Translations under genes and position numbers: made by a program | In this document: piece by piece, positions 1 through 50,702 of the stretch | How the letters are laid out: each line of letters opens with the position of its first letter | How positions within the stretch are numbered: the stretch's first letter is position 1 | Notes under the pieces: model-generated | The model's database searches: none | What the model was told of the DNA's origin: nothing | What the model saw: the letters and a program-made list of their open reading frames with translations, nothing else | Assembly: GCA_017525525.1 (NCBI GenBank) | Contig: JAFXSQ010000037.1 | Coordinates: 1 to 50,702 of the forward strand | Direction of reading: 5' to 3' | Source: Lachnospiraceae bacterium | Lineage (GTDB): Bacteria > Bacillota > Clostridia > Lachnospirales > Lachnospiraceae | Length of the DNA: 50,702 bases

Positions 1-39
1 GCGATTATGACGAAGTCATAATTTTGCATCGCACCGACT

Positions 40-83
40 TTCGTCATAAGGGGTACCGCGAAGCGGTGGATTCCTTATGACAT
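40..83. repeat. Foldable intergenic repeat, copy 1
   Basis: Hairpin with outer arms GTCATAAGG and CCTTATGAC and inner arms ACCGC and GCGGT around a GAA loop. A near-identical copy lies in the opposite orientation at 16343-16386, differing mainly in the loop (GAA against AAG read on one strand). The match of both arms between copies and the change in the loop suggest a REP- or MITE-like element rather than a gene-specific terminator. No T-run follows it. Confidence 0.75.
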
Positions 84-90
84 TAGACTG

Positions 91-116
91 GGCAGGATTG
101 CTTTAGCAATCGTGCC
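91..116 (+). other. Small hairpin before the STAS gene
   Basis: GGCA-GATTGC and GCAATC-TGCC can pair around a TTTA loop, ending 15 bases before the ribosome site of the STAS gene. Its role is unknown. It is not followed by a T-run, so it is not a standard terminator. Confidence 0.4.
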
Positions 117-144
117 ATTACATATTATACGAGGAGGTAAAGAG

Positions 145-444
145 ATGCTGAGCATAAATAAGATTATCAAAGACGAAAGTGCGGTTTTTAAACTTGAGGG
201 AAGGATTGATACCATAACTTCGCGGGATCTTGCAAAGGAGATAAACAGTGTTCTGGATTCACTCTCGAGTCTTCTGCTTGATTTTGACAAGGTTGAATAT
301 ATATCGTCAGCCGGAATACGTGTACTCATGACAGCTAAAAAATCCATGTCAAACCGGGGAGAGGTAAAGATCACTAACGTCAATGGTAATGTTAAGGATA
401 TATTCGATGCAACAGGGCTCAGCGTGGTTTTGGGGATTGAATAA
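145..444 (+). CDS. STAS-domain protein (anti-sigma factor antagonist type)
   Basis: A 99-residue single-domain STAS protein, the fold used by SpoIIAA/RsbV-type anti-anti-sigma factors. The motif YISSAGIRVL carries the serine that is phosphorylated by a partner kinase in this family. I start it at the ATG at 145 because GAGGAGG lies 8-14 bases upstream; an earlier in-frame ATG at 112 has no ribosome site. It is the first gene of the export operon, followed 51 bases later by the HlyD-like gene. Its role here is unknown; control of cluster expression or of transporter activity is possible. No partner kinase is encoded in the window, but a SpoIIE-type phosphatase lies at 12515. Confidence 0.85.
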   Translation: MLSINKIIKDESAVFKLEGRIDTITSRDLAKEINSVLDSLSSLLLDFDKVEYISSAGIRVLMTAKKSMSNRGEVKITNVNGNVKDIFDATGLSVVLGIE

Positions 445-495
445 GAGAAGACAGACGACTGTATACGGGTTAAACGCTGTTTTTAGGAGGATTTG

Positions 496-924
496 ATGGG
501 TAATAACAACGGTGGAATGTTTAGGAAAAAAGCTATGGAACGGATATCTTCTCCGGAGCAGCTCACTGACTATCTTAAGGTGACAACTCCGGGCATCTGG
601 TTTATCCTTACAGCTGTTATTTTACTGCTCGGCGGACTGATTGCCTGGGCAGCAATGGGAAGACTGGAGACGAAGGTAAGCGCAAAAGCACTGGTTAGTG
701 ATGGACAGGCTTTGCTGACTCCGGCCGAAGCGTCGTCTGTACCGCTAAAGGCAGGAATGGAAGTTGTCATAGCAAATAAAAGATATATCACGTCAAACGA
801 AGTTGAGGATGTATATGGAAGAAGTATGTTATCTGCAGAGGTTGCGCTTCCTGACGGTAATTATGATGCGCAGATCGTCACTGAGAGCGTACACCCGATT
901 TCGTTTCTCGTTGAAAGCAGGTGA
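496..924 (+). CDS. Short HlyD-like NHLM secretion protein
   Basis: A 142-residue protein with a cytoplasmic N-terminus, one membrane segment (about residues 36-57, from IWFILTAV to IAWAAMG) and a short extracytoplasmic part. The N-terminal pattern RISSPEQLTDYLKVTTPGIW before the membrane segment is typical of HlyD-family adaptors in NHLM bacteriocin export systems. The usual adaptor is much longer and has a coiled coil and a lipoyl-like domain; neither is visible, so this is a minimal form. AGGAGG at 485-490 supports the ATG at 496 over a TTG at 493. Its stop overlaps the next gene's GTG, implying translational coupling with the transporter. Confidence 0.75.
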   Translation: MGNNNGGMFRKKAMERISSPEQLTDYLKVTTPGIWFILTAVILLLGGLIAWAAMGRLETKVSAKALVSDGQALLTPAEASSVPLKAGMEVVIANKRYITSNEVEDVYGRSMLSAEVALPDGNYDAQIVTESVHPISFLVESR

Positions 925-3110
925 CACGGATGAGCAGGACTAAGGTAAAACCTACACTTAAAAAGGGTGTGGCCAGAGTTCCGGTTGTCATGCAGCTTGA
1001 AGCCTTAGAGTGCGGAGCGGCGTCACTTGCCATGGTTATGGCCTATTACGGTTTATGGATACCTTTAGAGCAGGTACGATTGGACTGCGGGGTATCGCGT
1101 GACGGTTCCACTGCAAAGAACATACGCAAAGCGGCGGAAAACTATGGCTTCAGCGTGAAAGCCTTTCGCATGACTCCCGAGAGATTAAAGAAGGGGGGAG
1201 GCTATCCATGCATTATACATTGGAACATGAACCATTTCGTGGTTTTGAACGGCTTTAAGGGAAAGTATGCTTATATCAATGACCCGGCCAGGGGCTCGGT
1301 AAGGGTTGGCTGGGACGAGTTTGACAGGTCGTTTACGGGGATTGTTCTGTTCCCGACCCCTTCGGAAAAGTTTGAACCAAGCGGAAAGAGAAGGAGTACT
1401 TTTGAATTTGCGAGGAAAAGGCTTGTCGGAGCCGGGGCGGCAGTGATCTTTGTGATGATCACTACAGCCATAACATATCTCTTTGGTATAGCGGGTTCGG
1501 TTACCTCAAGAATATTCATGGATCGTTTGCTTACGGGCAGGAACAGAGACTGGCTTTATCCCTTTGTGAGCATCATGATCCTCCTTGCGATAGTGCAGAT
1601 CATTGTCGAATGGATCAAGACAATCTATTCGCTTAAGATAAACGGAAAGATGGCTGCCATAGGCAGCTCGACTTATATGTGGAAGGTGCTGAGCCTGCCC
1701 ATGGAATTCTTCTCACAGCGTCTTGCAGGAGATATACAGGGGCGACTGGTGCTCAACGCATCCATTGCGGGTACTTTGGTGGATACCTTTGCGCCTTTGG
1801 TGATCAACTCAGTGATGATGATCTTCTACCTTGTGCTTATGCTTAATCAGAGTATAGTGATCACTCTCGTGGGTGTTGGCACAGTGCTTTTAAATGTGTG
1901 GGTGTCAAGGGTGATCTCCCAAAAAAGGATGAACATAACAAGAGTGCAGATGTGCGACCAGGGCAAGCTTGAAGCCACCACTGTAACGGGTATTGAGATG
2001 ATCGAGACGATCAAGGCCAGCGGAGCGGAGGGAGGCTTCTTCCAGAAGTGGGCAGGCTTTCAGGCGTCGGTTAACAGTCAGAACGCAAAATCAGCGCAGA
2101 ATGAGGCTGTCTGGGGTGTGATACCGTCTCTTTTTTCTACTATCGCCAATTACGCCGTTATCATACTCGGGGTTTATCTTTCTATGGAAGGGAAGTTTAC
2201 TTTAGGCGGTATTCTGCTCTTTCAGGGGTTCTTAGGTGCATTTCTTCAGCCGGCCATGACTTTAGTCAGTGCAGGACAGATGCTTCAGGAGATGCGTACC
2301 CAGATGGAACGTGTTGAGGATGTGATGGAATATCCAAACGATATAGGATTGTTACAGGATTCAGGTGGTGAAACGATCGAACTCGAAAAGCTCAGGGGAG
2401 AGTTGGAAATAAAGGATATAAGCTTCGGGTACTCAAGGCTTGATGCACCGTTGATAGAACATTTTTCTCTGAAGCTGAATGTGGGCGACAGGGTTGCCAT
2501 AGTCGGAGCTTCCGGCTGTGGTAAATCAACGATCTCAAAGCTTATCACAGGACTGTATCAGCCATGGAGCGGAGAGATACTTTTTGACGGAAAACCAAGA
2601 AGCGAATATCAAAGAGATGTTATGACAAGCTCTGTCGCGGTTGTGGATCAGGACATAATCCTCTTTGAGGATACCATCGCCAACAATATAAGGATGTGGG
2701 ATGACTCGATCGAAGACTATGAAATTATCATGGCGGCAAAGGACGCGCAACTGCATGATGATATAGTTCAGATGCCGGGAGGATACCGGCACAGGCTTAC
2801 TTCGGGAGGAAGAGACCTCTCCGGAGGGCAGCGCCAGAGAATGGAGATAGCCCGTGTTCTCGCACAGGATCCCATAATCATCATACTTGATGAGGCGACA
2901 AGCGCTCTTGACGCGAAGACTGAGTATGATGTAGTCAACTCGATAAAGGAAAGAGGAATAACCTGTATTGTGATCGCACACAGGCTTTCTACGGTACGTG
3001 ACTGTGACCAGATAATAGTACTTGATAAAGGCAAGGTGATCGAACAGGGGACTCATGACGAGCTTATGGCAAAAAAGGGAGCTTATGCTGAGCTTGTAAC
3101 CAATGAATAG
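921..3110 (+). CDS. C39-peptidase ABC transporter (PCAT, NHLM type)
   Basis: A peptidase-containing ABC exporter of 729 residues. An N-terminal C39 cysteine protease carries Cys31 (EALECGAAS), His105 (NHFVVL) and Asp121 (NDPARG). A six-helix membrane domain follows (about 160-450), then a nucleotide-binding domain with Walker A GASGCGKST (about 529), signature LSGGQRQRME (about 632) and Walker B IIIILDEATSALD. C39 domains cut leader peptides after a double glycine, which matches the GG ends of the two Nif11 leaders at 8970 and 9284. The GTG at 921 overlaps the upstream stop as GTGA; an ATG at 930 is an alternative start. It works with the second ABC protein at 3123. Confidence 0.93.
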   Translation: MTRMSRTKVKPTLKKGVARVPVVMQLEALECGAASLAMVMAYYGLWIPLEQVRLDCGVSRDGSTAKNIRKAAENYGFSVKAFRMTPERLKKGGGYPCIIHWNMNHFVVLNGFKGKYAYINDPARGSVRVGWDEFDRSFTGIVLFPTPSEKFEPSGKRRSTFEFARKRLVGAGAAVIFVMITTAITYLFGIAGSVTSRIFMDRLLTGRNRDWLYPFVSIMILLAIVQIIVEWIKTIYSLKINGKMAAIGSSTYMWKVLSLPMEFFSQRLAGDIQGRLVLNASIAGTLVDTFAPLVINSVMMIFYLVLMLNQSIVITLVGVGTVLLNVWVSRVISQKRMNITRVQMCDQGKLEATTVTGIEMIETIKASGAEGGFFQKWAGFQASVNSQNAKSAQNEAVWGVIPSLFSTIANYAVIILGVYLSMEGKFTLGGILLFQGFLGAFLQPAMTLVSAGQMLQEMRTQMERVEDVMEYPNDIGLLQDSGGETIELEKLRGELEIKDISFGYSRLDAPLIEHFSLKLNVGDRVAIVGASGCGKSTISKLITGLYQPWSGEILFDGKPRSEYQRDVMTSSVAVVDQDIILFEDTIANNIRMWDDSIEDYEIIMAAKDAQLHDDIVQMPGGYRHRLTSGGRDLSGGQRQRMEIARVLAQDPIIIILDEATSALDAKTEYDVVNSIKERGITCIVIAHRLSTVRDCDQIIVLDKGKVIEQGTHDELMAKKGAYAELVTNE

Positions 3111-3122
3111 GGGGTGCCTGGT

Positions 3123-5324
3123 ATGAACTGGATGAGTGACCAGATTACGGAGCGCCGTGAAGCGGATCAGCAGGCTCTCGAAGAAGCATTCCAAAGGATA
3201 GCAGGCGTTGTTCTCGGAGAAAGAATAGCAGAGAAGCTTTCGGATGACAGGATAATAACAAAGCAGACGATAGATGATATATTCAAGTATTATCATTTAA
3301 AGCCTGTTGATATACCGGAATCGATAAAGGATCCAAATGAGCAGATAGACTATTATATCAGACATTACGGATTTCTAAAAAGGACCGTAGAGTTAAACGG
3401 TAAGTGGTACAGTGAAGCGTACGGTCCTATGCTCGGGTATCTGGAAGAAAGCGGCACACCGGTCGCATTGCTTCCCGGAGTCTATAAAGGTTATTATTAT
3501 ATAGACAATTCAACAGGGGAAAAAGTAAAGATCAATTCAAAGACTGCGGCTAAGATAGGTGTGGAAGCGATATGCTTTTACCGTCCGATGCCCCTTAAAA
3601 AGCTTGGGATAATGGATCTTATCCTTTACATGAAACGCTGCGTGAACGCAGAAGACTCGGCGCTGCTTATACTTGCTGCTTTTGCTGTAGCCTGTATAGG
3701 ACTGCTGTTTCCAAGAATCTCGGCGGCGCTTACGGGACCGGTTCTTTCAAGCGGTGAAAAGTCAGCGCTGATCGGAGCTGCCATAAGCGTCTTGTGTATA
3801 TCGCTTTCTTCGCAGGTCATAAACTCATTAAGAGAGCTTTTATCAAAGCGTGTGGAGATGAAGATAAATGTAGGCGTTGATTCGGCCATGATGATGCGCA
3901 TTTTGTCACTTCCTGTAAGCTTCTTCAGGGAGTACAGTCCCGGTGAGCTTAAAAACAGAGCAAGGTCTGTCAGCACTCTTTGCGGCTTGATGAGAGAGAT
4001 GATACTTACGACCGGTCTTACATCGGTTGCATCGCTTGTATACATAACTCAGATAGTTCATTTTGCGCCCGCTTTGGCATTTACTTCGATTATTATAATT
4101 CTGCTGACGGTGTGCTTTTCGATTGTTGTAACCATGATGAACGTTATGATAAGGCGAAAAGTTATGCTTAGGGAAGCAAAGGAGGCGGGGCTGAGCTACT
4201 CACTTATAACGGGGGTACAGAAGATAAAGCTTGCCGGTGCGGAAAAAAGAGTATTTGCCAGATGGCTCAATATCTATGCAGGTGAAGCAGAGCTAAAGTA
4301 CAATCCGCCGCTGTTTTTGAAGATAAGCAGCGTGATAACAACCGGTATAAACCTGTTCTCGACGATCCTGCTGTATTTCCTTGCTGTTCAAAACGGCATA
4401 GATCAGTCTTCATACTTTGCCTTTACGGCAGCGTACGGTTCGGTAATGGGAGCATTTACAGCTCTTTCAGGCATAGCAGGTTCGGCGGCGGATGTGAAGC
4501 CGATATTAGAGATGGCAGAGCCGTTCCTTCAAAGTGTTCCGGAGATATCTACGGACCGTGAGATAGTAACATCGATATCCGGCAGAGTCGAGCTTGACCA
4601 TGTGTCTTTTCGTTACAGCGACAGTACACCTTACATTCTTGATGATGTCTCTCTTATGATAAATCCGGGAGAGTATGTGGCGATAGTCGGAAGAACCGGC
4701 TGCGGAAAATCAACTTTGATCAGGCTGCTTCTTGGCTTTGAGAAGCCGGAGAAGGGTGCAGTGTATTACGACAATAAGGATGTGTCCTCGCTTGACCCGG
4801 GGTCGCTGAGGAAAAACATAGGAACTGTTACTCAAAACGGAGGACTCTTCCAGGGGGATATATACTCCAACATAGTGATCACCGCTCCGTGGCTTACGGT
4901 GGATGATGCATGGGAGGCGGCGGAGAAGGCGGGGATAGCTGATGACATAAGAAGCATGCCGATGGGGATGTACACACTGATCTCGGAAGGGCATGGAGGA
5001 GTGTCGGGCGGTCAGAGGCAGAGGCTCATGATAGCAAGAGCCATAGCCCCAAAACCAAAGCTCCTTATATTCGATGAAGCCACCTCTGCACTTGACAACA
5101 AGACGCAGAAGCAGGTTTCCGATTCGCTTGATTCCATGGGCTGCACCAGGATTGTGGTTGCCCACAGATTATCCACCATACGGCACTGTGACCGCATAGT
5201 GGTTCTCGACGGAGGACATATCATAGAGGACGGAACCTATGAGGAGCTTATAGCGAAACAAGGTTTTTTTGCGGAGCTTGTCGAAAGACAAAGACTTGAC
5301 ACGGTTGAGGGCACAAAGTTATAA
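3123..5324 (+). CDS. NHLM-type ABC transporter without peptidase
   Basis: A 733-residue ABC exporter half. A cytoplasmic N-terminal region of about 170 residues has no C39 catalytic triad. It is followed by a membrane domain (about 180-460) and a nucleotide-binding domain with Walker A GRTGCGKST, signature VSGGQRQRLM and Walker B LLIFDEATSALD. In NHLM clusters this second ABC protein pairs with the peptidase-bearing one. I prefer the ATG at 3123 (GGGGG 9 bases upstream) over the GTG at 3114. The last residues lie about 100 bases before the radical SAM gene, with no terminator visible between them, so co-transcription is likely. Confidence 0.92.
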   Translation: MNWMSDQITERREADQQALEEAFQRIAGVVLGERIAEKLSDDRIITKQTIDDIFKYYHLKPVDIPESIKDPNEQIDYYIRHYGFLKRTVELNGKWYSEAYGPMLGYLEESGTPVALLPGVYKGYYYIDNSTGEKVKINSKTAAKIGVEAICFYRPMPLKKLGIMDLILYMKRCVNAEDSALLILAAFAVACIGLLFPRISAALTGPVLSSGEKSALIGAAISVLCISLSSQVINSLRELLSKRVEMKINVGVDSAMMMRILSLPVSFFREYSPGELKNRARSVSTLCGLMREMILTTGLTSVASLVYITQIVHFAPALAFTSIIIILLTVCFSIVVTMMNVMIRRKVMLREAKEAGLSYSLITGVQKIKLAGAEKRVFARWLNIYAGEAELKYNPPLFLKISSVITTGINLFSTILLYFLAVQNGIDQSSYFAFTAAYGSVMGAFTALSGIAGSAADVKPILEMAEPFLQSVPEISTDREIVTSISGRVELDHVSFRYSDSTPYILDDVSLMINPGEYVAIVGRTGCGKSTLIRLLLGFEKPEKGAVYYDNKDVSSLDPGSLRKNIGTVTQNGGLFQGDIYSNIVITAPWLTVDDAWEAAEKAGIADDIRSMPMGMYTLISEGHGGVSGGQRQRLMIARAIAPKPKLLIFDEATSALDNKTQKQVSDSLDSMGCTRIVVAHRLSTIRHCDRIVVLDGGHIIEDGTYEELIAKQGFFAELVERQRLDTVEGTKL

Positions 5325-5426
5325 TCTGATGTAAGCTTGATCATTTTTCACAGTGATGTACCGGTCGTTTTTTGGACAAGTGACCTATCCGACATGATCA
5401 TCCGGAAAGGAGGAAGAGCGCGTATT

Positions 5427-6743
5427 ATGCTTCATTATTCAAAGTACAATCATCTGGTCAAAATACCCGATGAGGATGCATATGCGCTTATGAACTTCCG
5501 TACTGCAGCATTCGCGCGGCTTACACCTTTGCAAAAGAGCATGTTCGAAGCTGCGCTTGAGCTGGATGAGGATACCGGCATAGTTCAGACACTCCTGCGG
5601 GGAGGCTTCCTTGTATCCTATGATGAGTTGCGGCACATGCGTACACGGGCTTTTCTGGCAGCGGGTTCCGGACGTGTGCTTGGGCTGACGATTTGTCCGA
5701 CCCTTGCCTGCAATTTTGCCTGCCCGTATTGTTTTGAGGAGCAGCGAACCGGGCGTATGAGTGAGGAGACCAGAGAAGCAGTGGTAAGCTTTGCCCGGCG
5801 CTATCTTGAGCATTTTCCGTGTACTGATATCTCTGTTACCTGGTTTGGCGGCGAGCCGTTGCTCTGTCCGGATATCATAGAGGAGCTTTCTCAAAAGCTG
5901 ATGAAGCTGGCAGAGGAAAAAGGATGCGGCTATAACGCCCGCCTGATCACAAATGGCTGGTTTGTTACACCGGAAAATGTGTCCTTGCTGGAACGTGTAA
6001 ATGTCATTGAGATGCAGATTACGCTGGATGGTCCGACCCCCGAGAGCAATGATCCTCTGAGACGGGAGAAGCATGGCGGCTCCAGCTTTCTTCGTATCAT
6101 GGATAACCTGGAGCACCTGCATACGGACAGGATCAAGGTGATGCTCCGCTGCAATGTAAATAAAGATAATGCCGCGCTTTTTCCTGCATTAAAAGAGAAA
6201 ATAATGGTAATGGCAGAAAAAGCAGGATTCTCTGTGCGGGTTTATCCCGCACGCATGGATGGTGACGAGACCTCTTTAAGTCAGACACGGGATCTGACTC
6301 TGAATATGGATGAATTTCATCACCAGGTTGGCGCCTGGGAGGAGATCCCGTATCATCCGGAGTCAGACTGCTTTATCAACCCGATCTTCTGCATGGCGCA
6401 GAATATCAGCGGTTTTGCCATCGACGAACAGGGAGCGCTTTATAAGTGCTGGGAGGCAGTGGGGCGCGATGCCGTATCTTTCGGCAATGTACGAGACTTT
6501 GATGTTCTGAAGGAATCCCGCGGAGACATGAATGCATGGGACGCTTACTTTGAGACACTCTTTCCGGAGAATGACAGAGAGTGCATGGAGTGCAAGGTCT
6601 TTCCTGTCTGCAAGGGAGGATGTCCGCATAAGCGCCTGACCGGAAGACGTACCTGTTTGCCGGTCAAGTACGATCCGGATGGCTTTGTGCTGAAGCGTTA
6701 TGCTCTCTGGAAACAGAAAAACAAAACGGAGAAATCATTATGA
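5427..6743 (+). CDS. Radical SAM/SPASM peptide maturase
   Basis: A 438-residue radical SAM enzyme with CNFACPYC (CxxxCxxC) binding the SAM cluster, after an N-terminal part of about 80 residues resembling the peptide-binding region of SPASM maturases. The C-terminal SPASM domain has the full seven-cysteine pattern: C-x13-G-x4-C (ending LYKC), then CMECKVFPVCKGGC and a last Cys in RRTC, so two auxiliary iron-sulfur clusters are expected. Such enzymes make thioether, C-C or epimer changes in RiPP cores; which one cannot be told. AAAGGAGGA at 5406-5414 supports ATG 5427; a TTG at 5337 is an unlikely start. It overlaps the next gene as ATGA. Arginine CGC/CGT and leucine CTG dominate, unlike the genes before it. 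Confidence 0.92.
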   Translation: MLHYSKYNHLVKIPDEDAYALMNFRTAAFARLTPLQKSMFEAALELDEDTGIVQTLLRGGFLVSYDELRHMRTRAFLAAGSGRVLGLTICPTLACNFACPYCFEEQRTGRMSEETREAVVSFARRYLEHFPCTDISVTWFGGEPLLCPDIIEELSQKLMKLAEEKGCGYNARLITNGWFVTPENVSLLERVNVIEMQITLDGPTPESNDPLRREKHGGSSFLRIMDNLEHLHTDRIKVMLRCNVNKDNAALFPALKEKIMVMAEKAGFSVRVYPARMDGDETSLSQTRDLTLNMDEFHHQVGAWEEIPYHPESDCFINPIFCMAQNISGFAIDEQGALYKCWEAVGRDAVSFGNVRDFDVLKESRGDMNAWDAYFETLFPENDRECMECKVFPVCKGGCPHKRLTGRRTCLPVKYDPDGFVLKRYALWKQKNKTEKSL

Positions 6744-7813
6744 GTCATCTGATGACAGCAAAGATTGAAGAAACAGGACAGGTTCGTGATTTTCGCCGCC
6801 TGTTTACGCGCGCTGCAAAGGACGGTAGGGAGGAAGAGCTGTTTGGAAGCGGCAGTTTGGAAACGGCAGCAGAAGTCATCCGTAGAGTCTCGATCACCGA
6901 TGTCTTGCCGCTGTTCTATCATCTGGAAATGCCTCTGCTTGGAAAACCGCGCATGGATCTCTTTGTCGAGTATGCATGCAGCAGTATCAGGGTGCCTGTA
7001 CAGTTCGCAGAAGGAGATGGATACGGCTGGCTGACCTTCGTTGAGAACTGCCTGCGGGATGAGGCTTTGCGCGAATATATGCTGAATTTTGCCTTTGACC
7101 TTTCGGAGGGGCAGCAACGACCCAACATCTATCTCATTCCTCCGTTTCGTACCGCCACGGTCGACTATATCCCCAATATGCTGGAGAGGCTTAATCACAC
7201 GAACCGGACAGAGTCCCTCATGGCAGCCTTCAGGGCAGCGCCACCGGGGTGGAAGCCTTATTACGCAGGTCTTATGGAAGCACGTCCGGATTCCCCTGTC
7301 CGTTTTGGCTTTCAAGTGTCGCAGGAGCGCATGTGCCAATATGCGGAGGATATATCGCTTTGGAAAAAAGACCTTTCCGTATATGGCAAAGGAGCGTTCG
7401 GTGAGACCATTACAGAGCAGCTTTCCCTGCTCGCCAGGGAAAAAAGACCATGCGACCTGGATTTGAATATTTATCCTGACGGTTCCTTCGGAGACGGCTT
7501 CGGAGTTACGCTCGATCCGGGCATTAAGCGCCTTGATCCGCGCAGACCGGAAGAGATGATGGGGAGTGGGGTGATGAAGACACTGCTTGACCTGGCAGAG
7601 ATGTGGCAGTTGGCAGATGCACGCCGTGAGCTGATCGGCAAAGCCTGCTATGCCGTCCAGCGAGTTATTCGGGACGGCACAGACCGGGTTCGCGTTGCTG
7701 ATGTCTCGAAGCCCTACGCAATCAAGATCCGCTTTAACGCTGATGGAGCGTGCCTGGCGAAGGTATATATGACATTACTCAGCCGTGAATTGGAGAGATG
7801 GACTTATGAATGA
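6740..7813 (+). CDS. Cluster paralog A, possible ABBA-fold prenyltransferase
   Basis: A 357-residue soluble protein, first of four homologs in the cluster. I do not recognise the family from sequence. Shared blocks in order: GKPRMDLFVEY, FAFDLSEG..PNIYLIP, PPGWKPYYAGLM..PVRFGF, DLDLNIYPDGSFGDGFGV, and a last block IKIRFNADG..AKVYM. Each block reads as a beta hairpin, and helices lie between them, giving about five alpha-beta-beta units. That layout, and K-x-Y/K-x-R pairs in late strands, resembles ABBA prenyltransferases; this is inference only. It starts inside the stop of the radical SAM gene (ATGA), so translation is coupled. A scaffold or recognition role is another possibility. Confidence 0.8.
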   Translation: MSHLMTAKIEETGQVRDFRRLFTRAAKDGREEELFGSGSLETAAEVIRRVSITDVLPLFYHLEMPLLGKPRMDLFVEYACSSIRVPVQFAEGDGYGWLTFVENCLRDEALREYMLNFAFDLSEGQQRPNIYLIPPFRTATVDYIPNMLERLNHTNRTESLMAAFRAAPPGWKPYYAGLMEARPDSPVRFGFQVSQERMCQYAEDISLWKKDLSVYGKGAFGETITEQLSLLAREKRPCDLDLNIYPDGSFGDGFGVTLDPGIKRLDPRRPEEMMGSGVMKTLLDLAEMWQLADARRELIGKACYAVQRVIRDGTDRVRVADVSKPYAIKIRFNADGACLAKVYMTLLSRELERWTYE

Positions 7814-8885
7814 GGAACTTCAAAAGGCAGCAGGGATGACAGAGGATTTTTGCCGCCTCTGCCAAAGAGCAGCGGATGACGGCAGGGGCGAGGCTTTGTT
7901 TGGCAGGGATGCGGAAGCTTATGGGGCAGCCGCAGCAGAGGCGGTAGGAAGAAGTTCTCTCGCGCATACGGACAGGGTGCATTACTACTTCGAGTTCCCG
8001 CTCACAGGCAGATCCGGTTTGGATATCATGGTGCAGTACAGATGCGGCTCCCTGCTGCCGGGCGCTTCTTTCCTGAAGGGAGACGGGTTTGGTTATCAGC
8101 AGTTTTTTGGCAGGCTGGCGGAGGAACAATCCTTCGAGGATTATCTGGTGTTTTTTGCTTTCGACCTGTCAGAGGGAAGGAAACAGCCAAACATCTACCT
8201 GATGCCAAAACTGGCAGGTGCGAACTGCGATTATGTTCCCGGGATGCTGCAGCTGCTGGGAGAAGAGAAGCGCACGGAAAAGACCATGCAGGCCTTTGAC
8301 GCAGCACCGCCCGGGTGGCAGCCTTATTACGCCGGACTGATGAAGACGCGTGAGGGCGCTCCCATCCGACTGGGTTTTGTGACCAAAACAGGGCTTGTCA
8401 ACCGTTATGCTGCCGACAGTGCAATGATCGTACGTGATTTTGGCGTTTATTATCCCGGGGGCGTTCCCGATGTCGTTTGCGAGCAGCTTATGCATCTGGC
8501 TAAGACTACGGAGAAGGATGCGTGCTGGGATATACAGCTCAACCTGTTTGACGACGGCAGTTTTGATGATCATCTGGGGATTACGCCGGATATGGGATTC
8601 CGTTACAACGATGTACGGCATGCTGAGAGAACCCTTGAGAGTGATCGTGTCATCAAGATCATGGAACTGCTGGAAAGCTGGAACTGCGCAGATGACAGGT
8701 GGCATCTGATGGGTGAGGCGTGCTGCGGCATACAGCGCAGGGCAGGCTATAAGACGGACACCGGCACGGTCGTGCACAGACGGGTAGCGGATGCGATACA
8801 GCTGAATGCCGTCAAGGTACGTCTGAAACGCACCGGCGCCTATCTCGCCAAAGGGTATCTTATCGCCACCACCTGGGACCTGTGA
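7806..8885 (+). CDS. Cluster paralog B, possible ABBA-fold prenyltransferase
   Basis: A 359-residue homolog of paralog A, with matching blocks GRSGLDIMVQY, FAFDLSEG..PNIYLMP, PPGWQPYYAGLM..PIRLGF, WDIQLNLFDDGSFDDHLGI and VKVRLKRTG..AKGYL. The helix before the last hairpin (SWNCADDRWHLMGEACCGIQ) also matches its relatives. The ATG at 7806 overlaps the end of paralog A by 8 bases and has GGAGAG upstream; an in-frame ATG at 7785 would add seven residues. It is followed by an 84-base gap and then the first precursor gene. Function is unknown; an isoprenoid transferase acting on the precursor's Trp or Tyr residues is a hypothesis. Confidence 0.8.
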   Translation: MNEELQKAAGMTEDFCRLCQRAADDGRGEALFGRDAEAYGAAAAEAVGRSSLAHTDRVHYYFEFPLTGRSGLDIMVQYRCGSLLPGASFLKGDGFGYQQFFGRLAEEQSFEDYLVFFAFDLSEGRKQPNIYLMPKLAGANCDYVPGMLQLLGEEKRTEKTMQAFDAAPPGWQPYYAGLMKTREGAPIRLGFVTKTGLVNRYAADSAMIVRDFGVYYPGGVPDVVCEQLMHLAKTTEKDACWDIQLNLFDDGSFDDHLGITPDMGFRYNDVRHAERTLESDRVIKIMELLESWNCADDRWHLMGEACCGIQRRAGYKTDTGTVVHRRVADAIQLNAVKVRLKRTGAYLAKGYLIATTWDL

Positions 8886-8969
8886 TATGCGTTCTACCGG
8901 GCTCTTGTTCGCTCCCCGACAAATCAGCCCGCTAAAATAAAAACGAATTAATGAAAAGGAGGTTATCCG

Positions 8970-9200
8970 ATGGGAAACAATTTTGACCCGAAGCAGCTCT
9001 CAAGTGAGCTGCTCCAGAAGATTCATGCGTGCAAGACGCCGGAAGAGCTGGTTGCTTTAGCAAAGGAAAACAACATTGAGCTGACGGCTGAGAAGGCAGC
9101 AGCGTATTTTGCAGAGCTGAATGAGCTTGAAGTCGAATTATCCGACGAGCAGTTGAACAAAGTAGCAGGCGGACGCGATTGCGGCTGGTACTACGACTAG
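8970..9200 (+). CDS. Nif11-leader RiPP precursor 1
   Basis: A 76-residue precursor. The leader has the Nif11-like pattern: an N-terminal helix, the KTPEELVALAKENNIELT segment, and the end VELSDEQLNKVAGG. Cleavage after GG leaves the eight-residue core RDCGWYYD, with one Cys, one Trp and two adjacent Tyr. AAAAGGAGG 6-14 bases before the ATG is among the strongest ribosome sites in the cluster, as expected for a product made in excess over its enzymes. The likely modifying enzyme is the radical SAM protein at 5427 and the likely exporter the C39 transporter at 921. A paralog lies 83 bases downstream. Confidence 0.92.
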   Translation: MGNNFDPKQLSSELLQKIHACKTPEELVALAKENNIELTAEKAAAYFAELNELEVELSDEQLNKVAGGRDCGWYYD

Positions 9201-9214
9201 GGAACTGTCGTGAA

Positions 9215-9248
9215 AAGACTTGCACATGAGGCGTGTCTTCTTGTGCAA
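9215..9248 (+). other. Alternative hairpins between the precursor genes
   Basis: TTGCACA (9220-9226) can pair with TGTGCAA (9242-9248), while AAGAC (9215-9219) can pair with GTCTT (9235-9239). The two stems overlap, so only one can form at a time. This could set the ratio of the two precursors, but the stems are short and there is no T-run. Confidence 0.3.
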
Positions 9249-9283
9249 CGGCAATTGTCAAAAGATGAAAGGAGTATTATCAC

Positions 9284-9550
9284 ATGAGCAATATTTTTGA
9301 ATCCATGTCAGAAGAACAGCATAAGGAATTTATCAAAAAAGTAATGGACTGCAAGACCACCGAGGACGTGACCGCTCTGGCAAAGGAGTACGATAAGGAA
9401 ATTTCCGCGGAACAGGCTGAGAAGATTCTGTCAGAAATCGACAATCTCGAAGTAGAGCTGACTGATGAACAGCTGGATAAGGCAGCTGGCGGCTTCTCCT
9501 GTCATAATGGGCAGGGATTGTGTCTGACCGATGCTGATGAATGGTTCTGA
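9284..9550 (+). CDS. Nif11-leader RiPP precursor 2
   Basis: An 88-residue Nif11-leader precursor related to the one at 8970. The leader contains KTTEDVTALAKEYDKEIS and ends VELTDEQLDKAAGG. The predicted core is FSCHNGQGLCLTDADEWF, 18 residues with two Cys seven apart and one Trp near the C-terminus. AAAGGAG about 11 bases before the ATG is a good ribosome site. The core has almost nothing in common with the first core except Cys and Trp, so the leader rather than the core is probably what the shared enzymes recognise. The gene's last 20 bases overlap the next ORF. Confidence 0.92.
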   Translation: MSNIFESMSEEQHKEFIKKVMDCKTTEDVTALAKEYDKEISAEQAEKILSEIDNLEVELTDEQLDKAAGGFSCHNGQGLCLTDADEWF

Positions 9551-10586
9551 CTCTGTTATTCCGGCAGATTTCTCCCGTCTTTTCATAAGGGCGGCGGCAG
9601 ATGGGCGGTGTGAATCGCTGTTTGGTGCGGATACGCTTAAAAAGGCGGCGGAAGCTGTGCATCGGGGCTGTATCTGTGACGCGGGTAAAGCAGGCTTTTA
9701 CTTTGAGCTGCCCTTTACGGGGAGACCGCGCATGGATCTGCTCATGGAGTATAAGTGTGCCGCGCTGAAATCACCGGTGAAATTCGCAGATGGGTACGGA
9801 TATGGCTTTCAATCTTTTTTTGATGCCTGTGCAAACGACCCGTCACTTTCGGATTATGCCTGTGGATTTTCGTTTGACCTCTCAGAGCCATCGGAGATTC
9901 CGGGCATCTATCTTCTGCCGGACCTTGAACATCCAAACGCAGACTATGTACCAAGGATGCTTTCATGGCTCGGAGGGGAGGAGCGGACAGCGCGGGTGAT
10001 GGATGCCTTTGCGTCGGCACCCGCCGCATGGAAGCCTTACTATGTGGGATATATGAAAGGCAGACCCGGCGCACCGGTCAGACTTGGATTCTTTATACCG
10101 CAGGACAGCCAGGAGCGCTACTTTCTTATGCCGGAGCTTCTGATGGATGACCTGAACGGGTACAGAGCCTTCCCCATGACGAGAGAAGAGCACGAGAAGC
10201 TGCTGTTCCTTGCCTCTCAGGCCAGGATCTGGGATTTGCAGTTTGACCTGTATCCTGACGGCTTCTTTTCGGATGACCTGGGTGTTTCTCTGGGGCTTGG
10301 ATTTGGCGCATGTAATCCGCGAAATACTTCTGACTGTCTGTCAGGCAGCGCGGCTGAGACTGTCATGCTGGAGCTTGAGAGCTGGGGGATGGCCGACGCG
10401 CGCTGGCGACAGATGTTTGAAGCCTGCTATGCTGTGAAGTGCGTTGTGCAGGAGAATGGCTGCAGAAAACTTACAGCTGATGTGCTGCGTCCCAATACCG
10501 TCAAGGTGCGATTCAGGCATGGGAAGCCATTTGTTGCCAAAGGGTATCTTTTTGCACGTTCATATACCCTTGAGGAATATCTATGA
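9531..10586 (+). CDS. Cluster paralog C, possible ABBA-fold prenyltransferase
   Basis: A 351-residue member of the four-paralog family, with blocks GRPRMDLLMEYK, FSFDLSEP..PGIYLLP, AAWKPYYVGYM..PVRLGF, WDLQFDLYPDGFFSDDLGV and VKVRFRHG..AKGYL. Two ATGs (9531 and 9537) lie inside the end of precursor 2, in another frame; a GGGCAGGGA stretch about 15 bases upstream could serve as ribosome site. The overlap suggests translation is coupled to the precursor. It is closer to A and B than to D by eye. Function is unknown; see the cluster finding for the prenyltransferase hypothesis. Confidence 0.8.
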   Translation: MLMNGSDSVIPADFSRLFIRAAADGRCESLFGADTLKKAAEAVHRGCICDAGKAGFYFELPFTGRPRMDLLMEYKCAALKSPVKFADGYGYGFQSFFDACANDPSLSDYACGFSFDLSEPSEIPGIYLLPDLEHPNADYVPRMLSWLGGEERTARVMDAFASAPAAWKPYYVGYMKGRPGAPVRLGFFIPQDSQERYFLMPELLMDDLNGYRAFPMTREEHEKLLFLASQARIWDLQFDLYPDGFFSDDLGVSLGLGFGACNPRNTSDCLSGSAAETVMLELESWGMADARWRQMFEACYAVKCVVQENGCRKLTADVLRPNTVKVRFRHGKPFVAKGYLFARSYTLEEYL

Positions 10587-10601
10587 AAAACGGAGACGAA
10601 G

Positions 10602-11606
10602 ATGTTCAGACCTGAAGAAATATTTGACGAGCTGCTGAGACGCGCGGGAAAAGACGGCGCGGACGAGGTCTTGTTAGGAAATACAGTACAGGAAAAGAAA
10701 GTCATCCATAAAAAACTCTGCAGACGCGGTTTCAGCCTGTTGTTCCTGGAGGTGCCTCTTTCTGGCAGGGCGGGCTTTGATCTGCATATTGTGCAGGATG
10801 CGGAGAATATAAAAAAACAGATTCCCTATGAACGTGATCTGTATGACGGCTATGGGGAGTTGTTGTCATGGTATGCCGGGGAGTCTTCCTGCGGCGACGG
10901 GCTGGATGTGGTGTATGATCTTCGGGAAAGCCTCGCTGCGCCGCCGATGGTATATCTCAAGATGTCAGACGACACACCGAATTTTTCCGGCTTTTTTTGT
11001 AAAGCCGGTGACGCTGAGAGTGCGTCAAGGTATGAGCGAAAAGTAAAGCAGCTTCCGGACGGATGGGTTCCCTGGTACACGGGCGTACATACAGGGAGAC
11101 CGGGAAAACCGCTCCGCATCGGCTGCGCCCTGCACAGCCGGGCGAAGATGCGCTATACCAAAGATATGAACCTTCTGGATCGTGACCTCCGAAACCTGGG
11201 CTTTCCGGCACCGCTCTCATCCGTGGCATGCGGCAGATTGGCTGAACTCTTTTCCTTTCCGTATCCGGTCGATGTGCAGCTGGATGTGATGGAGGACGGC
11301 AGCCTTGGATCCATGCTGGGGATCAGCTTGTGCACAGGAAATATCGGTGTCAGAGAGATGACCGATTCCCTGAATGAAGGATCCATGCGTGAAGTTATGG
11401 AACTTTTGAAACGCTGGAATATAGCAGATGATCGTTGGAAAAAGCTGGCAGCTTCGCTCTTTCAGGTGTCAGCAGTACTGCGCTCAGGAGATGGCGATAG
11501 ACGACGCTTTGTCCTGTCAGGCAATATTGGCTTTATTAAAGCGCGCTTTAAAGATGGCGAGGCTGAGCATGATGCCAAGGCTTATATCATGCTGCGGGCA
11601 TTCTGA
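10602..11606 (+). CDS. Cluster paralog D, divergent family member
   Basis: A 334-residue, most divergent member of the family. It keeps GRAGFDL, DGWVPWYTGVHTGRPGKPLRIG, VDVQLDVMEDGSLGSMLGI, WNIADDRW and the last hairpin IKARFKDG..AKAYI, but the second block is changed: DLRESL..PMVYLKM replaces DLSEG..PNIYLMP. It may have a different substrate or be a non-catalytic partner. GGAGACG lies 7-13 bases upstream of the ATG. It is the last gene of the plus-strand cluster and runs towards the isomerase gene, ending 31 bases from it. Confidence 0.78.
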   Translation: MFRPEEIFDELLRRAGKDGADEVLLGNTVQEKKVIHKKLCRRGFSLLFLEVPLSGRAGFDLHIVQDAENIKKQIPYERDLYDGYGELLSWYAGESSCGDGLDVVYDLRESLAAPPMVYLKMSDDTPNFSGFFCKAGDAESASRYERKVKQLPDGWVPWYTGVHTGRPGKPLRIGCALHSRAKMRYTKDMNLLDRDLRNLGFPAPLSSVACGRLAELFSFPYPVDVQLDVMEDGSLGSMLGISLCTGNIGVREMTDSLNEGSMREVMELLKRWNIADDRWKKLAASLFQVSAVLRSGDGDRRRFVLSGNIGFIKARFKDGEAEHDAKAYIMLRAF

Positions 11607-11637
11607 TTGACAATTTATGAGCTTTGGGCTGTGTGCT

Positions 11638-12156
11638 TTAGATCCTTCCCGCCTCAGCAATACCAAGAGCGGTAAAGAACCACGGTGCGTACTTCCCAGG
11701 CTCCAAAATCATGTTTTTCTTCAGTTCCTCAAGGTGAACATATCGAAGCTCAGCAATCTCCTCTGGATTCGGAGAAAGGGTTCCCGAGTATTCTCCGACA
11801 AAGACATGATCCACTTCGAACTCTGTCAGTCCGTTTGGAAATACAGCACGGTACACAAAACAGCCGGCTTCATGTAAAGACACTCCACTGATTCCGCACT
11901 CATTCATCAATCGCTGCTGTGCCGCATCCGGCAGAGACTGTCCGGGGTGCGGATGAGAACAGCAGGTGTTTGCCCACAGTCCCCCGCAGTGGTATTTTTC
12001 TAAAGCGCGTTGTTGGATCAGAAGACGGTTTTCATGGAACAAAAACACAGAGAAAGCCCTGTGAAGGAGACCTTTCCGATGAACGTCCATCTTTTCTCCA
12101 TATCCAGTCTCACGATCGTCCAAATCCACCAGGATCAGATCATTTTCTTTATTCAT
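11638..12156 (-). CDS. idi: Isopentenyl-diphosphate delta-isomerase, type I
   Basis: A 172-residue Nudix-fold enzyme that interconverts IPP and DMAPP. The signature WANTCCSHPHPGQ contains the catalytic Cys and metal-binding His residues. Further marks are the LHRAFSVFLF strand, a Nudix-like region RLMNECGIS, and EVDHVFVGEY with a metal ligand Glu. The start at 12156 has AAAGGATG upstream; the reading frame is open further up without a better start. The gene lies convergent to the RiPP cluster with 31 bases between the stops. Organisms that use the MEP pathway make both IPP and DMAPP and often lack this enzyme, so its place here suggests a local demand for DMAPP. That link is inference. Confidence 0.92.
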   Translation of the reverse strand: MNKENDLILVDLDDRETGYGEKMDVHRKGLLHRAFSVFLFHENRLLIQQRALEKYHCGGLWANTCCSHPHPGQSLPDAAQQRLMNECGISGVSLHEAGCFVYRAVFPNGLTEFEVDHVFVGEYSGTLSPNPEEIAELRYVHLEELKKNMILEPGKYAPWFFTALGIAEAGRI

Positions 12157-12334
12157 ACTGCACATCCTTTTCTTTCTAACGCAGCCAAAAGCACTGACGA
12201 ATCGGCTGTTTTCAGGGATCAATAGCTACAGCTGTTTATTATACATGAAGTGAAAGCGAATGTCTATCGTAACTTACTTTTGAGATAATGTGACTAAAGG
12301 GAAAACCGGTTTCAAAACATGCTTTATGAAAGCC

Positions 12335-12363
12335 TTGACAAGGATATTCTGTGCGGATACTAT
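12335..12363 (+). promoter_or_regulatory. Sigma-A-type promoter of the SpoIIE phosphatase gene
   Basis: TTGACA at 12335-12340, a 17-base spacer, then TACTAT at 12358-12363. The start of transcription would lie near 12370, leaving a leader of about 145 bases before the GTG at 12515. I recognise no riboswitch in that leader. The rest of 12157-12514 holds no convincing gene. Confidence 0.7.
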
Positions 12364-12514
12364 TACGATGTAGCGAATACGGATAGGAGCCGTCACGAAC
12401 CCCCTGTAGTTTATCTTTACAGGAGAGAAGAAGCTTTAATAATCGAATTATTCGCGGAAGACCGATGGTTTCATAACCGCATTGGTGTCTTTCGCAGAAG
12501 GACGGGGTATAAAA

Positions 12515-14311
12515 GTGAAAAAGAAAAAAAGTCTTCTGGTTACAGTAGGATTGGTTATGCTGTTGATGTTTGTCACGGCTGCGCTTCTGAATGCAGCACA
12601 GATAAACAGGAATTATTCTTCGATTTTTATGGACAAGCTGCAGGATGATACGAAGAGCATGACGGATTATGTAAGGGACGAGCTGTGTGAGTACAAAGCA
12701 CTTCCATGGCTTTTTTCCTACTGGGAGGAAAACTATGCCGGTATGGATATACCGGTCAATGGGCTTGAAGACGAAAACTGGATAGAAAGACATCAGAATT
12801 ATTATTACTACAGGGTGAAGACCGTGACCGAAGCTGAGGCTTTGAGTATGTCGGAAGCCGAGCAAAAGGAATTTGCGGAGACATGTTATATGAAGATGGC
12901 TGTTTTTTTTGATCACCTGAAACAGAAGTTCAATATGGTCGGACTACACTGTTCAAGCTACAAGGGGAACAACGAATCCTTTGCTCTTTTCAATGGAGTC
13001 GACAAAGCTTCGGAGGGTGAAAGATATGCGCTCGGATCGATGTGGCCGTTTCATCCGGAGCTTCATCCGGTCGCCGACAAAATCGTTCGGACAGGAATGG
13101 ATATAAGTGAAGTAGAGCATGTGACCTCGACTACGGACGGAATAGAGTATATGTTTGTCTATACTCCGGTGATATATGATGGCGAGGTGCTGGCACTTAT
13201 CTGTGAGACCAGACACTGGACAGAGGTTAAAGCGGATATTACCTCAAATGCCAGAAAGGTTGAGATAGTCAATTCCATTGTGCTGCTGTTTATTATTTCC
13301 GTTATAATGACGCTCATCTACATAGTTGTGATAAGACCGCTCTTTCGGGTTCAGGGAATCGTCAGGAGATATAAAACGGATAAAGAGAGTTCCTCCGCAG
13401 GTTCAGACCTTAAGGTCTTGGCAGAGAAGGAGAATGAGATAGGAATGCTGGCAGGTGATGTGGCGGCAATGATCGAGTCGATAGACGGATATATCGATGA
13501 AGTGAAGAGTGCGGCAATCGAGAAGGAGAGGATCGGTGCCGAGCTTGATATGGCGTCTGGTATTCAAAGTGCCAGTCTGCCGAGTAAGTTTCCGGCATTC
13601 CCTGCAAGGAGAGAGTTTGACATCTATGCTGTGATGAATCCCGCCAAGGAGATAGGCGGTGATTTCTTCGATTTTTTCATGACGGACGAAGATCACCTGG
13701 TGATGGTAGTTGCCGATGTTTCGGGAAAAGGTGTTCCCGCAGCGCTGTTCATGATGGTATCACAGACGGTTATCAGGTCCATAGCCGGGTCAATGAAAAG
13801 TCCTAAGGACATACTTATAAGTGCAAATCAGACGCTCTCGATCAGCAACTCGGAATGCATGTTTGTCACAGTCTGGCTTGGAATACTGGATGTGAAAACC
13901 GGGAAGCTTGTCTATGCGGACGCCGGGCATGAAAAGCCTGCGGTGTTTCATGATGGAAGCTGGAGTCTGATAGAGAAGGCTTCCCGGAGCGTGGCATTAG
14001 GTATGCTTTCACCTGAGGATTACAATAAGCTGGCGGAGAAGTATCATTTTACTGATCGGGAAATCATGATGAAACCGGGAGATGTGCTGTTTCAGTATAC
14101 CGACGGTGTAACTGAAGCCAATGACAAAAGTGAGAACCTCTTTGGTGAAAAAAGACTGCTTCAGGCGCTTGTTGCTTCGGAGGACAATACTCCAGAGGTT
14201 CTGCTGAAGCATGTCCGAAGCCGGATAGATGAGTTTGCCCAGGACACACCTCAGTTTGATGATATAACCATGCTCGCAATACAGTTTAAAGGTGCGGGGG
14301 AAGGTTATTGA
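12515..14311 (+). CDS. Membrane sensor SpoIIE-type PP2C phosphatase
   Basis: A 598-residue sensor phosphatase: an N-terminal membrane helix (LLVTVGLVMLLMFVTAALL), an extracellular domain of about 220 residues, a second helix (VLLFIISVIMTLIYIVVI), a HAMP-like linker, a short coiled region and a SpoIIE-type PP2C domain. The phosphatase motifs are GGDFFD, ADVSGKGVPAALFM, DAGHEKP, YTDGVTEA and DDITM, with the metal-binding Asp residues present. Such enzymes dephosphorylate STAS proteins. The GTG at 12515 has GAAGGACGGGG 10-20 bases upstream; a TTG at 12482 is an alternative. Its STAS partner could be the protein at 145, but this is inference. Confidence 0.9.
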   Translation: MKKKKSLLVTVGLVMLLMFVTAALLNAAQINRNYSSIFMDKLQDDTKSMTDYVRDELCEYKALPWLFSYWEENYAGMDIPVNGLEDENWIERHQNYYYYRVKTVTEAEALSMSEAEQKEFAETCYMKMAVFFDHLKQKFNMVGLHCSSYKGNNESFALFNGVDKASEGERYALGSMWPFHPELHPVADKIVRTGMDISEVEHVTSTTDGIEYMFVYTPVIYDGEVLALICETRHWTEVKADITSNARKVEIVNSIVLLFIISVIMTLIYIVVIRPLFRVQGIVRRYKTDKESSSAGSDLKVLAEKENEIGMLAGDVAAMIESIDGYIDEVKSAAIEKERIGAELDMASGIQSASLPSKFPAFPARREFDIYAVMNPAKEIGGDFFDFFMTDEDHLVMVVADVSGKGVPAALFMMVSQTVIRSIAGSMKSPKDILISANQTLSISNSECMFVTVWLGILDVKTGKLVYADAGHEKPAVFHDGSWSLIEKASRSVALGMLSPEDYNKLAEKYHFTDREIMMKPGDVLFQYTDGVTEANDKSENLFGEKRLLQALVASEDNTPEVLLKHVRSRIDEFAQDTPQFDDITMLAIQFKGAGEGY

Positions 14312-14365
14312 TAACATGATCATTTAAGGAATGGTAAACCGGGAAGTGGAGAAGGGCTTTGATAT

Positions 14366-14494
14366 ATGAGAGAAAAGAGGCTCATTGATTATTCTCTGAG
14401 AAAATACATTATAGCATCTGTTATGAGTATGGCAGTTTCAACCGTCAATAATGTGATGGATGCTTTTCTGATGGGCAAAAATGAACGAAGATAA
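14366..14494 (+). pseudogene. Broken N-terminus of a MATE-family transporter
   Basis: A 42-codon ORF whose first 38 residues (MREKRLIDYSL..IIASVMSMAVST..VMDAFLMGK) look like the start of a MATE efflux protein: a cytoplasmic tail, then the first membrane helix with the VNNVMDAFLMG segment. After GK the match stops and the frame ends inside the start of the MutS-like gene. I take it as a remnant left by deletion or by insertion of the downstream gene. The ORF has a plausible ribosome site (GGAGAAGGG), so a short peptide could still be made. Confidence 0.55.
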
Positions 14495-16280
14495 ACTAAA
14501 GTATTTCGTAAAAATGAATCAGGAGATCAAACACGAGCTCAGAAGGCTTGAGAAGAGATCGCGGGATATCTCGGCGTTTAGAGGGCTTGCTTTTGTTTTG
14601 TCATTGGCATGCACGGCTTTTGCCGTTTCGGATAAGCTGTACTTCCTCATTGCTCCGGGTATACTCTTTTTTGCTGTTTTCATATGGCTTGTCAAGGTTC
14701 ACGCCGACTGCTTTGAAGCAATTGAATTAAATGAGAGCAGGGAGCAGGTTACGGAGCGGTACATTTTGCGGTTCAGGGATAAGTGGAGAGAGTTTTCTGA
14801 CAGCGGTGAGGAATTTTTGACGAGCGGCGACACGGTCGCTCAGGATATAGACCTTTTGGGCAGGGGTTCGCTGTACCAGATGATAAATGTATGTCACACG
14901 GCAAGAGGCAGAAAGCTCCTTGCCGACAGGCTGAAAGCTCCTTATGTCGGTGAGGCTGAGCTTGAGCAGAGGACCAAGGCTATAGCTGAGCTGTCTGACA
15001 AGCGGGAATTTGCGGTGGAGTTCGAGGCGGCAGGCGAAAGGCTCGCGAAAAAAAAGGCTAAGGTAAACGAGGACGAGTTTGAAAAAAGACTGAAAAGCGG
15101 TGACGGTGCAAAGCTTCCCGCCTGGGCTCAGGCAGCAAGATTTCTGCTTCCGCTGTGCTTTTTAACTTCTGTTGTACTGAGTATATGCGGTGTGGTAAGC
15201 TACGCGGCAATCCTTGTTGTGTTTTTTGTGCTTTTATCTTTTTCGTGGCTTACAGCAGGAGTGAGTGACGATATTCTGGCACCGGTCAGAAGCATAAGCA
15301 GCGGTGCTCAGAGCTATCTTGCCATGCTGTCATGGCTTGAGGAACAGGATTTTGAATCCGCACTGATGAGAGCCTATAAGGAAAGGGTTATTGAACCGGG
15401 CGGTATATCCGAGGGCTTTAAGAGACTTTCCGCCATAGCACAGGCATTTAACGTATCCTTCAATCCGGTAGTGCATCAGCTCCTTTCGGGAACTGTCCTG
15501 TGGGACTATCAGCTTGCGACTGCTGCTTCAAAGTGGAGAGAAACCTACGGGGAAAAGTGCGGCGGAATATTTGACCTTATCGCGGAGACTGAAGAGCTGC
15601 TGAGCTTTGCCGTGGTTTCCATGGTGAGGGATACCGGTATCTTTGAGATGAAGAAGGACAGTGATATCGCGTTTTGCTGTGAGGAGATGGTGCATCCGCT
15701 CATAGCGCCCGAGCAGGCGGTGGCAAACAGTGTCGGGCTTTCCGGAGGTATCACGATAATTACCGGTTCAAATATGTCGGGCAAGACCACCTTTTTGAGA
15801 ACCGTGGCTGTAAACCTTGTGCTCGCTTATCTCGGTGCGCCGGTTACGGCAAAGAGGATAACGGCGTCGAGGATGAAGATATTTACATCCATGAGGATAA
15901 GGGATGATGTGCTGCACGGGATATCGACCTTCTATGCGGAGATATTACGCATAAAGCAGATGGCTGAGGCAAAGAAGGAAGGGATACCCATGCTTTGTCT
16001 GATAGATGAGATATTTAAGGGAACGAACTCGGCTGACAGGATAGTCGGTGCGCAGAGCGCTATAAGAAAGCTTGCGGGCAAGGACTGCATTACTGTCGTT
16101 TCGACACATGATTTTGAACTGTGCACGCTTACTGCGGCAGACGGAACTCCTGCGGTAAACAAGCATTTTGAAGAGCATTACGAGAATGATGAGTTGAAAT
16201 TTGACTACAAGATAAAAGAAGGAAGATGTACTACAACCAACGCCCGAGCTATACTTAAGATGGCGGGACTCGCGGACTGA
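14481..16280 (+). CDS. Membrane-anchored MutS-like ATPase
   Basis: A 599-residue MutS-family protein. The C-terminal ATPase has Walker A GSNMSGKTTFLRT, Walker B LIDEIFKGTNSADR and the STHDFEL switch. In contrast to MutS and MutS2, the N-terminal half holds two pairs of hydrophobic segments (about residues 31-70 and 222-260), so it is probably bound to the membrane. No mismatch-recognition domain, Smr or endonuclease domain is visible. Its function is not known to me; proteins of this type are annotated as MutS-related in many Firmicutes. It overlaps the MATE remnant and has no clear ribosome site of its own. Confidence 0.8.
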   Translation: MNEDKLKYFVKMNQEIKHELRRLEKRSRDISAFRGLAFVLSLACTAFAVSDKLYFLIAPGILFFAVFIWLVKVHADCFEAIELNESREQVTERYILRFRDKWREFSDSGEEFLTSGDTVAQDIDLLGRGSLYQMINVCHTARGRKLLADRLKAPYVGEAELEQRTKAIAELSDKREFAVEFEAAGERLAKKKAKVNEDEFEKRLKSGDGAKLPAWAQAARFLLPLCFLTSVVLSICGVVSYAAILVVFFVLLSFSWLTAGVSDDILAPVRSISSGAQSYLAMLSWLEEQDFESALMRAYKERVIEPGGISEGFKRLSAIAQAFNVSFNPVVHQLLSGTVLWDYQLATAASKWRETYGEKCGGIFDLIAETEELLSFAVVSMVRDTGIFEMKKDSDIAFCCEEMVHPLIAPEQAVANSVGLSGGITIITGSNMSGKTTFLRTVAVNLVLAYLGAPVTAKRITASRMKIFTSMRIRDDVLHGISTFYAEILRIKQMAEAKKEGIPMLCLIDEIFKGTNSADRIVGAQSAIRKLAGKDCITVVSTHDFELCTLTAADGTPAVNKHFEEHYENDELKFDYKIKEGRCTTTNARAILKMAGLAD

Positions 16281-16342
16281 TTTGTGGGTGTCATTCTGAG
16301 TGACGCTGACCGCAATGCGAAGCGTTGCGGTGCCGGTCTTCG

Positions 16343-16386
16343 ATGTCATAAGGAATCCACCGCAAGCGGTACCCCTTATGACGAAA
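16343..16386. repeat. Foldable intergenic repeat, copy 2 (inverted)
   Basis: Reverse-complement copy of the repeat at 40-83, with arms GTCATAAGG and CCTTATGAC and a loop difference. It sits inside a longer mosaic (about 16286-16426) bounded by TGTCATTCTGAGTGA and AAGCGAAGAATCTT. These ends resemble the sequence TGTCATCCTGAATGAAGCG found before uvrC at 19016-19034, so several repeat families seem nested here. Confidence 0.75.
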
Positions 16387-16520
16387 TGCGAGGGCTTGCG
16401 AAGCAACAGGAAGCGAAGAATCTTTAATTGTTATTTTGCACAAAATACCCAAACATAATTGTTGATTTTTTACAATAAATTATGCACAACGCTGATTATG
16501 ATATATAGACAAATTTCCCG

Positions 16521-16548
16521 TTGACACATTTTGGGCTTTTGTTATAAA
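16521..16548 (+). promoter_or_regulatory. Strong sigma-A-type promoter
   Basis: Perfect TTGACA at 16521-16526, a 16-base spacer and TATAAA at 16543-16548, about 50 bases before the start of the 697-residue protein. The ribosome site AGGAGGGGG follows at 16579-16587. Both elements are near consensus, which fits high expression of the following gene. Confidence 0.75.
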
Positions 16549-16595
16549 ATCGTACTTAACGAAAAAAACCACTGTATTAGGAGGGGGTAAGAAAA

Positions 16596-18689
16596 ATGGC
16601 ATTACCGGCAAATATTACAACCGGACAGGACAGTAATGTGTTAACCATTGCGGCGTCCAATAACAAGGGCTTGCTTATCAGGTTCCTGAACGAGCAGGTG
16701 GAGGACGGTTTCTACACACTGGTTATCGATTACCTGAAGGACAGTAATTTTGACCTGTCTACTATGATGGTGGATGATGAAGTTCGTTCACAGTGCGCTA
16801 AGCTTTATGAGCTCGGCGAGTTTGTGGATGAGAACATCAAGGCAACCGGAAGATACGAGATTGAAGAGTGGATAGAGCCGCTTTTCAGATTTGTTTACGG
16901 AGACATCGAACCTTCGGATGTGGATGCTCCGATTTCTACATCAGGTATCTACAGATACAGTATCTGGCTTATCTATCTGTACCAGCGCGAGAAGTTCACC
17001 GACGCCATGAGGCTTATAGGTGAGAGAATCGCTCCGCTTCTTATCAATTTAAGCTACCAGATTTTAGAAGATGATGACAGACCGAAGAATTTTGACAAGG
17101 CTATCATGGGGTACCTTGATCTCTTTAACGTTGTTATGGAGATGGGCATTTCCGCAACCGACGCCAACTCGGATGCTTACATGAACAATCTTGAGGTTCT
17201 CTTTGACTATGTGGTTGAGGATCCGCATGTGGGCAACGACTACAAGATTCAGTTCTCAATCGGTCTTTTCAATGCTTATATAAACAACAGAGATTTCAAC
17301 AAGGCATTTGAGTTCTACGGACTTAACGCAGAGTATATCCCGATTGACAATATGTCTGTATATGAGAGCTTCAAGGAGCTCATAAGGAATACAACCTCGG
17401 CACAGAATACTTCCGTTCTTTCGAGAAGTGTTGTAAATGCCATCTCCAAGCAGGAGATATATAATAAGAGAATAGATACACTTATCAGCGAGGTATCCGG
17501 CTTTATAAAGAAGGTTTACCAGTATATCGAGAACGAGCCTGAGATGAAGAGGAATATGCAGATACTCGGTGTTGGCACAGCTCTTAAGGATAAGGCAAAT
17601 GTATTCGAGGGACTTTATGAGTATAACCTTGTATTCTATGAGTGCGGTATCAGAGAGCTTGTAAATCAGGATCTCTCAACCAGATCATGGGAGGAGAAGT
17701 ACGAGATACTCGACCTTCTCTACACGACCATGAACGTAATCTTCGACGGATACAATGTGTACGAGATTTCGAATAAGATAGAGCATCAGTATGTGGAGCT
17801 TACATGGATAGGTAATTATGTAAATGCCAATCCTACACTCCTGAAGCTGTTCTTCAGTGTGAAGGAGAAGATCAAGGCCTTCAAGGTAAGAAAGAATTCC
17901 ATACTTGAGAAGTCCAAGACCAACTATGAGATCAAGCAGATGATCGACGATCGTCAGAAGGCACTTGTATTCATGGCTGCAGAGGATATGATAGTCAACG
18001 GCCTTAACGGCGGAAAGGTCAATATCATCAACAACAGCTACGATCCTAAGGTTGCAGAGAAGTTCCTTATCAAGACTTATTCCGATGTACAGGTTCCTGC
18101 AAAGTACAAGAAGGCAGAGGTCAAGGAGGGCGGAAAGCTCTTCGGAAAGTCTGCAGCGCCCGCTATGGACGCAGACTTAAAGAAGCTCCTTATGGATACA
18201 AAGATAGAGGAGATGCTGTTAAAGTCAGAGTGGCTGTGGCATCAGTATGAAGGCAAGGGCGGCAGTCAGCAGAGCCCCGAGGAGGCAACCTACAGTGTTG
18301 TATGCCTTGCCAAGGTTGTAGAGAAACTGCTTGACAAGAAGGTTGTCGGAGGAGCTCCGAAGGCTGATACGGCACCGAACAAGAAGGTTATCATCACCAA
18401 GACCGGAAAGGTTATAGAGCTTTCCGATGAAGGCCAGCAGACCTCTACAGGCGGAAGCAATGCGCCGCTTACTCCGAATGTGATTGAGAACCTGAACAAT
18501 ATCGTGGTAGCTTTAAAGGATAAGTCAGAGGACAATGTTGCTTATGTGAAGGCTTATGTCAATGACTGGCTTGATACCATCGTCGATGCAAGATTCGACA
18601 AGACTACCATGCTTCAGCTCTTTGAGGCTGAGGAGTTGAGAACCAAGACTCTTCAGGTTATTAAGAAGCTCAGAGCTGATCTTCTGTAA
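16596..18689 (+). CDS. Unknown highly expressed 697-residue cytoplasmic protein
   Basis: I do not recognise this protein. It has 697 residues, no signal peptide and no membrane segment, and appears mostly helical. The C-terminal third has a flexible stretch (about residues 505-520 and 590-635, rich in Gly, Lys and Ser/Thr) and ends in a helical domain. Codon use is strongly biased (GAG, AAG, CTT/CTC), similar to the ribosomal-protein and glgB genes here. It has a near-consensus promoter, a strong ribosome site and a clean terminator, so it forms a single-gene, highly expressed unit. A structural or housekeeping role is likely, but nothing shows which. Confidence 0.85.
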   Translation: MALPANITTGQDSNVLTIAASNNKGLLIRFLNEQVEDGFYTLVIDYLKDSNFDLSTMMVDDEVRSQCAKLYELGEFVDENIKATGRYEIEEWIEPLFRFVYGDIEPSDVDAPISTSGIYRYSIWLIYLYQREKFTDAMRLIGERIAPLLINLSYQILEDDDRPKNFDKAIMGYLDLFNVVMEMGISATDANSDAYMNNLEVLFDYVVEDPHVGNDYKIQFSIGLFNAYINNRDFNKAFEFYGLNAEYIPIDNMSVYESFKELIRNTTSAQNTSVLSRSVVNAISKQEIYNKRIDTLISEVSGFIKKVYQYIENEPEMKRNMQILGVGTALKDKANVFEGLYEYNLVFYECGIRELVNQDLSTRSWEEKYEILDLLYTTMNVIFDGYNVYEISNKIEHQYVELTWIGNYVNANPTLLKLFFSVKEKIKAFKVRKNSILEKSKTNYEIKQMIDDRQKALVFMAAEDMIVNGLNGGKVNIINNSYDPKVAEKFLIKTYSDVQVPAKYKKAEVKEGGKLFGKSAAPAMDADLKKLLMDTKIEEMLLKSEWLWHQYEGKGGSQQSPEEATYSVVCLAKVVEKLLDKKVVGGAPKADTAPNKKVIITKTGKVIELSDEGQQTSTGGSNAPLTPNVIENLNNIVVALKDKSEDNVAYVKAYVNDWLDTIVDARFDKTTMLQLFEAEELRTKTLQVIKKLRADLL

Positions 18690-18715
18690 GACACAAAAAA
18701 ACCTTTACCATATAG

Positions 18716-18745
18716 GGGGGTATCGAAAGATACCCCCTTTTCTTC
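18716..18745 (+). terminator. Intrinsic terminator
   Basis: Perfect 9-bp stem GGGGGTATC/GATACCCCC with a GAAA tetraloop, followed by TTTTCTTC. It ends the transcript of the 697-residue protein. Confidence 0.92.
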
Positions 18746-18783
18746 TCGGGTTAAGTTGCACTGGATTTTGAGTGACGCACCCG

Positions 18784-18992
18784 GGCCATACGACAGTGCA
18801 CAGAAAAAAGCGACCAATTTGCTAAATCAGGGCGTTCCTACGCATGCAATTCGCACGAAATCGAGAACTCGCTTCGCACGATAAAGCATGTGCTACGCTC
18901 AAACACACGATTTCTGAGCGAATTGCTTATGCTCCGTCACTGCTGATTTGACGCAAATTGCGCTAATCATTTCTGTTGCACTGTGTATGGCC
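18784..18992. repeat. Large imperfect palindrome (MITE-like)
   Basis: About 209 bases that can fold end to end. The outer arms GGCCATACGACAGTGCA.. and ..TGCACTGTGTATGGCC pair; the middle arms AGCGACCAATTTGCTAAATCAG and CTGATTTGACGCAAATTGCGCT pair; the inner arms around GCAATTCGCACGAAATCG and CGATTTCTGAGCGAATTGC pair. No ORF is convincing inside. A stretch of the middle arm (GCGACCAATTTGCTAAA) recurs at 50220-50236, so this is a dispersed element. With the terminator, it fills the gap before uvrC. Confidence 0.75.
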
Positions 18993-19045
18993 TCGGGTGC
19001 TGATTATGGCTAAGTGTCATCCTGAATGAAGCGAAGGATCTTATT

Positions 19046-20869
19046 ATGATAGAGAATTTCGATATAGAAGAAGAATTGAATAAGCTTCCGAAGCTGCCGG
19101 GGATATATATTATGCATGACAAGCATGATGATATCCTCTATGTGGGCAAGGCGGTTAATCTGCATAACAGAGTAAGGCAGTACTTCAGGGCGGGGCATGG
19201 ACATGCCGGCTCACTGAAGATTGCCAGGATGGTGGAGCAGATTGCGTATTTTGAATATATAGTGACTTCGTCGGAGATGGAGGCGCTGGTTTTGGAATGC
19301 AATCTGATCAAGGAACACAGACCGAAATACAACACTATGCTCAGGGATGACAAGGGTTATCCGTATATAAGGGTTACGGTTGATGAGGAGTATCCGAGGG
19401 TGCTGTACAGTCACAGGCTCGGTCATGACAAGGCGAAGTATTTCGGGCCATATACAAGCGCAAAGGCGGTTCATGACACCATCGACTTAGTGAACAAGCT
19501 GTATACCTTAAGAACCTGCAGTAAAAAGCTCCCGAAGGAGATAGGAAAGACAAGGCCGTGCATGTTTTATCAGATAGGGCAGTGCTCGGCGCCCTGCGCG
19601 GCTATGATTAGCAGGGACGATTACAGGAAATCCGTTGATGAGGCGATAGCTTTTTTAGGCGGTAATCAGAAGGATGCCGTGAAGATGCTTAAAAGCAGGA
19701 TGCAGGCCTACGCCGAGGCCCTTGAATTCGAGAAGGCGGCGCAGACCAGGGATTTGATTGAAAGCGTGGCGCACATAGCGGACAGGCAGCAGATGAGCAA
19801 GTCATCCGGGGATGACAGGGATGTCATTGCATTTGCGGCGTCGGAGAGAGATATAGTGATCACAGTTTTCTTCGTAAGGGAAGGAAAGCTTATCGGCAGG
19901 GAAAACCATCATATGAATGCTGAGCTTTACTCCGGGGAGGAGGACGTGCTCGCGGAATTTATAAAGCAGTTTTATGTGGAGCTGACCGAGACGCCCGGAG
20001 AGATACTTGTCTCTGCCGAACCGACGGACAGAGAGCTGCTCGAGGGCTTCCTAAGCGAGAGACAGGAAAAAAAGGTTAGCATTGCGGTGCCACAGAGAGG
20101 GGATAAGAAGAGGCTGCTTGAGCTTGCGAAGGAAAATGCGGCCCTGGTTCTCGCGCAGGATATGGAGAGGATAATTCGCAAGGAAAAGAGGACTATCGGA
20201 GCCGTGAAGGATATAGCCGAACTAATAGGGATTGAGAGCGCGGCGCGAATGGAGGCTTATGATATATCACATATTTCCGGCACGCTTTCGGTGGCTTCAA
20301 TGGTGGTCTTTGAGAACGGGGAGCCTAAGAAGACGGCCTACAGGAAGTTCAGGCTGAAGGAAACAATAGGGAATGACGATTACAGCTCTATGAAGGAGGT
20401 GCTTTCGCGGCGTTTTACCGATGAAAAGCTTGAGACTTATCCGGATGTAATCATGATGGACGGTGGACGCGGACAGGTGAACATCGCGACCATGGTGCTT
20501 GACTCACTGGGGCTTGACATACCGGTGTGCGGTATGGTAAAAGATGACAATCACCATACGCGGGGCTTATACTTTAACAACAAAGAGGTGGAGTTCCCGA
20601 AGAACAGTGAGGCGCTTTTGATGGTTACGGCCCTGCAGGATGAGGCGCACAGGTTTGCGATTGAGTATCACCGGCAGCTGAGGTCGTCAAACCAGGTGAA
20701 ATCTGTGCTGGACGAGATACCGGGCATCGGACCTGCCAGGAGGAAGACGCTGCTCAAAAGCCTGGGGAGTGTTGAAGCGATTAGTCAGGCAAGCGTTGAG
20801 GAGCTCACCCAAATTGAAGGAATACCGCAAAGTCTGGCGGAGACGATATTTGCTTTTTTTCATAAGTGA
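19046..20869 (+). CDS. uvrC: Excinuclease ABC subunit C
   Basis: UvrC makes both cuts beside DNA damage in nucleotide excision repair, with UvrA and UvrB. The protein has 607 residues, the usual length. In order: a GIY-YIG nuclease domain (GIYIMHDKHDDILYVGKA), a Cys-containing segment (CSKKLPKEIGKTRPCMFYQIGQCSAPC), a UVR motif near residue 220, the RNase H-like nuclease (YDISHISGT and MDGGRGQ) and a C-terminal helix-hairpin-helix pair (IPGIGPARRKTLL). The ribosome site GCGAAGGATC is formed by the end of a common dispersed repeat (TGTCATCCTGAATGAAGCG). Confidence 0.96.
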   Translation: MIENFDIEEELNKLPKLPGIYIMHDKHDDILYVGKAVNLHNRVRQYFRAGHGHAGSLKIARMVEQIAYFEYIVTSSEMEALVLECNLIKEHRPKYNTMLRDDKGYPYIRVTVDEEYPRVLYSHRLGHDKAKYFGPYTSAKAVHDTIDLVNKLYTLRTCSKKLPKEIGKTRPCMFYQIGQCSAPCAAMISRDDYRKSVDEAIAFLGGNQKDAVKMLKSRMQAYAEALEFEKAAQTRDLIESVAHIADRQQMSKSSGDDRDVIAFAASERDIVITVFFVREGKLIGRENHHMNAELYSGEEDVLAEFIKQFYVELTETPGEILVSAEPTDRELLEGFLSERQEKKVSIAVPQRGDKKRLLELAKENAALVLAQDMERIIRKEKRTIGAVKDIAELIGIESAARMEAYDISHISGTLSVASMVVFENGEPKKTAYRKFRLKETIGNDDYSSMKEVLSRRFTDEKLETYPDVIMMDGGRGQVNIATMVLDSLGLDIPVCGMVKDDNHHTRGLYFNNKEVEFPKNSEALLMVTALQDEAHRFAIEYHRQLRSSNQVKSVLDEIPGIGPARRKTLLKSLGSVEAISQASVEELTQIEGIPQSLAETIFAFFHK

Positions 20870-20879
20870 CTGTTATGAC

Positions 20880-20960
20880 GCACATACAGCCACATACTAT
20901 TTATTATGAGGGACGCCGCTCTATAGCCCTCATTAATAAATGTATGAGGCTTGTATGTGC
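20880..20960. repeat. Nested inverted repeat between uvrC and yqeG
   Basis: Outer arms GCACATACA (20880-20888) and TGTATGTGC (20952-20960) are perfect 9-bp matches. Inner arms ATGAGGG (20906-20912) and CCCTCAT (20927-20933) also match. It has no T-run and lies directly before the ribosome site of the next gene. It may be a small mobile hairpin element or an RNA-processing site. Confidence 0.6.
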
Positions 20961-20980
20961 TGTGAACGGAGGAATATAAG

Positions 20981-21511
20981 GTGACACGTTTTTTTCCGAG
21001 AGAGTATTATAAATCCACATATGTAATAAATTTTGAGAAGTACTATTCCATGGGCTATAGGGCGGTGCTTTTTGATCTGGATAATACACTTGTGGAGCAT
21101 GATGCCCCGGCGGATGAGAGGGCGAAGGAGCTGCTGCACAGGCTTCTTGAGATTGGGTTTTCAATCGGGTTTATCTCGAATAATGATGAGGAGAGAGTGA
21201 AGAGCTTTCGTGAGGCAGTGATTGAAGGACACCCGGAGTATGAGGACAGGGTTATATACACCTTCAAGGCAGGTAAGCCGCTTCCGAGAGGATACCGGCA
21301 GGCGATGGAGAAACTTGGCACGGATGAGATGAGTACCATGTTTGTCGGCGATCAGCTATTTACGGATATATGGGGCGCGAACAATGCGCGCGTCAGAAGT
21401 GTGCTCGTGCAGCCCATAGCAAAGCATGAAGAAATACAGATTGTGTTAAAGAGGATACCGGAGAAGCTTATCAAGAAGCTTTATCTGAAGAAGCATAAGT
21501 TAAGAGGGTAA
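20981..21511 (+). CDS. YqeG-family HAD phosphatase
   Basis: A 176-residue HAD-superfamily IIIA phosphatase. Motif I is DLDNTLVEHDAP, motif II SNN, a Lys follows in KAGKPLPRGY, and motif III is FVGDQLFTDIWGAN. YqeG proteins are widespread in Firmicutes; their substrate is not clear, and the related PGP phosphatases act on lipid phosphates. The start is GTG at 20981 with GGAGGA 8-13 bases upstream. A terminator follows at once. Confidence 0.88.
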   Translation: MTRFFPREYYKSTYVINFEKYYSMGYRAVLFDLDNTLVEHDAPADERAKELLHRLLEIGFSIGFISNNDEERVKSFREAVIEGHPEYEDRVIYTFKAGKPLPRGYRQAMEKLGTDEMSTMFVGDQLFTDIWGANNARVRSVLVQPIAKHEEIQIVLKRIPEKLIKKLYLKKHKLRG

Positions 21512-21519
21512 TAAAAAAT

Positions 21520-21547
21520 GCCGGCTTATCGCCGGCGTTTTTTATTT
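21520..21547 (+). terminator. Intrinsic terminator after the YqeG-type gene
   Basis: GCCGGC stem (21520-21525 with 21531-21536), a five-base loop, then GTTTTTTATTT. It lies between the plus-strand YqeG-type gene and the minus-strand rpsT. Confidence 0.88.
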
Positions 21548-21626
21548 ATTAGTCGCAGAATTGCCGCATGGAAGAATGTCGGCAGTTCGCAGGCATATAG
21601 AGCAGACTTCGTCTCCTCTGCTCAAT

Positions 21627-21887
21627 TTACATATTGCTTACTGCTGTGCTTAATCTTGAAATCTTTCTTGAAGCAGTATTCTTATGGTATACGCCCTTAG
21701 AAGCAGCCTTGCTTATCTCTGAGGTTGCTACCTTAAGCGCAGCCTGAGCAGCGTCCTTGTTGCCCTCTTCGATAGCAGCGTCTACCTTCTTGATCATAGT
21801 CTTAACCTTGGACTTGATAGCCTTGTTTCTTAAGGTCTTAGTCTCGATTACGAGAATTCTCTTCTTTGCGGATTTGATGTTAGCCAA
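21627..21887 (-). CDS. rpsT: Ribosomal protein S20
   Basis: An 86-residue, highly basic S20 protein of the small ribosomal subunit, starting MANIKSAKKRI and containing the helical KSKVKTMIKKVDAAIEEG region. The start codon is TTG (read on the minus strand), with GGAGGTA upstream and no ATG nearby that would fit. E. coli rpsT also starts with UUG, where it serves autoregulation, so the rare start may be functional here. A promoter about 190 bases upstream and a structured leader precede it. Confidence 0.95.
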   Translation of the reverse strand: MANIKSAKKRILVIETKTLRNKAIKSKVKTMIKKVDAAIEEGNKDAAQAALKVATSEISKAASKGVYHKNTASRKISRLSTAVSNM

Positions 21888-22072
21888 ATCAGATTACCTC
21901 CATTTCAAAACATAGTTTAAAACATAAACTCTTAAACACTTGGTTTTTACTATATAAGCACCTTTGGTCAAGACACGACAGCGCCATGTATTCAGCCGCG
22001 GGGAGAACCCCGATACAAGGCACCGGACCGGTGATTATCAGCATTACTGTGCGCATTTCACGCACAGAGCAT

Positions 22073-22101
22073 AGAATATCAAAAAGAAACCGCCGTGTCA
22101 A
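22073..22101 (-). promoter_or_regulatory. Sigma-A-type promoter of rpsT
   Basis: On the minus strand: TTGACA at 22101-22096, a 17-base spacer, TATTCT at 22078-22073. The leader from about 22066 to the rpsT start can form GTGCG/CGCAC, CACCGG/CCGGTG and GGGG/CCCC hairpins. It could be a site for S20 feedback, which is inference. Confidence 0.7.
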
Positions 22102-22133
22102 GAGAAAAATGCTGAATATTTGGTATGGTTTGC

Positions 22134-22162
22134 TTGATAATAACCCGTCAATGTTGTAAAAT
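22134..22162 (+). promoter_or_regulatory. Sigma-A-type promoter of the hydrolase gene
   Basis: TTGATA at 22134-22139, a 17-base spacer and TAAAAT at 22157-22162, about 50 bases before the hydrolase start. It is divergent from the rpsT promoter. Confidence 0.6.
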
Positions 22163-22210
22163 AGCAGTAGTTGTGTTTTGCTTTTTGTATTGAATCTATG
22201 AGGGTGACGA

Positions 22211-22948
22211 ATGAAAAAAGAATTAGAAATCAAAAAAGAAAACGGATACAGAATTGCTGCCGAGGCGTTTGTTCCGGGTGACGGAGGCGGGGAATACCCG
22301 ACGGTGATATTCTCGCACGGTTTAGACAGTAATTACAGGGAGCTTGAACACTATGCTCCGTATTTTGAAGAAGCGGGAATTGCAAGCATCTTCTTTGACT
22401 TTTGCGGGGGAAGTCTTGATACAAAGAGTGAGGGCAGTATGGAGGAGATGACCGTGCTGACGGAGGCAGAGGATTTACGGTGTGTGCTCGATGAGGCAAA
22501 GAAGTATGACTTTGTTGACACGGACCGTATATATCTTGCGGGTGAGAGCATGGGTGGCTTTGTGACGGCTTATGTTGCGGCTTTGTTGCCTGAGGAGATA
22601 AAGGCGCTTGTGTTGTGGTATCCTGCATTTATCATACCGGAGGATTCGCGCGCGCGCTTTCAGGTTGGCATGAAGTCCTTTGGCGGGTTGCCTCTTTCTC
22701 CGGACTTCAATAAGGTCGCCATGGGGATTGATATCTACAATATGATTTCCGCTTATAAAAGACCGGTAAAGATTATTCACGGCGATATGGATCAGATAGT
22801 TCCAATCAGTTATTCAAAAAAGGCTATTGAGTATTTTGAAGATGTTTCGCTGACCGTGATCAAGGGCGCTGAGCACGGGTTTATAAGGCTGGGGAGCGAA
22901 CAGGCTATCGAGGAAACGGTGTCATTTATTAAGAAAACAGAACAGTAA
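22211..22948 (+). CDS. Alpha/beta hydrolase, esterase-like
   Basis: A 245-residue alpha/beta hydrolase with no signal peptide. The oxyanion region is FSHGLDSN, the nucleophile elbow GESMGG, the acid HGDMDQIVP and the base AEHGF. The closest known type is the family of cytoplasmic serine esterases and peptidase-like hydrolases; the substrate is not evident. The start ATG has GAGGG nearby. The reading frame after its TAA continues open for 71 codons with coding-like content (see the remnant at 22949). Confidence 0.85.
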   Translation: MKKELEIKKENGYRIAAEAFVPGDGGGEYPTVIFSHGLDSNYRELEHYAPYFEEAGIASIFFDFCGGSLDTKSEGSMEEMTVLTEAEDLRCVLDEAKKYDFVDTDRIYLAGESMGGFVTAYVAALLPEEIKALVLWYPAFIIPEDSRARFQVGMKSFGGLPLSPDFNKVAMGIDIYNMISAYKRPVKIIHGDMDQIVPISYSKKAIEYFEDVSLTVIKGAEHGFIRLGSEQAIEETVSFIKKTEQ

Positions 22949-23164
22949 ATAACAGATAATAATAAATTAGGCTTTAATTCGCCGCATCATGCAGCGGGCG
23001 CTATTGCGGGAGTATATGCTCAATATATGCTTCAGCATGCAATGAAGGACGACGACGAAAAGAAGGATATGTGCATTGCCATGATTAAGGGCCTGGGGCT
23101 CAAGATTAAGAAAGAAAAAGGCGTTCCTACAGTGGCGGATATAATCAAGAAGATGGTCGCATAA
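22949..23164 (+). pseudogene. Coding-like remnant after the hydrolase stop
   Basis: The hydrolase frame stays open for 71 codons after its stop and reads like protein: HHAAGAIAGVYAQYMLQHAM, a DDDEKKD stretch, then MCIAMIKGLGLKIKKEKG and VADIIKKMVA. It has no good start at its beginning; an internal ATG at 23027 would give 45 residues. I take it as the C-terminal end of a lost gene, or a small protein from 23027. The family is not recognised. Confidence 0.4.
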
Positions 23165-23204
23165 TAAAAGCTGTGATTAACGGAGAATAGGAGTATAATC
23201 AGAG

Positions 23205-23616
23205 ATGAAAAGAGAAGAGATATTAAAGCAGAGACATGAATTATTGGAAGCTATAATTGGAAGCTATAGAGCAGGAATTTGTAAGCGAAATGGTTCCGGC
23301 TAAAATAGATGTGGACGAGGAGCTTAATTTAGAGACACTTAACGAGGAAAATCTCGGAGAGCTTTATTCTGCTATAGCGGCAATCAATTCATTTATCCCG
23401 GTTGGCTGCTTCACGGTCAATCCCGCCGACGGAACTCTTAGCTACAAGCATAACTATGAGCTTCCGTTAGAGGTTGGAACCAATGTGTTAAAGAGCTCCG
23501 TAGATTTATGCATGAGTACGGCTGTTTTGACGGTTCATCAGTTTGCATACCTTCTTGTCGAGATCGACGAAGGCGCGCGCACCGCGCAGAGCGCTATAGA
23601 CGCTTTGTTGCCGTAG
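23205..23616 (+). pseudogene. YbjN-like gene frameshifted by 13-bp duplication
   Basis: From the ATG at 23205 (ribosome site ATAGGAG) the frame reads MKREEILKQRHELLEAI and then breaks. The 13 bases ATTGGAAGCTATA are present twice in tandem (23243-23255 and 23256-23268). Removing one copy joins this start perfectly to the long frame that runs to 23616 (IEQEFVSEMVPAKIDVDEEL..). With both copies the start frame stops at 23303. The long frame could be used from the TTG at 23257. The product, about 135 residues when intact, resembles YbjN-type proteins (FIPVGCFTVN.DGTLSYKH); that identification is tentative. It could be a true phase change, a fresh mutation or an assembly artefact. Confidence 0.7.
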
Positions 23617-23634
23617 TTAACCCGGAGGTTTTTT

Positions 23635-24219
23635 ATGAGAGATAAGCTGAAAAGTCTGATACTTGTGAACGGTATAAGCGGGGTAATATTTGTCCTGAGT
23701 ATGCTGCTCATCTTCTTTACGGATTATCTGGCTATAGGAGTCGGGGCATCTGTGGTGTGGCTGCTATACACGGTGGTTGCCAACAAATATGCGCTGACCG
23801 AGAGAGAGGAGCCGTCGCTTCGCGATACATTTCAGGAGGGAAATATTAAAGGGCTTTTCAACGAGGAGGTCCGGATGCTTGAGATGCAGTATGACAGTAT
23901 AAAATCCCGGGAGGAGTACATGGCAGGCAACACCGCGAGCATGCAGGAGCTATACGAAAAGATACTTGAGCAGATGACTTCGAATCTTGAAAGCGCGTGT
24001 GCTTACATGAAGACTTATGATTATTATACAAAGCCGGAGCCGGCATACCTCAGAAAGCTTGTTAATGAAGGGGATATGCTGGTTGCTAAGTTCAACACGC
24101 TGGTAGAAAAGCTTGTGGACATAGACACCAATCCGACAACGCTTGATGTGAAGTATGTGGATGAGGTTACCGACTGCCTCGACAACATGAAGGAATACAG
24201 AAAGGTTATGCTTTCATAG
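23635..24219 (+). CDS. Unknown membrane protein with cytoplasmic helical tail
   Basis: A 194-residue protein of unknown family. Two N-terminal membrane segments (about residues 9-28 and 31-50) are followed by a long, charged, helical tail. GGAGG lies close before the ATG. It lies in one direction with the YbjN-like and VWA genes and short gaps, so the three probably form an operon for a surface or secretion-linked function. The layout with a VWA protein is reminiscent of XpaC/TelA-type gene groups, but I cannot assign it. Confidence 0.7.
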   Translation: MRDKLKSLILVNGISGVIFVLSMLLIFFTDYLAIGVGASVVWLLYTVVANKYALTEREEPSLRDTFQEGNIKGLFNEEVRMLEMQYDSIKSREEYMAGNTASMQELYEKILEQMTSNLESACAYMKTYDYYTKPEPAYLRKLVNEGDMLVAKFNTLVEKLVDIDTNPTTLDVKYVDEVTDCLDNMKEYRKVMLS

Positions 24220-24283
24220 GCGGAAGCCTGTGTCAGAGCTTGAACATAAACAAATGCCATCATAAAGAAAGAAGGACAAGGTA

Positions 24284-25942
24284 ATGAATAACAAGAATAA
24301 GGTTTTCGGCATACTGGGTGTAGTGATAGTGCTCGCTATGTGCTGTGTGCTGGTAGCATCGATTGCCATGAAATCTTCGAAGAAGAATGAGACAACGACA
24401 ACGGCGCAAAATACGGCAGCGGCAAACGGGCCGTATACCCTCGAGGATCTCGCGAATCAGGTAACCGTAAGAGAAGCTACAAAGAAGAAGGGCGTTGTGT
24501 CTTTTGATAATAACAACCTTTATGATGAGCTTCCGGAGATAGACAAGTATCCGCTTGCCGTAACGGGTAACGGCGATGTTGATATCGAGATATTTACTTC
24601 GGGAGAGAAGGCCGGCAAGGACACCGATTCATGGCTTATCGATGTTGCCACTGCGTTCAACAGCAGCGGAAACACACTTGCTGACGGCAAGAGTGTGACG
24701 ATGAGCGTGAGGTCCGTTGCGTCCGGAACCGCGGCTGATTACATCATATCCAACAAGTATGTCCCGGATCTTTACACGCCGAGCAACACTCTCTTTGGAG
24801 AGTATGCGAAGACCAACGGCGGAGATCTTGAACTCTATGAAGAGAGACTTGTGGGAAATACCGCAGGAATTCTGGTCAAGAAGGGGACGTATTCGGACTT
24901 TGATTCGGTTATCAAGGCTGTTCAGGACAACAAGATAAATGTGGGCTACACCAATCCCCAAACCAGCGCGACGGGACTTAACCTGCTCCTCACGTTGTTA
25001 AAGGACGGAACCGAGAATTTTATTTCGTTTAACGCTAATATACCTTATGTAGCTTACACGACACAGCAGATGAGGGATAGCGCTTCCAACGGAAGCTTAG
25101 ACGGAATGCTGACCGAGTATCAGGCTTACATCAACGATGAGAATCTTACTTCGGTTTATGACTTTATACCCTTCGGCGTAAGGCATGACAATCCGGTGTT
25201 TATATGCCAGAAGAGTTCGAAGAGTCCGGATGAACTTGAAGCCGTTCAGATGGTCGTGGATTTCTGCAAGAGCAGTGAGCTGCAGCGCATCGCCACCGAA
25301 AAGGGCTTTAATGCGAATGATGATTACAAATCGGATTTATCCTTCTCGGGAGCTGAGGTGACACAGGGACTCGCAACTTACAAGAAGGAGAAGGATAATG
25401 GCAAGGACATAATAGCGGTCTTTGTTGCCGATTGTTCCGGTTCTATGGACGGCGAGCCTATGCTCCAGCTGAAGAATTCGCTGTCCAACGGACTTTCGTA
25501 CATCAACGAGAATAATTATGTCGGACTTATAAGCTATTCGAGCGATGTGGTTGTCGAACTTCCGATCGCCCAGCTCGATCTGAACCAGAGAGCATACTTC
25601 CAGGGAGCTATAGACAACATGAATGCCAACGGTGGTACCAGCACCTACGAGGCAGTGGTCATCGCGGCGAAGATGGTTAAGGAAAAGCAGGCGGAGCTTC
25701 CGGATGCAAAGTGCATGATAATTCTCCTTTCCGACGGCTACGCAAACGGATACATGGAGATAGACGATATACAGAACGCCATCAAGGACACAGGGATTCC
25801 GGTTTACACCATCAGCTACGGTGACGACGCCGACAAGACGGCCTTAAAGAGCATATCCGATATAAACGAAGCGGCAAGCATCAATGCCGACTCGGACGAT
25901 ATCGTGTACAAGCTCAAGAGCTTGTTCAACAGCCAGCTGTAA
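24284..25942 (+). CDS. Solute-binding/VWA fusion surface protein
   Basis: A 552-residue protein with an N-terminal membrane anchor (GVVIVLAMCCVLVASIAM), a region like an extracellular solute-binding protein (about 80-350) and a C-terminal von Willebrand A domain. The VWA domain carries the metal site DCSGSMDG (DxSxS), with a Thr in GGTSTYEA and an Asp in LLSDGYANG. It probably sits on the outer face of the membrane and binds a protein or peptide ligand. Its partners may be the two genes before it. The exact role is unknown. Confidence 0.82.
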   Translation: MNNKNKVFGILGVVIVLAMCCVLVASIAMKSSKKNETTTTAQNTAAANGPYTLEDLANQVTVREATKKKGVVSFDNNNLYDELPEIDKYPLAVTGNGDVDIEIFTSGEKAGKDTDSWLIDVATAFNSSGNTLADGKSVTMSVRSVASGTAADYIISNKYVPDLYTPSNTLFGEYAKTNGGDLELYEERLVGNTAGILVKKGTYSDFDSVIKAVQDNKINVGYTNPQTSATGLNLLLTLLKDGTENFISFNANIPYVAYTTQQMRDSASNGSLDGMLTEYQAYINDENLTSVYDFIPFGVRHDNPVFICQKSSKSPDELEAVQMVVDFCKSSELQRIATEKGFNANDDYKSDLSFSGAEVTQGLATYKKEKDNGKDIIAVFVADCSGSMDGEPMLQLKNSLSNGLSYINENNYVGLISYSSDVVVELPIAQLDLNQRAYFQGAIDNMNANGGTSTYEAVVIAAKMVKEKQAELPDAKCMIILLSDGYANGYMEIDDIQNAIKDTGIPVYTISYGDDADKTALKSISDINEAASINADSDDIVYKLKSLFNSQL

Positions 25943-25980
25943 GCTGTGGTTAAAGTGGACTGTTAAATCGGTATATGTAA

Positions 25981-26020
25981 CATCAGGGTATAAGGAAAGC
26001 GATATCCTTATGCCCTGATG
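25981..26020 (+). terminator. Long hairpin, probable terminator
   Basis: Sixteen-bp stem: CATCAGGGTATAAGGA pairs with TCCTTATGCCCTGATG with a single G-T pair. The tail TTTGTCTATA is a weak T-run. It lies after the VWA gene. Confidence 0.6.
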
Positions 26021-26051
26021 TTTGTCTATATAGAATAGAGGAGATAAAACA

Positions 26052-27125
26052 ATGCATAAACGGGAAAAAATAGTGGTAATAATCTGTTTGTTAGCGATAA
26101 TTGCTTCGGTAACGGTTATTATCGTTACGCTAAAAACTCACAAAAAGACAGGGGAGAATCCCGGTGAGGTTGCGGTATCTGCTCAGACAGAAGTGCTTTC
26201 GCAGGACAATAAATCTAAAAACGAAAGCACAGACGAAGCAGATTCTTTAGCCGGACAAAATAATAAAGCTATTGATGAGGATAATGAGACTGAAAAGGAA
26301 TCAGAAAGTAGCGTTAAAAATGGAAAGGAAAAAAACACAAAGGATATTACGGGAAAGAACACGGAGACTACTGTTGAAATAAAATCTGAAACCACATCTG
26401 AAACAACAACCGAAGAGAGTAAGCAGCAGCGGGATTCACTTAGCTATCTGTACGGATATGATTCATTCAGCAGATTTGATATAAATCGGATTGCAAAGGA
26501 TTATGGTGCATTGGATTCTGAGAATCCGGAGACAAGCGCGAATTATGTCGAGTTTCGGTATGATATAACGGATACGGGTTCGGGATATAAGGTTGTAGGT
26601 AAGGTGAGAACGAAAATCCGTATATCTCAGGATGAGTACCAAGAGTATCTGGGAAGGGCGTTGGGTGATCATAGGATGGAGCAGGTAACGCCGGAGGGTG
26701 AATATGATCCGAATGCATATATCCCGAACAAGGTGGTTTATGAGGTAAATCAAGCGGAAAAGCTTGTTCATTCAGGCATAGAGTATACTATTACCGAATA
26801 TTACATGAATGATCAGGGCCGTGGTAACTGTACTCTTGTTGATGAGTTCGGGAACACCTGTGTTGTCAGTAATGACTTGAGTCCGGAAGTCGACGGAAAT
26901 GGATTGTATTTTAATATGTGGGTAAGCGCTGAAGATGCGACAATAATAATCCCTTATGGAACTGCCTGTGAGCAAGGATTTAGCCGTCTCATTGAAAGCG
27001 GCTCTGATAACGGTAATCTGGACTTCTTTGAAATCTTTGGCTTCAAGCTTAACAAGAAGGGGGAGGTTTCTGAAGTAATACCGTTCGAGGAAATAACCAA
27101 AATGGGATATAATCTTGATCCTTGA
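26052..27125 (+). CDS. Unknown anchored extracytoplasmic protein
   Basis: A 357-residue protein. One N-terminal membrane helix (IVVIICLLAIIASVTVIIVTL) anchors it outside the cell; a low-complexity linker rich in Glu, Ser, Thr and Lys spans about residues 35-125; a folded domain follows to the end. The family is not recognised. It is AT-richer in codon choice than the neighbours. GAGGAG precedes the ATG. It appears to be a single-gene unit, lying between two terminator hairpins. Confidence 0.7.
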   Translation: MHKREKIVVIICLLAIIASVTVIIVTLKTHKKTGENPGEVAVSAQTEVLSQDNKSKNESTDEADSLAGQNNKAIDEDNETEKESESSVKNGKEKNTKDITGKNTETTVEIKSETTSETTTEESKQQRDSLSYLYGYDSFSRFDINRIAKDYGALDSENPETSANYVEFRYDITDTGSGYKVVGKVRTKIRISQDEYQEYLGRALGDHRMEQVTPEGEYDPNAYIPNKVVYEVNQAEKLVHSGIEYTITEYYMNDQGRGNCTLVDEFGNTCVVSNDLSPEVDGNGLYFNMWVSAEDATIIIPYGTACEQGFSRLIESGSDNGNLDFFEIFGFKLNKKGEVSEVIPFEEITKMGYNLDP

Positions 27126-27174
27126 TGCGCTGATATTTATTACAGGGTGTATTCGCAGAGTGATATTATTAGTG

Positions 27175-27206
27175 GAGCAGGAGAGTTAAATCTCCTGCTC
27201 TTTTTG
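27175..27206 (+). terminator. Intrinsic terminator
   Basis: Perfect 10-bp stem GAGCAGGAGA/TCTCCTGCTC, loop GTTAAA, then TTTTTG. Confidence 0.92.
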
Positions 27207-27252
27207 TTGATTGTAAGCATAGACTAAACACGATCAGATAAAAATCGTTCCT

Positions 27253-27281
27253 TTACACAAGACCGCAAAAATGGTACAATA
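27253..27281 (+). promoter_or_regulatory. Sigma-A-type promoter
   Basis: TTTACA at 27253-27258, a 17-base spacer and TACAAT at 27276-27281. It lies about 45 bases before the start of the following membrane protein and probably also serves glgB. Confidence 0.65.
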
Positions 27282-27324
27282 TCAGAGATTGGGTAAATAG
27301 GATTTATGTAAGAAGGAAAATGAT

Positions 27325-27984
27325 ATGTCTAAGGTGTACAGCCGTATGCAGGCGGCTTGTTGTATAAGTATTGCCGTGTTCATTTTGAGCTTTGCTCTGT
27401 GCCTGCTGGTGTGGAATAATCGCTTGCTGATAGGCAACTTTACATCAGATACCGATGCGGGCGGAGTGAATGCGAGCGGGCTTACGGCGTTCGAAAAGCA
27501 GCTTGTATATACGCAGCTTATGGACAGTTTTGTGAATAGCAAAGAGAGCGGCTATAAGATATCGGGCTATGAGATCTCGAAGAGGAATGAGGAGACGCTG
27601 GACGGCTTTAAGAAGACTTATGTAAAGGCTGAGTGGATATCTATTGTGTCCGCGGTCATAACGGTGCTTCTTTTGGCCAGGCTTAGGAAGCGGAGGATGT
27701 TCGATGCCCTCGTTATAGGCGGGTGCTTAGCCGGGGCGTGCACGGCGCTCAACGCCTTGCTTCTCATGGTGCTTAATACCGATAAGGCGCTGAGCTTTAA
27801 GGCGGCTTTTTTCCATGGTGAGTACGACTTTCTGAAGGGTGACGATGTATTAAAAACCCTGTTCCCTGCGGACTTCTTCGGCAGGATGGCGGGGCTGTAT
27901 GTGCTCTTTGTTGTAGTTCTTGCGCTGATATTTGCATTTTCCAAATGGCTGATAGGCTTTTTGGGAAGACCACATAAATTCTAA
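27325..27984 (+). CDS. Unknown membrane protein, four membrane segments
   Basis: A 219-residue protein with about four membrane segments: near residues 10-30, 97-115, 130-152 and 188-212. An outside loop lies between the first two. The pattern resembles small TIGR01906-type integral membrane proteins of Firmicutes, but I am not certain. AGAAGGAAAA precedes the ATG. It is followed 29 bases later by glgB in the same direction. Confidence 0.65.
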   Translation: MSKVYSRMQAACCISIAVFILSFALCLLVWNNRLLIGNFTSDTDAGGVNASGLTAFEKQLVYTQLMDSFVNSKESGYKISGYEISKRNEETLDGFKKTYVKAEWISIVSAVITVLLLARLRKRRMFDALVIGGCLAGACTALNALLLMVLNTDKALSFKAAFFHGEYDFLKGDDVLKTLFPADFFGRMAGLYVLFVVVLALIFAFSKWLIGFLGRPHKF

Positions 27985-28013
27985 TCATTTATTATCATAA
28001 ACGGAGGTATGCT

Positions 28014-30242
28014 ATGAACAAGAGACTTGAAGACTGGGTTAACTGGGTGCTTTATGATGAGCTTAAAAGAGGTGAGTTAAATGCCCCGAAGCATCTCTTA
28101 GGTATCCATGATTACGGTGAAGGTCAGGTTATAACCTGCTACAGGCCTTATTCGAACAGGGTTACGGTTGCTACATCTACAGGAAAAGGCGAGGCAGAGC
28201 TAGAGGAGCTTGCTGACGGCTTCTACGGCATATATTTCCCGAAGAAGAAATTCAAGGACAAGAAATATCGCATAACAACGGAGTATAATGACGGAACCTC
28301 CGTTACGACCGCAGACTGCTATGCATTTGACGGTCAGATATCCGACTATGACGTGTACCTCTTTGCCGAGGGCAAGAATTATGATATCTACGACAAGCTC
28401 GGCGCGCATCCAATGACGATAGACGGCGTGAAGGGAACCTACTTTGCGGTATGGGCTCCTCACGCAAGAAGAGTGTCGGTTGTGGGAAGCTTTAACATGT
28501 GGGACGGCAATCTCCATCCCATGCAGCTTCATCCGGCTTCGGGAATATACGAGCTCTTCATACCGGATGTGGGACCTGGAACGGTATACAAGTACCAGAT
28601 ACTTACCCGTGAAGGAGAAATCCTCTTCAAGGCGGATCCCTACGGTAATTACAATCAGATGAGGCCGGAGAACGCGAGTGTTGTGGCCGACATCAATTCT
28701 TATAAGTGGTCAGATTCAAAATGGATCGATGAGAGAAACAAGATCAGCCGTGTACAGCGCATGAAGAGTCCTGTTTCAATCTACGAGTGCCATCTCGGCT
28801 CCTGGAAGAAGAAGGACGAGGACTCCGACTTCGGCTTCTACAATTACCGTGAGCTGGCGCAGATGATAGGCGATTATGTAAAGGAAATGGGCTATACCCA
28901 TGTTGAGCTTATGGGCATAGCCGAGTATCCCTTCGATGGTTCATGGGGCTATCAGGTGACGAATTACTTCGCGCCCACAAGCCGTTACGGAACTCCGGAA
29001 GACTTTATGTACTTTATAGATCACATGCATAAGCTCGGAATAGGCGTTATCCTTGACTGGGTACCGGCGCATTTCCCGAGAGATGCGCACGGTCTCGGAC
29101 GCTTCGACGGCATGCCGCTTTACGAGCATCCGGATCCGAGACGTGGAGAGCACCCTGACTGGGGTACATACATCTTCGATTACGGCAGGAACGAGGTGTC
29201 GAACTTCCTTACCGCAAATGCGCTCTTCTGGGTTGAGAAGTTCCATGTGGATGCGCTGCGTGTGGATGCGGTTGCTTCCATGCTTTATCTTGACTATGGC
29301 AAGCAGAACGGACAGTGGCTCCCGAACGAGGATGGCGGTAACGAGAATTACGATGCTATCAAGTTCCTTCAGAAGGTTAATGAGGTAATGGAGAAGAGAA
29401 ATCCCGGCGCATACCTTATCGCAGAGGAGTCTACCGCATGGGCCGGCGTTACATCTCCGGTTTCCATGAAGGGACTCGGCTTCCTCTTCAAGTGGAATAT
29501 GGGCTGGATGAACGACTTCCTGGAGTACATGAAGCTCGATCCGTACTTCAGGTCATTCAACCACAACAAGCTTACCTTCAGTCTTACATATACTTACGCA
29601 GAGAATTACATACTCGTTATCTCGCATGACGAGGTTGTTCACTTAAAGTGTTCGATGATCAACAAGATGCCCGGCTTCGAGGTCGACAAGTTCGCAAACC
29701 TCCGTACGGCTTACGGATTTATGTTCGGTCATCCCGGCAAGAAGCTCCTCTTCATGGGACAGGAGTTTGCTCAGCTTCGCGAATGGTCTGAGGCAAGGTC
29801 ACTTGACTGGTTCCTGCTTGACCAGCCGCTTCATTCTAAGATGCAGAACTTCGTGAAGGCTTTGAACCATATGTACACCAAGTACGATGCACTTTATTAT
29901 AATGATAACGAGAACATGGGCTTTGAGTGGATCAAGTGTGACGACGCCGAGTCCGGAATAGTTGCATTCATCAGAAGAGGAAAGAGCTCTAAGGATCAGC
30001 TTATGTTCGTATGTAACTTCGTACCGGTTGAGAGAACCACTCACATGGTTGGCGCTCCATGCCTTACAAAGTATGAGGAGATACTTAACTCAGACGCCGA
30101 GGAGTTCGGCGGAAAGGGAAGGACGAACGGCGTTGTTGCCGCAGTCAACCAGCCATGCGACAGGATGAAGTACTCGGTATGCCTTACCATAGCACCGCTT
30201 TCAATGATGGTATTCAGGTACGACTATACCGATAAGAATTAA
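28014..30242 (+). CDS. glgB: 1,4-alpha-glucan branching enzyme
   Basis: GlgB forms alpha-1,6 branches in glycogen. The protein has 742 residues. An N-terminal region of about 105 residues and a CBM48-like domain (about 130-220, with WAPHARRVSVVGSFNMWDG) precede the GH13 catalytic barrel. The conserved regions are DWVPAHFPRDAHGL, ALRVDAVASMLYLDY with the nucleophile Asp, IAEEST with the acid Glu, and ISHDEVVH. Codon use is biased as in highly expressed genes. GGAGG precedes the ATG. No other glycogen gene is nearby. Confidence 0.96.
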   Translation: MNKRLEDWVNWVLYDELKRGELNAPKHLLGIHDYGEGQVITCYRPYSNRVTVATSTGKGEAELEELADGFYGIYFPKKKFKDKKYRITTEYNDGTSVTTADCYAFDGQISDYDVYLFAEGKNYDIYDKLGAHPMTIDGVKGTYFAVWAPHARRVSVVGSFNMWDGNLHPMQLHPASGIYELFIPDVGPGTVYKYQILTREGEILFKADPYGNYNQMRPENASVVADINSYKWSDSKWIDERNKISRVQRMKSPVSIYECHLGSWKKKDEDSDFGFYNYRELAQMIGDYVKEMGYTHVELMGIAEYPFDGSWGYQVTNYFAPTSRYGTPEDFMYFIDHMHKLGIGVILDWVPAHFPRDAHGLGRFDGMPLYEHPDPRRGEHPDWGTYIFDYGRNEVSNFLTANALFWVEKFHVDALRVDAVASMLYLDYGKQNGQWLPNEDGGNENYDAIKFLQKVNEVMEKRNPGAYLIAEESTAWAGVTSPVSMKGLGFLFKWNMGWMNDFLEYMKLDPYFRSFNHNKLTFSLTYTYAENYILVISHDEVVHLKCSMINKMPGFEVDKFANLRTAYGFMFGHPGKKLLFMGQEFAQLREWSEARSLDWFLLDQPLHSKMQNFVKALNHMYTKYDALYYNDNENMGFEWIKCDDAESGIVAFIRRGKSSKDQLMFVCNFVPVERTTHMVGAPCLTKYEEILNSDAEEFGGKGRTNGVVAAVNQPCDRMKYSVCLTIAPLSMMVFRYDYTDKN

Positions 30243-30259
30243 GCCATAAATCAAAAAAC

Positions 30260-30916
30260 ATGAAATCTAAAAAAAAGATATTAAAGGATATAGCCATAGT
30301 CCTTATAACTACGGTATGCTTTATATTGTTCGTATTTATAGGGACTAATGTCTATGTAAGAATGTCGGTGAAGAAGCGAATCATGACGCATGAGGAGGCC
30401 TGCAGCAGCGGGGACTACGACTGTATAATAGTGATGGGCGCTTCGGTTTACGCCGACGATACACCGTCGCCCATGCTTGCGGACCGCATAGACGAAGGGG
30501 TGGCGCTTTATAAGGACGGCGCTTCGGATACCCTCATAATGAGCGGTGACAAAACTGACGAGGAGTACTACGACGAGGTTTCGGTCATGAAGGACTATGC
30601 TGTGGAGCAGGGAGTTCCCGAGGAGTGTATACTCCGCGACCCGGCGGGTTACTCGACCTATGAGACCATGTACAGGGTTGCGAAGCTCTACGAAGGAAAG
30701 CGTGTACTTATTGTCACACAGCAGTACCACCTTACCCGCACGGTATACGATGCCGTAAAGCTCGGCATGGACGCTTATGGGGTTCCGTGCGCGAAGATCA
30801 AATACAGTGGTCAGCTTAGACGAGATGTCCGCGAATGGCTAGCTATCTCGAAGGATTTCTTCTACACGATAGCACGCCCGGTACCGGACACGTTAAAGAG
30901 AAAAATCACACCTTAA
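30260..30916 (+). CDS. SanA/YdcF-type membrane protein (DUF218)
   Basis: A 218-residue protein with one N-terminal membrane helix (IAIVLITTVCFILFVFIGTNVYV) and a DUF218 domain outside. Conserved parts are CIIVMGASVYADDTPSPML..R, LIMSGD, YSTYETMYRVA and IVTQQYHLTR. The family includes SanA, linked to envelope integrity and vancomycin resistance at high temperature in E. coli; biochemical activity is not settled. It follows glgB by 17 bases with no clear ribosome site, so it may be translated by read-on coupling. Confidence 0.85.
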   Translation: MKSKKKILKDIAIVLITTVCFILFVFIGTNVYVRMSVKKRIMTHEEACSSGDYDCIIVMGASVYADDTPSPMLADRIDEGVALYKDGASDTLIMSGDKTDEEYYDEVSVMKDYAVEQGVPEECILRDPAGYSTYETMYRVAKLYEGKRVLIVTQQYHLTRTVYDAVKLGMDAYGVPCAKIKYSGQLRRDVREWLAISKDFFYTIARPVPDTLKRKITP

Positions 30917-30932
30917 ATAGGAGGAATAATAA

Positions 30933-31646
30933 ATGCAAGAACAATCATTGAAGGAATTGCTTTCGAGTAACGCATACCCGGGTCGTGGTATCGTGATAGG
31001 CCGTTGTGCCTGCGGGAAGTATGCGGTGACTGCATACTTTATCATGGGCAGGAGCTCAAACAGCCGCAACCGTGTCTTTGTTACCGAAGGAGAGGGAATA
31101 AGGACGCAGGCCTTTGACCCGAGCAAGCTCGAGGATCCGAGCCTTATAATATACGCGCCGGTAAGGGTGCTCGGCAAGGATACCATAGTTACAAACGGTG
31201 ATCAGACAGATACGGTATACGACGGTTTAAAGGACGGACTTACCTTCGAGCAGTCCTTAAGATCAAGGGAGTTTGAGCCGGACGGTCCGAATTACACTCC
31301 GCGTATCTCAGGCGTGATGCATGTAGAGAACGGAGAGTTCTCTTACCAGATGTCGATCCTTAAGAGTGCAGACGGCAATCCGGAGTGCTGCAACCGCTAT
31401 ACATTTTCATATGATAAGCCTATTGCGGGCGAGGGCCGCTTTATACATACCTACATGCAGGACGGAGATCCGCTCCCGAGCTTTGAGGGTGAGCCGGAGA
31501 AGGTTCACATCGAGGGCGATATCGATAAGTTTACCGAAGAGGTGTGGGAGGCCTTGAACCCGGAAAATAAGGTTTCGCTCTTTGTGAGGTTTATCAACAT
31601 AGAGACCGGAGAGTACGAGACCAGGATTAAGAATAAGAATGAGTGA
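30933..31646 (+). CDS. purO: IMP cyclohydrolase, PurO type
   Basis: A 237-residue PurO-type IMP cyclohydrolase, which closes the ring of FAICAR to give IMP, the last step of purine synthesis. The N-terminal pattern YPGRGIVIGRC..YAVTAYFIMGRSSNSRNRVF is typical, followed by YAPVRVLG and VTNGDQTDT. This family is best known from archaea; most bacteria use the N-terminal domain of PurH. The next gene encodes only the transformylase half, so the pair replaces PurH. AGGAGG is 11 bases before the ATG; the gap to the next gene is 26 bases. Confidence 0.88.
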   Translation: MQEQSLKELLSSNAYPGRGIVIGRCACGKYAVTAYFIMGRSSNSRNRVFVTEGEGIRTQAFDPSKLEDPSLIIYAPVRVLGKDTIVTNGDQTDTVYDGLKDGLTFEQSLRSREFEPDGPNYTPRISGVMHVENGEFSYQMSILKSADGNPECCNRYTFSYDKPIAGEGRFIHTYMQDGDPLPSFEGEPEKVHIEGDIDKFTEEVWEALNPENKVSLFVRFINIETGEYETRIKNKNE

Positions 31647-31672
31647 TTATGATTTAAGGAGAGAATAACAAA

Positions 31673-32851
31673 ATGAACGAGATTGAACTTAAATACGGCT
31701 GTAATCCTAATCAGAAGCCGTCAAGAATATACATGGAGGACGGAAGCGAGCTTCCTGTTACGGTATTGAACGGCAAGCCCGGCTACATCAATTTCCTTGA
31801 TGCATTCAACGGCTGGCAGCTTGTGAAGGAGCTGAAGAAGGCAACAGGGCTTCCGGCAGCTACCTCCTTCAAGCATGTTTCACCTGCGGGCGCTGCTGTC
31901 GGACTTCCGCTTGATGAGACCTTGGCTAAGATATACTGGGTTGATGACCTCGGAGAGTTAAGTCCTCTTGCGTGCGCTTATGCAAGAGCAAGAGGCGCTG
32001 ACAGAATGAGCTCCTTCGGAGACTTCATCGCTCTTTCGGATGTGTGCGATGCTGATACCGCAAGACTTATCAAGAGAGAGGTGTCGGACGGAGTTATCGC
32101 TCCGGGTTATACCGATGAAGCTCTTGAGATGCTCAAGGCAAAGAAGAAGGGCGGTTATAACGTAATTCAGATAGACGAGTCTTACGTGCCGGCAGAGATA
32201 GAGAGAAAGCAGGTATACGGCATAACCTTCGAGCAGGGAAGAAATGAGCTCAACATCGACAAAGAGCTTCTCTCCAATATAGTTACAAAGAACAAGGAGA
32301 TTCCCGAGTCTGCTTTGATAGACATGAAGATAGCTCTTATTACATTAAAATACACACAGTCGAATTCGGTGTGCTATGTAAAGGGCGGACAGGCCATAGG
32401 CATAGGCGCGGGCCAGCAGACAAGAATCCACTGTACAAGACTTGCGGGACAAAAGGCAGACAACTGGTTCTTGAGACAGGCGCCGCAGGTAATGAACCTT
32501 GAGTTTGTAGACGGCCTGGGACGCGCTGACAGGGATAATGCCATCGATGTGTATATCGGCGACGAGTATGAGGATGTGCTCCGTGAGGGCGAGTGGCAGA
32601 AGCGCTTCAAGACAAAGCCGCCCGTATTCACAAGAGAGGAAAAGAGAGCATGGCTCGATAAGAATACTGATGTCACACTTGGCTCAGATGCATTCTTCCC
32701 GTTCTCAGATAATATCGAGAGAGCAAAGAAGAGCGGAGTTAAGTATATAGCCGAGCCGGGCGGTTCGGTAAGGGATGATCTTGTGATTGAGTGTGCCGAC
32801 AGCTACGATATGGTTATGGCATTCACGGGCATAAGACTGTTCCATCACTAA
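31673..32851 (+). CDS. purH: Stand-alone AICAR formyltransferase (PurH-like)
   Basis: A 392-residue phosphoribosylaminoimidazolecarboxamide formyltransferase without the IMP cyclohydrolase domain; it moves a formyl group from 10-formyl-THF to AICAR. The catalytic Lys-His pair is in FKHVSPAGAAV, and other conserved parts are SFGDFIALSD, GGQAIGIGAGQQ(T)R and DAFFPFSDN. A full PurH is over 500 residues; the missing activity comes from the PurO protein just upstream. Ribosome site AAGGAGAG. A repeat-rich gap follows before greA. Confidence 0.92.
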   Translation: MNEIELKYGCNPNQKPSRIYMEDGSELPVTVLNGKPGYINFLDAFNGWQLVKELKKATGLPAATSFKHVSPAGAAVGLPLDETLAKIYWVDDLGELSPLACAYARARGADRMSSFGDFIALSDVCDADTARLIKREVSDGVIAPGYTDEALEMLKAKKKGGYNVIQIDESYVPAEIERKQVYGITFEQGRNELNIDKELLSNIVTKNKEIPESALIDMKIALITLKYTQSNSVCYVKGGQAIGIGAGQQTRIHCTRLAGQKADNWFLRQAPQVMNLEFVDGLGRADRDNAIDVYIGDEYEDVLREGEWQKRFKTKPPVFTREEKRAWLDKNTDVTLGSDAFFPFSDNIERAKKSGVKYIAEPGGSVRDDLVIECADSYDMVMAFTGIRLFHH

Positions 32852-32901
32852 GTAATACTTGCAAATATTGTTTTATATGGTAGAATGTACGAGGTTTTTA
32901 T

Positions 32902-32981
32902 GTTACTATTCACGATAAAATAGTGAAGCCGCGCCGAACGCGCAGCGGACGGGTCGTGGGTTGTGCGGGTGTGAATAGTAA
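32902..32981. repeat. Inverted-repeat element before greA
   Basis: Perfect 11-bp arms TTACTATTCAC (32902-32912) and GTGAATAGTAA (32971-32981) enclose a GC-rich centre (GCCGCGCCGAACGCGCAGCGG) that can fold further. No T-run follows. It looks like a small non-coding repeat; no second copy was seen in the window. Confidence 0.6.
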
Positions 32982-33015
32982 AATAGTAAAAGATTATTAA
33001 GGAAGGTAGAAAGCA

Positions 33016-33495
33016 ATGTCGGATAAGAAGAACTTACTTACATATGAGGGCTTGAAGAAGCTTGAGGAAGAGCTCCAGGATTTAAAGGTTAACCGCCGTC
33101 AGGAGGTTGCGCAGAAGATTAAAGAGGCAAGAGAGCAGGGCGACCTCTCAGAGAACGCTGAGTATGATGCAGCGAAGGACGAGCAGAGAGACATCGAGTC
33201 CAGAATTGAAGAGATTGAGAAGATCTTAAAGAATGCCGAGGTTATTGATGACGAAGAGTATGAGGCAGGTACTGTGGGCTTTAACTCTGAGGTTACCGTT
33301 CTCGATATGTCAAGGAATGAGGAAGTTACTTACAGAATAGTAGGTTCAACCGAGGCGAATATCCTCCTGAAGAAGATATCCAACGAGTCTCCTCTCGGCA
33401 GCGCTCTTATGAGAAAGAAGGTCGGAGACGTAGTTACCGTAGAGGCTCCGAACGGTGAGTTCGAGTATATGATAAAGGGAATCAAGAAGATATAA
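33016..33495 (+). CDS. greA: Transcription elongation factor GreA
   Basis: A 159-residue GreA, which rescues backtracked RNA polymerase by stimulating transcript cleavage. The N-terminal coiled coil has LTYEGLKKLEEELQDLK and EAREQGDLSENAEYDAAKDEQ, with the acidic tip residues. The C-terminal domain has SPLGSALMRKKVGDVV and ends in the usual F-x-x-x-I-x-x-I pattern. Ribosome site AAGGAAGG. The lysS gene follows after a 112-base gap. Confidence 0.96.
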   Translation: MSDKKNLLTYEGLKKLEEELQDLKVNRRQEVAQKIKEAREQGDLSENAEYDAAKDEQRDIESRIEEIEKILKNAEVIDDEEYEAGTVGFNSEVTVLDMSRNEEVTYRIVGSTEANILLKKISNESPLGSALMRKKVGDVVTVEAPNGEFEYMIKGIKKI

Positions 33496-33547
33496 TTGTG
33501 ACTAATGTATTAGATAAAAAGGCTAATTCATTAGACATTTTCAACAT

Positions 33548-33576
33548 GACAGCTGGTCGGCTGTCTTGTTGACTTT
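33548..33576 (+). terminator. Possible weak terminator after greA
   Basis: GACAGC (33548-33553) pairs with GCTGTC (33560-33565), followed by TTGTTGACTTTAT. The stem is short and the T-run is broken, so the call is weak. Confidence 0.35.
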
Positions 33577-33607
33577 ATAGGAATAATTGTTTTTAAGGAG
33601 AATTAAA

Positions 33608-35623
33608 ATGCATTGGTCAGAAAAGATTGCAGACGAGATTATCGCAAGAAATCCCGATAAGGAGGAGTATGTGTGCGCCGCGGGCATAAGCCCCTCAGGC
33701 TCAATCCATATCGGCAACTTCCGTGATGTGGCTACAAGCCTTTTTGTAACGGAGGCTTTAAAGAGAAAGGGCAAGAAGGCGAGACTTCTCTTTTCGTGGG
33801 ATGAGTTCGACAGACTGAGAAAGGTACCGGTAAATGTTGCTAAGGTTACAGAGGGCTTTGAGACATACATAGGCTACCCTTATGTGGATGTGCCAAATCC
33901 CTTTGACACAGAGGCAAAAACTTACGCCGAGCATTTCGAGAAGGAGTTCGAGGAATCTATCGCGAAGTTCGGCTTTGAGATGGATTACCGTCATCAGGCT
34001 GAGATGTACAGAAGCGGAAAGTACAAGGAGCACATCATAACAGCACTTGATAAGAGAGGCGAGATCTTCGACATACTTGATTCCTTCAGGACACAGGAAG
34101 CAGGAGAGGGTGAGAAGGAAGCTTACTATCCGGTAGGCATATACTGCCCCGAGTGCAAGAGGGACACCACTAAGATCATCGCTTACGATGACGCTTCCAA
34201 GAAGGCTCAGTATGAATGTAAGTGCGGCTTTAAGGGTGACTTTGATTTCAATACCGATACCAACTGCAAGCTTGCATGGAAGATAGACTGGCCGATGAGA
34301 TGGCTCTATGAGGGCGTAGACTTTGAGCCGGGCGGAAAGGATCATGCCGCACCTGGCGGTTCTTACGACACAAGCCGCGTTATAGCCGAGAAGATATACG
34401 GTTACAAGGCTCCGCTTTTCAAGGGCTATGAGTTCATAGGCATAAAGGGTACAACGGGTAAGATGTCAGGTTCTTCGGGACTTAACCTTACACCGGATAC
34501 TCTTCTTAAGATATACCAGCCGGAGATACTCCTCTGGCTTTACAGCAGGGTTGAGCCCAACAAGGCTTTCGACCTTTGCTTTGATGACGGAATTCTTCGC
34601 CAGTATTTTGAGTTCGATAAGATGTACAACACCTATGTAAACGGCGAGGCTGACGAGCATGTACAGGTAACCATGGAGAACTGCCTGCTCTCGGGCAAGA
34701 AGATTAACACGGTTCCTATGGGACTGCTTGTTCAGCTTGGTTCCATAGTAGACTTCAATGTACCGATGCTCGAGACTATATTTGCGAAGATTGATCAGCC
34801 TTACAAGTACGAGGATTTCGCTGAGCGACTTGACCTTGCAAAGTACTGGCTGGAGAACTGCTCGCCCGAGAATGCCAACAAGCTTATCCCTTACAGGAAC
34901 TGGGAGGTATATGATGCGCTTTCGGAGGAGGAGAAGAAGGAGATAAGTCTTCTTCACGATTACTTAAAGAATAATGAGTACACTTTAGATGAGCTTAATA
35001 CAAAGCTCTACGACATACCCAAGGAGGTGTTCGGCACCGACAATCCTGACCTGAAGAAGCTTCAGGGAACCTTCTTCAAGGATGTGTACAAGCTCTTGCT
35101 CAACAAGGAGAAGGGACCGAGACTCTATCTCTTCCTCTTTGCTATAGATAAGGACAGCTACGTGAAGTTGCTTGATTTCAGCACACCGAAGACCGAGGAG
35201 GAGGCTGTGCCGATTTCCGAGCTTCTCGCTCCGAAGGAGACTGTGGAGAAAAAGAAGATAGAGTACGGCGAGCCGGATCCCGTTGCCGAGGTTCTTCCCG
35301 AGGTGACCATGGATGACTTCGACAAGATTGACTTAAGAGTATGCAAGATTGTTAAGTGCCAGGAGATAAGAAAGTCTCATAGCTGCTACAAGCTCACGCT
35401 TAACGATGGCTTAAAGGAGAGAGTGATAGTTTCTTCAATCAAGGATTACTATACTCCCGAGGAGCTTATCGGCAAGAAGATTATAGTAGTTGCTAACCTT
35501 GCGCCTGCGAGAATTACCGGTGTTACCAGCGAGGGAATGCTGCTTGCGGCAACCAATGCGGCGTGCGCATGCAAGGTTATATTCGTGGATGACATGGTAC
35601 CGGAGGGAACCAGGATACACTGA
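33608..35623 (+). CDS. lysK: Class I lysyl-tRNA synthetase with tRNA-binding domain
   Basis: A 671-residue class I LysRS, which charges tRNA-Lys. HIGH-like HIGN is in SPSGSIHIGNFRD and KMSKS-like KMSGSSG near residue 290. A zinc-finger-like insert has CPEC and CKC. After the usual class I LysRS body (about 540 residues) a C-terminal domain of about 110 residues (IDLRVCKIVKCQEI..GKKIIVVANLAPARITGVTSEGMLLAA) matches the Trbp111/EMAP tRNA-binding fold also found at the end of MetRS. The ATG at 33608 has AAGGAG 7-12 bases upstream; an in-frame TTG at 33587 is unlikely. No T-box is visible in the short leader. Confidence 0.93.
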   Translation: MHWSEKIADEIIARNPDKEEYVCAAGISPSGSIHIGNFRDVATSLFVTEALKRKGKKARLLFSWDEFDRLRKVPVNVAKVTEGFETYIGYPYVDVPNPFDTEAKTYAEHFEKEFEESIAKFGFEMDYRHQAEMYRSGKYKEHIITALDKRGEIFDILDSFRTQEAGEGEKEAYYPVGIYCPECKRDTTKIIAYDDASKKAQYECKCGFKGDFDFNTDTNCKLAWKIDWPMRWLYEGVDFEPGGKDHAAPGGSYDTSRVIAEKIYGYKAPLFKGYEFIGIKGTTGKMSGSSGLNLTPDTLLKIYQPEILLWLYSRVEPNKAFDLCFDDGILRQYFEFDKMYNTYVNGEADEHVQVTMENCLLSGKKINTVPMGLLVQLGSIVDFNVPMLETIFAKIDQPYKYEDFAERLDLAKYWLENCSPENANKLIPYRNWEVYDALSEEEKKEISLLHDYLKNNEYTLDELNTKLYDIPKEVFGTDNPDLKKLQGTFFKDVYKLLLNKEKGPRLYLFLFAIDKDSYVKLLDFSTPKTEEEAVPISELLAPKETVEKKKIEYGEPDPVAEVLPEVTMDDFDKIDLRVCKIVKCQEIRKSHSCYKLTLNDGLKERVIVSSIKDYYTPEELIGKKIIVVANLAPARITGVTSEGMLLAATNAACACKVIFVDDMVPEGTRIH

Positions 35624-35720
35624 TATAAGATTCTTCGGGCTGTGCACTCAGAATGATACGACTGTCAGAAAGACACGGTTGTTCGGAGCGTTGCGGATTG
35701 TACGATAAGGGAGGACATGT

Positions 35721-38645
35721 ATGGGGCAGACAAAAAAAAGACTTATAGCTTTTCTGATGGTTTTATGTTTGCTGTGCGGTTTTATGCCGCAGGTGAAGGC
35801 GGCGGAGCCGGCAGAGGAGCCCGAGGAAAAGTTCGGAACGGTAGAGCACATCTCTACCTACCACTCCGGAGATGTCCTCAAGGATGGTTTCTATTATTCA
35901 GATGAGTGGTTTATAAAGGAAGACTCCTATACACAGAACGATCATCTTGCATTGACTTCGATGCAGCTGATTGCTACGGTTGCCGATGCAGGGAATTCGG
36001 AAAGGTCGGTAGCGTTCCTTAATGCTATGGGTTTTGACAATACAGGTTTATCCGGCTTCGAAAATGATGATTCTTACGGCTGCAGCTATGCATGGGGCAC
36101 GAGAAAGGTTAAGGATGGCGGAGAAACTTACACTATAGTTGCCGTTGCCTTCCAGAGCTATACATTTAACCCGACTGCCAAGGAGCTTGGATGGACACAG
36201 AATTTTCAGGTTAACGGCGATGTGATTGCTGACGAGCACTATACATTCTCGTCGGCGGCTGAATCAAAGTATGCCGATATAGCGGCCTTAGGTGGCTCGG
36301 GTCATGTAAAGTACTGGATTACAGGGCACAGCAGGGGCGGTGCGATAGCAGGTATAGTTGCCCAGAGATTAAACACTGTGGCCGGTATTCCGGCAGGGGA
36401 TATCTATGCATATACCTTTGAGGCACCGGCAGAGGTTGAAGCCTCTGCGGTTCCGGATAATGCGGAAAGCTACGGCTTCATACACAATTACGTATGTGAT
36501 GATGATATAGTAACCATGATCCCGCCTTGGGGCATGGTACGATACGGAGTTGATTATAAGCTGAATACTGCCGAAGTTAACGCGCAGACCTTCAAAAAGC
36601 TTGAAGACATGAAGAGCGCGGCTGTGGAAAAGAAAGGTGACGATCCGATTTCGGCCGAAACTGTCGCTAACATGGTTGGCGTATTGCAAAGCGGAATCCC
36701 GACAAGGGAGGAATACTCGGCGCTGCACGAAGAAACCGTAACTAACGGACAGGGAGAAGAAGTAAATATATCCTACGTATATCAGGATGTGTTTATGAAG
36801 CTGATAAAGCTGGTTTTCGGTGAGAACCCGATAAACATTCCCGTAGGCGAGCTTGCCGAAAAGCTTGGGGAGCTGCCTCCGGTGGTAGCTCATCTTGTGG
36901 CGGGAATGAGAAACGGTGACAATTCCGAGTATTATAAGGCGGCGGAAATAATAAAAGAAATACTTAATTCAGTGGGCGTGGAGCTGCCCTTTACAGACGG
37001 AGAGCTTTATGCAATGGTTAAGCTTGTAGCGCCTATGCTGATAGATCCGAACATGGAGGGAGAGGTTAATGCCGATACATTTTTCATGTTTCTTACACCT
37101 GCATTCGGGCTTATAGAAACGGTTGGAATGGCACCCTTACCGCATCATTTTGACACGGTTATAGCAAGACTTATGGCCTTGGCGCCGTATCCCGAGATGG
37201 AAGGCTTTGATCTCACAATGGACAAACCGAAGGCAGGAGATAAGGCATCCAAGGCAGAGGATGCGATAAAGAAGGAGCTTGCTTCTCTTAAAAAAGACTG
37301 GCTGGATGTATCTGTAAAGTGGGATACGACTGACGCATCTCTTAAGAACAATAAGAAGTATAATCTTGATGTGACATTTAAGGTAGCAGCTCATACGGTT
37401 CCCGAGGATATAGAAATAACAATCAATAAGCTTGAAGCTGTGGAAAAGCTAGAAGTTTCCACTAAAGACGGCATGTATGAGATACACGGCATCTATAGCT
37501 TTACCATAGGTACACCGAGTAAGGTGACTGTAAGCTTTGATAACGAGGGCCACGGCAAGACACCTGCTGCGGTTATGGTTGACAGCGGAGAAAGACTAGC
37601 TGTTGCAATAACTCCGGAGGAGCTCGGCATAGTTAAGGATGCAGGAGATGAGTATAAGTTTGCAGGCTGGTTTGACGAAGAAGGCAATGCATGGGATAAC
37701 CTGACGGCGGATGAAGACATGACTCTGCACGCCAAGTGGGTTGATTTGATTAGTAAGGTTGAGATTGATCTGACTATTCCGAAAATCGGCGAGAAGGTTA
37801 AGAAGGCTTCCGCTCCCACAGGCGCAAAGTATAAAACCTTTGATGACTGGTTCCGCGACGAGCACTGGGATAATGTGGAGACTGTGACGGAGACAACAGG
37901 AAAGATAACGCTTGCTGTCAAAGTGTCCGCGAAGGACGGAGCCGAGTTCAAGACTAAAGAGAATGAAAATGGTGATATTGTTTTCGATGGAACGGTAACT
38001 GTCAACGGCGAGGAGCCTGTCGAGACAGAATACGACTCCGAAGACAGTGTAATATATGTAACGTATGAATTTGAGGCACAGTCAAAGAATAATCCTACGG
38101 AGGAAACAACCGAGCAGGAAACCACGGAGCAGGAAACTACCGAACAGTCAACTACGGAGGAGGCAGCAACCTACACCGTAACCGTGGGAGACGGTTTCAT
38201 CTGGGCAAAGGGCAGTACGGATCCGATAGTGCTTACCGTTAAGAGAAGCGTGGAGGATGATACCTGTTTTGCGCATTTTACCGGAGTTGAGGCTGACGGA
38301 AATGTGCTTGCGACTTCAGATTATTCAGCCAAAGCAGGAAGCACGGTTGTAACTCTTAATAAGGAATATCTTGAGAAGCTAGGCTTGGGAGAGCATGTGA
38401 TTAAGGTGCTCTTTGACGACGGCGCAGCTCAGACGAAGATAACCGTCAAGGCTGCCGAACCAAAACAGGCCGAGGTTGACAATAAGAGCAATAACGGACA
38501 GAACAATCAGGTTAAGACCGGAGATGATACCAATCCGGGCATGTTACTCAGACTGATGATACTAAGTATGATTGCTATGGCGGGACTGGCTGTAAGTATG
38601 CTGCTCAGGCCGGCAATAAGTGAAATAAAAAGAAATAAAAAATAA
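35721..38645 (+). CDS. Large secreted lipase-like multidomain protein
   Basis: A 974-residue surface protein: a signal peptide (residues 1-28, LIAFLMVLCLLCGFMPQVKA), a lipase-like alpha/beta domain with nucleophile elbow ITGHSRGGA (about residue 200) and FIHNYVCDDDIVTMIPPWG, a helical region, an InlB/Listeria-Bacteroides-type repeat (FAGWFDEEGNAWDNLT..LHAKW), a TTEQET linker, a beta domain (about 815-915) and a C-terminal VKTGDDTNPG, membrane helix and basic tail. The end resembles the VKTGD-type anchors of Lachnospiraceae, but no classical LPXTG is present. It probably acts on lipids or esters outside the cell; the substrate is unknown. Confidence 0.85.
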   Translation: MGQTKKRLIAFLMVLCLLCGFMPQVKAAEPAEEPEEKFGTVEHISTYHSGDVLKDGFYYSDEWFIKEDSYTQNDHLALTSMQLIATVADAGNSERSVAFLNAMGFDNTGLSGFENDDSYGCSYAWGTRKVKDGGETYTIVAVAFQSYTFNPTAKELGWTQNFQVNGDVIADEHYTFSSAAESKYADIAALGGSGHVKYWITGHSRGGAIAGIVAQRLNTVAGIPAGDIYAYTFEAPAEVEASAVPDNAESYGFIHNYVCDDDIVTMIPPWGMVRYGVDYKLNTAEVNAQTFKKLEDMKSAAVEKKGDDPISAETVANMVGVLQSGIPTREEYSALHEETVTNGQGEEVNISYVYQDVFMKLIKLVFGENPINIPVGELAEKLGELPPVVAHLVAGMRNGDNSEYYKAAEIIKEILNSVGVELPFTDGELYAMVKLVAPMLIDPNMEGEVNADTFFMFLTPAFGLIETVGMAPLPHHFDTVIARLMALAPYPEMEGFDLTMDKPKAGDKASKAEDAIKKELASLKKDWLDVSVKWDTTDASLKNNKKYNLDVTFKVAAHTVPEDIEITINKLEAVEKLEVSTKDGMYEIHGIYSFTIGTPSKVTVSFDNEGHGKTPAAVMVDSGERLAVAITPEELGIVKDAGDEYKFAGWFDEEGNAWDNLTADEDMTLHAKWVDLISKVEIDLTIPKIGEKVKKASAPTGAKYKTFDDWFRDEHWDNVETVTETTGKITLAVKVSAKDGAEFKTKENENGDIVFDGTVTVNGEEPVETEYDSEDSVIYVTYEFEAQSKNNPTEETTEQETTEQETTEQSTTEEAATYTVTVGDGFIWAKGSTDPIVLTVKRSVEDDTCFAHFTGVEADGNVLATSDYSAKAGSTVVTLNKEYLEKLGLGEHVIKVLFDDGAAQTKITVKAAEPKQAEVDNKSNNGQNNQVKTGDDTNPGMLLRLMILSMIAMAGLAVSMLLRPAISEIKRNKK

Positions 38646-38734
38646 GACTTTTTCGATTAGCTCGGAATGGCACGCAAACATAGGTGTCATCATAAGTGAG
38701 CGAAACGAAGGAGCTTAAGCACAGGGAGGAAAAA

Positions 38735-39943
38735 ATGGGCAAGATACAAATGACCACTCCGTTAGTAGAAATGGACGGAGACGAGATGACAAGAGTGTTA
38801 TGGAAGATGATTAAGGATGAGCTTTTGCTTCCGTTCATAAACCTGAATACCGAGTACTACGACCTCGGATTGAAGAACAGGAATGAAACGGATGACAAGG
38901 TAACCTTCGACAGCGCTTATGCCACACAGAAGTACGGCGTGGCTGTAAAGTGTGCAACCATCACTCCGAACGCAGCAAGAATGACAGAGTATGACTTAAA
39001 GGAGATGTGGAAGAGCCCCAACGGAACAATAAGGGCCATATTGGACGGAACGGTATTCCGCGCGCCCATCATAGTTAAGGGTATCGAGCCATGTGTGAAG
39101 AACTGGAAGGCTCCGATTACCATTGCAAGACATGCTTACGGTGACGTGTATAAGGCGAGCGAGATGAAGATTCCGGGCGCCGGTAAGGCAGAGCTTGTGT
39201 ATACCGATGAGAAGGGCTTTGAGACAAGAGAACTCATTCACGTGTTTGACGGCCCGGGCATAATCCAGGGCATGCACAATATCAACAAGTCCATAGAGAG
39301 CTTCGCAAGATGCTGCTTTAACTACGCAGTAGACACAAAGCAGACTATATGGTTTGCTTCAAAGGATACTATCTCAAAGAAGTATGACCACACCTTCAAG
39401 GATATCTTCCAGGAGATATTCGATGAGGAGTACAAGGCAAAGTTCGACGAGCTCGGCATCGAATACTTCTATACATTGATTGATGACGCCGTAGCCCGCG
39501 TTATGAAGTCAAAGGGCGGCTTTATCTGGGCCTGCAAGAACTACGACGGAGATGTTATGAGCGACATGCTCTCTTCAGCCTTCGGTTCGCTTGCAATGAT
39601 GACCTCGGTTCTCGTATCACCTGACGGAAAGTACGAGTACGAGGCTGCACACGGAACAGTTCAGCGCCACTACTACAAGTACCTCGCCGGCGAGGAGACC
39701 TCGACCAACTCGGTCGCAACCATCTTCGCATGGACAGGCGCCTTGAGAAAGCGCGGCGAACTCGACGAGAATGACGAGCTTATGACTTTCGCAGACAAGC
39801 TCGAGAAGGCAACCATAGACACCATAGAGTCCGGCAGCATGACCAAGGACCTCGCGCTTATCACAACCCTCGAGAACGTAACAGTATTGAACAGCGAGGA
39901 CTTCATAAAAGCCATCAGAGCCAACTTAGAAAAAGCATTGTAA
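38735..39943 (+). CDS. icd: NADP-dependent isocitrate dehydrogenase
   Basis: A 402-residue isocitrate dehydrogenase of the eukaryote-like subfamily, which turns isocitrate to 2-oxoglutarate. It starts [18 protein letters not shown], and has [19 protein letters not shown] with the substrate Ser and Arg residues, [34 protein letters not shown] with the metal-binding Asp residues, and [10 protein letters not shown] for cofactor. I start it at the ATG at 38735, which has AGGGAGG 7-13 bases upstream; an ATG at 38696 lies in a dispersed repeat and has no site. It is a single gene; no other TCA gene is next to it. Confidence 0.95.
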
Positions 39944-39998
39944 ATTATGCAGTAGTGTAAGCAATAATTCATTGTCCTAATAAGAGATAGAATAAATT

Positions 39999-40125
39999 CC
40001 CGGCGGGTCGCGATGAGCACTTAGACACCGTTCTTTGGTGTCTTAGTGCGACGCATGCAAAGTTCTTAGTGAAAACAATGCGAAGCGTTGTTTGAACTTA
40101 GAACTTTGTAACGGAGGCAGCCGGG
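39999..40125 (+). other. Structured intergenic element, three-way fold
   Basis: Outer arms CCCGGC (39999-40004) and GCCGGG (40120-40125). Inside, CACTTAGACACC pairs with GGTGTCTTAGTG (40018-40048, one mismatch), and CAAAGTTCTTAGT (40058-40070) pairs with ACTTAGAACTTTG (40096-40108, one mismatch), extended by AACAATGC/GCGTTGTT around a GAA loop. This gives a closed three-way junction. It lies 20 bases before the J-like protein gene. It could be a structured RNA or another palindromic repeat; I recognise no known RNA family. Confidence 0.6.
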
Positions 40126-40144
40126 CCAGTATCCTCGGTGGACA

Positions 40145-42835
40145 ATGAATTGTTGCGTATTAGTAATAGATATGGATATGTGGAGCATTTTGGGCATTGA
40201 GCAGACCACTGATCTTGCCCGTATCAAAAGTGCATACAGAGAGCGATTAAACAGCGTAAACCCTGAGGATGACCCCGAAGGGTTTATGTTGCTTAGAGGA
40301 GCTTATGAGGATGCCGTCAAATGGGTCAAAAGCGGTGGCGAAGAAGCCGTAAAGGATGCGCCGGAAGCCGAACTTACCGGAGCGTCCGCTCTTGTTGATG
40401 CGCTCTATCGCGACTACGAAAGACGAATAGACGCGGAGTGCTGGCGAGAGCTATTTGACGACGATTTATTTGTGGCCTTAGACAGTTCACAGGACAGCCG
40501 TGATGCGCTCCTCGTATATCTCATGACGCATATCTTTATCCCGAGGGCCTGCTGGCAGGTAATAGCGGAGCAGACCGAGCTTGAGGAACAAAGGAAGGAT
40601 TATGCGGAGCATCTTCCCGAAGATTATATAGACTTTATCCTTTTTAATGCGAAGAACGACGACATGATTCCCTTTGAGCTCGTTAATCCCGGGCTTGACG
40701 AGATCGACGCTTTCATTTCGCTTTACAAGGAAATAGATATGAACATAAGAAAGTTCGAGTCTGCAGGCGTAAGAGAGAAGATAGAGAAGCTCAAAATGCT
40801 TGATCCGGATTTCCGTCCCGCAGATTTCCTCCTGCTTCGCTTCAGGCTGCAGAGGCTCATAAAAAAGAAGGAGGACGGCGACGACATAAGCGTCGAACTT
40901 AGCCGGCTTGTAAAGGATTTTGACGAGCTTGAGGAAAGTCTTGATTTGGTTGATGTGAGCCTGTTGTGCGGATACGCTCATAAGGTAGCCGAAGAGTACG
41001 ACAGGGCTGAGGAGCTTTATAATAAAGTGCTTGAAAAATCCCCGGAGCACCAGGCTGCGCAGGGTGAGCTCTGCGACTGCGCTTTCCTGAAGGGGGATTA
41101 TGAGAAGGCCCGCGACGGGTATATCGAGATATTAAAGAAAAACCAGTATGACAGCAACGCGCGCGCGGGAATGATCAGAGCGGATCAGGAGCTTGTAAAT
41201 ATATACAGAAAAAAGATTGAACAGGACCCTTCGGATGTCAGGATGAAGTTTGAGTTTGCATGGAGCTGCTACCAGTGCTTTGAGTTTGAGGAAGCGGTTA
41301 AGATGCTCGATACATTTACGCCTTCATACGAGGACTCTTACGAGTATTACAATGTCAAGGGCAGGTGTTACCTGTGCCTGAAGCGGTATGAGGAGGCGAG
41401 AAACTGCTTTTTGGTGTGGAGGTCGAGAATCGACGAGATACCTGAGGATACGGAGGATGAGGAACTTCAAAAAAAGAGGAGCAGGCTTGGCTATGTGATC
41501 TTCCTCTTGGGGGATGCGGCGATGCGCCTAAAGGAATATGATGCCGCAATGGAATATTTTGACCGGGCCAAGAAGATTCCGCACGAAGAGCAGGTTATAA
41601 CCTACGAGTCTTATTGCGAGCTTTTGTACCTGATGGGAAAGTATGAAAGATGCCTTGACGCCTGCGACGAGCTTCAGACTAAAGACGTAGAAAGCTTTGT
41701 GGCCTATATCTACAGGGCGAAGTCGAGTATTAAGCTGTCAAGGGGCGTGGACGCGATAAGGGCCTGCGAAAAGGCGATAAGCATATTCCCGTATTCGGGT
41801 GAGCCCTATACGCTTTTGATACGCATTTACCTGGATGCGAAGAGAACGGATAACGCTGAGGATATAGTAAAGCTCTTTTACAGATACGGGGGGGAAAGCG
41901 CAAATGTAATGTACCACGAAGCTTTAATCAAGGAGGCAAAGGGGGAGACGGATGCCGCCATTGAGCTGCTTAACAAGGTGGCAGCGGAGTTTAGCGAGGG
42001 CCCTTCGGATTTGGAGGATTTCTCAAAGGTATACGCTATGCTCGGAAACCTGTACATAGGCAAGAACGACCTTGATAAAGCTGAGGAGGCGTTGTTTAAG
42101 GCGGTAGAGATAAAGCCAGGGGATGAGCTTACGAGAAAGAGGCTTCTGTTGCTTGCCGATGCATGCTTTATGGCCGGGAAGAGCGACAACGCCATAGAAC
42201 TGCTTAAGAGGGGAATAGAGGCTTACAAAGATTATAAGGGAAGAGATTTTATTCACAAGCTTATAAGGATTGCCGGTTGTGAGGGCTATATGAACCTGTG
42301 CAGCGAGGCATTTTCGGAAGGGATAGACAGGGATCCTGCGGACGTACATATTTACAGTGAAATGGGCGGCGCCCTGAGGGATAACGGCTTACTGCGCGAG
42401 GCGAGAAAAGTGTTTGAAAAGGGAATAAGTCTTGACACAAAGCACAGGGAAAACTTATACTGTGAGTTGGTCGAGGTCATGCTCTTAAAGAAAAGCTTTA
42501 TCAAGCCCAATGTTTCGGCGCTTACCGAGAAAGCTCTTGAGCTTGAGAAATGTGTGGATTCGCCATATATAGTCGTCAAGCTGATGAGACTGTACAGGGC
42601 GCTCGGAAGGTATAAGGATGCGCTTGAGACTGCGAAAAAGGGGATGAACATGAAGTTCTGCATAGGATGTTCGTATCAGGGCTGTCATGAGATTATGTAC
42701 CAGATGGGACTGACCTTTGAGGCTCAGGGGCGTTACCTGGATGCGCTTACCTGCTTTAAGAAGGCGCTTTCGGTAGCACTTCACAATCCCTTGTATGATA
42801 AGGCGATATCAAGAGTTGAGGCCAAGATAAAATAA
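40145..42835 (+). CDS. J-like domain and TPR repeat co-chaperone
   Basis: An 896-residue protein. The N-terminus (MDMWSILGIEQTTDLARIKSAYRERL) fits the first two helices of a J domain, but the HPD motif that activates Hsp70 is NPE. The rest is a long chain of TPR helical repeats (about 250-890), for example EYDRAEELYNKVLEKSPEHQAAQGELC and NDLDKAEEALFKAVEIKPGDE. The Hsp70-type gene starts 24 bases after its stop, so it is probably a dedicated partner that brings clients. ATGs at 40172 or 40178 are alternative starts that fit the J domain better; none has a strong ribosome site. Confidence 0.82.
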   Translation: MNCCVLVIDMDMWSILGIEQTTDLARIKSAYRERLNSVNPEDDPEGFMLLRGAYEDAVKWVKSGGEEAVKDAPEAELTGASALVDALYRDYERRIDAECWRELFDDDLFVALDSSQDSRDALLVYLMTHIFIPRACWQVIAEQTELEEQRKDYAEHLPEDYIDFILFNAKNDDMIPFELVNPGLDEIDAFISLYKEIDMNIRKFESAGVREKIEKLKMLDPDFRPADFLLLRFRLQRLIKKKEDGDDISVELSRLVKDFDELEESLDLVDVSLLCGYAHKVAEEYDRAEELYNKVLEKSPEHQAAQGELCDCAFLKGDYEKARDGYIEILKKNQYDSNARAGMIRADQELVNIYRKKIEQDPSDVRMKFEFAWSCYQCFEFEEAVKMLDTFTPSYEDSYEYYNVKGRCYLCLKRYEEARNCFLVWRSRIDEIPEDTEDEELQKKRSRLGYVIFLLGDAAMRLKEYDAAMEYFDRAKKIPHEEQVITYESYCELLYLMGKYERCLDACDELQTKDVESFVAYIYRAKSSIKLSRGVDAIRACEKAISIFPYSGEPYTLLIRIYLDAKRTDNAEDIVKLFYRYGGESANVMYHEALIKEAKGETDAAIELLNKVAAEFSEGPSDLEDFSKVYAMLGNLYIGKNDLDKAEEALFKAVEIKPGDELTRKRLLLLADACFMAGKSDNAIELLKRGIEAYKDYKGRDFIHKLIRIAGCEGYMNLCSEAFSEGIDRDPADVHIYSEMGGALRDNGLLREARKVFEKGISLDTKHRENLYCELVEVMLLKKSFIKPNVSALTEKALELEKCVDSPYIVVKLMRLYRALGRYKDALETAKKGMNMKFCIGCSYQGCHEIMYQMGLTFEAQGRYLDALTCFKKALSVALHNPLYDKAISRVEAKIK

Positions 42836-42859
42836 TAATTGATTAAGAAAGAAAAAGAA

Positions 42860-44554
42860 ATGACGGTAGGAATAGATTTAGGAACAACAAACAGTTTAAT
42901 AGCATATTACGACGGCGAAAAGCCGGTTATCATACCCAACAGGCTCGGAGAGAAGCTTACGCCCTCCGTTGTTGCTGTTGATGAGGACGGAACTGTCTAT
43001 GTGGGACAGACGGCGAAGGAGATAAAGCTTAAAACTCCGCTGATGACCGCAGAGGTATTCAAGAGAAGCATGGGAACGGCGAAGGAGTTTGTCTTAGGCG
43101 AGAGGAAGTTTACCGCAGAGGAGCTCTCGTCGCTGGTCTTAAGGTCGCTTAAGGATGATGCGGAGGCTTATTTTAACGAGCCGGTGACCGAGGCGGTCAT
43201 AAGCGTGCCTGCATACTTTAACGATAAGCAGAGGAAGACCACGAAGAAGGCGGGAGAGCTTGCCGGCTTTAAGGTGGAGCGCATCATAAGCGAGCCGACG
43301 GCTGCAGCTATTGCTTACGGCATAAACGACCGTGAGGCGGATACGAGATTTCTCGTGTTTGACTTGGGCGGCGGTACATTTGATGTGTCATTGCTCGAGC
43401 ATTACAAGAACATAATGGAGGTAAGGGCCGTTGCCGGAGACAACTTCCTCGGCGGAGAAGACTTTACCGAGGTTTTGGAGCAGATATTCCTTAGAAAGAA
43501 TGATATAGACGAGGATAGCCTTGACATAAGGGACAGGGTTCGCTTGAGAAAGCAGGCGGAGCTTGCCAAGCTTGCCTATGAGGACGGCAGAAAGACCGTG
43601 TTTAAGTTTAAGCTTGGCGATAAGGAGTACGAGCAGGAGATAAGCTTAGACGAGTACGAGAAGGCCTGCCAGATACTTCTTGCGAAGATTAAAAAGCCTA
43701 TTGAGAGAGCGCTTAAGGATGCGGATACAAAGCTTGCCGACATAGATGAGGTCGTGCTCGTGGGCGGCGCCACCAGACTTTCTATCCTGAGGCGTTTTGT
43801 GAGCAGGCTTTTCGGACGACTTCCGAACACAAGCATAAATCCCGATGAGGTTGTGGCCTGCGGAGCGGCTATTCAGGCGGCCATGAAGGAGAGGCAGGAG
43901 TCCGTCAAGGAGGTTATACTCACTGATGTGTGTCCTTTCACTTTAGGCACCTCGGTCAGCGTTATGAGGCGTGACGGGATAAGGGACAACGGCCATTACC
44001 TCCCGATGATAGAGAGGAACACGGTTATCCCGGTGAGTCATACCGAGAAGCTCTACACCATGGACGACAACCAGACCAGGATAAGGGTTGACATACTTCA
44101 GGGCGAGAGCCGCATGGCCAAGAATAATGTTCTTCTCGGAGAGGTAAATGTACCGGTGCCGGCGGGGCCTGCGGGAACCGAGGGAGTGGAGGTGGTTTAC
44201 ACCTATGACGTGAACTCGATACTTGAGGTTGTGGTTAAGGTGCTTTCCACCGGAGTGACCGAGCGTGTGGTCATAAAGAATGAGGATACCGACTTAAGTG
44301 ACGAGGAGATAGATGAGAGATTAAAGTCTCTTGAGGAGTTGAAGCTTCACCCGAGGGAGAAGGAGGAGAACAAGCTCCTTTTGCTCCGCGGTAACAGAAT
44401 GTACGAGGAGAAGACGGGAGATGCGCGCCGCGCGATAGAACAGGCGATGAATGCCTTTGAGGAAGCTCTAGACCGCCAGAAGACCGAGGAGATCAAGAAG
44501 GAACGTAAGATGTTCAAGGAGTTCCTGGACAGCATGGAGGATATTGACGAATAA
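42860..44554 (+). CDS. HscC-like Hsp70 chaperone
   Basis: A 564-residue Hsp70-family protein. The ATPase domain has GIDLGTTNSLIAYYDG, VPAYFNDKQRKTTKKAGELAG, EPTAAAIAYG, DLGGGTFDVS and VVLVGGATRLSILR. A substrate-binding domain follows (about 370-490), and a short helical lid ends the protein. Length and the missing long C-terminal tail match HscC-like rather than DnaK proteins. The ATG at 42860 is preferred over a TTG at 42839. It most likely works with the J-like/TPR protein just upstream instead of DnaJ/GrpE. Confidence 0.9.
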   Translation: MTVGIDLGTTNSLIAYYDGEKPVIIPNRLGEKLTPSVVAVDEDGTVYVGQTAKEIKLKTPLMTAEVFKRSMGTAKEFVLGERKFTAEELSSLVLRSLKDDAEAYFNEPVTEAVISVPAYFNDKQRKTTKKAGELAGFKVERIISEPTAAAIAYGINDREADTRFLVFDLGGGTFDVSLLEHYKNIMEVRAVAGDNFLGGEDFTEVLEQIFLRKNDIDEDSLDIRDRVRLRKQAELAKLAYEDGRKTVFKFKLGDKEYEQEISLDEYEKACQILLAKIKKPIERALKDADTKLADIDEVVLVGGATRLSILRRFVSRLFGRLPNTSINPDEVVACGAAIQAAMKERQESVKEVILTDVCPFTLGTSVSVMRRDGIRDNGHYLPMIERNTVIPVSHTEKLYTMDDNQTRIRVDILQGESRMAKNNVLLGEVNVPVPAGPAGTEGVEVVYTYDVNSILEVVVKVLSTGVTERVVIKNEDTDLSDEEIDERLKSLEELKLHPREKEENKLLLLRGNRMYEEKTGDARRAIEQAMNAFEEALDRQKTEEIKKERKMFKEFLDSMEDIDE

Positions 44555-44631
44555 GAGATATAAATGAATGATATAGACGAATGATATAGATGCGTATTAC
44601 ATTTGGTTCGGGCGTGTTAAGAAAAAAACTC

Positions 44632-44660
44632 TTGACACGCCTGCTCCTTTATGATAGTAT
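44632..44660 (+). promoter_or_regulatory. Sigma-A-type promoter of infC-rpmI-rplT
   Basis: TTGACA at 44632-44637, a 17-base spacer and TAGTAT at 44655-44660. Transcription would start near 44667, giving a leader of more than 300 bases before infC. Confidence 0.8.
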
Positions 44661-44666
44661 GCTCTA

Positions 44667-44815
44667 GTGTGTTTCGGCGGATGCAACCGAAACCTGTAGA
44701 AGAAGAGTATCCACTCTCACCTTATCGCAGGGGCGAGTAAGGTCAGAAAGGCATAAAGGATTTTTATTTATTTGCCGTTAGTGGATAGCTCTGTATAATA
44801 GCTATCCATTTTTTA
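44667..44815 (+). promoter_or_regulatory. L20-type leader with attenuator
   Basis: The leader ends in a terminator (GGATAGCT at 44783-44790 with AGCTATCC at 44800-44807, then ATTTTTTA). The bases TATCCACT at 44709-44716 are the exact complement of AGTGGATA at 44780-44787, on the terminator's 5' arm, so an antiterminator can form. In Firmicutes, ribosomal protein L20 binds such a leader and promotes termination when in excess. The position before infC-rpmI-rplT supports this reading; the match to the L20-leader family is by layout, not by alignment. Confidence 0.75.
44783..44815 (+). terminator. Attenuator terminator in the infC leader
   Basis: Perfect 8-bp stem GGATAGCT/AGCTATCC with a 9-base loop, followed by ATTTTTTATG. 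It lies 180 bases before infC, so it acts as conditional terminator. Confidence 0.85.
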
Positions 44816-44830
44816 TGCTTTATGCACACG

Positions 44831-44970
44831 ATGCACACGCTTGCGTAATGATAATAGTCACTGCGTGACACGCAAGCGGCGCGCGCGATAAGTGAGACAG
44901 GAAATCTTTGATTTCCGTTGTCGAACTTATACGGAGGAGTAAGCTGCGACTGCGTCTTGCTTACTCGATT
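44831..44970. repeat. Dispersed palindromic repeat, copy 1
   Basis: GCACACGCTTGCGTAATG, then TAGTCACTGCGTGACACGC with the hairpin GTCAC/GTGAC, enclosed by GCTTGCG/CGCAAGC. A second hairpin GAGTAAG/CTTACTC ends near 44968. The first part is closely repeated at 48496-48548, and a second hairpin ending in CTCGA follows in both copies but with a different stem. It sits between the attenuator and infC. Confidence 0.65.
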
Positions 44971-44994
44971 GAGTGATTAAGGAGGTGTTTTTCT

Positions 44995-45501
44995 ATCAGC
45001 GAATTAATGATCAACGAGCAGATACGGGACAAGGAAGTCAGGGTTATCGGAATTGACGGTGAGCAGCTCGGAGTTATGCCTACAAAGGATGCCATGAAGC
45101 TTGCTGCCGACGAGGGTGTTGACCTTATTAAGATTGCGCCTACGGCTAAGCCGCCGGTGTGCCGTGTTATGGATTACGGTAAGTACAAGTATGAGCAGAC
45201 ACGCCGTGAGAAGGAAGCCAAGAAGAAGCAGAGAGTTATAGAGATAAAAGAAGTAAGGCTCTCGCCCAACATCGATGACAACGATCTTAAGACCAAGTCC
45301 AACATGGCAAGAAAGTTCCTTACAAAGGGCGACAAGGTCAAGGTAACTTTGAGGTTCAGAGGAAGAGAGCTCGCGCATACTGCTAACGGCAAAGTAATTT
45401 TAGATCAGTTTGCTGAAGGCCTTTCGGATGTGGCTGTTGTAGAGAAGCCGGCCAAGTTCGAGGGAAGAAGCATGATTATGTTTTTGGCTGAGAAGAGATA
45501 G
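44995..45501 (+). CDS. infC: Translation initiation factor IF-3
   Basis: IF-3 binds the 30S subunit and proofreads start-codon choice. Conserved parts are MINEQIRDKEVRVIG, the linker YKYEQTRREKEAKKKQ and the C-terminal domain KFLTKGDKVKVTLRFRGRE. I place the start at ATC 44995 (ISELMINE), because AAGGAGGTG at 44979-44987 is seven to eight bases before it, while the ATG at 45007 is about 20 bases away from any ribosome site. Rare AUU/AUC-type starts are typical for infC and let IF-3 limit its own translation. The product would have 168 residues. The operon continues with rpmI and rplT. Confidence 0.9.
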   Translation: MSELMINEQIRDKEVRVIGIDGEQLGVMPTKDAMKLAADEGVDLIKIAPTAKPPVCRVMDYGKYKYEQTRREKEAKKKQRVIEIKEVRLSPNIDDNDLKTKSNMARKFLTKGDKVKVTLRFRGRELAHTANGKVILDQFAEGLSDVAVVEKPAKFEGRSMIMFLAEKR

Positions 45502-45528
45502 GATATACAGTATTAAGGAGGAAGTAAA

Positions 45529-45726
45529 ATGCCAAAGTTAAAGACAAAGAAGTCAGCTGCAAAGCGCTTCAAGAAGACAGGAACAGGTGAGTTAAAGAGA
45601 AATAAGGCATACAAGAGCCATATTCTTACCAAGAAGAGCACAAAGAGAAAGAGAAACTTGAGAAAAGCAACCATGACCGATTCTACCAACAGCAAGGTTA
45701 TGAAGAAGATCTTACCTTACATGTAA
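45529..45726 (+). CDS. rpmI: Ribosomal protein L35
   Basis: A 65-residue basic L35 protein of the large ribosomal subunit, starting [19 protein letters not shown] after Met and containing [20 protein letters not shown] lies 8 bases before the ATG; it follows infC by 27 bases. Confidence 0.96.
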
Positions 45727-45764
45727 GGGTTGCATTTCGTTAGAATTTAGGAGGAAAGAATAAA

Positions 45765-46121
45765 ATGGCAAGAATTAAAGGCGGCGTTGGTGCCAAGAAG
45801 AGACATAACAGAGTATTAAAGCTTGCAAAGGGCTATAAGGGTGCCCGTTCGAAGCAGTATAGAGTAGCTAAGCAGTCCGTAATGAGAGCTCTTGCTTCTT
45901 CATACGCAGGAAGAAAGCAGAGAAAGAGAGATATGAGAAGCCTTTGGATTGCTCGTATCAATGCAGCTGCAAGAATCAACGGACTTTCCTACAGCAAGCT
46001 TATGCACGGCTTAAAGCTTGCAGGTATCGACCTTAACAGAAAGATGCTTTCAGAGATGGCTATAAGCGATCCCGAGGGCTTCGCAAAGGTTGTTGCGGCA
46101 GCTAAAGAAAAACTAGCATAA
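45765..46121 (+). CDS. rplT: Ribosomal protein L20
   Basis: A 118-residue L20, needed for assembly of the large subunit. It has [20 protein letters not shown], the [12 protein letters not shown] region, [14 protein letters not shown] and [18 protein letters not shown]. In Firmicutes L20 represses this operon through the leader, which fits the attenuator seen at 44667-44815. AGGAGG precedes the ATG by 12 bases. Confidence 0.97.
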
Positions 46122-46184
46122 AAAAATTAGCATAAAAAAGCTTGCATTACAAAGGATGTAAAGCAACGGTTAATGGATTATGTA

Positions 46185-46216
46185 AACCGGAACCTGAAAA
46201 AGGTTCCGGTTTTTTC
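46185..46216 (+). terminator. Intrinsic terminator of the infC operon
   Basis: Perfect 11-bp stem AACCGGAACCT/AGGTTCCGGTT, loop GAAAA, then TTTTCTG. Confidence 0.95.
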
Positions 46217-46293
46217 TGTTTCATTCCCCAAAATGAGGGGGAGAAGAACGAATTAAAGTAACATAGGAAAAAGAAAGTAAGGGGCGCGGGAAG

Positions 46294-48441
46294 ATGCCTG
46301 AGAAATTGAATTTAAAAAGAAAAAAGGCTTTATATGGTTTTGTGACTTATTTTCTTGCATTTGTCTTGTTTGTTGGCGGCTTTGGTAGCATCAGGGCTAA
46401 GGCTGATGAAACCGAGGGCGCTGTTTCTGTACGCTCTTTTTCGGAAGATGGCGCGGGGCAGACAACCGGAGCAGATGAGAGCGCGGGAGGGCAGGCAGAA
46501 GATGAGTACGAGCTGGGCACGGCGAAGTTCGCATTTGCTGCCGAGGAGCTTGGAAATCAGATAAAGATAGCGACAACTCCTCTCGAAGAGGTAAACGGCT
46601 ACTTCGACTGGAGAGGATATGAAGGAAGGTACATTTACGACAGGCTTGATGCCGATGAAAAAGAGCTTTATGATGAGCTTGTAGCAAGCTCACAGAAGCT
46701 GATAACGACTACGGTTGCCTGTAAGCAGAGTAAGGTAAGCGTATCCGGTGTGACAAGGCAGGTATATTATCCTGAATTATGCTATTCCTCAAAGCTTACT
46801 TTAGAGAGAGCCAAGGATGTAGCGTGGATGTTTATCTGGCAGAATCCGCAGTACTATTTCTACAACAATAATTTATATTTCGGTCAGAACAATACGACCG
46901 GAAAGGTTTATGTTGCGGTCGGTGTTTACAGTGATTTTGCGGATGGTGAGGCAAGAGCCGAGGCAACCGTGAAGTTCGCTGAGGCGCTAAAGGAGAAGGA
47001 AGAATACCTCGAGGGACGTCTTCTTGATGTGAGTGATACCTACAAAAGAGAAGTGCTTATACATGATGCGGTATGTGAGTGGCTTGATTACAGGTCGGTA
47101 TCCTATGATCAGAGCGCTTACAGCGCATTGTGCGGCAATCCGGCGGGCGCGGCTATATGCGCAGGCTATACAAAGCTATTCGATATGCTGCTTACGAGAT
47201 TTAACATTCCGGTAATAGGCGTGTTCAGCTATGATCATTGCTGGAGCATAGTGAATATCTACGGTGACTGGTATAATGTAGATGTTACATGGGATGATGA
47301 GAAGGTTACAAAGGATTACTTAAACAGGAACGATGCCTTTTTCAAGACACTCAGCTCACATACGGCAAGAAGCTATTACAACGGCGCTCTTCCGGAGTGT
47401 CCGTATGACTACAGCACTACGAATACCAAGAGTGAGGAGATGACCGGCGATGCCGCAGAAGGTATCACCGTAAGCTATAGGGTTCAGCTTCAGAGTTTCG
47501 GATGGCTGCCCAAGGCGCAGAACGGTCAGACAGGCGGAGTTGTCAAATCCGGCAAGAAGCTTCAGGGCTATAGTATAGAGGTAAACGGCGCGGAGAAGCT
47601 CGGTATCCGTTACAGGTCGTATATAACCGATTACGGCTGGGAAGAATGGATTAATGACGGTGAGAAATCCGGACAGAGCTTAAATAAGAGAATTGAAGCG
47701 CTGATGGTAGAGCTGACCGGCAAGAATGCAGTAAACTATGATGTGTACTACAGGGTTTATGTCCAGAAGAACGGCTGGATGGGCTGGGCTAAGAACGGCG
47801 CAAAGGCAGGTACCATAGGACAGAATCTGAGAATAGAAGCGATACAGATAATTGTTGTTCCGAAGGGCGAGCATCCGATGGAAGGAACAATCGGAGTTCC
47901 CTATATGGAGCTGGCAGGCACGGATGATGAGCTTGATGATGTGGCTAATTCCGCAGCATCGGTTTACTACAGAGCTTATGTTCAGGGAGTCGGATATCAG
48001 AGATATGTGGGCGACGGTTCTATAGGAGGACTTCCCGGAGCGGGCAAGAGAATTGAGGGACTTAATATCAAGGTTAATAATGCTCAGCTTGGACTTAGCG
48101 GTGGCATTAAGTACAGAACTTATGTACAGACACACGGCTGGCTCAAGTGGGTAACAAGCAGCGGTAACACCGTGGCTTACAGCGGAACCAAGGGCGAAGC
48201 AAAGAGGATAGAAGCAATACAGATTAACCTGACCGGTGCTCTGGCTTCGGAATATGACGTATACTACAGGGTAAATGTTCAGGATTACGGCTGGCTCGAC
48301 TGGACCAAGAACGGCGCGACAGCCGGAACAAGCGGACTCGCAAAGCGCATGGAAGGCATACAGATTACGATTGTTCCTAAGGGAACTCCGGCGCCGGGTT
48401 CGACGGCAAAAAGCTTTATAAAGAAAACCCTCTCTCCATAA
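46294..48441 (+). CDS. Secreted transglutaminase-like protein with ChW repeats
   Basis: A 715-residue secreted protein: a signal peptide (residues 1-35, GFVTYFLAFVLFVGGFG), a Gly/Glu-rich linker, a transglutaminase-like cysteine protease domain (about 80-370) with Cys in AAICAGYTKL, His in FSYDHCWSIV and Asp in NVDVTWDD, then at least five ChW repeats (YRVQLQSFGWLPKAQNG, YRSYITDYGWEEWINDG, YRVYVQKNGWMGWAKNG and so on). ChW repeats are typical of clostridial cell-surface proteins. It may process peptides or bind the wall; no cell-wall anchor is seen. Single-gene unit with its own terminator. Confidence 0.9.
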   Translation: MPEKLNLKRKKALYGFVTYFLAFVLFVGGFGSIRAKADETEGAVSVRSFSEDGAGQTTGADESAGGQAEDEYELGTAKFAFAAEELGNQIKIATTPLEEVNGYFDWRGYEGRYIYDRLDADEKELYDELVASSQKLITTTVACKQSKVSVSGVTRQVYYPELCYSSKLTLERAKDVAWMFIWQNPQYYFYNNNLYFGQNNTTGKVYVAVGVYSDFADGEARAEATVKFAEALKEKEEYLEGRLLDVSDTYKREVLIHDAVCEWLDYRSVSYDQSAYSALCGNPAGAAICAGYTKLFDMLLTRFNIPVIGVFSYDHCWSIVNIYGDWYNVDVTWDDEKVTKDYLNRNDAFFKTLSSHTARSYYNGALPECPYDYSTTNTKSEEMTGDAAEGITVSYRVQLQSFGWLPKAQNGQTGGVVKSGKKLQGYSIEVNGAEKLGIRYRSYITDYGWEEWINDGEKSGQSLNKRIEALMVELTGKNAVNYDVYYRVYVQKNGWMGWAKNGAKAGTIGQNLRIEAIQIIVVPKGEHPMEGTIGVPYMELAGTDDELDDVANSAASVYYRAYVQGVGYQRYVGDGSIGGLPGAGKRIEGLNIKVNNAQLGLSGGIKYRTYVQTHGWLKWVTSSGNTVAYSGTKGEAKRIEAIQINLTGALASEYDVYYRVNVQDYGWLDWTKNGATAGTSGLAKRMEGIQITIVPKGTPAPGSTAKSFIKKTLSP

Positions 48442-48443
48442 AA

Positions 48444-48488
48444 AAAGACGGATGATTGCAGAGCCAACCTGCGGTTATCCGTCTTTAC
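48444..48488 (+). terminator. Terminator-like hairpin
   Basis: AAAGACGGAT (48444-48453) pairs with ATCCGTCTTT (48477-48486), with an inner GCAG/CTGC stem. The stem's own TTT forms the tail. It ends the ChW-protein transcript. Confidence 0.75.
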
Positions 48489-48495
48489 TATTATG

Positions 48496-48580
48496 CGCAC
48501 GCTCGCGTAATGAAATTAGTCACTACGTGACACGCTCGCGGCGCGGCGAGCAGTACACGGCTTCGCCGAACTGCTCGATT
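48496..48580. repeat. Dispersed palindromic repeat, copy 2
   Basis: GCGCACGCTCGCGTAATGAA, TAGTCACTACGTGACACGC and GCGGCGCG match the copy at 44831-44884. The stem GCTCGCG/CGCTCGCGGC differs from the first copy's GCTTGCG/CGCAAGC. A second hairpin GAGCAGT..CGGC-TTC-GCCG..CTGCTC follows. No gene is inside. Confidence 0.65.
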
Positions 48581-48640
48581 ATTATGCGCAGGGGCACCGA
48601 AATGTAGATGTCAGCTGCGCGGGGCACGTAATGTGATTTT

Positions 48641-49993
48641 TTACAATAGTGAAAGCGCCTCTGTAAGAGATGAAACCCCAATCACCTTAATCGACAGCTT
48701 CTTCATGGCGTTATCTACGCTCGAGCTCGGCATGATGCAGGTCGTAAAGCCCATTTTGTCTGCTTCCGTGACACGCTTTAAGGCAGAGCTTATTCCTCTT
48801 ATTTCCCCGGCAAGTCCTATCTCTCCCATAAGCAGGGTTCCCTCGGGAATAACCTTATTGTTCATGCTTGAATATATGGCGCAGGCAACTCCCAAATCCA
48901 CTGCCGGATCATTTATCTTCATGCCGCCCGCGACACTGACATAGGCGTCGTAGTTCCAGAGGTTCAGGTTCGCGCGTTTCTCCATGACCGCAAGAATCAG
49001 ATTAACGCGGTTGTAGTCCACGCCCACGGAGGTTCTCCGCGGCATGTTAAAATTCGTCTGGCAGACCAAAGCCTGCAACTCGACTAAGATCGATCTTGTG
49101 CCCTCGATGGTAGGAACCACAACCGAGCCCGAAACACCCTTGGGCCTTCCCGAGAGCATGAGCTCCGATGGGTTTGCAACTTCGGAAAGTCCGTTTTCCC
49201 CCATGGTGAACACACCTATCTCATTTGTCGAACCGAATCGGTTCTTAACTCCTCTTAACACCCTGAATCCGTTTGAATTATCACCCTCAAAGTAGAGCAC
49301 ACAGTCTACCATGTGCTCTAAGGTCTTGGGACCTGCCACAGTTCCTTCTTTTGTGACGTGCCCCACGATAAATATAGCCTTTCCCTGCTGCTTGGCAAGC
49401 TGCATCAGTCGCGCGGTAACCTCGCGCACCTGGCTTACCGTACCGGGAGCGCTGCCTATGTCGTAGGCAAGCATGGTCTGGATGGAGTCAACGACAACTA
49501 CGGATACGCTTGAATCTGTGATTGCTTTTTCGATATTATCTATGTCGCAGTCGCAGAGGAGCATCATATCCTTATCAAAGCTTCCGAGTCTTTCTGCCCT
49601 GGACTTTATCTGCGAAGGACTTTCCTCGCCTGATATATATAATACCGACTCACCGCGGTTGGTAAGTAATCTGCACATCTGAAGCAGGATGGTGGACTTT
49701 CCTATACCCGGATCGCCGCCCACAAGCACGAGGGAACCCTTTACTATGCCGCCTCCGAGTACACGGTCGAGCTCCTTTATTCCGGTCGGCATCCTGCTCT
49801 CGTCGGATGCGGTCACTGTCCTTATATTTGTGGGCTCAACCCTGTCTCTCTTTATGCTCGTTGTCTTAGCGCCGATTTTCACCCGCTCCTCGACAAATGT
49901 ATTCCATTGTTTACAGCCCGGGCACTGCCCGAGCCATTTCGCGGATTCATAACCGCACTCCTTACAAAAAAACACCTGTTTATCCTTAGCCAT
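48641..49993 (-). CDS. radA: DNA repair protein RadA
   Basis: RadA helps branch migration in homologous recombination. The 450-residue protein has the N-terminal C4 zinc finger (CKECG..CPGCKQW), Walker A GGDPGIGKST, a RecA-like ATPase core, the RadA-specific KNRFG motif and a C-terminal Lon-like domain (VSVAGGMKINDPAVDLGVACAIYSS). AAAGGA precedes the ATG on the minus strand. It is convergent with the ChW-protein gene and has a repeat-rich gap behind its stop. Confidence 0.97.
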   Translation of the reverse strand: MAKDKQVFFCKECGYESAKWLGQCPGCKQWNTFVEERVKIGAKTTSIKRDRVEPTNIRTVTASDESRMPTGIKELDRVLGGGIVKGSLVLVGGDPGIGKSTILLQMCRLLTNRGESVLYISGEESPSQIKSRAERLGSFDKDMMLLCDCDIDNIEKAITDSSVSVVVVDSIQTMLAYDIGSAPGTVSQVREVTARLMQLAKQQGKAIFIVGHVTKEGTVAGPKTLEHMVDCVLYFEGDNSNGFRVLRGVKNRFGSTNEIGVFTMGENGLSEVANPSELMLSGRPKGVSGSVVVPTIEGTRSILVELQALVCQTNFNMPRRTSVGVDYNRVNLILAVMEKRANLNLWNYDAYVSVAGGMKINDPAVDLGVACAIYSSMNNKVIPEGTLLMGEIGLAGEIRGISSALKRVTEADKMGFTTCIMPSSSVDNAMKKLSIKVIGVSSLTEALSLL

Positions 49994-50100
49994 ATATATT
50001 TCCTTTCACTTTTTAGTTGTATGTTCAATCCGGTCAACACTTTCGGAATAGCCTAATTCTACATTTTATTGAGTAACTATTCAAGGTTTCACGCGCATTT

Positions 50101-50136
50101 TATAGTCAACGACAAAAATAATTTGCCGTTGACTAT
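50101..50136. repeat. Inverted repeat between radA and relB
   Basis: Perfect arms TATAGTCAACG (50101-50111) and CGTTGACTATA (50126-50136), with CAAA/TTTG inside. It lies in the 379-base gap between radA and the antitoxin gene. About 75 bases further, 50214-50240 repeats part of the palindrome at 18784-18992 (GCGACCAATTTGCTAAA). The rest of the gap holds the antitoxin promoter; no gene was seen. Confidence 0.6.
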
Positions 50137-50314
50137 AAAGCCTCCGGTTTTATGGTGTAGTGGTAACGAAGCTGCGTTGCAGTCCGACGGCTGGTCACAG
50201 CATGGTATTCTCGAAAAAGGCGACCAATTTGCTAAAACAGAGCACTTTCGTCTTGCTATTTACCTAATAAAATCTATACATTCTATATAACATAAAAAAC
50301 TGCATGTAAAATCA

Positions 50315-50353
50315 TTGCATTTGTATTGAAGTAGCAGTATACTACAAGTAGTA
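50315..50353 (+). promoter_or_regulatory. Antitoxin promoter with palindromic operator
   Basis: TTGCAT at 50315-50320, a 17-base spacer and TATACT at 50338-50343. The perfect palindrome TACTAC-AA-GTAGTA (50340-50353) overlaps the -10 box and the likely start of transcription. RelB-type antitoxins repress their own operon by binding such sites, so this is the probable operator. Confidence 0.65.
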
Positions 50354-50372
50354 ATCAGCGAGGAGGTGCGCT

Positions 50373-50666
50373 ATGTCGAGTACAATACAGATACGTGTTG
50401 ATGATGAGCTCAAAACAAAATCAGATGCCCTGTTTAGGGAGTTAGGAACAGATACGACTTCCGCTATCAGGATGTTTCTTACCCAGGCTGTTGCAAACAA
50501 TGGATTTCCTTTTGAATTAAAGAAAAAGACGGTAAATCCATATGTGACATTGACGGAGGATGAGGTACTTAAAAAACTTGAAGCATCAAGACAGCATGCG
50601 TCAGAGGGTATGGTACGGGATGCGGATGATGTGATATCCGATATGAGGCAGAAATATGGAATATAA
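50373..50666 (+). CDS. RelB/DinJ-family antitoxin
   Basis: A 97-residue antitoxin. The N-terminal ribbon-helix-helix DNA-binding part (TIQIRVDDELKTKSDALFRELGTDTTSAIRMFLTQAV) is typical of RelB/DinJ. The C-terminal half, which wraps the toxin, has the EDEVLKKLEASRQ helix. GAGGAGGTG is 5-13 bases before the ATG. The start of the toxin gene overlaps its last 11 bases, the usual arrangement. Confidence 0.92.
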   Translation: MSSTIQIRVDDELKTKSDALFRELGTDTTSAIRMFLTQAVANNGFPFELKKKTVNPYVTLTEDEVLKKLEASRQHASEGMVRDADDVISDMRQKYGI

Positions 50667-50702
50667 GGTCGTTATTACATCCGATGCCGAGGCAGATCTG
50701 GA
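50656..50702 (+). CDS. RelE/ParE-type toxin, cut by the window end
   Basis: Only the first 15 codons are present: MEYKVVITSDAEADL. This matches the first strand and helix start of RelE/ParE-fold toxins. The ATG at 50656 overlaps the antitoxin gene. Whether it is an RNA-cleaving (RelE) or gyrase-blocking (ParE) toxin cannot be told from this piece. Confidence 0.75.
   Translation, partial: MEYKVVITSDAEADL

Follow-up and report, generated by a model that had tools for sequence, protein, structure and literature searches.

What does the gene cluster between positions 493 and 12222 of Lachnospiraceae bacterium contig JAFXSQ010000037.1 produce, and what do its four paralogs of an unrecognised protein family contribute? 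The window analysed is the whole stretch of 50,702 nt. A sequence-only reading had listed a C39 exporter upstream, a seven-Cys SPASM radical SAM enzyme, two Nif11-leader precursors with GG ends, the four paralogs and an adjoining type I isopentenyl-diphosphate (IPP) isomerase, and had proposed that the paralogs prenylate the precursor cores. Every one of these parts was located in the window by ORF and profile checks. The cluster is likely to serve the biosynthesis of prenylated, radical-SAM-modified Nif11-leader peptides.

All genes described here lie on the forward strand except the isomerase gene. A short HlyD/NHLM secretion protein of 143 aa (493..924) scored 29.3 bits with TIGR03794 over profile positions 1-55 of 421 (cut-off 156.2) and has a homologue of equal length in the related locus L002. 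NHLM exporter subunit 1 with a C39 leader peptidase (921..3110) reached 886.2 bits with TIGR03796 (cut-off 853.3) and 116.3 bits with PF03412, while subunit 2 (3114..5324) scored 694.9 bits with TIGR03797, slightly below the cut-off of 709.4. A GG-ended Nif11 leader and an NHLM transporter together identify a Nif11-leader RiPP system with NHLM export. The gene order of the window is repeated in L002 and partly in L003. The named relatives (L003, L004) come from ruminant guts.

The radical SAM/SPASM peptide maturase is encoded by 5337..6743; starts at 5394 or at 5427, the position given in the sequence-only reading, are also possible. The protein contains CxxxCxxC at residue 125 and Cys 352, 371, 416, 419, 425, 429 and 440, a spacing which we take to be the seven-Cys SPASM consensus. 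Scores of 66.3 bits with PF04055 (cut-off 29.5) and 57.1 bits with the SPASM model TIGR04085 (cut-off 27) agree with this assignment. The nearest solved chain was 5wgg, presumably the maturase CteB. A specific maturase cut-off was reached with none of the 25 models listed, the best being TIGR04334 (201.9 against 600). The enzyme had been taken as a general part of the system, and this was not supported. Of 95 neighbours lying up to 3.5 kb from paralog (PT) genes, 3 carried PF04055, a count that covers 95 of 102 candidates with the window, L002 and L003 left out. A relative of the window enzyme lay within 8 kb at only 6 of 47 PT loci in a BLAST test, which distant radical SAM enzymes escape. 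The radical SAM enzyme is thus an occasional partner of the paralog family, not a fixed one.

Nif11 precursor 1 (8970..9200) exceeded the cut-offs of both TIGR03798 (36.7 bits; cut-off 32.3) and PF07862 (26.1 bits; cut-off 23.8). Precursor 2 (9284..9550) remained below both cut-offs (23.1 and 18.6 bits, respectively) and aligns with precursor 1 and its relatives; in the window's own genome each model finds precursor 1 only. The GG site is followed by 8 residues in precursor 1 (RDCGWYYD) and by 18 in precursor 2 (FSCHNGQGLCLTDADEWF). In an actinobacterial family of 138 genomes, matching Nif11 precursors were present in all 23 genomes with a PT gene. A Nif11 ORF lay within 3 kb of the PT gene at only 17 of 47 PT loci, many of them on short contigs. 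The cores of the matching precursors are mostly Cys-rich and usually have a Trp shortly after the GG site. Comparable Trp cores also occur in genomes G895, G908 and G916. Of 28 precursors, 16 went into the Nif11 models, all at PT-bearing loci, so the alignment and the searches are biased to Trp cores and to genomes with PT genes. Trp is the single invariant core residue in the 16 aligned precursors, but we rejected this as a rule for the cores since the 16 were chosen from 28; among the 12 left out, at least three have no Trp (L079, L088, L080 16981). This choice slightly lowers the confidence placed in the preferred reading given below.

The paralogs are PT1 (6740..7813), PT2 (7785..8885), PT3 (9531..10586) and PT4 (10602..11606), and PT1 is 40, 40 and 26% identical to PT2, PT3 and PT4, respectively. 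They align with homologues, 44 in all, in 13 invariant columns, among them R166, R172, K313, K326, Y328, E50 and D60 (PT4 numbering). This alignment and the gene order recurring in L002 and partly in L003 indicate that the paralogs are not chance ORFs. The family splits into two clades, with PT1 to PT3 in clade A and PT4 in clade B. Outside the four-paralog cluster, neighbouring PT genes occur as pairs of one clade A and one clade B member. That the family is unrecognised was borne out: a scan of the 44 members against Pfam and NCBIfam (E up to 10) matched 3 NCBIfam and 7 Pfam families, and no prenyltransferase model was among them. A PDB sequence search gave no match and hhalign against NphB alone gave nothing. 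Comparison with an NphB-family alignment gave a probability of 2.1%, so kinship with known ABBA enzymes, if any, is very remote. An immunity protein was rejected, the only match being Imm51 at E 0.15. ComQ-like enzymes have a fold other than ABBA and were rejected for this difference; PMC13290415 has a section on trans-IDS-like enzymes.

Structure prediction and comparison with ABBA enzymes had been suggested as a check by the sequence-only reading. The two paralogs modelled, PT1 and PT4, are predicted to have an ABBA fold, with five beta-hairpins forming a barrel and helices around it; folds unlike ABBA, which would have refuted that reading, did not appear. The invariant charged and Tyr residues of the 44-homologue alignment sit on the barrel strands of these models. 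Secondary structure roughly estimated from the alignment, and since superseded by the models, had a helix/strand order resembling that of NphB. The 50 fold matches listed include aromatic, phenazine and free-histidine prenyltransferases, all at 6-13% sequence identity; cyanobactin F-family structures are absent among these 50, an absence that excludes nothing. A fold by itself demonstrates no function. Judged from these models and, for PT2 and PT3, from their identity to the paralogs and common invariant residues in the alignment, the four proteins are probable ABBA-type prenyltransferases.

The type I IPP isomerase gene (idi; 11638..12222, reverse strand) exceeded the cut-offs of NF002995 (160 bits; cut-off 127) and TIGR02150 (122.8 bits; cut-off 105.8), and its product contains a TCCSHP stretch. 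The start at 12156 in the sequence-only reading is an internal ATG. That reading had also proposed a neighbourhood survey. Homologous clusters with an isomerase were found at several G793-family loci as well as in L002 and L003, contrary to its refuting condition that such clusters never have one. Outside the window idi also adjoins related exporters, precursors or paralogs, and the isomerase link extends beyond the window. Would the isomerase belong to ordinary isoprenoid metabolism and stand beside the cluster by chance? The window idi is convergent with PT4 and not in the same operon, idi lies within 8 kb of PT genes at 5 of 47 PT loci (family of G793) and is not close by at most of them, and G895 and G908 carry idi and Nif11 precursors without PT. 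Against this, idi follows PT4 in L002, and a radical SAM gene in L003, in the same direction, and it adjoins exporter genes at L138, L139 and L144. In the family to which the window belongs idi is uncommon (1 of 100 above cut-off), and the MEP-pathway enzyme IspH is present in any case. In the actinobacterial family, idi was above cut-off in 21 of 23 genomes with PT against 2 of 115 without, a co-occurrence partly due to shared descent that carries the isomerase association to the genome level. G050, with a 103-bit near-miss to idi, has no PT. A chance neighbour is highly improbable.

The paralogs might also retain the ABBA fold and have lost prenyl transfer, acting as leader-binding scaffolds or in other core chemistry. 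No sequence profile tried recognises them, and some genomes carry PT without idi above cut-off (G052, G079, G331, G792, and likewise G911 and G912). The invariant residues on the barrel strands and the tight co-occurrence with a DMAPP-making enzyme oppose this loss, which we regard as improbable. A different donor (GPP, FPP or another) or a modified Tyr, Cys, His or Asp in place of Trp, with the isomerase only balancing the IPP/DMAPP pool, is quite possible, if short of an even chance. The nearest functional analogue is MppC of the cyanobacterium Moorena producens, an ABBA prenyltransferase that depends on the leader of its Nif11-type lanthipeptide substrate and prefers GPP (PMC12715784). The fold matches listed include aromatic, phenazine and free-histidine enzymes, and the cores contain Tyr and Cys besides Trp. 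Trp shortly after the GG site is nevertheless the commonest core feature besides Cys and exceeds the control, which speaks for Trp. As to the donor, no prenyl-chain synthase is found among the 25 of 108 neighbour Pfam families listed, whereas a DMAPP-making enzyme recurs.

In the preferred reading, biosynthesis of prenylated and radical-SAM-modified peptides, two precursors would be produced, each carrying a GG-ended Nif11 leader. An oxidative crosslink, probably a Cys-derived thioether, would be introduced into the core by the radical SAM/SPASM enzyme. By analogy with MppC, the four paralogs would bind to the leader and prenylate the core, probably with a C5 group from DMAPP, whose supply the isomerase would increase. 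The likeliest targets would be W73 of precursor 1 and W87 of precursor 2, and Y74 and Y75 of precursor 1 are possible. The C39/NHLM exporter would then cleave at GG and export the product. A tentative and rather doubtful extension is that the paralogs act as cooperating clade A and clade B ABBA pairs, heteromeric or in two steps, which serve Trp/Cys-rich Nif11 precursors genome-wide in trans with a dedicated isomerase. The window would then have grown to three A enzymes and one B enzyme, each of which may serve one of W73, Y74, Y75 and W87.

If the preferred reading is true, ABBA peptide prenylation extends from cyanobacteria to anaerobe lineages, prenylation and radical SAM crosslinking are joined on a single leader, and the prenylating family is one unnamed in all sequence libraries tried. 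Enzyme and precursor sets such as that of G791, a 4.5-Mb draft with 30 Nif11 and 8 paralog matches, would offer a panel for leader-directed lipidation and for making lipidated peptides. Among the papers listed by searches of a mainly open-access journal literature, none reports this gene combination.

NHLM/Nif11 RiPP clusters that encode a SPASM radical SAM enzyme share the leader family, the exporter and the maturase type with the present cluster; we know of no prenyltransferase or isomerase in them. The bacterial indole and tryptophan prenyltransferases CymD, PriB, IptA and 5-/6-DMATS, known from solved structures, use free tryptophan or small indoles as substrates and are only 6-13% identical to the paralogs in all listed matches. 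No model of the cyanobactin F family, which NCBIfam/Pfam should include, matched any of the 44 paralog-family members at E up to 10. The F family (PagF, KgpF, LimF) has an alpha-beta-beta-alpha barrel and peptide substrates, with Trp, Tyr and His among the targets (PMC13290415, PMC11002830, PMC12715784). Its substrates are macrocycles that two proteases have formed and that have already lost the leader (PMC12715784), whereas the ten cluster genes scanned here contain only C39-type protease domains. MppC, set beside the paralogs by description only, is closer, with an ABBA-type enzyme, a Nif11-like leader and a modified core Trp (PMC12715784). It differs in being cyanobacterial, in macrocyclisation by a lanthionine synthetase where a radical SAM enzyme stands here, and in the single, GPP-preferring prenyltransferase described there (PMC12715784). 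The sequence-only reading knew of no such system, and on this point it gives way to this account. Prenylated Nif11 RiPPs are already known from MppC, and the present cluster would be a variant of them.

The sequence-only reading had the part list right. Ten plus-strand genes occupy 493-11606, and an isomerase gene comes next. The ten encode, in order, a short HlyD-type protein, the NHLM exporter subunits ABC1 (with C39 peptidase) and ABC2, a radical SAM/SPASM enzyme, the probable ABBA-fold prenyltransferases PT1 and PT2, two Nif11 precursors (8970-9200 and 9284-9550), PT3 and PT4. Six of the nine intergenic distances were within -29 to 15 bases; the wider gaps were 102 bases 5′ of the radical SAM gene (start taken as 5427), 84 bases ahead of precursor 1 and 83 bases between precursors 1 and 2. 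The type I isopentenyl-diphosphate isomerase gene (idi, 11638-12222) lies on the minus strand, with 31 bases separating its 3′ end from the 3′ end of PT4. The HlyD-type gene (493-924) encodes only 143 aa, one third of the usual model, and relatives also have short forms. Genes for STAS and/or SpoIIE-phosphatase proteins recur near PT clusters (window 112-444 and 12482-14311; relative loci L014 13603-16102, L085 with SpoIIE at 2 and STAS at 1747, L134, L138 and L152), a pattern suggestive of partner-switching regulation of peptide production. A probably surface-bound protein of 715 aa, encoded at 46294-48441 of the window, carries clostridial hydrophobic W (ChW) repeats.

The same ten genes and idi were found in the Clostridiales MAG RUG10947 (L002), with PT1-PT4 84-88% identical to those of the window. 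The idi gene is inverted between the two (window 11638-12222, L002 14990-15610), the other genes being in unchanged order. In an Eggerthellaceae MAG (L003) the contig begins inside PT1; PT2-PT4 and a fifth paralog are present, with both Nif11 precursors and three additional Nif11 ORFs. Its radical SAM gene shares 36% identity with that of the window, and its idi is cut off. Two PT paralogs each were found in Succiniclasticum (L004) and a Coriobacteriaceae MAG (L005). The PT family was detected in 4 of 397 genomes of the window's own family and in 1 of 398 of its phylum, the window's genome being counted in the first and the sole carrier in the second. The actinobacterial family to which G793 (the source of L005) and the L003 genome belong had 23 PT-positive genomes among 138, with a maximum of 11 matches per genome. 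This family is likely the home of the PT system. Given this host distribution and the G+C contrast in the window (0.52 in 6740-12222 vs 0.47 beyond 12400), the window cluster may have been acquired by transfer. PT genes are fragmented or remnant at L093, L207, L214, L215, L220, L221 and L222, which points to apparent decay of the system in part of the lineages. In two genomes of the window's family, a clade B paralog standing alone has behind it what looks like one and the same 423-aa protein, apparently an amidohydrolase (L013 10191-11462, L015 4602-5873).

Type I idi exceeded the cut-off in 23 of the 138 G793-family genomes: 21/23 PT-positive vs 2/115 PT-negative (Fisher p = 1.8e-20, a value that ignores kinship, so that its real weight is smaller). 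The PT-positive exceptions were G911 and G912, the latter with a partial match of 89 bits. The PT-negative carriers, G895 and G908, have type I idi and Trp-core Nif11 precursors (L127 and L145) with no PT-family match; this may reflect loss of the PT genes or a so far unseen family of prenyltransferases. Of 100 genomes from the window's own family, the window's was the one with an idi above the TIGR02150 cut-off (105.8); PT-negative G050 gave a near-miss of 103 bits. Among PT-positive genomes outside the G793 family, idi passed in the window's genome and G790 and did not in G792, G052, G079 and G331 (68% complete), giving 23 of all 29 PT-positive genomes seen. Eleven of 12 PT-positive genomes tested had an IspH match, which passed the cut-off in 10, the window's among them; DMAPP can therefore be made without idi, whose role looks like one of supply.

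The placement of idi varies among loci, which argues against a single frozen neighbourhood: close to a PT and a Nif11 ORF at L088, 3′ of PT4 in the same direction in L002, convergent with PT4 in the window, 3′ of a radical SAM gene in L003, convergent with a PT at L136, 3′ of HlyD, ABC1 and ABC2 at L139, between HlyD-ABC1-ABC2-STAS and radical SAM at L138, in the order idi, one ORF, Nif11, PT at L132, and with Nif11 on the strand opposite PT, radical SAM, HlyD, ABC1 and ABC2 at L144. Only 5 of 47 PT loci in the G793 family had idi within 8 kb, most having none nearby.

Of these 47 loci, 17 had a Nif11 ORF within 3 kb; within 8 kb, 11 had an NHLM exporter and 6 a relative of the window's radical SAM enzyme, all lower bounds because many contigs are short. 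The radical SAM enzyme is not a fixed partner of the PT family. Its closest PDB chain was 5wgg, the maturase CteB; among the models listed, no specific maturase model exceeded its cut-off, and a Cys thioether is our guess at the crosslink.

A Nif11 model matched 34 of the 138 genomes, 23/23 PT-positive and 11/115 PT-negative (Fisher 3.1e-18). It was built on 16 of the 28 precursors from PT-bearing loci, a choice of ours whose 12 exclusions include at least three without Trp, and is thus biased to PT-positive genomes and Trp cores. One PT-negative match, G916, carries two short PT-like matches on the precursor's contig. The 95 matching ORFs gave 69 distinct cores, including a few from PT-negative genomes, after removal of duplicates and five ORFs without a clear GG site. 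Trp was present in 67, Cys in 66 and both in 65, with Trp within three residues after GG in 51. Because the full model contains core columns, the count was repeated with a leader-only model, still partly derived from the same precursors: around PT genes Trp occurred in 15/18 cores (within the first three residues in 12), and around idi in all three (none within the first three). Control loci from PT-negative genomes of the window's family (30 returned, three PT-positive genomes removed), with a slightly looser core-start rule and some weak hits that may not be precursors, gave 18/35 and 3/35. The trend to Trp near GG in PT-associated cores is clear, with the reservation that the control set is small. 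Nif11 matches outnumbered PT matches in 20 of 23 PT-positive genomes (pieces counted), which fits PTs acting in trans; the window's genome showed no such surplus, PF07862 and TIGR03798 each matching precursor 1 only. Some Nif11-leader ORFs (L114, L116 2377-2622, L162 3244-3453, L080 5560-5769, L182) end in zinc ribbon-like paired CxxC motifs in place of a short core.

A tree of 44 PT members gave two clades (support 98/93), A including PT1, PT2 and PT3, and B including PT4. With pieces of ≤150 profile positions excluded, there were 23 neighbouring pairs within 3 kb. Ten, in the four-paralog clusters of the window, L002 and L003, were AA, AB or BB. Twelve of the other 13 were one A plus one B, two sharing their B gene and six spaced 9-39 bases; the thirteenth was a broken A gene counted twice. 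In the loci fetched, both clades occurred in 19 of 23 PT-positive G793-family genomes, only B in G824 and G841, and only A in G911 and G914. With orthology among several pairs and many paralogs solitary, this shows an ancient, retained pairing and not many independent events; A+B pairing suggests either a heteromer or a step that takes two enzymes.

Nif11 RiPPs, NHLM export, SPASM maturation and ABBA peptide prenylation, including on a Nif11-leader peptide, are already known. A literature search of incomplete coverage returned no report of the PT1-PT4 family or of its co-occurrence with radical SAM enzymes, nor of paired A and B enzymes, an isomerase dedicated to the pathway, or comparable systems in these bacteria. 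In the proposed pathway, the leader would guide both radical SAM crosslinking of the precursor and prenyl transfer onto core Trp, idi would supply DMAPP, and the C39 peptidase would cut off the leader, the product being exported. The closest worked-out case is the ABBA enzyme MppC, which requires the entire Nif11-like leader, prefers a macrocyclised core, geranylates one Trp at C5 and prefers GPP (PMC12715784). Because of that preference the donor here may not be DMAPP, and leader dependence with crosslinking first is, on the MppC precedent, the default expectation for the window system.
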